Part shown: positions 1 through 64,000 of the stretch, piece by piece
Position numbering within the stretch: position 1 is the first letter of the stretch
Layout of the letters: every line of letters begins with the position of its first letter
Source: Thelephora terrestris
Lineage: Eukaryota; Basidiomycota; Agaricomycetes; Thelephorales; Thelephoraceae
Length of the DNA: 64,000 nucleotides
Direction of reading: 5' to 3'
NCBI GenBank assembly: GCA_015956445.1
Contig: WIUZ02000003.1
Coordinates: forward strand, 558,001 to 622,000
Program-made: the position numbers and the translations under genes
Notes under the pieces: generated by a model
Database searches by the model: none
The model's input: the letters and a program-made list of their open reading frames with translations, nothing else
Told to the model about the DNA's origin: nothing

Positions 1-223
1 CTATGGGTTCTCATTAGTGAGCGAGGCCTTGTCGGACGTGCGACGAGAGATGTATGATAGTTTGTCTCATGATGTGTTGGGGTGTAGGGAGTGTTGGCAG
101 GATCCGATGACGCGAGAGTGGTCTTATTGTCCTGAGAGTATCCATAACCCTCACCACTTCGCTCATCGCTGCCCCCTTCCTCAGCACTGTTCTTGTGATA
201 TTGACCCGTTTGTCCTTGTCTAA
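1..223 (+). CDS. Element antisense ORF B, C-terminal part (partial)
   Basis: This is the C-terminal part of the Cys/His-rich protein encoded antisense in the LTR-like element. The 5' part is outside the window. The reading frame is open to TAA at 221-223. It carries the family motif GCRECW, then CPES, then HNPHHFAHRCP and a C-x-C close to the end, and closes with the DPFVLV tail seen in copies 1 and 2. A zinc-binding role is inferred from the Cys/His spacing only; no characterised homologue is recognised. Confidence 0.7.
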   Translation, partial: YGFSLVSEALSDVRREMYDSLSHDVLGCRECWQDPMTREWSYCPESIHNPHHFAHRCPLPQHCSCDIDPFVLV

Positions 224-328
224 GTTTGTAGTTCCTTTTTGCCACCTTTGTACTATTATTACCGCGAATGAGACCAATGTCTTGAATTATTTGTGTGATC
301 TTGGCTACTATGTCACGCGTTCGTGACA
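1..328 (-). mobile_element. Solo-LTR-like TG..CA element, copy 0 (cut by window edge)
   Basis: This is the terminal 328 bp of the same element found complete at 29044-31351, 55710-57974 and 59569-61819. It ends in the family's signature terminus, ...TCACGCGTTCGTGACA, at 328. The flanking pentamer is GGTTC (329-333), so the matching target duplication should lie left of the window. Strand is given as the deduced LTR sense strand, by analogy with the complete copies. The insertion cuts the 3' part of the homeodomain-like gene that reads on the minus strand from 1584. Confidence 0.85.
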
Positions 329-1584
329 GGTTCTTTGAGGGCAGAAGGTTCTTTGATGGCAACGGACTCTTCTTGATTGGACTCCTCGGCAACAGTGGGG
401 TCAGAAATGTCCAAACGGGGTGGGACCGCATTCATGACATGGGTCGAGTACCCACTACGCCTCGAAATCTCCTCCTCGGCTAGTGGACCGTCAGCAAGAT
501 GTTCCCTCTTGAGGAAAGACTACTAACAGTACGTGGTATGCAGCCAGTGGACAAAATTGTCATGGAGTGTCTGATATCCTTCCCAGGCCTTCGAAAACGG
601 TAGGTTGGCGGTCCTTGATCACCCGGTGACATATCTACAATGGTGGTTAGCATTGTCAAAGGCAAAGCAACGGCATGACTTACAGGTGCGTACCAATCTT
701 CCCATCATGAGCGGGGATAGGCCCGCCAACAAGGAGGATAGCTTTCATCCCTGTGGTCCTCTCAACCTCCTCTAGCGCAACTTGAAGAGTGCTGGGAAGA
801 ATGTTCATGATGCTGTCGGTCATGTTAGTTAATAGGGTCACACGAAGATAGAAAGAACTTTACCTTTGAATATACTGATTCTCGGCCATCAGTTTGTCTT
901 CGCCCTCGGCCAGACATGCTTCCCATGGACGCAGAGCGAGATTAATCCGGGTTTGTGTCTCCTCGTCAATCCAAGCTTGAAGCTCAAGTTTCTCTTCCAC
1001 AATGAGTAGTGAGACCTTCTGCCGCATGACCCCGTTGTGGAAGAGCATCCGGTTGTTAAAGTCGGCGGCTTGGAGCATGAATGGTGTCAGCTGCTGGACA
1101 ACGTCTGGTGATTTGCGGCGCTTCCATAAGTCGTTGACCTCCTTGCATAGTGGCGACTCCTCTGGGCGAGAGAATTGAACGGAGTAAGCCTGATGTAGTT
1201 GCAGGGGGAGGGGCCTCCGGCTGTTTTTCCCAGATAAGTCGAGGACAGGCTTGGGCTTAGAGGGGGTAGGGTTGCGCTTGCGTGCATTTTTGAACCAATC
1301 AGAGATTTGCTGATGCGGGAAAGTTAGCACAGGTCGTGCTCAGATGACACAGATTCACTTACACGTTCCCTACGACTGTAAGCAACTGCCTCAGCAGCAG
1401 CTGGGGTCCGGTTGTCCATGAAGTCGCTCTGGAGCACCAGCGGTGGCCATAGTTTTGCGAAATCACATGCGACAGATGCGTAGAATTGCTTGAGGCCGTT
1501 GCCGGCTTTTTCGGCGTCGAGTCCGGGTAGGCGCTGTTCAAGGTATTCGAGCTGTTCAGGCGTTGACCAGGTCCCGCGACCCAT
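329..1584 (-). pseudogene. Homeodomain-like transposon-associated gene, 3' end broken
   Basis: Starts at ATG 1584. Exon 1 (1584-1364) has WSTPEQLEYLEQRLPG followed by a helical stretch. Exon 2 (1309-864) opens with QISDWFKNARKRN, which resembles helix 3 of a homeodomain (WFxNxR). Exon 3 (812-694) encodes LEEVERTTGMKAILLVGGP. Introns 1310-1363 and 813-863 have GTAAG/CAG borders. Downstream, the frame that matches the rest of the family (RTANLPFSKAWEGY, HDNFVHWLH) is interrupted by TGA and TAG-TAG. The open frame LAEEEISRRSGYS continues up to 329, where the LTR-like element cuts it. Proteins of this type are common beside basidiomycete transposons and their role is unknown; DNA binding is inferred. 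The gene is divergent from the one at 1894. Confidence 0.7.
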
Positions 1585-1893
1585 GAGGTGGAAGGAAAGA
1601 CAAGGGGAGATGCAAGAAGCGTAGTAGGGATCCCAGCTCAGAGGTGGAAGAGATGAGGACGAAGGGAAGAGGACAAAGGGATGAGGATGAAGGGAAGAGG
1701 ACAAAGGAAAGAGGGAAATAAGAGGGAATGCTGGCCCACCGGCAAGTGACATCAAACATGTGGTCGATCCACGCCTAATAGTGCTTCTCATGGATCGTAT
1801 GTAATACTTACCATCAATTGATGGGCTTCTGAATCTCGTCGTTGAGGTCCGTTGCTGGTTGATGGATCGTTTCTCTTGTGCTCTTCTCCCCTC

Positions 1894-3203
1894 ATGGACA
1901 CAGATGAAGCATTGGCCCGAGCACTCGATGAAGTCCTCTCCCTCTCTGGTGGGGACCCCAGGAAAGGTAAATACTTCCGTTGGCCTCTCTTTTTGGAAAA
2001 AATTAACAGTCCCGCCTGGAGCAATGGATGCGCTGAACGCAAGGTGAGTCGGTTTTCTTGCCGTTGGCTACCCACCCACTGACCCCACACTCACCCAGGG
2101 TCACTGCTCGTGTGAATCGAGGCACTTCCTCTGAAGTCTCCTCTCCCGCGACTCCAAGACGTTCGCCGCGGAAGGTTACCTCGACAGTTTCAACAGTCAC
2201 CTCCCCTACAACCACGTGTCGTTCGCTGGGGAAGGTTTCCTCAACAGTTTCAGCGGTCACCTCCCCTACAACCACGTCTCGTTCACTGGAAGATGTTTCC
2301 CCATCGATTTCGACTGTCATCTCCCCCACAAGTCATTCACTGGAAAAGGTATCCTCGCGGGGGAAGATTGGCCCTGTACCTGCTCACGCTCGCAGTCTGT
2401 CCAAGGTTTCATTCACGCCCAAGAAGTCCGAAAAACCAAGGCTCAACCCCGAGTAAGACGTCCCCCCCCCAACGTCAACCGCTTTGCTCACCCGGTGTTC
2501 CCACTCAGCCCCGATTTGGTCTTGCTGCCTGATGTCACGTCGGTGTTCCGTGTCGCTTCCACCCAATCCCCGCAGCTTCCCATCGCTTACGACAACTTGT
2601 CACATCCGACTTGGATGGAACTATTCCCTGATGTCGAAGACGACATCTTTTACACTTCCCCCTCGGCAACATCACATCACCTACCCCCATCAGGACCTCG
2701 AGTAGAAGACCACGCACCCACCACGCTGCACCCCGTCCTGGCTGAGATTCAGCATGACGAGTCAAGACTGCCGCTTTCCGGTATGTTTCTCGCCACTACG
2801 GTCACCGTGACCTACGCTAACTAGTTTCCATTCCAGATTTCATAGGACTGAAGCGCGTAATCAAGGCTAACCCATATTACCTCGGAGAACCCTACCACAT
2901 CAATGTACGAAACTCACAGGGATCCCTTAAAAACCGGAGGATGAAGAGACCTCCTCCAGGCTCCCCCACCCCCGAAAAATGGTTTGCTGTCGCCAGAGGT
3001 TCAGAACTCGGCGTGTTTCTTGACTGGTAAGTGGTCCGATCGCCTTGTTCCTAACTGGCCTGCTGATACCCCATAGGCTGGTCGTCAACCCTCTCGTCAC
3101 CGGCAAGAGTCGTTCCAACTTCAAAAGCTTCCGGGACGAATACGAGGCATACATTTGGCTCCAGGCGTGCCTTCTTAGAGGGACCTTAGAATTAATCAAT
3201 TGA
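1894..3203 (+). CDS. Protein with C-terminal viroplasmin/RNase H1-N-like domain
   Basis: Six exons give one open frame: 1894-1966, 2010-2043, 2099 to about 2452, about 2510-2781, then two more ending at TGA 3201-3203, each with GT..AG borders. The middle is low-complexity Ser/Thr/Pro with repeated 'SLxKVSSTVS(A/T)VTSPTT' blocks. The C-terminus reads PTPEKWFAVARGSELGVFLDW, then NPLVTGKSRSNFKSF and YEAYIWLQ. That is the pattern of the caulimovirus-viroplasmin/RNase H1 N-terminal fold (xxWYxVxxGxxxGxxxxWxxxxPxVxGxxxxxxKxFxxxxEA), which binds RNA:DNA hybrids in RNase H1. No RNase H catalytic domain follows. Such stand-alone domains are frequent in mushroom genomes, often near transposons. Confidence 0.65.
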
Positions 3204-4173
3204 TCGCTTTTGCCCGTTTCTGCCCTGCCGCCTATTTACTTCACGTCGCTACTTCTTTGTAATGACGTTTAAGGCCGCTAACAATATAAACTGCCCCTCA
3301 CCCATTGAAGCCGAGAGAATTCTTGGTATCGAAATTGAGCATCGATACCGGCCAACTAAGCCAACAAAATCAAGTATACCACGAGATCAAGGTAGATAGT
3401 CAGTTCACTTTGGTGTATAAATTGTTTTTATTCTAGATATGTAACGAAATTCTCGTCTATCTGTGGCTGGACAAGGCTGATGCTGTTAACTGACTTCCCC
3501 TATCCAGACAATGTACTTGCAAAAGTGAAATACGTGCTGAGGTGCATCCAAGGGTGATTTTTAAATTAATATTTATGATTGTACCATCCTCATGTGAATT
3601 ATTGAAACCTCAGTAATTATCCTTAGATTAATATACGTGAGGTAGAGTGAGGTAGATACTGTAGTCACACGACGCACATTGCAGCGTTGTGGATTCACGC
3701 GATTGTTCAACGCCGGTAGTGATTGAACATCTTGATATTCTACCAGGCACACTCACGGTCTTGTGCATACAGCGTAGAGTATTACATGTAAGGAACAGGT
3801 ATGTCTGCATACAGCCCAGCTACTTCTACCATCGTGGACATCAACCGATTGTTGATTATTGATTATTGATAATCGATATGAGTTTCTCGGTCGAGTCTTG
3901 GTCGAGTCTGCCCTGCGCATCCATATTCATGATGTAAAAATCGACTACTTTCCCTTATTGTATTATTGTATCGTTATTCACTAAGACGCATTTAGAAGCG
4001 TGCAATTTTTTTTATTACATCTGCGAACATGTGCTTGATAAGAAGCTGGAGAATTCGAGTGTGCAGAGCCCATGCGCTGAACCCAAAAGCGGCGCTTGGT
4101 CGCTCTTATTACAATCGCTCAACTCGCATCTTCCTCCTCCCATCCCGCTTGCTCTCTCCCTCCATTCTGGTCA
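3204..4173. other. AT-rich intergenic stretch, no gene seen
   Basis: About 970 bp between the viroplasmin-like gene and the KDZ transposase. There are no long open frames on either strand, and AT content is higher than in flanking coding sequence. It contains short runs such as TTGATTATTGATTATTGAT near 3852. No repeat ends or RNA gene were identified. It may hold the left end of the KDZ transposon, but no terminal inverted repeat pair was found. Confidence 0.4.
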
Positions 4174-7100
4174 ATGGCGCCCAGAGCCAAACGCAAACGC
4201 GTCCATACTGAGTTCCGCATCAACCTCCCTGTAGAAACGGCCTCTATCGTTACGCGTGTTGAGGTCACTCGCACCGATCGCAAACGGATCCTCACCAAGT
4301 CTACCAACGTCTCCATCCCCGTTGCCTCCAGCCCTTCCTCCCAGCTCCCCTCTTCCTCCTTAACAACTCCAGAACCTGAACCGAGCATTCTCGATGACGC
4401 CGACCCCGTTACGAAGAAGGCACGAAAGGGTCCCAGCCGCTCCGTCTCAGTATGACTTTCCCCAGTCTTCCCCCTCCTTCCTCCCCAACACATAACACCC
4501 CTTTTTCATAGACGGCTCTCGAACAGTAGATGGAATACAGAGAGGAGTTCGCTGACGAACTCTTGAGGCATGAAGGCCTGGGGGCTCATCTTAACCCTCC
4601 CTCTTGCGAAACATGTGGCACGGGCGACGCGCATATCGTTGTCCAGATTGCTTTTCAGCTGGGTTCTCTTGCAGAGACTGTCTTGTTCTTAAGCACTCCA
4701 ACCTCCCCCTCCACAGAATCCAGGTATGTTCTGTGTTGCTCGCCGTGCTTCTACGACTAACTCCACTCACAGCAATGGGAAGGCAATTTCTTCATCGAAA
4801 CATCACTTTTTGACCTCGGCGCTTCCTACCAACTCGGGCATGACATTGACGACACGTGTCTCCTTCCTTCCGACTACATTGACCTCGTACTCTTTGATAC
4901 CTCAGGGGTACATGCTGTGCGGGTCACCTTTTGCTTCTGTAACCCCAACGGTGCACAATCCTGCAATCGCCGTGTTCAGCTTCTTCGTGCCCGGTGGTTC
5001 CCGGCCTCTTGGTCACACCCCGGTACCGCCTTCACCTTTCGTCTTCTCGATTTCCTCCACAAACTCCAAACCCGGAGCAAAATCAATCTGTATGATTTCC
5101 ACGCTTCTCTCGCGTCGATAACGAACTCGGCTGGACTGCGTCCCCCCATGGTATGTCTTCTTCTCTTCTTACCCCACAAAGCGCCTCACCACTGGCTACA
5201 ATAGTATCGCTATAATGAACTAGCCTTGGTCCTGAGAATTTGGGTGTACCTGCGACAGGCCCGTCGTGGAGGAGGCTCCCACATTTCTGGTGGTTTCGAA
5301 GCACTGGCTCTGGGGTCATTGGCTGTGGAATGTCCCACCTGTCCCAACCCCGGAAAAAATCTTGTGTCTCCACAAGTAGACAGGTAGCTGCTGTAATTTT
5401 CGCTGTATGACGAAACCCTGAATTAACATGTTGTAAGTTGGTTGAACACGCTTTATCTTTCCATGGACACCAACTTCAAGTTGAAGCAGAAGGACCGAGG
5501 GTTTTCTGACCCACCACTCTCGAACAGACTCTCGTTTATGGTCCCAAATGGAAATCTGCAGGAGCACCTCGCCCACTGCTCAGTGAAGAAACTGACGACA
5601 GAGGTTTGTTTTCATCATCCCTCTCCTTCACTGACGCTGATTCTTGCCAATTAGATCAATACCTGTGGTTCCAATTTCAATGCGGTCAGCCAGGCTTACA
5701 CGAAGAATGCAAGGGGATACACGGTCACAGGTGTTGGGGCTGTTGACTGTGCTCGGCATGGGTTCAAGCGACCAAACGGCATTGTTGATCTCCAGAAGGG
5801 CGAACGGTACATCCTCCATTCAATCATTCTCATTGAGTGCCTGTTCTGATTGATGTGATAGCTATTCAAATATGGACTTCGCGCTTCTATCAACGCTGAT
5901 CCCGTCATTGAATGCCGGGATCTCCCAAGTCTTGATATCGTACGACATCGGTTGCCAGTGGCACAAGAACATCCAGAACCGCATCAATGCCTATGCCGCC
6001 TTCCCTCCCCTCCAACTATCAGGTCTTGAATACTGGAGGGTCGTCGTCCCCAAGTTCCATATCTCCGGCCACGGAGCCGAGTGTCAAGCCCTTTTTAACC
6101 TTTCTTATACAAAGTGGGCTGGACGGATGGACGGCGAGCGGATCGAGAGCGGGTGGGCTCAGTCTACCAGCATGGCAACCTGGACCCGGGAGAGCGGTCC
6201 AAATGCTCGTCGCAACATCCTTGACGACCACTGGAATGCTTTCAATTGGTTGAAACTCCTGGGACTTCGTGTGTCCTGTCCACCTTTCCTTTGATGACAC
6301 ACTCTCTAACGCTTTCCCCTAGGTACCTCCTTGGAAAAGAACCTTCGACGGTCACTTGCTTGGAGCAGATCCCAGCGAGAGGTTGCAAACCTTGTTTCTC
6401 AGAGCTACTCACCCGAAACTGTTGATGTGTGGCGCAAGATGCGAGACGAGTTTGACCTTGACCAATCCAAGCCTAACCCATACAAGGAAGTTGAAAACCG
6501 TTCGTCGCTCCCCTTTGACAGACACTTTCTCTACTGATCTATTACCAGGCACCACTATGAAACAGCTAAAGCTAGCACTATTGAAAGAGGAGGCGGCAGA
6601 GTTAACAGAGCACGGGCCGTCCCCACACAAGGTTTCGGCGGGAGCATTCTTTGACAAGGCCATCATGATTGAGAACCGTCGGTAAGCACCACCCTTCCCC
6701 CTCTCTCCGCTACGCGCACTAACCAATTAACATAGACGCACACTTGCGGCGAGAGAGAAGGCGAAGATTACCACTGCTCGTGCCAATGCCGAAGCTCAGG
6801 GACTTCGCAACTTGCTGTCAAAGGACCTCCTCGAACTGCGGAAGTCTCAGCAGATCTACATGCCTGGCCTAGGTCCTCTTCCTGAAGGCGAGGATGAGTT
6901 GGACGAATCAATCAAGCTACAGCTCCCATCTGAGCTATCCGAAGACGAGCGAGCCGCATGGTGTCTCCCGGGTATCCCCAGCCTCGAGTTCTGTTTTCGG
7001 TACGCGCAAGCCGACAATAGCCTCTCCCAGATACGCCGCCTTCGCCGGTTGCTGCAGAACGTCCAGGACCAGAATGCTAAGCACCCAAGCCAGACCCAAC

Positions 7101-8095
7101 AAAGCATCAGTCGTAGTAAGGGCATATTCGATGGACTTGCAAGTAGGGTTCGCCGCGCTGCGAAGCAGTACCGCCATTCCCGTTGGGCAATGATGGCTCT
7201 CGATCCCTCTGAGCAGCTCAGTCCCGCATGGAAGGACCGTTTTCGAGAACTGGAGGACGCCGATCTTCGGGGACCGGGCCGCGAGTCTTACGAGAAGTCA
7301 GAGGGGAAGTTCCAGCCATCCTGGATTTGGATGGTTCCGCAATCTGCTGGCAACGCCTCAAATGATGGGACTCGCGGGACTCACCTGAACAACGCAACCC
7401 CTGGTCCCCCCTCCACCGCTTCGGATGACCCGACAACGGCTGACGCGATCCCCAGTCCTCCCTCCGCCCCCGCAGAGGATCTGGAAGTTGTCAACTCCAT
7501 GCGTGTTCATTGGTCAAAGTGTCAGGCACGAGCAGAGCGATACGAAGAAGAGGTTGCGCTGACAGTCGAGGAAATGGGACGCACTCTTCGCTACTTTGAG
7601 TGGAAGAAATCACAGTGGCTCTCTCTGCAATCCTGTCGGGAGCAGACAGATTCTCCTCCCCCCGTCGACATTCAACGTGGGCTGCATGCATATGCCTGTC
7701 GCCAGGCACACATCTACGAGGTGTTGATCACATCCTTTGTCGGCTTGTGGCGAAAACTCCTTGTTCCCCACAACCTTGGCTCTGAGTGGCTCCATCTTAT
7801 TCCTATTGTCGTTGACCCTCTTTCCCTTGGACCGTCTCGTGGCCATTCTCAGCAAACAGCGAAACCCGGCCTCGTCCCGGCCAGTGACCCGTCCAATCAA
7901 CCAGATTGCCCACCTCCCTCGTTCCTTGCCACCCCGCCCTCGTTCCTTTCCACCCCGCCCGGCGCTGATATGGGGATTGATCCGCCCGTGGAGGAAGACG
8001 ACGATGGTGGCATTGACAGTGATGGCATTGACGATGCTGATGATGACGACGACTACGTCAGTGACGAATGGGAGGGATCTGATTTTGAGGACTGA
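4174..8095 (+). pseudogene. KDZ-type transposase with CxC2 cysteine cluster (one frameshift)
   Basis: ATG 4174 opens a basic N-terminus (MAPRAKRKR). The CxC2-type cluster follows: CETCG near 4605, then YRCPDCF and SCRDCLVLKHSNLPLHRIQ. The KDZ core comes next: FDTSGVHAVRVTFCFC, QLLRARWFPASW, DFLHKLQ, MDTNFKLK (first Asp), CGSNFNAVSQAY, GVGAVDCARHGF, LQKGERYSNMD, SYDIGCQWHKN, PKFHISGHGAEC and MDGERIESGWAQ. The C-terminal helical region, with an acidic tail, is one long exon ending at 8095. At least seven short introns are needed. Between TCGTGD and AYRCPDC (about 4621-4635) the frame shifts by one, so the gene is decayed or the sequence carries an error. An in-frame TAG at 4527-4529 disappears if splicing uses that AG. 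KDZ proteins move DNA transposons that are abundant in mushrooms. Confidence 0.85.
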
Positions 8096-8815
8096 CTAGC
8101 AGGATATGACCCTTCGCGCACTACATTACCTACTACCACAATTGCCTGTTTACTATTTCTTGAGTACCACGACCTCCGGTAGAGGTCTGAATGAAATCTT
8201 CTTGTTCTTGACTTGACACCGGCCGGATGAGCAAACGTGGGAAAATATCTAATAAGCGCCGCACTTGGGTAAGTTGCGCTTTTGCCCTACAAGCGCTTAG
8301 GACTTGTGAAATCTCACTCGTTTTCTTCGGGCGCTGGCAACATCTATTTTTAGAAAGGTGAGGTTTGGAAGGCCACAGAGAGGGCGTCCCACATCGTCGA
8401 AATTTAGCACTAAAAATAAATACACGTGTGTCATCCAGAACCCGGGAGCCTGCAACCTGCCTGCAACCCGCGAAATCCCCCCACCAAGCCATCCAAAAAG
8501 GAAATGATCCTGCTTCTTCAGCGGGATCTCCCGAACCGTGCGATCAACTTTGCTGGGGTCTGGACGGTTTAATTCAGCACGGAACTGAATAGTTTCTAGC
8601 GGGATGAACTGCGTTTACCTTGCGCTATTCAGATATATATATATTATATATGTATTTCGTGTTTTTTTGCCGAATAAAATTTCTGTTGCATAAAAAACCC
8701 CGTATATTTGTTATATAATGTATTTACAACATACATAAATACACAATAAAATGTAAATATTGAAGGGGACCCAGGATGGTATCCGGGAATGTAATTGCTG
8801 GGGAGCGGAATAGCT
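8096..8815. other. Non-coding stretch with AT-rich segment
   Basis: No gene is supported here. An AT-rich block at about 8629-8755 includes alternating TATATATATATTATATATG. The block may be part of the 3' end of the KDZ transposon, but no terminal repeat was found. Confidence 0.4.
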
Positions 8816-9055
8816 GAGGAGGTAGAAATGCTGGGAATAGCCGAGCAGGGGAATAGCCGACGAGGGGGAAAAGCCGACGAGGGGGAAAAGCCGACGAGGG
8901 GGAAAAGCCGACGAGGGGGAAAAGCCGACGAGGGGGAAAGGCAGAATAGCCGACGAGGGGAAGGGAGGATAGCCGACGAGGGAGGAAGGGAGGATAGCCA
9001 ACGAGGGGGAAAGGCAGAATAGCCGACGAAGGGGAAGGGAGGATAGCCGACGAGG
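8816..9055. repeat. Minisatellite, unit about 17 bp (AGCCGACGAGGGGGAAA)
   Basis: Tandem array of GCCGACGAGGGGGAAAA-type units. The units are perfect in the middle (8865-8938) and degenerate into AATAGCCGACGAGGGGAAGGGAGGAT variants at the right end. The array abuts the left end of the palindromic MITE at 9067. Open frames on both strands (about 75-118 codons) exist only because the repeat lacks stops. Confidence 0.85.
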
Positions 9056-9066
9056 CTGCCGCGTCA

Positions 9067-10019
9067 CACTGGGGGCAAGGGGTTAAATACCCGGTGGGTA
9101 CATGCTGAACACATTGTGATCACAGTCAACAAGTGATCACAATGTGTCCAGTAGGGGAAATTTGAATACATTCAAAATGTGCCTGGCCGTGTGAATCCAA
9201 TTTGCCCAGTGGGCACATTTTGATTGTGATCACAATGTACCCATCAATGTGATTTCAATGTACTCACTGGGGACATTTTGATTGTGATCATAATGTACAC
9301 ATCAATGTGAACTCAATGTGCCTGCTGTGCACATTTTAATTTCTTTCACAATGTTCCCATCAATGTGTTCACAATGTACCCAGCTCATTACATAATAGTT
9401 TCTTTCACAATGTTGTCCACAATGTGTCCAGCATGTGGCTGAGCCACTCATTCAAACTTCTTTCACAAAGTATCCAGTGATGTGTCCATAACATCCCCAG
9501 GGGGTTCTTTTTGAAGTAATCACAATGTAATCTCAATATTGTTTGATTTCACCATGAACTTTTGAAGAAATCACTATGTGTATGGCTGTACACATTCTAG
9601 ACACATCACTGGATACTTTGTGAAAGAAGTTTGAATGAGTGGCTCAGCCACATGCTGGACACATTGTGGACAACATTGTGAAAGAAACTATTATGTAATG
9701 AGCTGGGTACATTGTGAACACATTGATGGGAACATTGTGAAAGAAATTAAAATGTGCACAGCAGGCACATTGAGTTCACATTGATGTGTACATTATGATC
9801 ACAATCAAAATGTCCCCAGTGAGTACATTGAAATCACATTGATGGGTACATTGTGATCACAATCAAAATGTGCCCACTGGGCAAATTGGATTCACACGGC
9901 CAGGCACATTTTGAATGTATTCAAATTTCCCCTACTGGACACATTGTGATCACTTGTTGACTGTGATCACAATGTGTTCAGCATGTACCCACCGGGTATT
10001 TGACCCCTTGCCCCCAGTG
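9067..10019. mobile_element. Palindromic MITE with CACTG ends, 3-bp TSD TCA
   Basis: The left end CACTGGGGGCAAGGGG and right end CCCCTTGCCCCCAGTG are perfect inverted copies, and the inverted similarity runs through almost the whole 953 bp to a loop near 9530-9560. TCA is present at 9064-9066 and again at 10020-10022. CACT(A/G) ends with a 3-bp duplication are the CACTA-type signature, which fits mobilisation by a CACTA-like transposase (Plavaka is regarded as CACTA-related). No coding potential. Internally it is rich in TTGTGATCACAATGTG-type short palindromes. Confidence 0.9.
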
Positions 10020-10370
10020 TCATGAGAATTCGCACGGTTGCAACGGCCAGGGGAGGTTGTTTTGACGGGAGGGAGGGCAAGGGAAGCGAGGGGAAGCGAG
10101 GGGTTGCCGTGTGATGGACAATTCACACGGTTGCAACACCTGGGAGCACCAGATCAGCCGAGGATTACTGCCGATCAGCCAAAAACCCGCCTGCCCGAAT
10201 GGGAACCCCTCGTGGGAACCACCCATCAACCATACCCGGCTGTAGGAAGTAGTAAAACTCGTCCTCAGCCAAGGGAGGGCAGCAGGAGTCTTTTTACTCT
10301 TCATATGGGAGTTCTTATTACTCGCGTTCGAAGAAACTCGTAATTAGTAATACTAAAATCATAAGGACAG

Positions 10371-10835
10371 TTGCACGAATTCCTTCCACGGATCAGGAGC
10401 CGGCTGACACTTACGCCCGCGTCGGCGAACCCAGGGTCGGGTTCAATCGACCTCTCCAGGGCAATAAAACTCAAAGAGGTAGTATTCCTGTGCGAGGAAT
10501 TCGAGGACGTGTGGATCACTGCGGCACTCAAGACCCTCACGCCCAGACCTGCAAATCTCCAGAAGGTTGCGATCCACATCCCCATCCCCGTCAGGCTTTC
10601 TCCTGTCGACGAACCCTTCGATGTCAAGAAAACTATTGGAGGAGAGGTCTACAGCCAGTGGATGGATCTTGACTGCGTTCTCGTCCAATTGTGGGAGTCA
10701 CACGCGGTTTGCCTACAGGCCATTTGCTCTACAGGTGGAGAGGAGAAAGTCGCACGCGAGTTCATAAAGGGCTTGTTGCCAGAGATGACGAAGAGAGGGA
10801 GATTGGAAATGGTGAACAAGGGTGGTTCGTATTGA
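10371..10835 (+). pseudogene. F-box-like gene, 3' fragment
   Basis: Corresponds to the last intron and last exon of the F-box-like gene at 41935-43131. Shared blocks are GSGSIDLSRA, LKEVVF, EDVWIT, GGEVYSQWMDLDCVLVQLWE and FIKGLLPEMTKRG. There is no F-box part upstream: sequence 5' of about 10340 is unrelated, and the MITE at 9067-10019 lies 350 bp away. The copied region keeps the old intron (TTCCACGGATCAGGAGCCGG), so this is a genomic copy, not a retrocopy. Probably not functional. Confidence 0.8.
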
Positions 10836-11009
10836 CGTTGTTGGCTATGATTAACCGTCGGTATATGCTCGACAGGCCAGCGAGTCACGTATACGAGGTT
10901 CCTTGATGAGAATCGGCGCAGAAGGTCGAGGGTGATTTTCTATGCACGAGCTCGACCTTGCCACTGGGAAGGGGAGAACGCGGGAGATCCGAGTACCCAC
11001 AATATCAAT

Positions 11010-12770
11010 TCTGCAGGTTTCTCAGGAGTAGGCACTTATGGCGGATTGGATGTGCTGTTTGATGTACATGATGATGCTACACCAACCTCGGTGGTCAGTC
11101 GAGTCCGTCCAAGCTCGCAAGTTTGGAACAACACGAAGTACCAACGATTCGTCGAAACGCGGTTACGGCGGGACGCATTCAAAGTCTGGAAGTCGAGAGA
11201 TCAACGTTGTTAACTTTTGGGCTGAGGGACTCCATACAACAGGGGTCTGCACCATCGACTCGTCCTGTGTTTGGGGTCACTGTTGCGATCGTTCGACCAC
11301 AAGCGCCAAAGCGGTCCGAGTCAGATCTTCCACCACGATGTCTCGCCTCCCACCAGAAATATCCGACCACGTCGTCGACCTCCTGCACGATGAACCCGAT
11401 GCGCTGAGAATGTGTTGCCTCGTTTCAAAATCATGGGTTCCATGCGCTCAAAAACACCTTTTCCATGAAGTCGTCTTTGATTACCGTCGCTGGCTGGCCT
11501 GGAGAGATACTTTCCCGGATCCTTTCAACTCGCCTACGAATCACACCCGTTACTTGCTCATGACTTGCGACGGGTTCACACCTGGTGCGCCCTTCGAGAA
11601 GGGTGCTTGGTCTCAGTCGTTTTTCAATGTCGTGTGCTTGAGAGTGTCGGGTACGAGGCTATCCGCGCTTTCGTTTCCTTTCACAGCTTTTAATTTGTCC
11701 ACAAATCCCCCGTGTAGTTTATGAAATCCTCGACTCGGCTCTTTTCGAGCTTGTTTATTCCCTACCCCATCTCGAGGACTTGGCAATAATAAGTAGCCAG
11801 GGAGTCGACGACGACTTTGACGAAGACACCATCTTCTCTCTACCTTCGCCACCGTTGACCGGGTCCCTTGTAATTTCTGTCCCCCAGGGGATGGGATTCG
11901 TCGTACGCCGGCTGTTGGAACTGCCGAATGGTATTCGTTTCCGGAAACTCGAGGCCACAGTGTACTCCGAGGAGGACCTTCGGCATGCTATTGCTGTGGT
12001 AGAGGAATGCTCTGAAACCCTTGAATGCATCGAAATCCTGTGCGGGAGCCCTGGTAGGTTCCACCCCTTCAGTGTCCCTTCCAGACCAGTAACCGGCTTT
12101 CGTTTGTCTGCACTAGTGAGTCCATGGGCGGGTTTAATCGACTTCTCTGAGGTGATAAATCTCAAAGATGTGGCATTCGGCCTCGCGGGCCCTGAAGATG
12201 TAGGGATAGCCATGGCGCTCGAGACCATCACATCTAAACACGCAGATTTCCGAAAGGTTTCATTCACATTCCAAATCGACCCCCCTGATGTCGATGACCC
12301 TGACGTCGACGACATCAGAAACGCTATCGTAGAGAGGGTCTACAGGCAGTGGATGGACCTTGACCGCGCGCTATTCCAGCTGTGGGAGTCAAAAAAGATT
12401 CACACGAAGGTCATCTATGCCAAAATGGGAGAGGTGGGGGATGCGCTCGAGTACGTGGTGGCCCTGCTGCCAGAGATGACGAAGAGAGGGCTAGTTGAAA
12501 TAGTTGACATGGTAGATGATGAAGGCTATGTTCCTTGGGGTCGTCGGCTATGATCAACGTCGGTCGGGACGTGCTTTCGAGGTCTGTAACCGCCGCCGGG
12601 AGGACCGGTAGAATCTCACCTTTCCAAGGTGAATGTGCTCAGGCAGATCCCCGTTCACTCTTTATTAGCAGTGAATAAATCTTAGGCCCTGGCTTGGCTC
12701 TTGGTACACTGAGTTGTGAATGCGCGAAATACGGTTGTTATCGCCGTGGGTCAATGAGCGTCCAGCCAAC
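11010..12770 (+). repeat. Inverted duplication, left arm (partner about 20050-21800)
   Basis: The segment holding the F-box gene 11338-12553 and both flanks recurs in opposite orientation at about 20050-21800. Shared non-coding markers are the 5' flank TCTCAGGAGTAGGCACTTAT (11018-11039) and the 3' flank blocks AATGTGCTCAGGCAGATC and GCGCGAAATACGGTTGTTAT (to about 12745). The match beyond the gene shows segmental duplication, not gene retrotransposition. Confidence 0.8.
11338..12553 (+). CDS. F-box-like protein A
   Basis: Exon 1 (11338-11650) encodes an F-box-type N-terminus: LPPEISDHVVDLLHDEPDAL, then CCLVSKSWVPCAQKHLF. Intron 11651-11717 (GTACGAG..GTGTAG) joins in phase 1 to the C-terminal exon (11718-12553), with LFELVYSLPHLEDL, SPPLTGSL, RRLLELPNGIRFRKLEA, IDFSEVINLKDVAF, RQWMDLDRALFQLWE and LLPEMTKRGLVEIV. 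A 63-nt in-frame segment, GTAGGTTCC..CACTAG (12052-12114), matches the position of an intron in the paralogue at 41935 and may be spliced. F-box proteins usually couple substrates to SCF ubiquitin ligases; here that is inferred from the N-terminal motif alone. All frames are intact. Confidence 0.8.
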
Positions 12771-13057
12771 CACAGTGTCCTCAATCAGACTCAAGCTACG
12801 ATGTCATGGACAAAGATGATCCCAGATGATGAATCCCTCAACACACGTATACCCTGTCGATTGAACGTCACGGGCCGGCGCAACCGTGGCAGACGCGGCC
12901 AAGGGCGATTGGAACTTGGATTTCAACTTTTGCTCGCGTCATGCGTTTCAATGACCTCGGCGTTCGACCTTGGTAACACCTTGTTGGAGATGTTTACCCT
13001 CCTGATTTCGCACCACCGTGAGCTCCCTCCAAGTGCACTTTTCCCTCTTCATCAACC

Positions 13058-13716
13058 TTGTCTGCTGCTTCCCTCCTCTCAAGGACCTCACCAAGCCCGG
13101 CCGTGATCGCGGGCGTGATGGACCACAGACCGCCAGGGTCAACTGGCACCTTCGTGCTTTGTTTGATAAAGGGAACCGAAGCTAATATCTGCCAATTACT
13201 GGATCTATCGAACGGCTTCCACTTTCGAGACCTCAAGTTGACCTCGTTCAAGTCGCAAGATTTCGCCTGCGTGGAGAAATTGGTGGAGGGCTTTTTTCGG
13301 CACACTCGAGTACCTTGAGGTTCATGGCTCGCAGTCAGGTCCGTATTTTTGGCGTATCTTGTGGACCGGTGATAAATAAGGAAGTCGACCTCCAGATGAT
13401 CCCACGGCGGCCCAGTCCGCTGGACCTATCGAAAGCGACGAAACTCAAAAAGATCGAGTTTTGGTGTGCATTCCTGGGTACTCAATCCTTGGGCCACCGT
13501 GACGCTCGAGACTGCAGGGAAATTGCTCAGATGGAGGAAGAATCTGGTCCCACGCCGTGGTCGAGCCTCGACGGCCTCCTGGCCCAAATTTGGGAAGCCC
13601 TCTCGATTCGTACCAAAATGTTGTATCCTCCACCTGATCTAGAAGATGGAATAGGAGCGGTGGACTGGTGTGAACACAGGCTGTTGCCAGAGGTCAACGC
13701 AGCGAGGGATCGTTGA
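13058..13716 (+). pseudogene. Diverged F-box-like C-terminal relic
   Basis: Two overlapping open pieces match the C-terminal half of the local F-box family. The first has PPGSTGTFVLC and LLDLSNGFHFRDLKL (compare SPPLTGTLEL and LLDLPNGIRFRKLEA). The second, from about 13390, has LDLSKATKLKKIEF, WSSLDGLLAQIWE and HRLLPEV. A frame change separates them near 13310-13390, and no F-box exon is visible upstream. Probably a decayed member. Confidence 0.55.
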
Positions 13717-13943
13717 CCTGGTCGAGGAACAGTGATTCTCAATGGCTATCACAAAGTTGTCGAGACTCAAACTCAGCGGGTATTCACACGGGCGAACGGC
13801 GACATTATACGCGCGAACGAAGTTTGGGGTGACGGCGTTTGTGTGCACAGGGAGCACAGGTAAAGTCAAAAGATTACGTCCTTGCATTCATTTCGCAGGG
13901 TCATCATTATGTACTCGTTCACCCCTAACCAGGCCACCATTCC

Positions 13944-16626
13944 TTAAGTCTGTTTCAACCGAGGCAGAGCCGGGACGATCTCCGAAATCCACCCAATAAC
14001 CTGAGGAGACTTGATCGTGATCTTACAGCCCGTGGCCGTAGCTTCGCAACTCGAGCTCGCCTGAGTATCCGTATGAGAGAAACTGCTCGAGACGGCGAAG
14101 GGACCCCATCCGACGCTAGCGCTCCCGCTCGTGGTCGAAGTGTGGAAGTGAGACTGGATGTCGGACGTCTCGCCATCGATTTCCAACACGACGTTTGCGG
14201 CGAGGAGGAAAGCTGGGTAAATATGTTTCAGTCGGTTGTGGACAGCGGTGGGGCGGAAAGTGAAGACTGACATGTGGGATACATCGGAAAGAGATCGTAT
14301 TTGGTCAATTCCTCTTCACGGTTGAGTTTGGCGACCTGGTCATTGACTATGTACGAGTCGGGGTCCATCAAGTAGGCGAGGGTAACAGGTCCCGGGCTGA
14401 TGCTATGAATCAAGGAATCAGCATCCTATCGCATGATATACTGTGGGAAAGGGGAAAAGGACTCACAAATTACCAGAAGCAACTGTCAAATCGTCATCGT
14501 AAAACAACTCAGGCCTCATCCAACCCCTCGTGATATCCACCCTCATACACTCAAAGGTAGCCTTGATGCTCGAGTTCGCCATCTGCCTCGCAGCGTCCGA
14601 AGTAGAATCCGAATGAGACACGCCCCCTCCAACGGACCAAAGTCCCCAGTTCGCGGAACCACCGACCGAATACGAGTTGCTAGAAGAAGAGCTTTGATCG
14701 GCGACGTAGCTCGAAGAAACCGCGATGCTGATGGAGGTCCAATAATCGGCTTGGGTAGCCGTGGAGGGCGTGATATCCGGAGGCGCGCGTGGAATACCAG
14801 CTAAGATCGCGAACGTGTCTTGGATGTTTGAAGCCGTCTCAGGAGCTTGGAGGTTTTCGAGCTGTTTCTGATATTTGAGAATCTGAGCATCGTTGGCGGT
14901 GACCTGCTTCTTGAGCAAATCGCAATCATTGGCGAACAGAGCGGCTTGAGCGCGGACGGCGGAGTCGTTGAGTCCGCTGATGCCGCTCTTATCCATGTCG
15001 TTGAACTGGGTCGTCAGAGCCTTGCGAGCGTCGGTGTACGCCTGGAGCTTCTCGTCGAGGTCCGTTCTTAAAATCGGAACCATCATCAGAGAAGGAAATA
15101 CTGGCAGGAGAAGGCGTGGACGTACTTGTCTGGGTCGGTGCCATCGCTCGCAGCCCTAGTAAAAAACCGGGTCAGTACAGCTTCCCCGGATGCACAAAAC
15201 CGAGTAAACTAACTTGGCTTTTTCACTGACGGTGCTGGTGAGCAAATACACAGAGATGGGAAACGGTACTCACTATGCGAACAGGGCATCCTGGTATTCT
15301 TGCAAGGCCTTGAGGAACGCTGCAACAGGGCCGTCATCGGTAGTAGGGCCAGGAGCGGGAGGGGGGTCCGTGCTTCCGTTGACAGACGTCGGGTTCTAAC
15401 GCACAAGGGTGAATACACCGTCCACTCCGAGCGAGCGGACAGGAAGCTCCACGAACCGTGATCATGCCATTCAAAAGGATATTGATCTTCTGGAGCCTCG
15501 ATATCTTCCATGTCAAGGACTCGACGGTCTCGGTCCTCGGTCCACTGTCGGCCTTCTGCTTCGCGAGCCAAGCCCAGTTCGAAGGAGTCAATGAGACCTT
15601 GCTGTACTCGACCGAGCCGTCCTCGCTCGGGATGATGGCATTGCGCATCGATTCCTACACATAAATCGGAGAGATGTGAGAAAACATGAATGGCGGTGGG
15701 AAGGATGGATGTCATATATTGAGGGAGCCACACACCTTGCTTGCTTCGACTCTGGACAGAGCAGAATCGTTATCGACGATGTCAAAGTAGTATTCTACTT
15801 CTTCCTTCTTTCCGAGAGTGACCCAGTCCATATACCGAGCCTGAACATTGGTATTGTACGTCTTTTCGTTCTCCGCGACCCACTTGTCGTACGCCGCTCG
15901 CTTAAGAGCAGGCGAGCTATTGGTTAAATCCTTCATGGCTCGATCCAAAGCGTCATCGAATGCTTTGACCTTGCGCTCGAAGGCATCCGTGTAAGCGTTC
16001 TGCTTGTCTCTGTAAATGTCGATACGTGTTTGATCCGAGCCCTCAGCAACGGGAGCGGTCAGGTAGTCCATAGCTTTCTTGTAACGCTGCTCGGCTGGGT
16101 CAAGCTCGGAATAGGCTATTCCGTCGTCAACGCCAATTGTGTGACCTGCATTAAATGAAAAATGAGTACAGAAGAACATGCGAGAACAGATGGGAAACCG
16201 GGACTGACCAGCAGGGACGAGCTTAGTGAGAGTAGCACCGTAACTCCTAGCGACAGATCTGCCAGTAGGACCGAGCTGGACCCCAGACAGGGCCGGCATA
16301 TCGTCACAAAGAATTGCTTGAGCGAGTTGAACAGCGTTAGGGAGGACAGGAACCGTCATTTTTCCATCCTTGTCGAAACCATCGGTATAATCCTACGGAA
16401 TGGTAGATCCCACGTGAGCATCTGAGTCAAGGACGACGTGACGAAAGAAGGCAGGATTCACGTCGAGGTTGAGGACTTTGGCGGGGATCATCATGGTGAA
16501 GAACTGCTCTGGAGGGGCTGGAAGAGCATCGCGGATGGCCTGACGGATGGTCATGGAGACCTGGGCGATCCTGTCAAGCTCCTCCGCCGACTGTTGCCTG
16601 ATCTTGTCAGCACCGGAGGGCGGCAT
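13944..16626 (-). CDS. Conserved multi-exon protein of unknown function
   Basis: ATG at 16626. About nine exons can be joined in frame, for example 16626-16462, 16392-16209, 16145-15736 and 15654 onward, with introns of about 60-80 nt. The N-terminus is charged and helical (KIRQQSAEELDRIAQ, QRYKKAMDYLTAPVAEG), followed by a predicted coiled coil (LKKQVTANDAQILKYQKQLE). The C-terminal half is a Ser/Gly-rich beta-like region (SSSSSNSYSVGGSANWGLWS, GGGVSHSDS, ECMRVDITRGWMRPELF, ending KITIKSPQVIGWISEIVP). No stops or frameshifts. It resembles uncharacterised fungal proteins of similar layout, and no enzymatic motif is recognised. It is the only clearly intact, non-repeated gene in the first 20 kb. 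Confidence 0.75.
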
Positions 16627-18082
16627 GGTATTGAGTAGAAGGAGGTGGTGTTCAGAGGGGAGAATTGAGCGGGGGGTTATCGAGCCTGTTCTCCCAAGAG
16701 CAGTCGGCCTTTATAGCGTTTCAGGAGAAAGATTGGAGCACATTTGCGTCCAGTACACTAACTGGATTCAATGCCGAGGCCGGTCTAATTCAACGTATTG
16801 CCTTGGTTGAGACCCTTCGAGAGATCAAGAACCCCGTGGTGCCTATGGTAGATAGGAGAGCAGAAGGTTCCGATGAAGCGGAAGCAGCGCGAGACGCTGA
16901 AATGGAGCCCAGACCTCTCACCCCGCAGGTATGAAATCGCCGGGGGGGAATGCAGCTTCAGTCTCGGCAGGGGGGATGCAGCCTCAGTCTCGGCAGGGGG
17001 AATGCAGCCTCAGTCTCGGCGGGAATTGGGTGAGAGACGTAGGGGGAGGACAGAAGTCTTGATTCGTTCTTTTGGACAGGTGGGAACCGGCTGAGGGTCA
17101 TGATGATGGGCGTCGCAGGGAAAGTTCGATCGCCAAGACGTCATCGTCGTGATGCGCCCGCTGTCACTCCTTTGCCAGTGCCTAGACTCACTCTCAGTTC
17201 TCAGTCAGTCCTCGTGGCTGTGATCGACCCTACTTGTAATACCGTCTGCACACAATCATGCTCGCAAAGTCGACCTTACCCTCCCCAACCTCGCGGCTAC
17301 CGCGGCGTTGAACCTCCCTACTAGAGCCTACCGAGGTGGCTTTCAATGTCACTCAGATCTTCCTCGCGTTCCTGACCGGCGCGGTAGACTCGACTACCCG
17401 CAAAGTAATTTGCTTCACACGCAACGCCCGGAGATTGGACTCCTCCGGTACATCCTGGAGGTCTGGACTCTGACGTCTGACAAGAAACAAAGTTCCAGTG
17501 CCGATTCTCCGGGGACAAACAAACTGTGGAACGCATGATTCGATCACAATTGCAACAAAATTGCTCATGACACCAGCAGAGGCTTGGCTTCCTCTCCATA
17601 TCGAAGCTTGACACCTTGTTCTCAGCTGACCCTACGGAACCCATAAACCACGCGGTGTAGCCCCATGCTCGAGCCCATAAAGGCTCTATTCCATCTCCGT
17701 CACAACACCCCTGGTAAGATCCCGCGTTAAGTCCTCAATACCAATCTACAGAAACGAGGTTAGGTTCGATGTTGCTCTTGCAATCAGCTATCGGGTTTTG
17801 CGGGGATTTCGATTCAGGACCATCCTCATGACGTACCAAACACCCTATGCACTGCGCTTGTCTCCATGGACGTCACGTTATTTCTACAGGAATAACTATC
17901 TGGGTGTGAGATTGATCCGGTTGGGTTATGTCCTGGATTTTTCGGCCTCTGGAGTCTCGAACACAGTAAAAATCAGGTCGAATACATCTCGCGCCTTAAT
18001 ACACGACTACATTGTTGAATATTGCGAAGGAGGAAGGATAATTGTTCTAAAATATCGGGGTGTCCAAACTCTACATGCAGCA
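16627..18082. other. Intergenic stretch, no supported gene
   Basis: Contains the upstream region of the 13944-16626 gene and one short tandem repeat (listed separately). Open frames of 60-180 codons here show no family resemblance or intron structure. No transposon ends were recognised. Confidence 0.35.
16942..17032. repeat. Three tandem copies of a 26-27 bp unit
   Basis: GGGGGAATGCAGCTTCAGTC plus TCGGCA is repeated three times with small changes (ATGCAGC(T/C)TCAGTCTCGGC), followed by GGGAATTGGG. It lies upstream of the gene starting at 16626. Function unknown. Confidence 0.85.
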
Positions 18083-19280
18083 CTATGTAGTGCTTTCCAT
18101 TCGCACAAGGTGAGCGACCGCCCGGACATTCCTATTCTTCCCAAACAAGCTCGGCAACAAACATTCCACGCAGTCCACAAACGTTTTCTCATCCATCTTC
18201 GGCCGCCTCACCACCTTCAACTTCAAAGAACGCGCGGTGAGGTATCTGAGCAACACCTTATCCAACGCCAGCCATTGAACGTACACCACGGCCGGAATCT
18301 GAGAGCTCATTGCGGTGTTTGTCAAGAAATCCCTGGGCAGGTATAGCGCCACCTCCTCGAGGCGGCGTGACTTGATGCTCTCGATTGCAATCGCGATCCA
18401 GTCGATGTTGTGGGTGCGGACCTCAGATCTGAACGCGACGGATTTGATATTTGTTGCTGAAGAAAGGTCGATACAGGTGTTTCCTTCTGTATCGACGGAA
18501 ATAAAAATAAGCCATAAGCATGTGTCAAACGAAGCGAAACCCGCGAGACGGGTACGTACGGTCCATGCGACTCAACACCTGAAGGCTTTCGAGAGTACCC
18601 GAACAGGCCGATATCAAGTCCAACATCGGGCACACGTCTTCGTCACAGATCCAGGGTAGGGTCAGCTCGCGAAAATGGATCCCGCTCGGAAGCGACAACA
18701 GGTTGTCCACCATGGTCCTCATTCCCGGATAAACCATCAGGCATACACTTCCGGAGAGCGTCGGTGGAGTTGCAGGAAGTGTGGCTTTGGTGCGGGATTC
18801 GCTGGGATTCCCTACCAGCAGGAGGTCGTCGAGAAGCGGGAATGTATACATGAGGCTCATGATGCTACCGGCGGCCAGCGTCTGGAACGTCATCCGGACC
18901 GATTTGAGGGATGGCGCGAATCCGTGAAGCGGCAAGAGTGAAACTTGGCAATTGTGGTTCGGGTGTACGTGGAGGACCAGACGAGTGACGTTGCAAAATG
19001 AGGGGATGTATTTGGGCGGGAACATATTGTTCTGGTTCATACGGATGGTCAGCGTCTTGGCGTGGTGGGCGGGGGAGTTGCAAGGATCTGGAAACGCATT
19101 GCGCCAGGCGACGACGAAGGCAACGCTGTTGAAGGAGATGGAGGAAAAGATGTGTTTTCGGCTTCGGATGGCCCACGATTTGGAAACCTTGGAACAGGAC
19201 TTGAGCGCATCTGGCTGGTTGTAGAGCTGGTCGATGATGTGATCCCAGAGTTCTGTAGGCAGTCTTTCGATGGCGGACAT
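18083..19280 (-). CDS. F-box-like protein, divergent member
   Basis: ATG 19280. Exon 1 (19280-18560) begins MSAIERLPTELWDHIIDQLY, then CSKVSKSWAIRSRKHIFSS, the F-box-type opening of the local family. It continues with FPDPCNSPAHHAKTLTI, LLPLHGFAPSLKSVRM, YTFPLLDDLLL and LLSLPSGIHFRELTL. Intron 18487-18559 (GTACGT..ACAG) leads to exon 2 (18486-18083), with CIDLSSATNIKSVAF, YVQWLALDKVLL and VECLLPSL, matching the usual C-terminal blocks. This is the most diverged full-length member in the window, and all frames are intact. Role as an SCF substrate receptor is inferred. Confidence 0.8.
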
Positions 19281-19390
19281 CGTGGCGGTGGGCAGTAGCA
19301 CGGTTTTCCTAAATAAGCGCTCGCGATGCCTACTATCAGCGCGCTTCGCAGCACGTGAGATCTTGAGACGTTGATGTCTTCCCAAAGGAC

Positions 19391-19470
19391 GTACTCATGA
19401 GCTGCTGACTCGTTTCAAAATCACAGATCCCACGTCCTCGAAAGCATTTCTTTCTACCGCTTTCAAGCTC
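19391..19470 (+). pseudogene. F-box motif relic
   Basis: A short plus-strand stretch reads LVSKSQIPRPRKHFF after an in-frame stop, matching the CCLVSKSWVPRARKHLF block of the neighbouring F-box genes. Nothing else of the gene remains nearby. Confidence 0.5.
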
Positions 19471-20049
19471 TACGCAATCATGAGAAAAATGTGTCCTACA
19501 GAATCTCTTCGATACCCTCAAATCACCATGACCACGGATGCAGAAGGGGGCGGTTACTACACCACAAAGTCCCTTTGGGTTGTGAAATACGTCGTGAAAA
19601 CCGGCGAAACAAGCACCAGAATCCACCGGGTTTTCGCAAATCCCGCAATCGTATCCCCACCTCGTACATTTCTGACCTCATCGATTCACTTGTTGAGGCT
19701 GCTGGAGCCCACCCGTGTTTACTGGGCATCTGGCTCTCCATAGAAATCAGGATGGGGGCGCGAAAGCGATGTCCCGTTGACAGCGGCTGGAGTTCCACCC
19801 TTGATTACCTCCACATGAACTGCTGCAACATTAGTATGTGATGACCAACCTCTGAGGATGAGGTATCGGTAAGTTTGGTCAACCGATCGAATACGACAAA
19901 AATCTAAGACGAGACAATCATGCGGGCCATGAACATGCAACATGCAACGTGGGACGGAAGGAAAGCACCGCTACAGACTTCACTACGAACAAGGTATATG
20001 CCGCCGAAATAGTCGGGATAGGGAAGACGAATATTGACCCTCTCAGCTG

Positions 20050-21800
20050 AACGTTCGCTGACTTATGGGGATAACAACCGTATTTCGCGCAGTCCAGGGC
20101 CATTGCTCAGTGTACCAAGAGCCAACCCAGGATGTATTCACCGCTAATAAAGATCGTGAAAGGAGATCTGCCTGAGCACATATTCACCTTGGAAACACGA
20201 GACTCTACCGGTCCTGCCGCAGGCGCGGTGACAGACCTCGAAAGGCTCCCTGACCTGCCGAGCATGCCCCGAACGAGGTTTATCGTAGCCGACGACCTCA
20301 AACATAGCCATCATCTACCAAATCAACTAGCCCTCTCTTCGTCATCTCTGGCAGCAAGGCCACCACGTACTCGAGCCCATCTCCCACCTCTCCCGCGGAA
20401 AAGATGACTTTCGCGTAAATTTTTTTTGACTCCCACAGTTGGAATAGCACACGGTCAAGGTCCATCCACTGCCTGTAGACCCTCTCCCCGACCGCTTTTC
20501 TGACGTAGTCAGGGTAATCGATATTAGGAGGGTTGATTTGGATTGTGATTGAAACCTTTCGGAAATCTGTGTGTTTAGATGTGATGGTCTCGAGCGCCAT
20601 GGCTATCCATACATCTTCAGGGCCCGCGAGGCCGAATGCCACATCTTTGAGATTTATCACCTCAGAGAAGTCGATCGAACCCGCCCGTGGATTCACTAGT
20701 GCAGACAAACGAAAGCCGGTTACTGGTCTGGAAGGGACACTAAAGGGGTGGAACCTACCAGGGTCACACACGATCTCGATGCTTTCAAGGGTTTCAGAGC
20801 ATTCCTCTACCACAGCAATAGCATACCGAAGGTCCTCCTCGTAGTCCACTGTGGCCTCGAGTTTCCGGAAACGAATACCATTCGGTAGGTCCAACAGCCG
20901 GCGCACCACGGATCCCATCCCCAGAGACACACAAAGATCAAGGGCCCCAGTCAACGGTGGCGAAGTTAGAGAGAAGATGGTGTTGTCGTCGAAGTCATCG
21001 TCGACCTCGCTAATTGCTATTTGCAAGTCCTCGAGATGGGGTAGGGAACAAACAAGCTCGAAAAGAGCCGAGCCGAGGATTTCATGGACTACACGGGGGA
21101 TTTGTGGACAAATTAGAAGGCGTGGAAGCAAACGAAAGCGCGGATGGCCTCGTACCCCACACCTTCAAGCGCACGACATTTGGAAACGACTGAGACCAAG
21201 CACCCTTCCCGAAGAGCGCAGCACGTATGGGCTCTTCGCAAGTGAAGCGCAAGGAACGGGTGTGATTCGTAGGCGAGTTGACAGGATCCGGGAAAGTATC
21301 TCTCCAGGCCTGGAGGCGACTCGGAGAATTGAAGACGACTTTACGGAAAAGGTGTTTTTGGGCGCGTGAAACCCATGACTTTGAGACGAGGCAACACATT
21401 CTGAGCGCATCGGGTTCTTTGTGCAGGAGGTCGACGACGTGGTCGGATATTTCTGGTGGGAGGCGGAATCGTGACATCTTGGTGGCAGATCTGACTGCCT
21501 CGGCGCTTGTGGTCGAATGACCGTCGATGGTGCAGAACCCTGTAGTATGGGCTCCATCAGCGCAAAGGTTGAAAGTATTGATTTCTCGACTTCGAGACTT
21601 TGAATGTGTCCCGTCGTAACCGCGTTTCAACGGCTCACTTGGCTAGAGGCTTGCTACTATAACTCGGTACTTCGTGTTATTACAAACTTGCGAGCCTGGA
21701 CGGACTCGGCTGATCACCGACGTTGGTGTAGCATGCACATCACCACGCAAATCCAATCCGATATAAGTTCCTACTCCTGAGAAACTTGCAGAGTTGACGT
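20050..21800 (-). repeat. Inverted duplication, right arm (partner about 11010-12770)
   Basis: Mirror copy of the 11.0-12.8 kb segment, including F-box gene B and non-coding flanks on both sides (ATAACAACCGTATTTCGCGC at 20069-20088; TCCTACTCCTGAGAAACTTG at 21769-21788). The arms are separated by about 7.3 kb that contains the unknown gene at 13944 and F-box gene 18083. Confidence 0.8.
20298..21477 (-). CDS. F-box-like protein B (inverted paralogue of A)
   Basis: ATG 21477. Exon 1 (21477-21156) encodes LPPEISDHVVDLLHKEPDAL and CCLVSKSWVSRAQKHLFRKV. Intron 21089-21155 has the same borders (GTACGAG..GTGTAG) and phase as gene A. The C-terminal exon to 20298 has LFELVCSLPHLEDL, RRLLDLPNGIRFRKLEA, GSIDFSEVINLKDVAF, RQWMDLDRVLFQLWE and LLPEMTKRGLVDLV. 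It is close to gene A over its whole length and no disabling change is seen. The final exon may contain one more 63-nt in-frame intron (GTAGGTTCC..CACTAG). Confidence 0.82.
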
Positions 21801-22422
21801 TGCAGGTACATCAGCAAATCATGGAAAGTCCGGCAAACAATTGCACCCCGGTAAAAGAATTGTAACCGGTCATCAGCCTTCCGACTCCTTAGGCGAGAAT
21901 TATAACGCATTATACCACAATAAATCGGCCTACCACTTTCGCGATACTTATAGTACTTCACGGGGTACTGCAAGGTTATTGGATGCCATCAGAGGTTACA
22001 ATCCGTTCCTTAGTTTGTAAGTACTTTAACGAAATATACCACCCTACCACTTTCAAAAACTCGGCGGGATTTTAAGCCGCGTTGTAGATCTCCTGCTCCG
22101 GTTGTATAAGATAGTAGCCCTGTCTGTAGGAGTCGCAACAAAGTACACTAATCTATGACCTTTGTGAACCCGGTGTTTTTTAAACGGCCTTGTGGGATGC
22201 TCGCTGTGATTACATTGGGTAGTGACCCCAATAAAGTCCGGTAACATTATATTGAATTCCATGCTTCAGGGGGGCGCGACGGCAATGCTAGCATCGGATA
22301 GGATGCGCGCAGCAGCTTCGCTTGGTTCGCAAATCACACAATGGGATTTTCGAAATGATGATGGTATTAGGATTGACTAAGCAAACACACGAATCAATGC
22401 TACTCTACGTTCGTGTCTGTAG
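21801..22422. other. Intergenic stretch, no gene seen
   Basis: AT-rich sequence between F-box gene B and the 3' end of the DUF6698 gene. Short open frames only. No repeat or RNA gene recognised. Confidence 0.35.
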
Positions 22423-24003
22423 CTAAGAACTTCGGGGGCGTGCTCTGCGCTGTCGTCGCAGGCGTGCGAGTGACGACCGCCTCGCTGATCTGGACGAGGC
22501 GCCTCGAGTGGCCGCAGACCGTGGAAACACACGTCTACAGCAGTGTCAGTCATATAAGTACAGGACTGAAGCCAGAGACGTACTGGTTCCACCAATTGAA
22601 AAGTTCATCTGCTGCCGCCTTTCCCTCCGGCGTTTGGTCTTCCTCAAAGAAGTCAATAATAAATTCATAGAATTCTTCGTAATTGAAACTGTTGTAGTCG
22701 CTCATCCAGTGTGTGGCGTCGTTGAGTGAAAAGTGAAGCTTGGGCAGGAGAGTGAGCCGGCAGGAAGGATGATAAATGGAGAGACATACTTGGACAGCTG
22801 CGTATGCGATCGCACGTGCTGTCACCTGGCCATTCATCCTCAGCTGTGCTGCGACAGACGGACGTTTCGAAGGTGCCTTTCTTCGCCTACCCTGAGCCTC
22901 AGAGGTCTCTTCTGCATCGAGGTTCCCCCGTGCAGATGATGGTGACGTGAAGATCATCTGGAAAGTCTGTCCGGCAACAGGTCAGCGCCTCGCAGAGAGG
23001 GGGGTGGTGGAGGTGTCGCACCTTGATCAAAAGATTGCCCCTCAGGAATCCTCTCTCGACATCTTCCGGATCACCTTTCTCGCCTTCGTACAAACAGCGG
23101 ATCCAGTAATCATCAAAAGCATCATGTTCGTCGAGACCGTCACGTAGTTTAGCTCGAGTGCTAACCTCGGAGAACAATTGTAAGTTTGTTCAATAAATGT
23201 CGGAGTAATGAAAGATACTTACATGGGATCATCCCAGTCATATATAACTGGACAGAGGAGCCTGCCAGTGACGTCGTTTTGAAGTCCTCGGCCATCTCTC
23301 GTGTCTAGGTCGAGGGGAGGATTTGGGGCTCCGTTTGTTCTGTTGTTCAATAGGCTAGCGACACCCGATTTGACCCTAGAAAGGTCATCACTGCGGGCGT
23401 TGTTCGCTCCATCCACCAGCTAGGGGAGGAAGGTAAGAAAGGCCATGGTGATTGAGCAAATGACTTACCTGTGCATAGTATATGATCCTCAACTCTTCGC
23501 GTGGGTCTGCAATCCTCTCCTTCAGTGAAGGAATCAGCTTGATTAACTTGAGGTACGACTGGTATTCTCGGTTTCGACGTCTAGGACATTAAAATCGAAC
23601 CGTGAGAAGCGAGCTATACATTGGAGTGATGTGCGTTGAAAAAACTGACCTCTTTATCTCTTCTTTGTTCTCAGCAGTAAGATGCTCATCACCGTCAACA
23701 TCGCCGTCGTCATCACCGCTATTGCCGTCGTTTCCGCCATCGCCGTCGGGCTCTGACTCCAAGAGGCGCCTGTCATACTCCGCGACAAGTTGGGTTGGTG
23801 TCCCGCACAAAGTGACAAGGCGGCGGATGCCACGCCCACTGCGTCTTGCTAACTTAACCTCCACAATACTGGGGGAGTGAGAATAGCTACTGACGCTTGG
23901 AATTGAGGACTTACTCTATAGCGGGGTGATCTTGCTCTGGAGGGGGAGTGCTCTCCGAGTCATTCTCGCCTTGTCCAGGAGTGTGACTACGATTGGGAGG
24001 CAT
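22423..24003 (-). CDS. DUF6698-family protein
   Basis: ATG 24003 (MPPNRSHTPGQGEND), stop TAG 22423-22425. Exon 1 is 24003-23915, with intron 23869-23914; further short introns follow. Family blocks in order: KLARRSGRGIRRLVTLCGTP, an acidic Asp/Gly stretch, YQSYLKLIKLIPSLK, RSDDLSRVKSGVASLL, NPPLDLDTRDGRGL, TGRLLCPVIYDWDDP, FLRGNLLIKV, IFTSPSSA, VTARAIAYAAVQ, LHFSLNDATHW, NYEEFYEFIIDFFEE, ELFNWWNQRVFP, and a basic Ser/Arg tail. Removing the last intron (GTACGTCTCTGG..TGTAG) restores the WWNxxVFP ending. DUF6698 proteins are numerous in mushrooms and of unknown function. Intact. Confidence 0.85.
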
Positions 24004-24313
24004 GGGGAGAAAAGTGGGATTTGCCTCTCAGCTCATGTTTTCGGTGGGTATTTATCAGGTTGAATTACACCCGAGTCCATGTTCACTGAGTTTTAAAGAC
24101 GTTTCCCTGACCATCGGTTCGCCCAACAACGTTGCTAGTGCATGAAAAAGTCCCGCTGGCTACCAACTGTCTCACCGCACTGCCTAGGTTGACGGTTGGT
24201 ACGTTTACTCCACCTGAGAGATTGCCGAGTTAACGAAGTATTTGCAATGACCTTTGCGAGGGCATCTCACACTTGTACCACCACTCCGATACATCCTCCA
24301 AGCATCCTATGAC

Positions 24314-26427
24314 ATGGGCCCACGGTATGCTTGCATACGGCCATGCCGGGAGGGGTGGAACAAGCCCGGCCCCTTCAACCGGCACCAAAAGACATGCGTG
24401 CATTGGCGCGCACATGAAGAGAAGATGCAGAGGCGGCGAGCAGAGGCCGCAGCAGCACGGCCGCCCAAGAAGCAAAAGAAAAATTCGGTATGATACGTTT
24501 AGTTGTTCTCGTAACAAAACTGTCTTAACTATTTGCAGGAGGGGCCGAGTGCAATGCAAACTCCAACTGCAGTGGATCCAACCTTTAGTGACACAGATGT
24601 GCTTATGCCTGGAGCATACCACGAGGAGCCTCCATTGGACGAACCGCCAACCAACATGACAGACATGGCGGTCTCACTCACAGAGCCAACGGCGCGACTG
24701 CAACGGACTCAACGAGTCCCAGCACGGTTCCAGGACATCCTTCCTGAACCTCCTCGAGCCGTTCCAGCATTACTCCGGCTTCCAGCCGTCTATCTACTGG
24801 TTACGGACCCACTGAGGACAGCACTGAACAGCTTCGGACTGTTTCGCCAATACCTCTTTCATCCTTCTCACGATCCTGACGCATTTGTTGACCCTAGTGA
24901 TCTCTCGAACCTCACCACTCAGGCACTTCCTCCCTTAACTCCCTCACATGCAGAAAAGGTGGAGCACGACCCCCCCTGGCCATTTGCAAATATGTCGATT
25001 TGGAGAACGATGCGATGGTTGAACACCGGAAGCAGTTCCAAGTCAGAGGGTGAAGTCAATCGCTTTGTTGACGACGTTCTCAAAGCTCCCGATTTTCGTG
25101 CTGAGGACCTCCGCAACTTCAATGCCCGCCGTGAAAATGGCCGCCTGGATGAAGCCGACAAAGCTGCACTGCTCGGCGATGGTTTTCAAGCGGCCTCGAT
25201 TACAATTGAAGTCCCCACCGGTCAACCAGGCAATTTGTCAACTTCCCGCACATACTCGGTCCCTGGACTCCATTACCGGAAGCTCATAAATGTCGTCAAG
25301 GCTGCATTCCAGAGTCCCTTATCACGACAATTCCACTTCACGCCGTTCGCCCTCATGCACCGATCACCGATCACAAACGAAGAGCAACGGATATATGGCA
25401 AGCTCTATAACTCGGACGAATTTATTAACGAACACAAACGAGTCCAAAATCGTTCGCCACCCCCACTCAATGACCCAGGATGCAGACTTGAGAAGGTCGT
25501 TGCTGCCCTAATGTTCTGGTCTGACTCGACTCACCTTACGAATTTCGGGGTTGCAAAGCTCTGGCCAATATACTTGTTTTTTGGAAATCTATCTAAGTAT
25601 ATTCGGTCACGCCCGTCTTCTGGAGCTTGTCATCACCTTGCCTATATCCCATCGGTATGTACTCTGAATACCTGTGGCACACATTCTCACCCACATATTT
25701 TGCAGCTCCCTGATTCGTTCGAAAGCTGGATTTCTAGCTGGCACCCCAAATGGGATACTCAGCGAAGTCAGCTCATGGCCCACTGTTGGCGTGAACTCAT
25801 ACACGCTGTCTGGAAGTACATTCTTGACGCCGATTTCATCCATGCCATGAAATATGGAGTTGTTATCACATGCCACGACGGGATCAAACGCCGAATTTAC
25901 CCACGAATATTCACTTATTCCGCCGACTATCCCGAAAAGTGAGTCAACTATTTCTTCCTACACCAATCACTATCAACGGTTCCCAGGGTTCTACTGGCAA
26001 CAATTCGTGACAATGGGCTCTGCCCGTGTCCTCGCTGTCTGATGCCAAAGACACATCTTGATCGAACAGGATGGGTCCACGACCTCAACTTCAGAACAAA
26101 CAGTGTTCGCCAGTACCTTCATACAAAGATACAAGCGGCACGAAGTTTCATCTATCAGTTGGGCCATGCTGTTGCAGGTGCTCGTGTTGACGGTTTGCTG
26201 AAGTCGACATCTTCTGTACCAACACTTGTGAGTGAACTCCTGTTCCAGCATAAATCCACATGGCTCAATCAACTATACTCCAGAACTCCTTTTGTGAACA
26301 ACTTGGACAGTTGGGGAAGGAATTTAATGTTTCCCAGATGATGGTAGTTGATCTTCTACACGAATTTGAGCTTGGGGTCTGGAAGGCTGTCAGGGCCACT
26401 CTACCCCAACAACTACCAGTTCACTGA
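24314..26427 (+). pseudogene. Plavaka transposase, 5' two-thirds
   Basis: Exons 24314-24487, 24539-25654, 25706-25938 and 25987 onward join in frame. A C2HC finger opens the protein (CIRPC...HQKTC), then GLFRQYL, PWPFANMSIWRTMRWLNTG and LHYRKL. The transposase core follows: LEKVVAALMFWSDSTHLTNF, AKLWPIYLFFGNLSKYIRSR, HHLAYIPS, YGVVITCHDGIKRRIYPRIF, TYSADYPEKVLLATIRDNG, LCPCPRCLMPK and VVDLLHEFELGVWKAV. Similarity stops just after this, near 26395-26427. The missing C-terminal third lies at 32137-33715 and 39343-39652 in the same strand and order. The frame is open throughout; the damage is by insertion. Confidence 0.85.
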
Positions 26428-27693
26428 GCCGACTCCGCAGAGTACTCACTAGTCCAACTAGCTTGTGAGAGAACGATCACGTCTCTATTCTTCCGGTAGG
26501 TTGTCCGAGGTCACTACAAGTCAGGTCGAAATCCTAAAGAGAAACCCAACCTAAACCGTACTTTGTTTGGTTTAACGCGCAAGGGTTTATCCCTACAACA
26601 GGATTGATGACTCCACCAGTTGATCGACTGGACGCTCAAGGTGTTCTAATATGACTGCTGGGAGTCTATAGTTACGAGGCGCAGTTGAGGCGCAGAGCGG
26701 GAGGGAGAGCAGATGGGGATGTCTTGGATCAAACAAGAAACTCTGACTTGTCCTTAACTGCAACTGGGCTGAGAAGGGCAGAGGATTTCCTGAGGTAACA
26801 AAACTAAGGTACTACAATACAGCCACAGTTGCTACTTATACTAAAGGAGTGGCCATGACGTTAATACCCTAATATACCCTTATCAAGTCCAGAACAAAGG
26901 GAGATAAGGAGTGTGAGAACGCTAAGTAAGGGAAGCGAACAAAGGTGACGCGTGGGAGAATAAAAGACAAAGGGCCTTACTAGCGTGTGAAGGATTGCAT
27001 AAAAGATAACAAATGTCCACATGAAACATAGGGGTAAAGATAACACTAGTCCTAAAAGAAATAGGGGCATGGGTCATGAAAGTTCGTACCTGGGGATCAC
27101 ACCCAAGGGTCAGGTGGAAACCTCCCATTGTTTCGTGCAATTTTCGAGCGGCTCCGGGATAAGGGACCATGCAGCATCCCTTGTTGTCTGTAGGCGGTAA
27201 CAGCATCACGGACAAGTGGTAACCTCAACGTACGTCCAAACATGAGGAGGTCGGGCCTAGACTCATGGGACATGAGGGATTACAGATTCGCCGGTGTTTC
27301 ACGCTAACGGCTACTCCACATGCGCTGGGCTAACCAGAAGGATCCTAAGGCGATGCTTCCGAATAGTGGCGAGTCCTTCCTCCGGTTAGGAGACTGTGAT
27401 GTGACTGTCCACGTGTGTGATCAGGGTCCAGGGTTGATCGTAATCGTAAAGTCATGAGGGGTCGTAAAAGGGGTTCGTGATGTCATAAAGGGGTCATCAG
27501 GGTCTTGAGACCTATTTTTAGTGCGCGCGCGTTCCAGGCGTTCCGGAACGAAGTTCTTCCAAGGCCGTCCCGCGGGCCGAGGTGTCAGCTTGATGTAGTA
27601 AGCCAACGATGATGGTACAGGGGCGGAAGTTGATGTGACCAGGACCAATGAGGTTCGTCGAGGTAGGTCACGTGAAGGATCACCGATCTAGGC
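26428..27693. other. Left part of the first insertion in Plavaka; no gene seen
   Basis: About 1.27 kb without supported coding sequence, between the Plavaka break and the promoter of the coiled-coil gene. It may be the left non-coding end of the inserted unit. I looked for a copy of this sequence at 31684-32130, as expected for long terminal repeats, and saw none. Confidence 0.4.
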
Positions 27694-27766
27694 TATAAGA
27701 AGGACGTCTTCTTGGAGCCATCCTTGATCAGCAACACCAGCAACTTCCCCATCATCTTACCAAAAC
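27694..27766 (+). promoter_or_regulatory. Probable core promoter of the coiled-coil gene
   Basis: A TATA-like TATAAG (27694-27699) is followed by a CT/CA-rich leader (CATCCTTGATCAGCAACACC) and ATG at 27767. Spacing is suitable for a TATA box and a short 5' UTR. Inferred from sequence only. Confidence 0.45.
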
Positions 27767-29063
27767 ATGTCCTTTCCCAACAACCATACCTACAAAGTCG
27801 CCAATGGTATCTCCACCATCTCTCGCATCGACCGTCGTGCCGCCGCTCGCAAGACCTATGCCTGTGCAGCGGGGACTCCCTATACCACAGATGACCAGGT
27901 ATGGGGGAGACCTAGAGCTTCGTGTGCTAGCACTAACGCCTTCCTCTAGGTAGAGGTTACGTTCTTTAGGGCGTTGATGTCCTGCTAACGGCTTCTAGAT
28001 ATTGGAGGTTGTCACGGAAGTGGACGCCGAACGTCTCAGGGAGACGATGCCTCATTTGAAGGGGTTAACCTGGGACGATGAACTTTGGGTCCGTATGATC
28101 ATCGCAGAGAAGGTGGCCTTCCAGATGAGGGGTAGGTTCGGAGAGTTGGAGCATCCGATCAAGAAGGAGCTCTGGTACACCCTGTAAAGGGGGATCTACG
28201 ATCAGGACTTATTGGAGCACGGGGCTACCATTCCTCGGGCCGTCCGTCATGCCACTGCTGCCACCTCGTTGTTGTGGTCGCTCGTTCGAGAGGGGGAGAG
28301 TAAGGTAGGTTCTCCGTTTGGATATTCGAGTATGACTCTCGACTAACCAAACTGCCTAGGTTGAACGATTGGAGCGCGAGGTGAAGGAGGCGAAGGCAGA
28401 CGTTTTACGTTTGTCGGCGGAGGGTCTTCAGATGAAGGAGACCTTGGCTGCCTTTCAACAGGGAACGAACGAGGCGTTGGAGGCCATGGTCGCCAACCAT
28501 CAGGAGTTGATCGCCGGGTTGAAGGTTAGGGATAATAACATCAAGGGAGCGTTGGCCAGGAGGGATGAAAAGGTAATGCCTCTTTCATCATTGCTTAAAA
28601 TGATGGAAGCTGACATTTCCTAGACCGAAGAACTCGAGAACGTGGTGGCTGTGTTGACAGCGCAGGTTGAGTCCTTGCAGGACAAGACCTGCAACTGCAA
28701 GGAGGGTCCCAAACTGGTTGGTCAGGGGACAGCCGATGTTCCGTTCGAGTTGGAGTACGTCGACGAGGTGGTACTCCCATCGCCTAACCCGTCGTCCTAT
28801 GCGACGCCTCCGATCGAGAACGCGGTTCCCGTTCCGACTCCGGGTCCGGCTTCCACTTTGGCCGCTTCCGACAAGGAGAACTGTGGGCGCTGCGTCTTGC
28901 AGCCGATCAGTCAGTTGGTGAAGATCGAGGACGAGGTCATGGAGGTTGACCGAGCCAAAGATGCTCCGAGGGTTGCCGAGGTACGTCCGGTGACTAAGGG
29001 GCAACGCTGCAAGCGCTCTCGACGCCGTCCTGCTCATCGTATGTGTCAGGGTTGTAGGCCTGC

Positions 29064-29687
29064 TTACTGTTTGTGGGGCGCTAGAGGATTAGCGGCGGGA
29101 TGAGGGGTGTCGGGCCTGATCTTGAAGGGGGTTCCGGGTGTGGAGACGAGGGGAGGAGGAATATCAAGTGAGAGGGGTGACTCGGTTTGATAAGGATGTA
29201 CGGGTGAGTGGTAGTCTTGGCAGAACTGATTAAGTTGCTGCACAAACGGTTCGAAGTCTTGGTCGCTAAGACGTTCGAAGTTGACGAGATATTCTATAAC
29301 AGAGTAAGGTAGTTCAGCTGGAATTTCCCACCAGAGAACGATAATAGCAGGGGAATGGGTATGGATATTAGTCGTGAGATGAGCGCGTGGAGAGGGAAAA
29401 TAAAAGGCCGGGCTAATACTGAAGTAGACGGTCGCTAGGACGCTCTCAGTAAGATCTGAATTCCAAAGGAATTGATGATCTGCTCCTAATAGAAACGGAG
29501 GGGTGGTGACTCCGGCGTCAAGAGCCGCGAAGGGTCGATAGTATGGGAAGTGAGTAAGTAAACCGGCAGTTCGGTTTACTTGAAGACTTCTGATGAGTTT
29601 ATACTCCCAGATAGATCTTCTGGCGTCGGGGATGACTGGTCGCTGGACGGGGCTGGAGGAGGGAAAAGGGTTAGGGGCGCTGAACAT
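29064..29687 (-). CDS. Element sense ORF (207 aa), copy 1
   Basis: Starts about 75 nt downstream of the AATAAA signal on the presumed LTR sense strand. It opens MFSAPNPFPSSSPVQRPVIP, then DARRSIWEYKLIRSLQ, FAALDAGVTTPPFLLGADHQ, ESVLATVYFSISPAFYFP, SPAIIVLWWEIPAELPYSV and DIPPPLVSTPGTPFK. Length is identical (207 codons) in all three copies, and substitutions are mostly conservative, which suggests past selection for coding. No known family is recognised. The stop codon lies about 20 bp inside the element end. Confidence 0.7.
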   Translation of the reverse strand: MFSAPNPFPSSSPVQRPVIPDARRSIWEYKLIRSLQVNRTAGLLTHFPYYRPFAALDAGVTTPPFLLGADHQFLWNSDLTESVLATVYFSISPAFYFPSPRAHLTTNIHTHSPAIIVLWWEIPAELPYSVIEYLVNFERLSDQDFEPFVQQLNQFCQDYHSPVHPYQTESPLSLDIPPPLVSTPGTPFKIRPDTPHPAANPLAPHKQ

Positions 29688-29757
29688 ACACTGGCAGGAG
29701 GACTCCTGCTAAAATGAGTTAGAAGAGGTAAGGTGTAAGGAGGATTCCTCAGCTTAC

Positions 29758-29838
29758 TTTTATTCAGGTTGTGGGTAGGGGAGTACAGAAGAGATTGAGA
29801 ATGGGGAAAAGAAAGGAGCGAACGCTCTTCCTTATATA
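29758..29838 (-). promoter_or_regulatory. LTR-like TATA box and AATAAA signal, copy 1
   Basis: Reading the minus strand, GGGTATATAAGGAAGAGCG (TATA at 29838-29833) is followed by a CT-rich initiator-like stretch, and AATAAA at 29763-29758. The order TATA, start site, AATAAA within about 75 nt is conserved in the other two full copies (56508-56430 minus; 61021-61099 plus). Confidence 0.65.
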
Positions 29839-30003
29839 CCCAGCTCTCTACAGGAGTCATAATTCTACAAGGAACCAAACGTGCGTAAACATGGTCTGTG
29901 CGTGCTTTAGGGTAGGTTGAATGAGTCGGAGAAAGGGGACTTAGGGCGACGAATGGTAGTGACTAATACGGAGACAATAGGGGGAACGACTGATGGAAGT
30001 ACT

Positions 30004-30117
30004 AGGGGATTTCTTCTGATCGACGGGGATTTCTCTGGATCGACGGGGATTTCTCTGGATTTCGGAAGTAGTAGAAGTATGACGGGGATTTCTCCTGATC
30101 GATGGGGATTTCTCAGG
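30004..30117. promoter_or_regulatory. Cluster of five GGGGATTTCT motifs between divergent promoters
   Basis: Five copies of GGGGATTTCT(C/T) in 114 bp, spaced about 20-40 bp, lie between the sense promoter (minus strand) and the antisense promoter (GTATTTAAG near 30223). Clusters of the same motif occupy the same position in copies 2 and 3. The layout suggests shared upstream activating sites; this is inferred from position and repetition. Confidence 0.55.
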
Positions 30118-30318
30118 TTTTGATGGGATCGCGATTGGGGCTGAGGGTTTGTTTATCCTAATTGGGACTTTAATGGAAAATAGTTATTGTTTTCCCCTTT
30201 TGGGATTCCGTTGAGTCAAGATGTATTTAAGTCAGGGGGATTAATGATCGTTCCCTCCATCATCTCTTTTCCACTCCCACCAAACCAACCACTACTCTCC
30301 TAAACAACCTTCGAAACT

Positions 30319-31080
30319 ATGTCCTCCTTCGTCGCCAGCAACACCGTGCTCAACGCCGCTGCCACCCCCTTTGACTTTACCCCGTCCTTCGAGACGGATG
30401 CTCCCTGCCTCGTGGAGCAACACTTATACGACACTCCTGCTGCCATCGCTCAGGACAACGAGGCGTCCATTAACTTCCTTATGGCCCACAACGCTCCTCC
30501 TCAGTTCTGGGAGGAGGCCGGCTATGAAGACCCCCGTCTGACGGAAGCGGAGTACAACAATCCTATCCGGACTCGTTTGGATCGCCCTGGAGTTCCTCGC
30601 TTGTTGGATGCTATGGAGCGGGAGAGGGAAGATAGAATCCTTAGGCTGGAGAAGAGGATGGATACCATGTACGTGGTCGTTAACAGTTTGAACGAGGATT
30701 TCTCTCACTTTGCTTTGGAACATTGGGGACCCTTCCAGGCATCTCTCTTCCGGTACTTCGGTCATCAATGCCGAGGGGCTTATTGCACCGACCCCCCTTG
30801 CAAGTCCCCAGTCATCCCTTCACCACCGCCAGGATCAGGGCATTCCTCTCCCTCCATCCCCTCCCTGGAGTCCTGCCCCAGTTCGTCAGATGGTGGAGCG
30901 GTCCCAGAAGAAGAAGAACCGCAAGAATCCGATGACTCGTTCTGGTCAACGTTGTCGTCCCTCCGACAAGTCACGTCAGGTTCGGATGAAGTTGAAAGTG
31001 GAAGTGGCGGGTCTCCAGGACCGCTATGGATTCGCCTTAGTGAGTGCAGCCTTGTCGGACGTGAAGCGGGAGATGCATGA
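30319..31080 (+). CDS. Element antisense ORF A (253 aa), copy 1
   Basis: ATG 30319 lies about 95 bp after a TATTTAAG box and a CA-rich leader, so it probably has its own promoter. Blocks shared with copies 2 and 3: AATPFDFTPSFETDAP, EQHLYDTPA, FLTAHNAP/FLMAHNAPPQFWEEAGY, a coiled-coil stretch MEREREDRILRLEKRMD, then VVVNSLNEDFSHFALEHW and FRYFGHQCRGAYCTDP. A Ser/Pro/Glu-rich tail follows. It overlaps ORF B in the +1 frame from about 30710. Function unknown. Confidence 0.65.
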   Translation: MSSFVASNTVLNAAATPFDFTPSFETDAPCLVEQHLYDTPAAIAQDNEASINFLMAHNAPPQFWEEAGYEDPRLTEAEYNNPIRTRLDRPGVPRLLDAMEREREDRILRLEKRMDTMYVVVNSLNEDFSHFALEHWGPFQASLFRYFGHQCRGAYCTDPPCKSPVIPSPPPGSGHSSPSIPSLESCPSSSDGGAVPEEEEPQESDDSFWSTLSSLRQVTSGSDEVESGSGGSPGPLWIRLSECSLVGREAGDA

Positions 31081-31246
31081 TAGTCTATATCATGATGTAT
31101 TGGGGTGTAGGGAATGTTGGCAGGATCCGGTAACGCGGGCGTGGTCTTATTGTCCTGAGAGTGTTCATAACCCTCATCATTTTGCTCATCGTTGTCCTCT
31201 TCCTCAGTACTGCCCATGTGATGTCGACCCGTTTGTTCTTGTCTGA
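30710..31246 (+). CDS. Element antisense ORF B (Cys/His-rich), copy 1
   Basis: Overlaps the 3' part of ORF A in the +1 frame. It has no obvious ATG of its own at the start of the open frame, so it is probably reached by splicing or frameshifting from ORF A. Basic stretch SQKKKNRKN, then VRMKLKVEVAGLQDRYGFAL, HDVLGCRECW, SYCPESVHNPHHFAHRCP, and QYCPCDVDPFVLV at the end. The C-x2-C / C / H-x2-HH-x2-H-x-C / C-x-C array looks metal-binding. Conserved in copies 0 and 2; copy 3 has an internal TGA. Confidence 0.6.
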   Translation: MLWNIGDPSRHLSSGTSVINAEGLIAPTPLASPQSSLHHRQDQGIPLPPSPPWSPAPVRQMVERSQKKKNRKNPMTRSGQRCRPSDKSRQVRMKLKVEVAGLQDRYGFALVSAALSDVKREMHDSLYHDVLGCRECWQDPVTRAWSYCPESVHNPHHFAHRCPLPQYCPCDVDPFVLV

Positions 31247-31683
31247 GTTTGTAGTTCTTTCTAATTATTTTTGTACTACTATTACTGCGAATAAGACCAA
31301 TGTCTTGGATTACTTGAGAGATCTTGGTTAATATGTCACGCGTTCGTGACAGTATGACCGCGTCGGCTAACCCTTACCCTTGACCAGTTGAGTCGGATGG
31401 TGACCTCTCTGGTCGAGGTGGGGGACGAGAGTTCCGCTATCGAGTCAACCGTCCCTACCGACAGGTCGAGTCGGAGATCCAGCTTCGCCACCAGCTACAA
31501 CTCGCAAGACAGGATTCCGCCCAGGGGTCCGATGAGGGAGACGGAGGGTCGCTTGCCGACTACGTCGACAGTACTGTCGAGCAGTCACCCGGTGATGGAG
31601 ATGTGGGACCAGGTGTTCAGCAGTTCGGTGACATCTGGGAGGCTGATCGGTCCGCTCGAAGGTATCTCTTCCTATCGGCTTGA

Positions 31684-32136
31684 ACTAGTCGTTCAGCTGA
31701 GTGCCGAAGATGGTGACGCCATGTTCGGGGAGGTTCTTGCGAGGAGGGGCCAGCACTACGATCTCCGGGATGGACAGTTGATGACCTTCAGGCCTGCCGT
31801 AGATAGAGTCGACTTTTGATGAGATTAGGATAGCACTTGTATAGCTCGTTGTGGCTTCGCTGAGAATAGTACGCGCGTGTGTGTGTTTCGAATGATTGGT
31901 GTGAAGGATAAGGAGTGTGAAGCATTCAAAACATAAGAAATGATAAGAAGAGTTCGAAGAAAGAGCGTGTTATAAAAAGTTTAAAAATACCATGTTCCTG
32001 ACAAAGGTACTTTTCATTCACTTGATCAGGATTCTCCATGCGGCGTCGGAAAGGCCAGGTATATTAGTGGATATTTTAAACACAAGGTACATATGATATG
32101 AACCCGGCAATATGTGTGCTCACATCATCCGAACAG
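31684..32136. other. Right part of first insertion in Plavaka; no gene seen
   Basis: AT-rich, non-coding, between the last exon of the coiled-coil gene and the resumption of Plavaka. The right junction of the insertion should lie here, before about 32097, where a decayed Plavaka exon end and intron appear to resume (ATGAACCCGG, then ATATGTGTGCTC). Confidence 0.35.
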
Positions 32137-33715
32137 ATTCCGCCAGGTTCCGACTTTTGGCCGCTTTACGATACGGCGTTTTCATAACAACGTGTCAGAC
32201 ATGAAAAAACTTGCCGCCCGTGATTTTGAGGACATTCTACAGGCAAGCTCCATCTCCCCTCCATTTCTCATATTCACGAGGTTATTGAAATGACATTCTG
32301 TTGGCCAGTGCTCTATCCCTATATTCGAAGGCCTCCTCCCTGAACCGTTCAACCGGATGCTACTACGGTTGTTATACAAGGCTGCGGAGTGGCACGCGCT
32401 TGCGAAGCTCAGGATGCACACTGAATCAACGCTGGATCTACTGGAAGCGGTTACCAAGGACTTCGGCCGCCTCATGCGACAGTTCCGTGATAAAACTTCG
32501 GAAACATTTGAAACTGTTGAGCTCCCCCGTGAAACAGGCACACGAAAAGGAGAGGGAGGCTCTTCAAAGAAGACGCTGAACTTGAACACGTACAAGTTCC
32601 ATGCACTTGGAGATTACGTCGCGACTATCCGTCAGTTCGGGACCACAGACTCATACTCAACACAAGTGGTGAGTTCCACAATTTGTTATATTGTTTGCTG
32701 CATCGAAGCCTGATTCCATCCAGGGAGAGCTTGCGCATCGCCTTGTCAAGCGACTTTATGGGCTGACGAATAAAAAAGACGCCCCCGAACAGATCTCACG
32801 TCGTTACCGTCGGGCGCATCACTTCGGTGCATCAGAATCGTGTGATCCTTCCCAGGGAGGCACCATGGGCGGGCATGATAAAATGGATGGTTTGCCCGAG
32901 CTCCACCACACGATGTCGAACTCTCGAAATGACCCGGTTCAACTGGCCTCGTTTTCGAGCGGCAGCACACAAGATCCTGCGGCAAAGGTGACCCCCGTCC
33001 ACCTGTTTATGCACCAACGTTCTCACCTATGTTCCAGAATTTTATCTATAAGCTTCGCGTCCATCTCCTCAGCCGGCTTCTTGGCAAGGGTCTTGACAGT
33101 GATGACCCTTGTCTCTTCACAGACGAAGAACGGAACTCTGTCCGACTGGTCAATAACACAATGTTCTCGGTTCAGCAGCTCTCTGTGAACTATACCACAT
33201 ACGACGTCCGGCGTGATTGTGACACGATCAACACCACCACTCACCCCTACGTTATGCTACGGTCTCCGGAGGTTGGCGCGAGTGCTCACCCGTATTGGTA
33301 TGCACAGGTTCTGGGGATTTACCATGCCCACGTTTCAACTACTCACCCGGCGGCTCCGAAACATTCGGCTCAACGTATGGAATTCCTATGGGTCCGATGG
33401 CTTGGGATCGAGCCAGGACACCGTTCTGGCTTCAAGACAGCACGTCTCCCAAAGGTTGGGTTTGTCGAAGCTACAGATGAGGACGCGTTCGGGTTTTTAG
33501 ACCCTGATCTTATCATTCGGGGCTCCCACCTCATCCCAGACTTCCATTCAGGGCGGACTTCTGATCTCATGCCGTATGGTGGACCTACTATTGCCCGGTG
33601 TCCCAATGAGACAGACGACTGGACGAACTTCTATGTGAATGTGTGAGTTGCCCCATTAGTCTGAATTCTCGCTTCTTATCTCTCAAAGTTTTGTCGATCG
33701 CGACATGTTTGTGAG
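32137..33715 (+). pseudogene. Plavaka transposase, C-terminal third (part 2 of 3)
   Basis: Continues the gene begun at 24314. FRQVPTFGRFTIRRFHNNVS, MKKLAARDFEDILQ, then a GC-AG intron (GCAAGC..GGCCAG), CSIPIFEGLLPEPFN, AEWHALAKLRMHTESTLDLL, TVELPRETGTRK, LNTYKFHALGDYVATIRQFG, TTDSYSTQ, GELAHRLVKRLY, LRVHLLSRLLGK, TDEERNSVRLVNNTMFSVQQ, VNYTTYDVRRD, HPYWYAQVLGIYHAHV, QRMEFLWVRWLG, and FVDRDMFV at the last exon. The frame is open, and stops mid-codon at the palindromic insertion (AG|G TAC). These blocks are the usual end of Plavaka proteins. Confidence 0.85.
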
Positions 33716-33861
33716 GAGCCCCTTCAGCTATCTTTTCTCCATGGGTCATGGACCATACATCGTGACAATTCTCCATGGGTCATGGGCCATGCAACGTTGT
33801 ACAACGCGTTGTACAACCCATGACCCATGGAAAAAAGATACCATTGTACAACCCATGACCC

Positions 33862-36052
33862 ATGGGTAATGGAATAGTATCCGTTGCCCATGCCCCATGG
33901 GTTGTACAATGGTATCTGTTGCCCATGCCCCATGGGTTGTACAACACTATCTGTTCCCCATGGGGCATGGATTGTACAACGCTATCTGTTCCCCATGCCT
34001 CATGGGTTGTACAACGCTATCCATTCTCCATGGGGCATGGGTTGTACAACCCTATTCATTCTCCATGGGGCATGGGTTGTACAACGCTATCCTTTCTCCA
34101 TGGGGCATGGGTTGTACAACGCTATCCATTTCCCATGGGTCATGGATTGTACAACGCTATCCATTTCCCATGGGACATGGATTGTACAACACTATCCGTT
34201 CCCCATGCCTCATGGGTTGTACAACACTATCTGATTCCCATGCCTCATGGGTTGTACAACACTATCCATTCTCCATGGGTCATGGGTTGTACAATGCTAT
34301 CCATTTCCCATGCCCCATGGGTTGTACAACACTATCCATTTCCCATGGGGCATGGGTTGTACAACACTATCCTTTCCCCATGGGGCATGGGTTGTACAAC
34401 ACTACCCATTCTCCATGCCCCATGGGTTGTACAACGCTATCCATTTCCCATGCCCCATGGGTTGTACAACACTATCTGTTCCCCATGGGACATGGGTTGT
34501 ACAACACTATCTGTTCCCCATGGGACATGGGTTGTACAACACTATCTGTTCCCCATGGGTCATGGGTTGTACAACACTATCTGATTCCCATGCCTCATGG
34601 GTTGTACAACACTATCTGTTTCCCATGGGTCATGGGTTGTACAACGCTATCTGATTCCCATGCCTCATGGGTTGTACAACACTATCCATTTCCCATGGGT
34701 CATGGGTTGTACAACGCTATCTGATTCCCATGGGTCATGGGTTGTACAACACTATCTGATTCCCATGGGGCATGGGTTGTACAACACTATCCATTCCCCA
34801 TGGGGCATGGGTTGTACAACACTATCCATTCCCCATGGGGCATGGGTTGTACAACACTATCCATTTCCCATGGGTCATGCGTTGTACAACGCTATCCATT
34901 CTCCATGGGGCATGGGTTGTACAACGCTATCCTTTCTCCATGGGGCATGGGTTGTACAACGCTATCCATTTCCCATGGGTCATGGGTTGTACAACGCTAT
35001 CCATTTCCCATGCCCCATGGGTTGTACAACACTATCTGTTCCCCATGGGACATGGGTTGTACAACACTATCTGTTCCCCATGGGTCATGGGTTGTACAAC
35101 ACTATCTGATTCCCATGCCTCATGGGTTGTACAACACTATCCATTTCCCATGGGTCATGGGTTGTACAACGCTATCTGATTCCCATGCCTCATGGGTTGT
35201 ACAACACTATCTGATTCCCATGCCTCATGGGTTGTACAACACTATCCATTTCCCATGGGTCATGGGTTGTACAACGCTATCCATTTCCCATGCCCCATGG
35301 GTTGTACAACACTATCTGTTCCCCATGGGACATGGGTTGTACAACACTATCTGTTCCCCATGGGTCATGGGTTGTACAACACTATCTGATTCCCATGCCC
35401 CATGGGTTGTACAACACTATCCATTCCCCATGGGGCATGGGTTGTACAACACTATCCATTTCCCATGCCCCATGGGTTGTACAACACTATCTGTTCCCCA
35501 TGGGACATGGATTGTACAACGCTATCCGTTCCCCATGCCTCATGGGTTGTACAACACTATCTGATTCCCATGCCTCATGGGTTGTACAACACTATCCATT
35601 CTCCATGGGGCATGGGTTGTACAACACTATCCTTTCTCCATGCGGCATGGGTTGTACAACGCTATCCATTTCCCTTGCCCCATGGGTTGTACAACACTAT
35701 CCATTTCCCATGGGGCATGGGTTGTACAACACTATCCTTTCCCCATGGGGCATGGGTTGTACAACACTACCCATTCTCCATGCCCCATGGGTTGTACAAC
35801 ACTATCCAATTCCCATGCCCCATGGGTTGTACAACGCTATCCATTCCCCATGGAGCATGGGTTGTACAACACTATCCATTTCCCATGGGTCATGGGTTGT
35901 ACAACACTATCTATTTCCCATGCCCCATGGGTTGTACAAAGCTATCCGTTCCCCATGGGTCATGGGTTGTACAACGCTATCCATTCCCCATGCCCCATGG
36001 GTTGTACATCACTATCCAATTCCCATGCACCATGGGTTGTACAACAGCATCT
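33862..36052 (+). repeat. 35-bp tandem array, left arm (about 62 units)
   Basis: The unit is CATGGGTTGTACAAC plus ACTATCCATTTCCCATGGGT (35 bp) with limited variation. Each unit carries two perfect palindromes, CCCATGGG (or CCATGGGG-type variants) and GTTGTACAAC, joined by a variable (C/T)ATC(C/T)(A/G)(T/A)TT-like linker. As 35 is not a multiple of 3, any frame passes through all three phases in 105 bp. No phase contains a stop, which creates long spurious open frames of the MGHGLYN type. Unit count is estimated from length. Confidence 0.95.
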
Positions 36053-36249
36053 TGTGCCCATGGGGCATCAGTTGCAGAATGGTGTCCTTTCTCCATGTCC
36101 CATGGATTATATCACTATTCCAGGAAAGGAGATACTTTATAAATCAACCATTAGCTGTGTGAATTTGAAAAAATTAGACTCTGTTTGTATGCATGATAGA
36201 CCATACATCAGTTTGTGGCTCTAACCTAATGGAAACTAAACTTAACCTG

Positions 36250-37300
36250 ATAATAGCCACAACCTAATCCTCAATCTAACCTGAGCCAATGTAAACTTGA
36301 GCCATGAACCTAAGCCTAACCTAATCCTAAACCTGGTCTAATCCCAAATCTAACCCTAACCTGACCTAACCTAACCTAACCTAACCTAACCTAACCTATA
36401 CCTAAACCAACCTATACCTATACTAACCTATACCTAACCTAACCTGGTATGGGCAAACCTAACCTACCTATCATGACCTGTTTCAGCCTAATGTCATGTA
36501 TGCCAGCCAAGACTAACTTCACCCAGTTGCAAACATATGACTTGGGTCACAGGACCATAAAGCAAACTGCAGTCCCCTCACTCTGTGCCCAACCATCCCA
36601 TAAGCCCACAGATGCACAAATATATCATCAGCAACCCAGCATCATGCTTATCACCCATGTTCAACCACAAACCACTCTCACCCTTTGTTCTGTGCCATCT
36701 CACAGACAAACCACAACTCAAGTTCATCCACCTCCTTGGGCCCACAAGCAAGTGGCCTACAAACATATGGTTTATAGACTTATAACATATTCCACACAAG
36801 GATTAATATGGGTGGGTGAGCTAGAGTTTTGGTTAGGCTTTGAGATAGCACAGAACAAAGGGTGAGAGTGGTTTGTGGTTGAACATGGGTGATAAGCATG
36901 ATGCTGGGTTGCTGATGATATATTTGTGCATCTGTGGGCTTATGGGATGGTTGGGCACAGAGTGAGGGGACTGCAGTTTGCTTTATGGTCCTGTGACCCA
37001 AGTCATATGTTTGCAACTGGGTGAAGTTAGTCTTGGCTGGCATACATGACATTAGGCTGAAACAGGTCATGATAGGTAGGTTAGGTTTGCCCATACCAGG
37101 TTAGGTTAGGTATAGGTTAGTATAGGTATAGGTTGGTTTAGGTATAGGTTAGGTTAGGTTAGGTTAGGTTAGGTCAGGTCAGGTTAGGGTTAGATTTGGG
37201 ATTAGACCAGGTTTAGGATTAGGTTAGGCTTAGGTTCATGGCTCAAGTTTACATTGGCTCAGGTTAGATTGAGGATTAGGTTGTGGCTATTATCAGGTTA
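36250..37300. repeat. Inner inverted repeat with CCTAA/TTAGG tracts
   Basis: The left half (36250-36690) and right half (36850-37300) are inverted copies. Each has a run of ACCTAACCTAACCTAACC with degenerate CCTATACCTA extensions (36358-36450, mirrored at 37095-37185). The tract resembles TTAGG-type telomere sequence rather than the TTAGGG usual in fungi. The 82-residue frame MGKPNLPIMTCF..TLCSV appears once on each strand because of the palindrome and is not taken as a gene. Confidence 0.85.
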
Positions 37301-37499
37301 AGTTTAGTTTCCATTAGGTTAGAGCCACAAACTGATATATGGTCTATCATGCATACAAACAGAGTCTAATTTTTTCAAATTCACACAGCTAATGGTTGAT
37401 TTATAAAGTATCTCCTTTCCTGGAATAGTGATGTAATCCATGGGACATGGAGAAAGGACACCATTCTGCAACTGATGCCCCATGGGCACAAGATGCTGT

Positions 37500-39178
37500 T
37501 GTACAACCCATGGTGCATGGGAATTGGATAGTGATGTACAACCCATGGGGCATGGGAATTGGATAGCATTGTACAACCCATGGGGCATGGGAATTGGATA
37601 GCATTGTACAACCCATGGGGCATGGAAAATAGATAGTGTTGTACAACCCATGCACCATGGAGAATGGATAGTGTTGTACAACCCATGGGGCATGGGAATC
37701 AGATAGCGTTGTACAACCCATGGGGCATGGGAATTGGATAGTGTTGTACAACCCATGCCCCATGGGGAATGGATAGTGTTGTACAACCCATGCCCCATGG
37801 GGAATGGATAGTGTTGTACAACCCATGGGGCATGGGAATCAGATAGTGTTGTACAACCCATGACCCATGGGAATCAGATAGCGTTGTACAACCCATGACC
37901 CATGGGAAATGGATAGTGTTGTACAACCCATGAGGCATGGGAATCAGATAGTGTTGTACAACCCATGAGGCATGGGGAATGGATAGCGTTGTACAATCCA
38001 TGTCCCATGGGGAACAGATAGTGTTGTACAACCCATGGGGCATGGGAAATGGATAGCGTTGTACAACCCATGGGGCATGGGAATTGGATAGTGTTGTACA
38101 ACCCATGACCCATGGGGAACAGATAGTGTTGTACAACCCATGACCCATGGGGAACAGATAGTGTTGTACAACCCATGGGGCATGGGAAATGGATAGCGTT
38201 GTACAACCCATGACCCATGGGAAATGGATAGTGTTGTACAACCCATGCCCCATGGAGAATGGATAGCGTTGTACAACCCATGGGGCATGGGAATTGGATA
38301 GCATTGTACAACCCATGGGGCATGGGAATTGGATAGTGTTGTACAACCCATGACCCATGGGAAACAGATAGTGTTGTACAACCCATGCCCCATGGGGAAA
38401 GGATAGTGTTGTACAACCCATGCCCCATGGGAAACGGATAGTTGTACAACCCATGGGGCATGGGAAACAGATAGCATTGTACAACCCATGACCCATGGGG
38501 AACAGATAGTGTTGTACAACCCATGACCCATGGGAAACAGATAGTGTTGTACAACCCATGAGGCATGGGGAACAGATAGCGTTGTACAACCCATGCCCCA
38601 TGGAGAAAGGATAGCGTTGTACAACCCATGCCCCATGGAGAATGAATAGGGTTGTACAACCCATGACCCATGGGGAACGGATAGTGTTGTACAACCCATG
38701 ACCCATGGGGAACGGATAGCGTTGTACAACCCATGGGGCATGGGAATTGGATAGCGTTGTACAACCCATGCCCCATGGAGAATGGATAGCGTTGTACAAC
38801 CCATGACCCATGGGGAACAGATAGTGTTGTACAACCCATGGGGCATGGGAATTGGATAGGGTTGTACAACCCATGACCCATGGGAACTGGATAGTGTTGT
38901 ACAACCCATGCCCCATGGAGAATGGATAGTGTTGTACAACCCATGCCCCATGGAGAAAGGATAGCATTGTACAACCCATGACCCATGGGGAACGGATAGC
39001 GTTGTACAACCCATGGGGCATGGGAATTGGATAGTGTTGTACAACCCATGCCCCATGGGGAAAGGATAGCATTGTACAACCCATGAGGCATGGGGAAGGG
39101 ATAGTGTTGTACAACCCATGGGGCATGGGCAACAGATACCATTGTACAACCCATGGGGCATGGGCAACGGATACTATT
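37500..39178 (-). repeat. 35-bp tandem array, right arm (about 48 units, inverted)
   Basis: Reverse orientation of the left-arm array, same 35-bp unit and same variant set. One unit near 38440-38450 is shortened (GGATAGTTGTACAACCC lacks five bases). The number of units differs from the left arm, so the arms have expanded or contracted independently after the palindrome formed. Confidence 0.95.
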
Positions 39179-39342
39179 CCATTACCCATGGGTCATGGGT
39201 TGTACAATGGTATCTTTTCTCCATGGGTCATGGGTTGTACAACGCGTTGTACAACATTGCATGGCCCATGACCCATGGAGAATTGTCACGATGTATGGTC
39301 CATGACCCATGGAGAAAAGATAGCTGAACCCTGTGTTGTGAG

Positions 39343-39652
39343 GTACCTTGGTGGAGGGGTTGGTCACCTTAAACGGTTCCCCCCCGCAGACAGCGACAAC
39401 GAAGACGCAGCTGCGCACAACAACGACACCATCGAAGTCGAACCAGATGAATTTATTGCAAATAGGAACTCTACCGAGCACAACAGCAGCGATGAAGGGT
39501 ACGAAGGCGAGGAAGATTATGAAAGTGAGGAAGATGATAGAGACAACAATGAGGGTGAAGGGGACGAAGATGATGGAGAGGACGAAGAGGACGAAGGAGT
39601 CGAGGATGCGGCAGATGATGTCTTAGATGAGGAAACTGGGAATGTATATTAG
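39343..39652 (+). pseudogene. Plavaka transposase, C-terminal tail (part 3 of 3)
   Basis: Immediately after the right TTGTGAG the frame resumes: (R)YLGGGVGHLKRFPP, directly continuing FVDRDMFV from 33715, then an acidic tail (EGEEDYESEEDDRDNN, EDEEDEGVEDAADD) to the stop at 39652. Plavaka proteins typically end in such acidic tails. No further damage is visible, so the palindrome may be a recent insertion. Confidence 0.85.
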
Positions 39653-39844
39653 TACGTTGACGGTCCGGTGGGAAATAAGATCTGAGGGCAATCGGCATGT
39701 TGCCTCCAATCCCTCTTCACGTTGAGCATCGATGATCGAAACCAAACTTCCCTCATCTTCACCCGTTATCCCTCCTTTCTCCTCTTCAAACGCAGACCTG
39801 CGCCTGCAGCCCTTCCCACCATCGTCTTATTCACTAGTCTTTCT

Positions 39845-41155
39845 CCCTGGCCAGCAACGTCTCATCTTCGCTGGCAAGCGGCTCGAAGACAGGCCCACCT
39901 CGAATGGCTGGTACATTGATGACTTATATTCTCATCAGCATCGCAAATGTGTCTGACATGTCGGCAGTAACATTCAAGAGTCAACCCTCCACCTGGTCTT
40001 TCGTCCCTGCGGTGGAATCCAGATCTTCGTCAAGACCCGAACGGGTAGAACCATTACCCTTGAGGTTGAGTCCTCCAATACCATCGACAACGTCAAGGCC
40101 AAGATTCAGGACAAGGAGGTGTTCCCCTTGACCAGCAGCACCTGATCTTTGCTGGGAAGCAGCACGAAGCAGACCGTACCCCTCTCCGACTACAGCGTTC
40201 AGAAGGAGTCCACCCTTCATCTCGGTGAGTCAGCCTCCATTTTTGTTTGTTGAAGCCCACCTAACGCTCCTCTCAGTCCTCCGTCTGCGTGGTGGTATGC
40301 AGGTCTTTGTCAGGACCCTCACTGGCAAGACCATCACCATTGAGGTCAAGTTCTTGGATACCATCGACAATGCAAAGGCGAAGATTCAGGACAAGGAAGG
40401 AATTCCCCTCGACCAGCAACGTTTGATTTTCCGAAAAGCAACTCAAGGGTGGGCGCGTCCTCTCGGACTACAATATCCAGAAGGCGGCCACTCGTCGCTT
40501 GGTCCTTCGCCTCCGAGGTGGCATGCAAATCCCTGTTAAGGCCGCCATGGGTAAGAAGACTACGTTGGAGGTGGAGTCTTCAGATACCATCGATGTTGTG
40601 AGGGCCAAGATCCAGGATAAGGAAGGCATCCCCCCCGATCAGCAACGACTTGTCTTCGCTGAAAGTAGTTGGAGGATGGGCGCATTCTGAACGACTACAA
40701 CATCCAAAAAGAGTCCGCCCTCCACTTGGTCCGTCCTCCGTCTCCATGGCGGAACACAAATCTTTTTCAAGATCTTTGTGGACGTCAACCCTGATTATCA
40801 GAAGACACGGTTCAAGGTCTCCTATCCCCCGCGCAAAAACGTCCATTATGACTCGGTCAGCGTGCCTACGCCACAACCGATTTATCAACTGGTCCATCCG
40901 TGCGACGTCATCATTGGACGGACGGGTCCGATGTGGCTCATTTCCGAGGAAACCACCGCTTTCGTCCGCCACCTGTTGTCCATCAGAGGTATCTTTGCGA
41001 ACGCTGTGATACGTCTCAACGAATGGCCGTCCGTTCCACGACGGTCGGAACCCGATGGTTGTCGCTTCGGTCACCGACAACGACTATCCTGGGATCTCCA
41101 GATCAGGGGGATGGTGCCGCCTCTCCAGAATTACAGAACCCTCAGTGCAATGTAA
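39845..41155 (+). pseudogene. Degenerate polyubiquitin gene with foreign C-terminal extension
   Basis: At least four head-to-tail ubiquitin units are visible, each damaged. Unit 1: GQQRLIFAGKRLEDR and a distal [10 protein letters not shown]. Unit 2 (about 40010): [30 protein letters not shown], then a frameshift; an intron follows (GTGAGTCAGCC..CTCTCAG). Unit 3 (40291): [28 protein letters not shown], frameshift, VLRLRGG. Unit 4 (about 40520): [26 protein letters not shown], frameshift. A fifth starts [10 protein letters not shown] and runs into non-ubiquitin sequence (YQKTRFKVSYPPRKN to SAM, stop 41155). Frameshifts in each unit argue against a functional gene, although GG-M junctions persist. 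Confidence 0.8.
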
Positions 41156-41934
41156 ATACCCTTTGGTTCCTTCTGTCCATAAAGATTGCGGAGTTGTGGA
41201 TACATTGGGAGAACTATGTACTCAAAAATAAACACGAGGTCATCGCAAAGTTTTCGGATGTGGCTTCGACTTGTCCGTTCGAAGCTTAGAGCTTGCGCGT
41301 TCCCTGTGAGGGAGTAGTGGAGCTTGGACTCGAACCGCGCAGAGCCTAAGATCGTATTACACAGGGCTGGCGTCCGCTTGTATTCGTAGATAATTCAGAT
41401 GTTCTGTGTATCCTAGTTACCATTGCCATCTAGGGTAATGTGAGGCATTGTACGGCATTGTCATTGTCCTGTATGTGTGATACGAGATGCTACACTGAAT
41501 TATAATACCTTGACGGAGGCTTTACAGGAATACGATCGCCACCTAGCAAGCTTGTAACGCGTTATAATTCGTTACAACACCTCCGGAGGAAACGACGACG
41601 GGTTACAATGCACCACGACCCCTTATCCAGGGAGCGCCTCTATCACCAGCGCCGCAAGGCTATAACAGGGTTTCCACGGTTTGCTGATGTACTCGGGTCT
41701 CCCGTGTTCTCCCCTTCCCAGAGGCAAGGTTGAGCTCGTGCTTAGGAAATCATCCTCAACCTTCTGCGCCGGTTCCACGTCAAAGAACCTCATATAAATG
41801 CCACTGAAGACACAAAGATTTCCCATCCGGCCCTCTGAGGGGAGGTTGCTCAGTGGTATGACATCAAGTGCCGCAGAAGACTCCCTGACCTGTCGAGCGT
41901 CCACCTTGAAGGTTGATCAAATCCAACAACGTCA
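41156..41934. other. Intergenic stretch, no gene seen
   Basis: Non-coding between the ubiquitin pseudogene and F-box gene C. A tRNA-like GGTTCGAGTCC occurs on the minus strand near 41330 but its flanks do not fold as a tRNA. Confidence 0.35.
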
Positions 41935-43131
41935 CTACAGACCATCCTTGTTCACCAGTTCTAATCTCCCTCTCTTCGTCATCTCTGGCAACAAGCCCTC
42001 TATGAACTCGCGTGCGACTTTCTCCTCTCCACCTGTGGAACAGATGACCTGTAAGCCAATCCCATGTGACTCCCACAACTGAACGAGAACGCAGTCAAGA
42101 TCCATCCACAGGCTGTAGACCTCTCCTCCAATAGTTTTATTGACATCGAGAGGTTCGTCGACAGGAGAAAGCCTTGCGGGGATGGCGGTGTGTATCGCGA
42201 CCTTCTGAAAATTCGCATGTCTGGACGTGAGGGTCTTGAGTGCCACAGTGATCCACACGTCTTCGAATGCCTCGCACAGGAATATGAATACCACCTCTTT
42301 GAGTCTTATCGCTCGGGAGAGGTCGATTGAACCCGACCCTGGATTCGCTGACGCGGGCGTAAGTGTAAGCCGGCTCCTGATCCGTGGAAGGGATGAAACT
42401 CACCGAGATGGTTGCACGTAATCTCAATGCGTTCAAGGGTATCAGAACAACCCTCTACCATAGCCATGGTACACCGAAGGTCATCCTTACAGTACCATGT
42501 GCATTCAAGTTTCCGAAAACGAACACCACCTGGTAGTCCTAACAGTCGGCGTGTGAGCGGTTCCATCCTCCGGATCCCATAAAGTTCAAGGGTCCCGGTC
42601 AACGGTGGCAGGGTTGGAGGGTAGGGTTTGGAAGTGTCATCCTCGTCGTCGTCGACTCTCTCTTGGCTTATCACGTACACATCTTCGAGAAGGGGTAAAG
42701 AACAAATAAGGTTGAAGAGACGTGGGGCAAGACAGATTCCAGAAACTACACAAAGAGATTTGAAGAACGGTGAGAAGTTGTCGAAGGAAATAAAAGCGCA
42801 AAAAGCTCGGACCCCACACCTCCAGCCGCACAACGTTCGAAAATGCCCGAATCCAACTGGCCTCTTCGACAATTGCATCGGAGAACGCCGGTTCGTGATG
42901 GATGAGCAAAGAGTGAGTATAATATGCAGGCGTGTTGCCAGGATCTGGGAAAGTATTTCTCCAGGCCTGGAGGTGACGAGAATCGAAGGCGAGTTCACGG
43001 AAAAGGTGTTTTCGGGCGCATGCAACCCACGACTTAGAGACGAGGCAACATCTCTCGAGAGATTCGGGTTCATCGTGCAGGAGGTCGACGACGCGGTCGG
43101 ATATTTCTGGTGGGAGGCGGGAACGCGACAT
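41935..43131 (-). CDS. F-box-like protein C
   Basis: Three exons in frame: 43131-42813, 42745-42404, 42347-41935 (all phase 1). Exon 1: LPPEISDRVVDLLHDEPESL, CCLVSKSWVACARKHLFREL. Exon 2: LFNLICSLPLLEDVYV, TLPPLTGTLELYG, RRLLGLPGGVRFRKLECTW, GCSDTLERIEITCN. Exon 3: GSGSIDLSRAIRLKEVVF, YSLWMDLDCVLVQLWE, FIEGLLPEMTKRGRLEL. The first intron starts GTCCGAG, unlike GTACGAG at the same site in genes A and B, but ends GTGTAG. No coding damage. A copy of its last intron and exon lies at 10371-10835. Confidence 0.8.
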
Positions 43132-43238
43132 CGTTGTAGACGAGTCGGATCAAGCGGCTAATTGATGCTGAGAGCAGCACTCGATCGCGATCAGCCTCAC
43201 GCATTGACCTCTCTGCAAAACAGCGAAGGGTACAGCCG

Positions 43239-43400
43239 ATGCTGACCTCAAGGCCTGGAACCCGACGTTCCCGAATCCTGTCTGCTCGCCTGAATAGCAC
43301 ACCCGCCCTCTTTCCATCGCTGACGCGAGGTGATCACCGCCGCAGTTGCGGGAGAGAGCGGTTGGATTGTAACGTTGAGGGTACTATGCGCTACGAGAGA
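43239..43400 (+). pseudogene. F-box gene relic
   Basis: Short plus-strand relic: LKAWNPTFPNPVCSPE, then HTRPLSIADA after a stop, related to the relic at 54174-54368 (-). It corresponds to the end of exon 1 of the local F-box genes. Confidence 0.5.
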
Positions 43401-44078
43401 CTCGCACTTTTGATTCCATCCCCGGTTCCTCACTGGTTCTCGAGTCTCTTGTAGTTTCTGAGGTATGTTCTACTGTTAGAGCTACCGAATGACGGAAAAT
43501 TGAGAATATGCGGTCTCAGGAGGAGGACCTCCGGTGCACCACGGCTGTGATGGTGGCGTGGGTGTCGACATCGAGTGCATTTGGTTTAGAATCGGCCGGG
43601 AGGCCAACGAAGCTGATGAGCTCCCTTTGGGATGTCTCGCCATGCCCAAGTTCGTCCTTGTCTCTCGATGGAGGATGCATAATACGCGAGAGACGTGGAT
43701 AGTGCATGTGAAGATACCTGGTGAACGAATCGATTGAGCCTCGCCACCTTATCTGATCTCGATGCCCTTTTCATGATCCTGACCCTTTAACCGCAATATT
43801 TGAACGCTTGAGCGATGATGTATGCGCGCGAATGCAGCGATGAATGTCGGTGTCAGTCCTTGAGTGGCCCCTAGACCACCGCCGCAGGTGACTGGCGAAC
43901 CAACCCGTGGAATTCGGACGCTTGTAGAGCCATCTTCGAGGAGAGCAAGGATGTGACATGTTGTTGGAAGTAGAGCCTCACCCTGCAACGAATAGTGGGT
44001 CGTTTGGCGCAGCGATCTGACCAAGGAACGCCCAAGGCCAGCGCCAAAGTTGATTCTTCCTCATCGCTTGAAACCGTG

Positions 44079-45308
44079 ATGTCGAATGCTCGCTTCCCAC
44101 AAGAAATCATCGACCACATCATCGACATCCTCCGTCACCAACCGAGAACGCTCAGCCAATGCTGCCTCGTCTCTAAATCATGGGTTCCGCGCACCAGGAA
44201 ACACCTTTTTGGTACGATTATCGTCAGGGCCCGCGCTGACCTCGCGGCATGGGACAAGGCATTCCCGAACCCTCTCGACTCCCCCGCATCTTACACCCGT
44301 TTTCTGGGCGTCGGTCACACGAGGGTCGTTGCGGCGATTTTAGAAGACTGTGGTTTGATTAAGCCGTTTTTAGGTGTCGTACGATTGGAGATCTGGAGCC
44401 GTATGAGACCTACCGTTTTCACTTCCCTCAACGCAACTTCTTACCATCCTTGAATCTCTCTGCACAGTTACCGGAACCCTATCGCCCTCAAAAGTGTTTA
44501 GGATCATCTGTTCCCTCCCCTTTCTCGAAGACCTGGGCATAACGTGTCACAGAATAGGCAGCTACGATCACGATGATATCCCCCTACAATATCCAGCCTC
44601 CCCACCTTTGACTGGGACCCTTGAACTTTGTTGGGCTCGAGGGATAGAGGCCACCGCGCGCCGATTGTTGAACCTGCCGAACGGCATACACTTTCGGAGG
44701 ATTGACTGCAGGTGGTATTGCGAATATGACCTTAGGTGGATACAGGCGTTGGTGGACGGTTGCGCCCACACCCTTCAGTATTTTTGTCTGCGTTTCAAAC
44801 TCAGTTCCTTGAGTGAGTTCCACTGCTCCGGCTCCTATTATGGAACCAGTATTCGACCTGATTTCCTCCTGTCGTAGTCACGTCGCCGGTGGCTTGCATC
44901 AACTTCTCTAGAGCGACGAGACTCAAAGCGGTGGCGTTTCAGCTCGAAGATCTGAGTGACGTATCGGCCGTCATTGCACTCAAGACTCTTACTTCTGACC
45001 ATAGAGACCTCCAGGAGATCACGATCTGCCTCCCTCAAGTTGACTCTGTCTACGACAGACAAAAGACGAGAGAGGTTCACAGGCAGTGGGTGGACCTTGA
45101 CTTCTTTCTTGCTCGACCATGGAAACCGGACGCATTTCGTGCCTGGCTGATATACATGACGGGGGAAGAGAAGGAGGTGTGTGAGCTTGCAGGGTGGTTG
45201 TTGCCGGAGATGACGAAGAGAGGGGTAGTCGAACTGGTAGCATCTGGACGAAGCTCTGGTGTTGACCGGCATCTACACAATAGTATATGGCAACAATCGA
45301 AGGTATAA
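44079..45308 (+). CDS. F-box-like protein E
   Basis: Three exons: 44079-44400, 44468-44812, 44878-45308. Introns 44401-44467 (GTATGAG..CACAG) and 44813-44877 (GTGAGT..CGTAG) are both phase 1, as in gene C. Exon 1: FPQEIIDHIIDILRHQPRTL, CCLVSKSWVPRTRKHLFGTI. Exon 2: VFRIICSLPFLEDLGI, PPLTGTLELCWAR, RRLLNLPNGIHFRRIDC. Exon 3: VACINFSRATRLKAVAF, HRQWVDLDFFLARPW, AGWLLPEMTKRGVVELV. Intact. About 330 bp of its 5' flank (43745-44078) recurs at 52932-53247 before a frameshifted paralogue. Confidence 0.82.
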
Positions 45309-45427
45309 CACCTAGCCGGGTTAGCCATCAACGTGAGAGACGTGGATAGTGCATGTGAAGACACACGGTGAACGCAGAGCTGGGAGGAATCGACTGAGCG
45401 CTACCTTCTCTGATCTCGATGCCCTTT

Positions 45428-45664
45428 TCATGCAGGAGAGTTGAGAGGGTTCGGAAATGCCCTTTGCCACCTCTCGAGGACAGTGGAGGAGCCGAGCCTA
45501 ACCAGGCCGAAAAGGTATTTCCTGCTGCCTTGAATCCACGATCTAGAAACAACGAAACATTGTCTTAGGGTTTCGGGTTTCTCGTGTGAGTGGTTGAGAA
45601 TGTAATCCGTGACGTCTTGTGGGAGGTGAAAATTCTCGAAGGGGTGTGTCTCAGATCGCCGCAT
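45428..45664 (-). pseudogene. F-box-like gene, 5' fragment
   Basis: Reads LPQDVTDYILNHSHEKPETL, QCFVVSRSWIQGSRKYLFGL, WQRAFPNPLNSPA, and stops where exon 1 of the family would continue. No downstream exons are present. It lies tail-to-tail with gene E, whose 3' flank is at 45308. Confidence 0.7.
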
Positions 45665-46019
45665 GGAAATCGCGGCCCACGTCAAACACCCCTTTGGAAA
45701 CCATATGATATGGGGACCGGCAACCCGCTGCCAATCTTTGGCTCCGCGCGGAATTCCCACACATTCAGTTGGGGTCGCAATTTTCGATCCCATTTTTCTC
45801 CAGGGCACCGCCAGCTACAACAATTTTAAAAACATATATCGCGAGTAGGTACAACAGACTTCAATTCGGTGACGAGGTTTCTGTAGAAATTATTCCAAGA
45901 AGTAGAAATTGAACTCTTCTTCGAAAACTCTCCGATCAAGTGATCGACCTCAGGGAAGAAACCCGCCCGCTCAGGGGTGTAAGCATAACTTTCTTTTTGC
46001 GCAATGCCCCCACTGCCTC

Positions 46020-49000
46020 ATGTCTCCAAAAAAAAGAAAACGACACTCCGAAGCCCAAGTCCGCCACAGTGCTCTTCTTCATAAGTCGCAAAACGACCCT
46101 CTCACGTACTATGCTACTTCACTGGAAGAGGTGGCCAGCACGGCTGAGAAGCAGAGGGAAAGGGCTCGTCTGGCTGAGGTAGATGCAGAGCACAACAGAA
46201 AGGCGTTAGCCAGAGCACGGAACCAGGTGTGTTTTCGGGCAAGCACACATGAGATAGATTATGAAACCAGACTCACAAGGTCACTACGCTTCGAGAGAAG
46301 CTGACTTCCAAGGAATTGACGGCAGACACGTTATCCCGGTCACTCAATAGCAAAGAAGCAGAGCTGCGGGAGTCCGTTGAACATTGTTCTAAGTTGGCTG
46401 AAACGGTTGCTTTGCTTCATCAAGACGTCTACCGGTTGAAGAAGAGATGCGATCGAACTGATGATATACGTTCCCGAGCGATTGAAAAGGCGGTCGACAG
46501 GGCCAGAAGGTGTTTCGAGACCGCCAATACAAGGCGAGTCAAACGTCCTGATGGTCAGATCGAGGACTGGGTCCGTGACCTCGTTGTTGAACTTGTCGCT
46601 CTTGACGGGGTCCCAACCACAAAAGTCCCTCAAGTAATTGAACGAGTCCGGTGTAGTTTTGTTCCAAAGGGGGACGGCGATGAACACGATGGTCAAGCTG
46701 GAGGTGATGACAAAGAACAGAAAATCAGTGACCGTTCGGTCCGGCGGATGCTGGTTGAAGCATATGTCAAGGCATTTCTGCGTGCAGCGGAGCTCTTTGA
46801 CAAAGCACCCTGTTAGCGTTGTAACTCGTGTTTCGTGATGAACGAAAGCTAACCTTTGCTTGTATAAAAGCTTGGACTGCAAGCGGTGACAGTACATCCT
46901 ACAAGGGTATCAGCATTGGATCTCACTTTTCCACCTTCCCCCCTGTCCCCTTCAAGGAGAATGTTGTTGGCGTGACACCCGGTGTACCCTGCCGCCAATT
47001 CATTGCTACTACCCGAGAAGTCAATCACAAAACTTCTACCCAGTTCGAAAATTGGCTCACTCTCTTCGATGATATTGCAACGACCCATAACAACAGCCCA
47101 TCTGGAAGCAAGAAACCTATAACCCTCGACGAAATCATTCGAAAGGTGACTGGATATACAGGCGACCATGCGGCGGACCAGAAGAAGCTAGCAAAGGAGT
47201 TCTGCGAACAAAAGCGGGAGGCGGTTGTGAGGGTCCATGGAAGAGAAGCGATGCGGGCGAAGCCGTCGGAGGAGGTAGAGGAGGTGATGATGGAGAAGTT
47301 TCTGGGGGCGTTGAATGGGATGGGTGGTTGGGAGGGCTGGGAAGGCACGTCATGGGAGGACCAAAAGCAGTTTTTGGAACAACTCGTCGAAGAAACACGG
47401 CGCCACTTTGGAGAGCTTGATCTTGCCACGTTGCCCGAGCCGGAGCGCCGTATTGAACTTCTTTTTGCCCGGAGCTGGTGTGCGATGCATAAGGACCTAA
47501 ATACATTCAAGGCCGGGGCAACACATCTAGGAAGATTTTGGAAGGAGGAGAGTTTGGATGGACCTGTCAAGCTGCTGAGCCGAGATCAGGAGAAAGCAGA
47601 GGCACTTGCAGCCCAGGACGATACTGACAGTGACTTGGAGAATGCAGTCGGTGGAGCGGTCAAGCTGACGAGCCTTATTGGTGCCCTTGTAAACAACAAA
47701 GACGAGGGGAAGGGATGTTCCGAAGAGTTTCGGACGTACACGTTTACTCGCCTTGGGAAAGTGATCGCCTATCCAGACACATCCAACATTCGGTATCAGT
47801 GTTATGGGGACGCGGCCGCCGAGATAATCCGACACGCAGATCTGTATGCTGACTTCGTTAACCAACATGGGATGAAGAAGAAGGGAGCAGCAGGACCAAA
47901 CCATATGGAGATCAACATTCTGAAAGGCCTCGGGGATCCAACAACAATGACGGAAATAGCTGTCTTGGCCCTCTATCACGAGTCAGTTAGCAAGCCGTAC
48001 GCAATGCAGGTTCGTGGAGTCATCAACGAGAACAAGAATGCTCTCGACCTCGGGCCACTACATCATGATCTGGAGACCCACTGTGATACGATAATCGGCG
48101 AACCATCGCTCTTGATCGGCGATACCGTCTCGCACACGACGGGGGCTTTCTATAGAACCCCATGGAATCAGGACACGGTCGATTGCATACGATCTCGCCA
48201 AAACCAACTACCTCACCTTGAACACGCTCTCGTTGCATTCTTCAAAGGTGCCCGAGAAAAGTGGCCGGCTTTCACAGAAGAATTCCACCCCAATTCAGAA
48301 GCTTCTCAGTTGACAGCCGAAGAGAAGGCGTTGGCGTTTCGTTCTCTGACTAACGACCACAGCGAAGGAGCTGGTGCAATGTGCAAGCAGTGGTCAAGAC
48401 GTGCGCCCACGATGACAACACACCAAAGAAACGCACGTGTTCAGGTACAACTCAGTGGACCTGGGCTCCTTGAGTTTAACCATAGTCTTGGGCAAGAGGA
48501 TCTCGCCTTCACCCGTCACAGGGCAAGAGAGATAGATGCATCAAAACTCCCACTGAAGGAAAGGCAAGCCCAGGCTACAGCAGACGACGAAGCAATTGCG
48601 GAGGAGCAGAAGAAATCTGAGGATCGTGTCAGGCGAAAGGAAGCAAGGGAAGTTGAGGAAGCCGAGATGATTGAGGATTTCGTACCTATCCTTGATCTCG
48701 ACAAGTTCCGCTCACTACCGGCATCACTCCCCTCGAACAACTTTCTCAGGCGGCAGTTGGTCTGGCATCGGGTTGTATGTGGCGATGATAGTTTGCCATC
48801 AGGGTTGTTCAAAAGCGTAAAGAAGGAAAAGATGAAGAAGCTGGTTGTGGAGGCTTTGCAACGTCACGATGAGACGGCGCGGGTCGATGAGACGGCGGTC
48901 GTTGAACACGATGTGTTGATGGCGGACAACACCGGTGAGATGCCAATGTATACGCAGGCGAGGATCGATGATCCAAACGTACACAAACACAGCTCTCATC

Positions 49001-50041
49001 TCTGATGATTCCGAAAATGAGCTGGAGCTCATTGACGAGGTCGGGTTGGGCCCGCAAAACGTCGAGCACCTCAAACAGCCCCCCACAGACCTTGTTCGTA
49101 GTCATTTGTACTCTTCCTCAACCTTCTGACTCGCTAACTTAGATCACACCGGTCTACAATTTTGGATGCAGATGGGATGCCACCGACTACTCTTGCTCCT
49201 ACGACTGTGTCTTCATGACTTTTGCCTGGGCTTACTTCCATGCCACTGAGCATTGGAGGACGACGTGGACAGGCCGGTCCGCGGCAGCAAAATCGCTTTC
49301 GCGCCACTTCAAGTCGATCCTACATGCCATCGAACGTCCGGCTGACCATGGGCCGGCTCCGCAAATCCCTGCCTTATTTTCGCGTGGATGCAACGCCTTC
49401 AGAGACGTGCTTTCGGAGCAAAACCCTGTGATGTTCAAACGTCACGGCGAAGTCGATGCTTGCTTGGCCGACATTCTTCACTCCCTCTCACACGATGATC
49501 TCCCATCTCGATATTCTCTGTATTCTCCTCTTGCGGTGGCCGAAACTGCAAGATCAAGGTCAAGACACCTGCAGGTGCACCTTATATGTTGACCCCCAGT
49601 GTGTGGGCCTCAATCACCCATTCGGAAAACGCGCCGCATTACGAGTCGCTACAGGAGTGGGTCACCCGGTGGTTCGATCAGAAGGCATCATCCTTGCAGC
49701 GTGTTTGCGCGGGCTGCGGTGCAGAATGCTTGTTGACCCGCTCATTTCTACAGCCACCCTGGATCTGGTTCGAGATTTTCGTCGAGCAACCACACGTCGT
49801 GACACCCGCCCTCGAGTTGGTATTTTGGTCACATACTTACCGGCTCGCTGCGGTCATATATGGTAATGGCCGCCATTTCGTTTCGCGCCTCAGCACTTCT
49901 TCGGGCGTCTGGTGGAACTATGACGGCCAAGCCAACGGCGGCAGGCCAAAGGCAATTGCACCTATCTGCACGGGATTCAACGTTCTGGGGTATGGACATG
50001 GATATATAGCGAATGCATTGGTTTACTGCTTGACGTGTTGA
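46020..50041 (+). CDS. Transposase-like protein with SAP-like and C19-peptidase-like regions
   Basis: ATG 46020 opens with a nuclear-localisation-type MSPKKRKR. Exon 2 (46280 on) is a coiled coil (LTSKELTADTLSRSLNSKEA). The core exon has SWTASGDSTSYKGI, GDHAADQKKLAKEF, RSWCAMHKDLNTFKAGATHL, GAVKLTSLIGAL, YPDTSNIRYQCYGDAAAEII, TEIAVLALYHESVS and NDHSEGAGAMCKQWSRRAPT. It then has a SAP-like FLRRQLVWHRVV..GLFKSVKKEKMKKLVVEAL. After introns at 48935-48992 and before 49143 comes a domain with Cys box WDATDYSCSYDCVF, zinc-type CGGRNC, and His box YRLAAVIYGNGRHFVSRL with WWNYDG, like ubiquitin-specific (C19) peptidases. A one-base frame change near 49497-49510 interrupts this last domain. The core belongs to a family repeated across mushroom genomes; an RNase H-fold transposase is inferred. 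Confidence 0.65.
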
Positions 50042-51125
50042 TAAACTTTGCCATTCATGCAATATATGCTATCTCTTCCATTCCAAATGCATGCTGTGTG
50101 AATATTTTGTCCTACGTGTGTTCGCTCAGCAACTTATATCTGCTTTTCGACCTTGAGTCTGGTCGCCGATCGTTGTGGTGGATATGTCCCGATCTCCGGT
50201 CATAACACGGACATAAGTTTGCACGAGAGATGAAAATCTGAGAAAAAATTATCTCCTCAGCCTGACACAAGGCTTTTGGGGAGTCGTAAGTGTGATGTAA
50301 GTGGCAACCTCAACTATGATGAAAATATCAATATATATAACATCGCAACCCCCAAAGAAGGCTACTTCTTTTGCAACCACTTCAATGAGGTTCTACATAA
50401 AGTATTAGGTTTTGAAAAAATCGCCGTCACCGATAGATGCGCGGTTGCATCGCGTGGCAATTCCGGGAAGTTAGTCTGGCATCCTCGCCTCCGTTGTGCT
50501 CGAAAACAGGGTATCATACCTCTCACTCAAAATGAATTTCACATCCGGCCGCAGGACCAAGGCGGGTTGCCGGTCCCCATATGATAGGCCGCCGCAGCAC
50601 TCGATCAGCCTCACGCATACATTGACCTCTCAAAATGTAAATGGTGAGTGCTGCACATATCAACTGTGATGAGCAAGTGCTGACTGTTCTCTTCGTGGCT
50701 TCGTAGGTTCACTTCACCGATTCACAACCGTTACCACTACTGAACTTCCTGCCTTTAGCACCAACCCAAGGTCGTTAAACTCAATGTCTTCAGGGCCACC
50801 GGCCATCCGTGATTCTTCCACACATAGATGCATCTCGGACCTATTCTAGCACGCTCAATCTCGCTTCGGAACCATAAAGTCGAACACCGAAATTTCTGAC
50901 CAGCAAACGAAGAACATTTAGGTCGTCAGGTTGTCGCTTAACCCATGATGTTTAGGCCGCGGCGTGAAGTTGGTGTCTGGGTTCAATGTTTGCACTGGGT
51001 GACACAGCGACACTTTGAGAGTCGTCTCCCAATTTGATTCTAAGATAATGTCGAGACCATTGCTGACTCTCTCCAAGGGACTACTACATCAAGCTCCAAG
51101 ACCTGTCAAGCATGCATTGATGTTA
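50042..51125. other. Intergenic stretch, no gene seen
   Basis: AT-rich to mixed sequence after the transposase-like gene. It contains CGATCAGCCTCACGCAT(A)CATTGACCTCTC near 50600, also found at about 43180 upstream of gene C, another trace of F-box-locus duplication. No coding sequence supported. Confidence 0.4.
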
Positions 51126-52331
51126 TCATATCCGACGACCTCGAGACAAATCACGCGCACCCACCATCTTGACTATTCCTCTCCTCGTCATCTCTGGCAA
51201 CAAGCTCCCTATGAAATCACGTGCCTCTTTCTCCTGTTGTTCTGTAAGGTAGATGGCCTGCGTGTGAATTGCATGCGACTCCCAGAGTTGAACGAGAACA
51301 CGGTCAAAGTCCATCCACCGGTCGAGAAAGGTTTTTCCAAAGAAACCTATGGCTTCGCCCAGAAGAGCAGGGTCCACAACAGGGATGAAGATTGAGACCT
51401 TCTTGAACTGTGTGTGTTTGGACGTGATGGTCTTGAGTGCTACGGTGGTCCACACGTCCTCGGTTTCTTCGAGAACGAAGATCACCTCTTTCAGTCTTAT
51501 CGCTTTAGAAAGATTGATTGAAGCATTTCCTAGATTCACCAGCACAGACGTGAGCGCCAATCTGTCACCAGTCCATACGGAAAACCAAAGGGACAAAACC
51601 CACCGAGGTACATGTCCACGATCTCGATGCACTCGAGGGTATCGACGCACTTCTCCACCAGAGCCCTGACCCATCGAATATCATCCTCACAGTTCCATGT
51701 GCACACAAGTTTCCGAAAACGAACGCCACCCGGTAGTTCCAACAGTTGGTGTGTGATGGATTCCAACCTATTCATACGAAGTTCAAGGGTTCCAGTCAAC
51801 GGCGGTGAGGTTGGAGGGCGGAAGGCGGCGTCATTGTCATCGTTTTTGCTGAACTTGCAACTTGCTGCCTCCAGGTCCTCAAGAAGGGGGAAGGAGCAAA
51901 CAAGCTTGAAGAGGTCAGAACGGATTCCAGAAACTATGCGGTGAGATTTAAGAAGCAGTCGAAGGAAACAAAGGCGCAAAAACCCGCACCATACACCGTT
52001 AAGCGCACAATGTTGGAAAACACCCGGATCCAACTACTCGCTTCTGAAACTGCGGCAGGGATGACTTGTGCACGACCGATGTGCAGAAAGCGGGCATAAT
52101 GTGCAGAAAGCGGGCATAATGTGCAGGAGAGTCCACAGGATCCGGGAAAATATCTTTCCAGGCCTCGAGGTTTTCAAGAGAAAGGAAGGAAACTTTGTGG
52201 AAGAGGTGTTTTCGAGCGCGTGGAATCCATGATTTGCAGACGAGGCAACACCTTTGTAGTGTTCCGGGTTCATTGTGCAAGAGGTCGACGATGTAGTCGG
52301 ATATTTCTGGCAGGAGGTGAGAAGATGACAT
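51126..52331 (-). pseudogene. F-box-like gene D, frameshifted by a 20-bp tandem duplication
   Basis: Exon 1 from 52331: LLPEISDYIVDLLHNEPGTL, CCLVCKSWIPRARKHLFHKV, FPDPVDSPAHYARFL. It then meets a perfect 20-bp tandem duplication (52081-52120) that shifts the frame. With one unit removed on paper the frame runs on as AAVSEASSWIRVFSN, matching gene C (EEASWIRAFSN). The second exon (VSGIRSDLFKLVCSFPLL, SPPLTGTLELRMNR, QLLELPGGVRFRKLVCTW) and third exon (GNASINLSKAIRLKEV, FLDRWMDFDRVLVQLWE, GSLLPEMTRRGIVKMV) are intact. So this allele has a single disabling change and decayed very recently, or the duplication is an assembly artefact. Confidence 0.75.
52081..52120. repeat. Perfect 20-bp tandem duplication inside F-box gene D
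   Basis: GTGCAGAAAGCGGGCATAAT occurs twice in a row, followed by GTGCAGG. Twenty is not a multiple of three, which explains the frameshift in gene D. Confidence 0.95.
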
Positions 52332-52379
52332 CCGGGGCAGACACTCGACGGCTTTGGTGCCAGTACTCAGACATCAAGT

Positions 52380-52880
52380 CACTGGGGGCAGGGGCACCTG
52401 GAACCGGTGATTACATCTTGATTACATGGTGAGTTCATGTGCACTTTTCAATGATTGTAATCGCCGATTCCAGGTTGATTACATTTCAAATGTTACCTTG
52501 ACATGTAATTCAGCTGTGCCCACCAACTCCATCTGAAATTTCCTCATAATGTTCCCAAGCAATGTTTCCTGAATGTGCCCACTGGGCAAATTGTGAAAAC
52601 ATCTCATGTTTTTGAGCGCATTCAGATTACATCTCGGACGATTGAAGAACATGTTGACTACATTGCAGTATCATTTTTGCCAACAGGTAAAAAACATCTC
52701 AGAAACATTTGTAGAGAACATTTCAAATGTAATTGGTGGACATTGGCTGGATTACATGTCAAGGTAACATTTGAAATGTAATCAACCGGGAACCGGCGAT
52801 TACAATTATTGAAAAGTGTACATGAACTCACCATGTAATCAAGATGTAATCACTGATTCCAGGTGCCCTTGCCCCCAGTG
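52380..52880. mobile_element. Palindromic MITE with CACTG ends, 3-bp TSD AGT
   Basis: Left CACTGGGGGCAGGGGCACC and right GGTGCCCTTGCCCCCAGTG are inverted copies (one base inserted). The inverted similarity continues inward (GATTACATCTTGATTACATG; GTAATC-rich) to a centre near 52630. AGT flanks both sides (52377-52379; 52881-52883). It shares only its outer 10-16 bp with the MITE at 9067, so the two are separate families probably moved by the same CACTA-type enzyme. It sits about 50 bp upstream of the start of F-box gene D (promoter region). Confidence 0.9.
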
Positions 52881-53247
52881 AGTGGTTCACCCATGCTGGC
52901 CCAGTGAACGAATTGATTAAGCGCCACCTTAACTGATCTCGATGCCCTTTTCATGATCCTGACCCCTCAGTGACGATATGTGAACACTGGAGTGATGATA
53001 TATGCGCGCGAGCGAAGCGAGGAATGTCGGTGTCAGTCCTTGAGTGGCCCCATGCGTTCTAGACCACCGCCGCAGGTGAGTGGCGGACCAACCTGTGAAA
53101 GTCCTGACGCTCGTAAAGCCGTCTTTGAGGAGACCATCGGTAACACAATGGCCCAAGGACGCGATGGATATACAGTCGTAACCTGACCAGGAAACACCCA
53201 AGGCCAGCGCCAAAGCGGATGGTCTTCACTCATCGATTGAAACCGTG

Positions 53248-53730
53248 ATGCCAAATGCTCGCCTCCCACAAGAGATCGTTGACTATATTATCGACCTCCT
53301 ACACAACCAATCCAAAAAGCTTAGACAATGCTGTCTCGTCTCCAGATCATGGGTTCCGCACACCAGGAAACACTTTTCGGTATGATTAGGTTCAGGTCCT
53401 CCGCTGACCTCACAGCATGGGAAAAGGCGTTTTCGAACCCTCTCGACTCCCCCGCATCTTACACTCATTGTCTTCGCGTCGATTGCGCGAGGATAGTTGT
53501 GGCTGTTCCAGGAGAGTGTGGTTGGATTCAGTTGTTTTCAGGTGTTGTACGATTGGAGATCTGGAGCTGTATGAGCAACCTACCGTTTTCACTTTCCTTC
53601 ACCAGGTCTAACCATTCTTGAATTTCTCTGCGTAGTTTTTGAAACCCTATCACCCTCACAAGTGTTTGAGCTTTTTTGTTCCCTCCCCTTTCTCGAAGAC
53701 CTAGAAATCACATGCTATAAAGCAGCCGGC
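53248..53730 (+). pseudogene. F-box-like gene, frameshifted and truncated copy of E
   Basis: ATG 53248: LPQEIVDYIIDLLHNQSKKL, CCLVSRSWVPHTRKH, then one base is missing (CACTTTTCGG; expected CACCTTTTCGG-like) and a TGA follows. The other frame continues GMIRFRSSADLTAWEKAF, then the intron GTATGAG..GCGTAG and LFCSLPFLEDLEI. Homology ends near 53730. The 5' flank is a duplicate of that of gene E. Confidence 0.75.
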
Positions 53731-54173
53731 CCTCAATAACTTCAAATCCAACCCATTTTCTGTGTTTTGTACAGGTGTATCCAGGCCCGTCTGCCTTGTG
53801 CGAACACAATGGTACTGGGAATTATAAGGCCGCCATTGCAGAACTGATCACAGGGGGAGAAGTAGAACAGAGACGAAGCCTCGCCCTGATCCGAGCCATA
53901 CGTGTTGTCGAACCTCTCACCGCGGGTATTTGGCCACATGATCAACATCTTACGCTCCAAAATTGCGGTCCCATCGAAAGGTATATACGAGACGGATTTC
54001 GTACAACATTGTGCAACGATCAACGGCGGAGATGTTGGAACCTGGGGGATGCTATCACTGGGCATACCATGTACAGGTCTTCGAGAAGGGGCGGGGAACA
54101 AACAACCTTGTAAAAATGTGCGAGTCCCTCGTGCTGCACACACTGAAGCACACAGCGTCAGAAAATGCCTCGA

Positions 54174-54368
54174 TCAAATTGTCTCTCCCACAACCGCGGC
54201 AGTGATCACCTCTGCGTCAGCGATGGAAATAGAGCGGGTGTGGTGTCCAGGCGAGCAGACAGGATTCGGAAACATCCGTTTCCAGGCCCTGAGGTCAGCA
54301 AATGGAAGGTGACTTCGCCGAACAAGGATTTTCGGACACGCGGAACCCATGATCTGATTTCGAGACAA
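54174..54368 (-). pseudogene. F-box gene relic
   Basis: Reads RNQIMGSACPKILVRRSHLP, LRAWKRMFPNPVCSPGHHTR, SIADAEVITAAVVGE: the end of exon 1 of the local family in eroded form, related to the relic at 43239-43400. Confidence 0.55.
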
Positions 54369-55729
54369 GACAACACGCGTTGAGTGTTTTTAGCTCGCAG
54401 TGCAGGAGATCTGTGGCAGGGGGCGTGACTGGTTGGACGAAACCAGCTTTTGTTGCGCGTGACGACTTGATCAACGAGCGGAAGAGCATGATGGTGAGAG
54501 AGGGGGGATTTTAAGGAGTTATAAATGTTCGACCACCCTTGGACCACCCCCATTGGCGTTGATTGACATCATGCATTTGACATCAGCCTGACCATATTGG
54601 TCAATCCCCAGTATTGGCCTCACCCCGTGATCTCACACGTGCCTACCCCTAATAAGAGTCCTCGGAGTCGTTGCACTCTCGTTGCTATCTCGTCGACTCG
54701 CGGAACCTTGGTTCCATATCCCGCTGTCACTTGCAATCTATCCGGAGCGTACACGTACACGAGCCTGTGACTGCTTGCAAGCGACTGGTCGTAATCAGCA
54801 GAGTTGGTTCGACTAGAACTCTGCCTGGTTTGTGCTGGCTTCAAAGCTCAGGCTTCCTCACCGTGGCCACAATGTCGGTGGTAAAGACGCTCATGTCCTC
54901 TTTGACAGGTACTTTCTCAAAGCCATCTCTTGCCATTTAACCCAATACTAAGCAGTTGAACCCGGTCCAGCGTACGAACTGTTTGCTAGCAGGCTTTGGC
55001 ACAGGATGAGAGTCAAAATAAAGCAGTCGTTCCATGGAGGTACCTCAAAGGTGTCCACTGCATCTCCGTCCCTGATTACCAAATTACCACAAGACCTGGT
55101 GGAGGTAATCATCTCCTACTTCATATACAACACGTCCACTCTTCTTGCATGCTCAACGACTTGCTACTCATGGTACATCGCTTCTGTCCCTCATCTTCAT
55201 CACTCCCTCATGACCTACAACTCGGACCGGGAGTACGCATGGCCCAAACTGCTTCAACAATCATACAAGCTCAGTCTGCTTCCACTTGTCAAGCGGTTCC
55301 GATTCCGCGTGCACGTCATTGGGTTCACTCCCAAACTCCTCAACAGTCTCACTCTGCGTTACTTTTCTGCACTCACGAACCTCCAGGATCTTGGAATAGA
55401 TCATCTTCAGGTCTTCGCCTTTATGCCAATCATTCAACAGTGCTTTGGACACTTATTGCCAAAGCTTCAATTCCTTGCACTCAAAGAGCCTAAGGACACC
55501 TGTTGTCAGCTTTTGTATTTCATTGGACTTTTCCCGAACCTTCAAGATCTTAAGCTTCACTGCTGCAGGTCTATTGGCGAGCCAAAAGCCCCAGCTGATG
55601 CAACGCTCATCCCCCTCTCCACACCCCCACTGCGAGGGTGGTTAAGGCTTGTTTGTTTTAAGGAGGATGAGATTGTGAAGGACATGGTCACCCTTTTTGG
55701 GGGACTTTGTGTCAGGGTTGTGGGCCTGC

Positions 55730-56353
55730 TTACTGTTTAGGGGACGCTAGAGGATTAGAGGACGGGTAGGGAGTGTCTGGTCGAACGTTGAAGGGGGTTC
55801 CGGGTGTAGAGACGAGAGGAGGAGGAATATCGAGTGCGAGTGGCGACTCGAGCTGATAGGGATGGATGGGCGAGTGGTAGTCCTGGCAGAACTGACTTAG
55901 TTGCTGAATGAACGGGTCAAAGTCTTGGTCGCTGAGACGTTCGAAGCTAACGAGGTATTCTAGAACAGAATAAGGTAATTCAGTTGGAATTTCCCACCAC
56001 AAGACAATAATAGCTGGAGAGTGGGTGTGAACGTTGGTAGTGAGGTGAATGCGAGGGTTGGGAAAGTAGAAGGCCGGACTTATACTGAAGTAGACTGTCG
56101 CTAGGACACTCTCAGTAGTGTCTGAGTTCCAAAGGAACTGATGATCGGCTCCTAGAAGGAAAGGAGGAGTAGTGACTCCGGAATCAAGGGCTGCGAAGGG
56201 GCGATAATACGGGAAATGGGTTAATAAACTGTTGGTACGATTTATTTGTAGGCTTCTGATGAGTTTATACTCCCAGATAGACCTTCTGGCGTCGGGTATG
56301 ACCGGGCGCTGAATAGGACTGGTAGAGGGGAACGGATTTGGGGCCCTGAACAT
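55730..56353 (-). CDS. Element sense ORF (207 aa), copy 2
   Basis: Same length and layout as in copy 1 (MFRAPNPFPSTSPIQRPVIP; LLGADHQFLWNSD; SPAIIVLWWEIPTELPYSVL; DIPPPLVSTPGTPFN). Differences from copy 1 are scattered and mostly conservative. No stops. Confidence 0.7.
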   Translation of the reverse strand: MFRAPNPFPSTSPIQRPVIPDARRSIWEYKLIRSLQINRTNSLLTHFPYYRPFAALDSGVTTPPFLLGADHQFLWNSDTTESVLATVYFSISPAFYFPNPRIHLTTNVHTHSPAIIVLWWEIPTELPYSVLEYLVSFERLSDQDFDPFIQQLSQFCQDYHSPIHPYQLESPLALDIPPPLVSTPGTPFNVRPDTPYPSSNPLASPKQ

Positions 56354-56673
56354 ACACTAGCAGGAATATTCCTGCTTAAATGGGTCAGATAAGAAGTAAT
56401 ACGTGAGGAGGATTCCTCAGCTTACTTTGTTTATTGAGAGTTAGGTAGAGGAGTACAGAAGAGATTGAGAGTGGGGAAAAGAAAGGAGCGGACACTCTTC
56501 CTTATATACCCAGTCCTCTACAGGAGTCATTATTCTACAGCGAACCAAACTAGGGTCAACATGGTCTGTGCGTAATTTAGGGCAGGGTAAATGAGTCAGA
56601 ATAAGGGGACTTAGAACGATAGATGGTAATTACTAATACGGGAACAATAGAGGTACGAGTTGATGGAAACATT

Positions 56674-56768
56674 CAGGGATTTCTCGCGTTTCATGGTAGC
56701 AATAGAAGCGTGATGGGGATTTCTCTGGATCAATGGTAGCAATAGAAGTGTGATGGGGATTTCTCTGG
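56674..56768. promoter_or_regulatory. GGGGATTTCTC motif cluster, copy 2
   Basis: Three (A/G)GGGATTTCTC motifs, within a repeated block (AGCAATAGAAG(C/T)GTGATGGG) lying between the divergent promoters of copy 2, the same position as in copy 1. Confidence 0.5.
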
Positions 56769-56974
56769 GTTTGATGGGATCGTGTTTGGGGCTAAGGGTT
56801 CGTTTATCCTAATTGGGACTTTAATGAGTGATGTCTTATTGTTTTCTTTTCTTGGCGTCCCTTTGAGTCAGTCGTATATAATCCAGGGGGATTATTGGTC
56901 TTTTCCTCCCATCGTCTCTTTTCCCTTCCCACCAATACTACCACCACTTCCCTTCTCAAATCATCTTTGCCACT

Positions 56975-57703
56975 ATGTCTGATTATGCTACCAACGCCGC
57001 TCTGCTCAATGCTGCCGCCACCCCCTTTGATCTCTCCCCGTCCTTCGAGACGGATACTCCTTTCGTCGTGGAAGAACACCTTTACGACACCCCCGCCAAC
57101 ATTGCCCATGACAATTGGGTTGCCGTGGAGTTCTTGACCGCCCATAATGCGCCTGCCGTATTCTGGGAGCAGGCAGGGTATGAGGACCCCAACAGGACTC
57201 GCAGATGGTCTCCTGGAGTCACTCCAATGCAGGACGCGATGGAACAAGAGAGGGAGGACAGGATCTTGAAGTTGGAGAAGAGGATGGACGTTATGTATGT
57301 CGTCGTCAACAGTCTCAACGAAGACTTTTCTCACTTTGCTTTGGAACACTGGAAACCTTTCCAGGAATCTCTCCTCAGGTACTTCGGTCATCGATGCCAT
57401 GGAGTGTACTGCACCGATGCAGCTCCTCACTCCCCCGTCGTCCCTCCGCCGTCTCCAGGACCAGGGAGTCCCTCTTCCTCAGTCCCCTCCTTGGAGTCCT
57501 GTTCCGAATCGTCAGTTGGTGGAAAGAACCCAGAAGAAGAGTCGCAAGAGTCCGATGACTCGTACTGGACAACATTGTCGTCCCTCCGACAAGTCACGGC
57601 AGGTTCGGATGAAGTTGAAGGTGGAGGTAGTGGGTCTCCAGGACCGCTATGGGTTCGCATTGGTGAGCGCGGTGTTGACGGACGTGAAGCGGGAGATGTA
57701 TGA
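56975..57703 (+). CDS. Element antisense ORF A (242 aa), copy 2
   Basis: ATG 56975, about 100 bp after a TATATAATCC box (56874). MSDYATNAALLNAAATPFDL, EEHLYDTPANIAHDNW, FLTAHNAPAVFWEQAGYED, MEQEREDRILKLEKRMD, VVVNSLNEDFSHFALEHW, FGHRCHGVYCTD, then a Ser/Pro/Glu tail. It overlaps ORF B in the +1 frame. Confidence 0.65.
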   Translation: MSDYATNAALLNAAATPFDLSPSFETDTPFVVEEHLYDTPANIAHDNWVAVEFLTAHNAPAVFWEQAGYEDPNRTRRWSPGVTPMQDAMEQEREDRILKLEKRMDVMYVVVNSLNEDFSHFALEHWKPFQESLLRYFGHRCHGVYCTDAAPHSPVVPPPSPGPGSPSSSVPSLESCSESSVGGKNPEEESQESDDSYWTTLSSLRQVTAGSDEVEGGGSGSPGPLWVRIGERGVDGREAGDV

Positions 57704-57869
57704 TAGTTTGTTTCACGACGTGTTGGGGTGCAGGGAGTGCTGGCAGGATCCGGTGACGCGAGCGTACTCGTATTGTCCTCAAAGCGTCCACAACCCTCAC
57801 CACTTTGCTCATCGCTCTCCGTTTGCTCAGGACTGTGCTTGTGACGTGGACCCGTTCGTTCTTGTTTGA
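57297..57869 (+). CDS. Element antisense ORF B (Cys/His-rich), copy 2
   Basis: +1 frame relative to ORF A, open from about 57297 to TGA 57869. Basic RTQKKSRKSP, VRMKLKVEVVGLQDRYGFAL, HDVLGCRECWQDP, SYCPQSVHNPHHFAHRSP (one Cys replaced by Ser), QDCACDVDPFVLV. The same Cys/His array occurs in copies 0, 1 and 3 with small changes. Confidence 0.6.
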   Translation: MSSSTVSTKTFLTLLWNTGNLSRNLSSGTSVIDAMECTAPMQLLTPPSSLRRLQDQGVPLPQSPPWSPVPNRQLVERTQKKSRKSPMTRTGQHCRPSDKSRQVRMKLKVEVVGLQDRYGFALVSAVLTDVKREMYDSLFHDVLGCRECWQDPVTRAYSYCPQSVHNPHHFAHRSPFAQDCACDVDPFVLV

Positions 57870-58646
57870 GTTTGTAGTTTTTGTTAGCCGCCTTTGTACT
57901 ATTACTACTGCGAATAAGACCAATGTCTTGAATTATTTGTGTGATCTTGGCTACTATGTCACGTGTTCGTGACACTTTGGTTTCGTTACCTGGACCTTGC
58001 TGAGGTGAGTTGCGCACAGCTCCTTCTATATGAATGCACAGGCACCCTTGGAGACTTTGAGATTGTACCCAACCGGTGATTCACATGGTAAGAATTCTAT
58101 CAGAAGTAGAAGAGGATGAACTCTAAGGAGTGATTTGTAGTGAACCACCATGCCAGGCAAGATCTGGATCTGTCACAGAACAAGTCCCTTTGTATGCTCG
58201 AGACCACTGCAGGTTTGATGGACCTCTCACATCACAGGGCATTAAACATCCCTAAGACTGTCCCCTCGTTCATCCTAGCTCTCAATATCGTTATCACCTA
58301 TCAGGACTGTGATTTTGGTGGTTGTGGATGTCGGGGGTTCAGCCCAAGGGCTTACTTTACCTCGGGTGAGAATTACTTGCAGGGCATATATTCAGGATTC
58401 GGGGTGTTGCACGAGATGTATAGCATGCAGGAATTTCACTTGGGTTTTGTGCGGATGTCTCTGAGGAAAACATTCTGTGTGCCTTGCAGGAACTGGAGAT
58501 CATGGTTTGGAGGGAAGAGGCAAGGGGAGCATTTTGTTACCTCCACAACCGGCCAATTGTAATTTTTGAGAGGTGGATGCTGGGCATTCTTGCTGGAGGT
58601 TGGGACAGGGGTTCATGGGCAGAGATTCTTGTTGCGAGTGCACCAT

Positions 58647-59398
58647 AGCGTAACTGTGGGATATGCTGATGTGTATGTTGGTAGTGACAGTGATGAAAAT
58701 GTATCAGATTCACCAAGGACAAAAGCAGGGATTGTGGATGAGAAGAAGTTGTTGTAGAAAACTCGATCCACTGTGTACAAGATAGAATGAGATTTCGGGA
58801 TCCTTGCAAGCAACTTCCAGAGTAAAATCAAGATGATATTCACATCTTATGTCTGTGGCAAACTCTGCTGGGAGTCAATGAACATAAAAACTTGTAAAAT
58901 GTGGTGAAATATCTTCTGAATTGTCTAAAAGGTGGAAATATATCTACAATTCAATGGATGTGTTTTGGGCAGGTAGGTCATCCAGTTTATTCCCTGACAT
59001 AAACTTGAGATGTTCTGGATTAAAAACCAGTATTATGATTGGCTGCATGGAATGGAGTACATACATGGGCTTTTGTTCTACCTGTGCTAAGACAAGAGTA
59101 TTCTGGTTATGAATTGAAACCCAAGAAAATTTGCAAGAAGTGGTAAACTCCAAGATGAAGAGAAGGAAGAAGGAATGCGAAGTGGTTGAACAATAGGATA
59201 AGATAATGAACTATGAAGAAACACTGGCATCATGAGTGCATTCTAAGATGCCATGTTGCTGACAGGTGAGAAAATTGTGTACAAGTATCAGTGTGTTGGT
59301 ATGCTCATGTGTATGGTGGAGTAACTGTTATAAAGAAGAGTGGGTTCTCAGTTAGGTGCTCAAGGGTAGAAGGCATTCGAAGGATGGTGGTGAAAAAA
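58647..59398. other. Intergenic AT-rich stretch, no gene seen
   Basis: Between the broken F-box/LRR gene and the tRNA. AT-rich; contains only short open frames. No repeat ends identified. Confidence 0.35.
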
Positions 59399-59509
59399 TA
59401 GCACCTGTAGGATTCGAACCTACGCCCTCACAGGGTAAAAGATTTCAAGTCTACACCCCATGAGGAGCAGATTTCAAGTCTGCCACCTTAACCTCTCAGC
59501 CAAAGTGCC
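59399..59509 (-). tRNA. tRNA-Ser(UGA), with intron or duplicated anticodon-arm motif
   Basis: On the minus strand, acceptor GGCACTT pairs with AGGTGCT. The A-box is TGGCTGAGAGGTTAAGG, the anticodon arm GCAGA-CTTGAAA-TCTGC gives anticodon TGA (Ser, UCA codons), the B-box is GGTTCGAATCC, and a T6 terminator follows at once. The 111-nt length exceeds a usual Ser tRNA by about 28 nt. The motif AGACTTGAAATCT occurs twice. Either there is a 29-nt intron after base 37, leaving a normal variable arm CCCTGTGAGGG but a mismatched anticodon stem, or the variable arm carries an inserted copy of the anticodon arm. Confidence 0.75.
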
Positions 59510-59670
59510 TTGGGTCCTGTGCCGAGTGCACAGCCCATGTGCCATCGCAGAGTATCTCCCCAAGCATGTGTCACGAACGCGTGACATGTTGAAGAAAATC
59601 GCACAAGTTATTCAAGACATTGGTCTTATTTGCAGCCGTCGTAATAATACAAAGGGAAATAAGAGGAATC

Positions 59671-60237
59671 CTAAACAAGGAGGAAAGGATCTACTCTACA
59701 GACACAATCCTGATCTATTGGACAACGGTGGGCGAAGTGAAACGGGTTATACACCGATTGAGGACAATAAGTGTAATCCCGAGATACCAGATCCACCCAG
59801 CAGTCCCGACACCCCAGAACGTCATGCTCCAAGCCATCAAACATATCCCTCCTCACTGAATCCAGTCCTTCACGAACTAGATCAAACCCATACTTCTCCT
59901 GCAGACTCGCTACCTCCAACTTCAGCTGCATTCAAACTTGGCGACTCTTGCTCGACGGACGACACCGCTGTCCAGAACGAGTCATCGGACTTCTGCACGG
60001 CTTCTTCGAGGTCCTCTCCACCATCTGAGGAGCAGGACTCCAAGGAGGGGATTGAGGGAGAGGAATGCCCTGATCCTGGCGGTGTCGGAGGGACAACGGG
60101 GGAGTAGGGAGCGGGGTCAGTGCAATATGCCCCTTGACACTGGTGTCCGAAATAGCGGTAGAGAGACTCCTGGAAAGGTTTCCAATGTTCCAAAGCGAAG
60201 TGAGAAAAGTCCTCATTAAGACTGTTGACGACAACAT
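59671..60237 (-). pseudogene. Element antisense ORF B, copy 3 (one nonsense codon)
   Basis: Frame B of copy 3 reads PMTRSGQRCRPSSKSRQV, then TGA where copies 1 and 2 have CGG, then MQLKLEVASLQEKYGFDLV, HDVLGCRDCW, YCPQSVYNPFHFAHRCP, CVCRVDPFLLV. Apart from the TGA (about 59930) the Cys/His array is complete. Confidence 0.6.
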
Positions 60238-60532
60238 ACATCACGTCCAACCGACTTTCCAGCTTCTTGATCCGGTCCTCCCTCTCTCGCTCCATAGCAT
60301 CCAACAAAGGAGGAGCGCATTGTGTGCGCTGATGAACGCGGTTGGGACCTTTGTACCCAGCTTGATCCCAAAACTGAGGAGGTGCGTTGTGGGCAGTCAG
60401 GAAATCCACGGCAACCCAGTTGTCGTGGGCAATGTTAGCGGGGGTGTCGTACAAGTGCTGTTCGATGTCATAGGGAGTTTCGTCCTTGTAGGAAACAGAG
60501 ACAAAGGGGGCAGCAGTGGCTTTGAGAGACAT
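59882..60532 (-). CDS. Element antisense ORF A (216 aa), copy 3
   Basis: MSLKATAAPFVSVSYKDETP, EQHLYDTPANIAHDNW, FLTAHNAPPQFWDQAGYKG, MEREREDRIKKLESRLD, VVVNSLNEDFSHFALEHW, FGHQCQGAYCTD. Shorter Ser/Glu tail than in copies 1 and 2. Open throughout; a TATTTAGG box lies upstream near 60630 on the minus strand. Confidence 0.62.
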   Translation of the reverse strand: MSLKATAAPFVSVSYKDETPYDIEQHLYDTPANIAHDNWVAVDFLTAHNAPPQFWDQAGYKGPNRVHQRTQCAPPLLDAMEREREDRIKKLESRLDVMYVVVNSLNEDFSHFALEHWKPFQESLYRYFGHQCQGAYCTDPAPYSPVVPPTPPGSGHSSPSIPSLESCSSDGGEDLEEAVQKSDDSFWTAVSSVEQESPSLNAAEVGGSESAGEVWV

Positions 60533-60742
60533 AGTTCAAAGGTTGTTATAAGAGGGAAGAGTTGTTGTGGATTGGTGGGGAGTGGAAAAGAGACAATGGG
60601 GGAAAAGACGAAGGTAACCCACAGCCTAAATATGTCCCGATCAATGGACAACCAAAACAGGTAATGACAATGCACCATTATTCATTATTGTCCCAAAAAG
60701 GATAAACGAACCCTCAACCCTAATCACGACCCCATCAAATCC

Positions 60743-60854
60743 TGAGAAATCCCCATCACTCTTCTATTGCTGCCGCGAAATGCGAGAAATCCCCATCAAT
60801 CATGGGAAATCCCCACCAGTCTTCTATTACTACCACGAAACATGAGAAATCCCC
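60743..60854. promoter_or_regulatory. GGGGATTTCTC motif cluster, copy 3
   Basis: Four inverted motifs (GAGAAATCCCC three times, GGGAAATCCCC once) between the divergent promoters of copy 3, at the same relative place as in copies 1 and 2. Confidence 0.5.
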
Positions 60855-61175
60855 ATTGTACTCCTAATGTCTCATCCGCTATTGTTTTCCTATTCGCACT
60901 CACCATTAGTCGTTCTAAGTCCCGCTTCTCTGACTCATTTACCCTGCCCTAAACTACGCACAGACCATGTTGATTCTCGTTTGACTCATTGTACGATTAC
61001 TAAGCCTGTAGAGGATTGGGTATATAAGGAAGAGCGTTCGCTCCTTTCTTTTCCCCATTCTCAATCTCTTCTGTACTCTCTTACCAACTGCTCAATAAAC
61101 AAAGTAAGCTGAGGAATTCTCCTCACACCTTACTCTTATCTGACTCATTCAAAGCAGGAATTCTCCTGCCAGTGT

Positions 61176-61799
61176 ATGTTCAGCGCCCCTAACCCCTTCC
61201 CCTCTACTAGTCCCGTTCCACGTCCAGCCATCCCAGACGCTCGACGCTCTATCTGGGAGTATAAACTCATAAGGAGTTTACAGTTTAATAGAACCTCAGG
61301 TCTATTAGCTCACTACCCATACTATTGACCCTTCGCCGCTCTCGATGCCGGAGTCACCACTCCTCCTTTCCTACTCGGAGCTGATCATCAGTTCCTTTGG
61401 AAATCTGATTTCACTGAAAGCGTGCTAGCCACCGTTTACTTCAGTGTCAGCCCCGCCTTCTACTTCCCCACTCCTCGTATTCATCTTACTACCAACATCC
61501 ACACTCACTGTCCTGCTATCATAGTTCTCTGGTGGGACATACCAACTGACCTCCCTTATCCTGTCATAGAATACCTCACCAACTTCGAACGTCTCAGTGA
61601 CCAAGACTTCGACCCTTTCATTCAATGTCTAGTTGAATTCTGCATCGACTACAACTCCCCCATCCACCCTTATCAATTCAAGTCACCGCTCGCTCTTGAT
61701 ATTCCGCCACCTCTTGTCTCCACTCCAGGAACCCCCTCCTTCAAACACCGACCCAATACTCCCTACCCCGCTAATCCTCTAGCGCCCCACAAACAGTAA
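61176..61799 (+). pseudogene. Element sense ORF, copy 3 (one nonsense codon)
   Basis: Same 208-codon frame as in copies 1 and 2 (MFSAPNPFPSTSPVPRPAIP onward), but codon 51 is TGA (61326-61328) where the others have CGA (YYRPFAALD). The rest is open to the stop at 61799, with LLGADHQFLWKSD and DIPPPLVSTPGTPSF. Confidence 0.7.
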
Positions 61800-61844
61800 G
61801 CAGGCCTTCAACCCTGACAGCATGTGGGGGAAGGTGGCCAAAAA

Positions 61845-61936
61845 TAGCACCTGTAGGATTCGAGCCTATGCCCCCACAGGGTAGAAGATTTCAAGTCTAC
61901 ACCCCATGAGGAGCAGATTTCAAGTCTGCGGCCTTA
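61845..61936 (-). pseudogene. tRNA-Ser(UGA) copy truncated by a Tc1/mariner-type insertion
   Basis: Close copy of the tRNA at 59399, including the doubled AGACTTGAAATCT motif and B-box GGCTCGAATCC. Its 5' end is lost: the sequence stops at ..TAAGG inside the D-loop, at the TA where the transposon begins (CAGTGGGTTGCAG). The missing 5' part should reappear beyond the right end of the window. Confidence 0.75.
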
Positions 61937-62446
61937 CAGTGGGTTGCAGATCGATATACCCTTTTTCGAAAAAGTAGGGTGGGATTTTTTTGTTTGCACT
62001 GACATATAAACAAAGGTTTTTTGTGGGACTTAGATCAGAATCTTCGATAGCCGCCTTCCGCCACCTCTTCCATTGCCTCCCGCGTTGCCTTCCACATTGC
62101 CTCCCGCCGTCTCGCTCACCAACTTCGTTTGCTCGCTGCCCTCGTATCTTGTCGCACAACACCTGTGTGGTGCAGCGCCACTCTCATCAAGCATGCATGA
62201 AGACATAGGCCAAGCAGTGGGGTTGTCTGTTTGCTGGTCGTTGTCGTTGCTCGTTGCATCGGGCGATCTCAACAACAGTTTTGGTATGTGCCGCCCAATC
62301 CCTGAGACATGGTCTAACCATGTTGGGACCTCATTGCTATGCTCTCAGATTTCAAGATTTCGTTCTCCAAGCTCCCCACTACTTCTCCAGATCTCATCAT
62401 ACTCACACCTGCTTTTCTCTCGCCTTGCTCGCCCGCACCACCACAT

Positions 62447-63574
62447 ATGGGGAACCGATACTTCATTTCAGACCTCACCAAGCAACACATCTTCACCCAT
62501 GCTACACACCACCGACAAAAAACTGTTGCTAGTGCATTTGGGGTTTCCACCAAAACAGTAAAACGAGTCGTTAAGAATGTCCACAATCACGGTACGGTAT
62601 CTTGCCAGCCGTTGACGGTAGGCCGGCGAAGAGAGCTATTGTGGGATGACATTACTGTATTACATCTATTGTACTCAATATCTCGTGGCTGACAGTGTCG
62701 TAGTATCTCATTGCGCTCATCAAGCACACACCAGACATGCACCTCAGTGAACTTCGACATATGCTCGAGGTGATGTGTGGTGTGTCGGTTCACAAGTCTA
62801 CTGTTTGCCGGTCATTGCATCGCGCGGGATATTCACTGAAGAAGGCTTCAATCTCTGCTCTGGAACAGAATGAAGATATACGCTGCGAGTACCTTCTCAC
62901 AGTCGGTCTACAGTTCTCTGTGGAACAATTGGTCTTTGTGGACGAGTCCGCCTGTAACCGAATCACCACCCGACGACGATGTGCATGGGCACCAATCGGT
63001 AACCGTGCGAGGAGACACGACTACTTCGTTCGTGGAAAACAGTAGGTTTGCTCACATACAAACTCGATGTCTCACTCATTTGTTTTGTTTTAAGTTACTC
63101 TATACTGCCGGCAATGTCACTCGATGGGATTTTGCATCTTGCAATCCAAGACCAGCCCTACACCGCCATTCAATTCAATAGCTTCATCGACGCGCTCCTT
63201 GATGGCATGAATCCCTTTCCGCAGCCGAACTCGGTGATCGTGATGGATAACGCATCCATCCACAAGTCAGTAGAACTTCAGGAAATGGTTGAAGCACGGT
63301 TTGTTTAGCTATCTCCAACAATTGTACACATGGCTGATAGTTGAACAGCGGAATGCGACTCTTGTATCTCTCACCTTACTCACCGGACTTCAACCCCATC
63401 AAAGAAGCATTTTCTTGCATCAAGGCATGGATTCGTTCGCACCGGGATGAAGTACTAGTTGAAATGGATGGAGATGATGCATCACGGCCCTATGAGATCC
63501 TTTGGGAGGTGGTATTTACCTCGGTCACTGTAGATAAAGTTCAAGGCTGGTATCGTGACTGTGGGTATCTTTAG
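62447..63574 (+). CDS. Tc1/mariner-like DDE transposase
   Basis: ATG 62447 (MGNRYFISDLTKQHIF). Four exons: 62447-62656, 62704-63041, 63095-63298, 63349-63574; introns of 47-54 nt. An N-terminal helix-turn-helix (VASAFGVSTKTVKRVVKNVH) and second HTH (CGVSVHKSTVCRSLHRAGYS) precede the catalytic core: FVDESACNRITTRRRCAWAP (first Asp), SVIVMDNASIHKS (second Asp), LSPYSPDFNPIKEAFSCIKA (Glu). All catalytic residues and frames are intact, so the enzyme may be active. It resembles fungal Tc1-like proteins with the LSPYSPDFNPIE-type signature. Confidence 0.85.
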
Positions 63575-63629
63575 GACATGTATGAGCGCCGAGAATGTTC
63601 GTAATTTATGATTGCATAATGAACCATGT

Positions 63630-63722
63630 GCCTAAACCATGCGTGCTCAAACCACACACACCCAAACCACCGGCGCTCAAACCGCCCACACCCAAACCAC
63701 CCGTGCTCAGGCTGCCCGTGTC
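63630..63722. repeat. Imperfect tandem repeat (GTGCTCAAACC..CACACCCAAACCACC)
   Basis: Alternating (G/C)TGCTCAAACC and CACACCCAAACCACC blocks repeat about three times downstream of the transposase. Noncoding; within the transposon's 3' part. Confidence 0.7.
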
Positions 63723-64000
63723 CGTTATCTCACAGCTTGTAACAATCATAGAATGAACAGAGTTTGTATTTCAAGGCCACAAGATACAAGCTTTTGGTAA
63801 ATATGTGATACAAGTGCTCAAAATTTCCAGTCAGAGTGTCGAAATTTTGCCTTGAGCGCGGCGGGAGAGGGTGTTGTCTGCTCAGCATCAGAAACCTCCT
63901 TGTGGATTGTTTCAGCCACTCTGGAAGATGTCGCTCCAATGTTGAGGTGATCTGGGAGGTGGATGTGGATTTCGGGGAGGGAGGGAGCCTTTTTTTCCTT

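Follow-up and report, generated by a model that had tools for sequence, protein, structure and literature searches.

In the window (the whole 64,000-nucleotide stretch of Thelephora terrestris DNA analysed here), positions 33716-39335 are a foldback DNA transposon of 5.6 kb that is complete and was inserted recently. It is nearly all one giant hairpin and is located within a transposon gene. The element has about 60 relatives in the same genome, and its plan is that of the animal Foldback elements (FB, Tm1, Tetris and Galileo). These copies very probably form a non-autonomous, foldback-type transposon family of about 60 members, mobilised in trans by a transposase producing 7-bp duplications, with the palindrome being renewed by recombination between its arms.

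Regarding the insertion site, TTGTGAG occurs six times in the window, and two of these copies bracket the element exactly where the original prediction had placed them (Table 1). An uninterrupted paralogous copy, representing the empty site, is found at C6:481540-481800, carrying a single TTGTGAG and being identical to the joined element flanks at 260 of 261 bases. After removal of the element, the flanks read FVDRDMFVRYLGGGVGH, and together with the C6 copy this bears out the claim that excision restores the reading frame. The interrupted gene, which we take to be a Plavaka gene from its motif and the assignment made by the earlier reader, gave no Pfam match in the piece tested (32933-33646). 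The element itself differs from Plavaka transposons, which have 2-3-bp duplications and TGT..ACA or CATCA..TGATG tips, in both features.

Table 1. Features of the foldback element and of the gene that it interrupts (window coordinates).
Feature	Position	Strand	Evidence or remark
Interrupted gene, upstream part, ending ...FVDRDMFV	32933..33715	+	Sequence and joined-flank translation; start provisional
Target site duplication, left copy, TTGTGAG	33709..33715	.	Sequence match and family flank comparison
Tip A, GAGCCCC, asymmetric outer motif	33716..33722	+	58 exact GAGCCCCTTCAGCTATC genome-wide
A-arm outer terminal inverted repeat, beginning TTCAGCTATCTTTTCTCCATGG, with doubled GTTGTACAAC inside	33723..33877	+	
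A-side array, 35-bp units, 62 spacings of exactly 35 bp	33878..36068	+	TRF, anchor spacing
A-side inner arm, non-unit, including CCTAA-type repeats	36069..36695	+	Outer bound approximate
Central loop, unpaired, 152 bp	36696..36847	.	Both orientations relative to the ends across the family
B-side inner arm	36848..37496	-	Outer bound approximate
B-side array, 35-bp units, 47 spacings of exactly 35 bp	37497..39173	-	TRF, anchor spacing
B-arm outer terminal inverted repeat	39174..39328	-	
Tip B, inward CACAGGG (+ strand CCCTGTG)	39329..39335	-	51 exact CACAGGGTTCAGCTATC genome-wide
Target site duplication, right copy, TTGTGAG	39336..39342	.	Sequence match and family flank comparison
Interrupted gene, downstream part, RYLGGGVGHLKRF...	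39343..39600	+	Joined-flank translation and C6 empty copy; end provisional

The two arms are long, inverted and internally repetitive, and they surround a short loop, whose measured length agrees with the unpaired centre of about 150 bp expected beforehand. In the repeat search, 35101-36732 pairs with 36811-38442 at 92%, and the innermost 327 bp of the A-side inner arm are perfectly complementary to the B side. TRF detected both arrays with a 35-bp period (also as 70/105 bp); their units contain the two palindromes foreseen, TTGTACAA and CCATGNNNCATGG. Counting GTTGTACAAC as an anchor, 65 copies are present in the A arm and 51 in the B arm, which with the exact 35-bp spacings makes the predicted figure of about 62 and 48 units correct. 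The description of the arms as mostly 35-bp units is right for the arrays, but each arm also has a non-unit inner arm of 0.6 kb. The 7-bp tips have no inverted-repeat relation to each other, the inverted repeat starting only after them.

A genome-wide search for the terminal sequence, as had been proposed, returned 146 matches to a 29-base end pattern (≤3 mismatches), and none to the reversed control. The 50 tabulated elements total 240,698 bp, corresponding to 0.59% of the 40.6-Mb genome. When their flanks were first paired (n = 50), 43 showed an exact 7-bp duplication, four had one mismatch and three had none; two of the latter prove exact once the outermost end is used, and with one more element added the outermost-flank comparison (n = 51) comprises 46 exact duplications, four differing by one base and one without. 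Other insertions with target duplications were thus found as anticipated, but their length is 7 bp, never longer, in the 51 comparisons, instead of the suggested 7-9 bp. The usual element has arms of 35-bp units, then the 0.6-kb inner arm and the 152-bp loop, and the smallest (C12:449822-450280, 459 bp) still carries an exact duplication. Arms are unequal and variable in unit number: across 13 elements, the exact 35-bp spacings in an arm range from 6 to 78.

Artefactual long inverted duplications are well known, and could be invoked here if an adaptor had been missed in sequencing or reads had been misjoined. This origin is extremely improbable, as neither unit number nor sequence is the same in the two arms, the 7-bp duplications are exact at 46 of 51 elements, an empty site exists at C6, and the asymmetric tips are constant across the family. 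That constancy is partly due to selection, because the tips served to find the elements; the tip-free 29-base pattern gave its 146 matches against 109 exact 17-base tips. Palindromes with kilobase arms rank with the most unstable DNA, and this family shows how one genome lives with very long ones. With 0.59% of the genome in such elements, exact duplications at most of those compared and one empty paralogous site, long reads could directly measure, in one organism, how stable the palindromes are, how loops invert and how arm lengths change.

As read from the sequences, loops have flipped and arm lengths have changed repeatedly in the family. In the closest sister, C38, the arms are collinear where aligned (5,030 of its 6,631 bp), with direct exact matches of 632, 1050, 778 and 586 bp, and the loop is inverted inside an 806-bp exact match. 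Relative to the window element, C38 is 175 bp (5 units) shorter in the A arm, and in the B arm it exceeds it by 1,186 bp, or about 34 units. Among 37 elements, the loop is oriented as in the window element in 12 and oppositely in 25, departing from 1:1, and the orientations are scattered over the core tree (11 changes compared to 10.4 in shuffles), at least four changes being forced by well-supported branches. This tree kept C1_534 and C8_885 (one confirmed end each) and C58_1459, which form long branches, as well as C12_1196, with its odd left end. An opposite orientation may also be an assembly error in loop placement. The original view of well-preserved arms holds for the unit motifs and the 35-bp spacing, but not for copy number or loop orientation.

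Arms swapping along with the loop was considered and is not the rule. Within the top 25 related array pairs, 11 are of opposite loop orientation, and the best match is A-A/B-B in eight of them, A-B in two and a tie in one. For all 162 opposite-loop pairs the excess is small (85 A-A/B-B versus 52, with 25 ties), and the 189 same-loop pairs gave 82 versus 66, with 41 ties. The two arms of one element resemble each other beyond chance: own-arm exact runs were longer (mean 193 versus 104, permutation p 5e-5) in nine elements. These are the 10 of 13 in which each arm carries 430 bp or more of array, minus C38, dropped as the sister. Own-arm similarity ranked first in six of the 10 elements, and sixth in L054. 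As a proposed mechanism, the arms of one element would pair and recombine between or during jumps; an exchange within the loop-proximal stem would invert the loop, an unequal exchange would alter the unit number and conversion would keep both arms alike, so that the palindrome would be renewed and not lost. It is a rather doubtful extension of this proposal that loop flipping belongs to the life cycle itself, an arm-paired hairpin or cruciform intermediate re-setting loop orientation and unit number at each mobilisation or repair; if true, the family would naturally document how a eukaryote processes palindromes and, with KDZ/Kyakuja as its transposase, would be the first foldback lineage assigned to an enzyme outside MULE and P.

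The unit motifs are well conserved: of 883 units of exactly 35 bp, 856 retain an intact TTGTACAA and 845 an intact CCATGNNNCATGG, the motif positions having been picked after the conservation was seen. Diverged relatives sharing the 13-bp tips keep both unit length and motifs, and there CCATG is the sole unfiltered test, as TTGTACAA and CATGG served to select their units. These palindromic arrays would offer a series of putative binding sites to a protein that binds DNA as a dimer, either the transposase or a host factor. It is quite unlikely that the units act structurally instead, as cruciforms or hairpins, for example, by forming a hairpin RNA that feeds silencing or a replication barrier. 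The 105-nt stretch at 34010-34114, as single-stranded DNA, does fold better than its shuffles (z -4.6, 0/200), but Rfam returned no RNA family match, and no unit showed compensatory changes restoring the 10-bp palindrome (none changed at both sides, a weak count with about three expected by chance; 90 were altered at one side and 30 at the other). Selection on dyad symmetry itself consequently gets no support.

No fungal element of such architecture was named among the papers listed by a limited literature search covering few subscription papers, in agreement with the original prediction, but the plan is known outside fungi (Tm1, Tetris and Galileo); as far as that search goes, foldback transposons would extend to fungi. 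Tm1, a Mutator/Foldback element of Meloidogyne root-knot nematodes, shares the asymmetric 7-bp outer motifs, the variable number of tandem repeats, the unequal arms, the lack of a clear target consensus and the non-autonomous copies, whereas its duplication is usually 9 bp (8-10), its units are 13-15 bp and a transposase-bearing group exists (PMC3169594). In contrast, the present family has 7-bp duplications, rigid 35-bp palindromic units and arms of up to 3.7 kb, and the copies read gave no transposase-bearing partner. Galileo, from the P superfamily of Drosophila, is reported to have long, internally repetitive inverted repeats and 7-bp target duplications; its exchange among copies, inversions and chimeric copies with non-matching 7-bp flanks are counted as alike (PMC3573991). 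Tandem repeats in its arms contain sites bound by the THAP domain of its transposase (PMC3688188). Galileo differs in that its P-type transposase is known. Tetris, a Drosophila virilis foldback, is similarly non-autonomous, with tandem repeats in inverted arms and its autonomous partner not found, but has 220-bp units and 8-10-bp duplications (PMC4079207).

As for the mobilising transposase, domain matches across the genome number 125 for KDZ, two for MULE and three, weak ones, for hAT. The 7-bp duplication fits the P superfamily (Galileo-like) and also hAT7; by coordinates, none of the three hAT matches lies within an element, the one at C8:347211 being 10 kb from one. MULE/Mutator duplications are 8-11 bp, typically 9, compared to 7 bp here. 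Membership of the MULE/Foldback lineage proper, alongside nematode Tm1 and FB of Drosophila but with the duplication shortened, is unlikely for the family. Tm1 has the same plan (PMC3169594), and most foldback elements have been placed in Mutator (PMC4079207), but the duplication never exceeds 7 bp (n = 51), against 8-10 in Tm1 and Tetris. Neither of the two MULE matches lies near a listed element end, so the autonomous MULE with the same ends that had been expected has not appeared so far, although the Pfam model might miss FB-type transposases.

Mobilisation by a Kyakuja/KDZ transposase is a plausible, unproven possibility, and a tentative one. Two Kyakuja families of agaricomycetes have 7-bp duplications and no TIRs, their tips not being inverted repeats, as reported (PMC12730594). 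The duplication length matches, KDZ is abundant in this genome, with intact copies for example at C12:1779732 and, at an equal score, C34:2488697, and the window element resembles Kyakuja in that its two tips do not form an inverted repeat. Against this, the Kyakuja tips given there are 5'-CA..TG-3', whereas those found here are 5'-GA..TG-3' from A to B, or CA..TC reversed; a long TIR follows the tips in the window element; and no KDZ match lies between any A and B end by the listed genome coordinates. In addition, the KDZ match at 5448-6246 of the window is not bounded by family tips (≤1 mismatch) with an exact 7-bp duplication. The reported Kyakuja families encode a transposase and TET/JBP, and foldback arms go unmentioned in the portion seen (PMC12730594).

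For the non-autonomous family favoured here, an autonomous partner was sought through 17-base tips (≤2 mismatches), exact 13-base tips and four long copies. Isolated 13-base matches at two places, C1:3357625, close to a KDZ gene, and C56:683942, were rejected, as they are gene-like onward and lack the family terminal repeat; no second end was matched in the 4 kb beyond the C1 KDZ gene. A coding copy may sit among four long copies (C12:2147932-2160409, C12:2795298-2805799, C16:574536-583215 and C23:836841-844347), in which no KDZ, MULE or hAT match falls by coordinates. The four long copies read, on C3, C10, C58 and C60, hold no transposase of the family and carry nested inserts instead. In the C3 copy (C3:1089954-1100535) there is a 1514-aa ORF, presumably Copia-like by its appearance. 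The C58 copy (C58:1459026-1468098) contains a repeat also present at 26386-32003 of the window, and a related insert is found in both the C10 and C60 (L059) copies.

The foldback DNA transposon lying inside the interrupted transposase gene of the window is a genuine, recent insertion. It had been noted that TTGTGAG stands on both sides and that removal of the element restores the reading frame, and both points are borne out, as the duplication is present on each flank and the joined flanks translate across the junction as ...FVDRDMFV|RYLGGGVGH... When the junction-spanning peptide was compared with the genome, an uninterrupted gene copy was found at C6:481640-481753 (95% identity, residues 6-43), where the DNA of the empty site equals the joined flanks at 260 of 261 positions and holds a single TTGTGAG. 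Inward from each tip, the 7-bp motif gives way to the terminal inverted repeat and then to the array of 35-bp units; an inner arm of 0.6 kb comes next, before the unpaired loop. The arm with tip A measures 2980 bp and the arm with tip B 2488 bp, having 62 and 47 exact 35-bp spacings, respectively. The ORFs inside the element are open frames, mostly running through the repeat, and Rfam at gathering cut-offs gave no match in the element.

Features of the window element and outermost-end duplications of three related elements with duplicated internal ends
Feature	Position	Sequence or size
Whole element	window 33716-39335	TTGTGAG flanking each side
7-bp outer motifs, each read inward		tip A GAGCCCC; tip B CACAGGG
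Terminal inverted repeat, common to both arms, inward of the 7-bp tips		starts TTCAGCTATCTTTTCTCCATGG
Loop	window 36696-36847	152 bp
Related element	C45:1953348-1961949	CGCTACA
Related element	C12:2654800-2658892	GACAAAG
Related element (added)	C12:2528108-2533657	ATCAGGC on both flanks

The element belongs to a high-copy foldback family that is new and, as far as limited literature searches show, without an earlier fungal example: none of the literature matches listed names a fungal foldback element of such kind. In the genome from which the window comes, 40.6 Mb in 60 contigs, a 29-base end pattern with up to three mismatches gave 146 matches, compared to 0 for the reversed control. The exact 17-base tips occur 58 (A) and 51 (B) times and the 13-base tips 63 and 59 times, at least two of the 59 lacking the terminal repeat and resembling gene sequence. 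Together, the 50 tabulated elements cover 240,698 bp; their median length is 4450 bp, and with nested inserts counted they extend from 459 to 10,582 bp. Only one has a changed tip (CACATGG), a constancy partly due to selection, because the elements were located by their tips. The smallest, of 459 bp, has no room for the core, yet its duplication is exact; therefore, the core seems not to have been required for past movement.

Regarding the flanks of these 50 two-ended elements, 43 show an exact 7-bp duplication, four have one mismatch and three have none. Two of those three have duplicated internal ends, and their outermost ends give exact duplications. With the added element, and leaving out C12:2147932-2160409 and lone ends, the outermost flanks are exact in 46/51, differ at one base in 4/51 and lack a duplication in 1/51. 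The original prediction of further insertions with 7-9-bp duplications holds as to their wide occurrence but not as to the range, no duplication being longer than 7 bp. No strong base preference is evident among the 47 duplications counted. Ends are also tandemly duplicated within one element at C12:2532043/2532850/2533657, in 807-bp steps, and further internal duplications occur at C1:534292/535799, C45:1957813/1961949 and C12:2658755/2658892, the junction CCCATG|GAGCCCC being repeated at C1, C12 and C45.

Repeated inversion of the loop is the most unusual property of the family. The closest relative of the window element, C38:27753-34383, is identical over 632 bp from tip A and beyond this matches exactly, in direct orientation, over 1050, 778 and 586 bp on the two sides of the loop, while the loop itself matches in the inverted sense only, inside an 806-bp exact inverted match (5,030 of 6,631 bp compared). 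Since the loop alone is inverted, with direct matches on either side, an exchange within the perfect stem adjoining it is indicated. Relative to the window element, the A arm of this relative lacks 175 bp, a difference of exactly 5 units, and the B arm has 1,186 bp more (about 34 units). Among 37 elements, the loop has the same orientation relative to tip A as the window element in 12 and the opposite in 25. On the core tree, this label requires 11 changes, which is not below the shuffle mean of 10.4-10.5 (a value as low came up in 402-403 of 500 shuffles). At least four changes are imposed by well-supported branches. The loop appears to have inverted repeatedly, the orientations being those of the assembly alone, where errors in loop placement may account for the differences.

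Swapping of the arms together with the loop is not general. In 351 pairs of 27 elements, the 11 opposite-loop pairs among the 25 most related match best A-A/B-B in eight, tie in one and match best A-B in two; the counts are 85, 25 and 52 for all 162 opposite-loop pairs and 82, 41 and 66 for the 189 same-loop pairs. Within elements, the longest exact A-B array runs average 193 bp, compared to 104 bp with B arms permuted (nine elements, p 5e-5), and an element's own B arm ranked first in 6/10, second in 2/10, and third and sixth in the other two. The distance between the longest run and the loop is 645-678 bp on both sides in three elements (L040, L046 and L050). Arm similarity, loop flips and changed unit number fit recombination between paired arms, where the arms of a single element would recombine, resulting in sequence exchange, loop inversion and an altered number of units.

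TTGTACAA is preserved without change in 856 of the 883 exact 35-bp units taken from 13 elements, and CCATGNNNCATGG in 845. On average, the 18 motif positions deviate from the consensus in 0.4% of cases and the remaining positions in 22%, a purely descriptive contrast, as the motif positions were picked after conservation was seen. Three diverged relatives (L059, L060 and L061) have identical 13-bp tips and 37 inward units, 28 of them distinct and none in common with the main family; the 35-bp length and the motifs recur, and CCATG, unused in picking these units, deviates at 1 of 185 letters. In the 10-bp palindrome, no unit is changed on both sides, about three being expected by chance, with single-side changes in 90 and 30, a pattern that speaks against selection for the dyad symmetry itself. 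The units are proposed as candidate binding sites, because the arm repeats of Galileo contain binding sites for its transposase (PMC3688188).

Of the long copies, four were read, and none shows an evident transposase. Domain matches in the genome number 125 for KDZ, two for MULE and three (weak) for hAT, none lying by coordinates between listed A and B ends; the autonomous MULE with these ends, as originally suggested, was not recovered among them. Kyakuja elements of agaricomycetes are reported to have 7-bp duplications, as the window family does, no TIRs and CA..TG tips (PMC12730594); since the family has GA..TG tips instead, it departs from Kyakuja in a stated feature, and a Kyakuja/KDZ link is only a lead. 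The nematode Tm1 shares the overall plan and asymmetric 7-bp outer motifs but has a 9-bp duplication rather than 7 bp (PMC3169594). In Galileo, as here, duplications are of 7 bp and arms undergo exchange, and chimeric copies occur as well (PMC3573991). A partly stop-broken KDZ match lies at window 5448-6246 (+), not bounded by foldback tips. Several KDZ matches occur within about 20 kb of contig ends (C1, C7, C10, C11, C17, C21, C22, C59 and C60), a possible subtelomeric preference.

The sole element without a duplication, C18:89772-93154, has CCGGTCC on its left and CTCTCTG on its right flank. On the same contig, a lone A end at C18:145123 precedes CAGAGAG, which reads as CTCTCTG on the opposite strand, and the second element is broken off within a unit at 141511. 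These flanks are suggestive of a 52-kb inversion between two elements, or of a transposition using the ends of two elements, as read from the sequence. The 7-bp flanks at C18:93154 and C18:145123 (L087, L130 and L131) match in inverted orientation, 52 kb apart.

Other repeats are also present. A second, unrelated foldback at window 9066-10020 consists of 58-bp units and forms a palindrome of 955 bp, which reaches 93% when aligned with itself. Its CACTG..CAGTG ends resemble those of CACTA/EnSpm, and the 3-bp sequence TCA is directly duplicated at 9064-9066 and 10020-10022; L059 contains a palindrome with similar ends at 1877-2837. A Plavaka transposase domain lies in an ORF at window 24515-25942 (+) (E 3.9e-22). 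Another repeat family occupies window 26386-32003, 55708-57974 and 59568-61819, the copies in the window being 72-77% alike over 2.3 kb, and the core of the foldback at C58:1459026-1468098 carries an inserted copy 92-94% like window 26386-32003.
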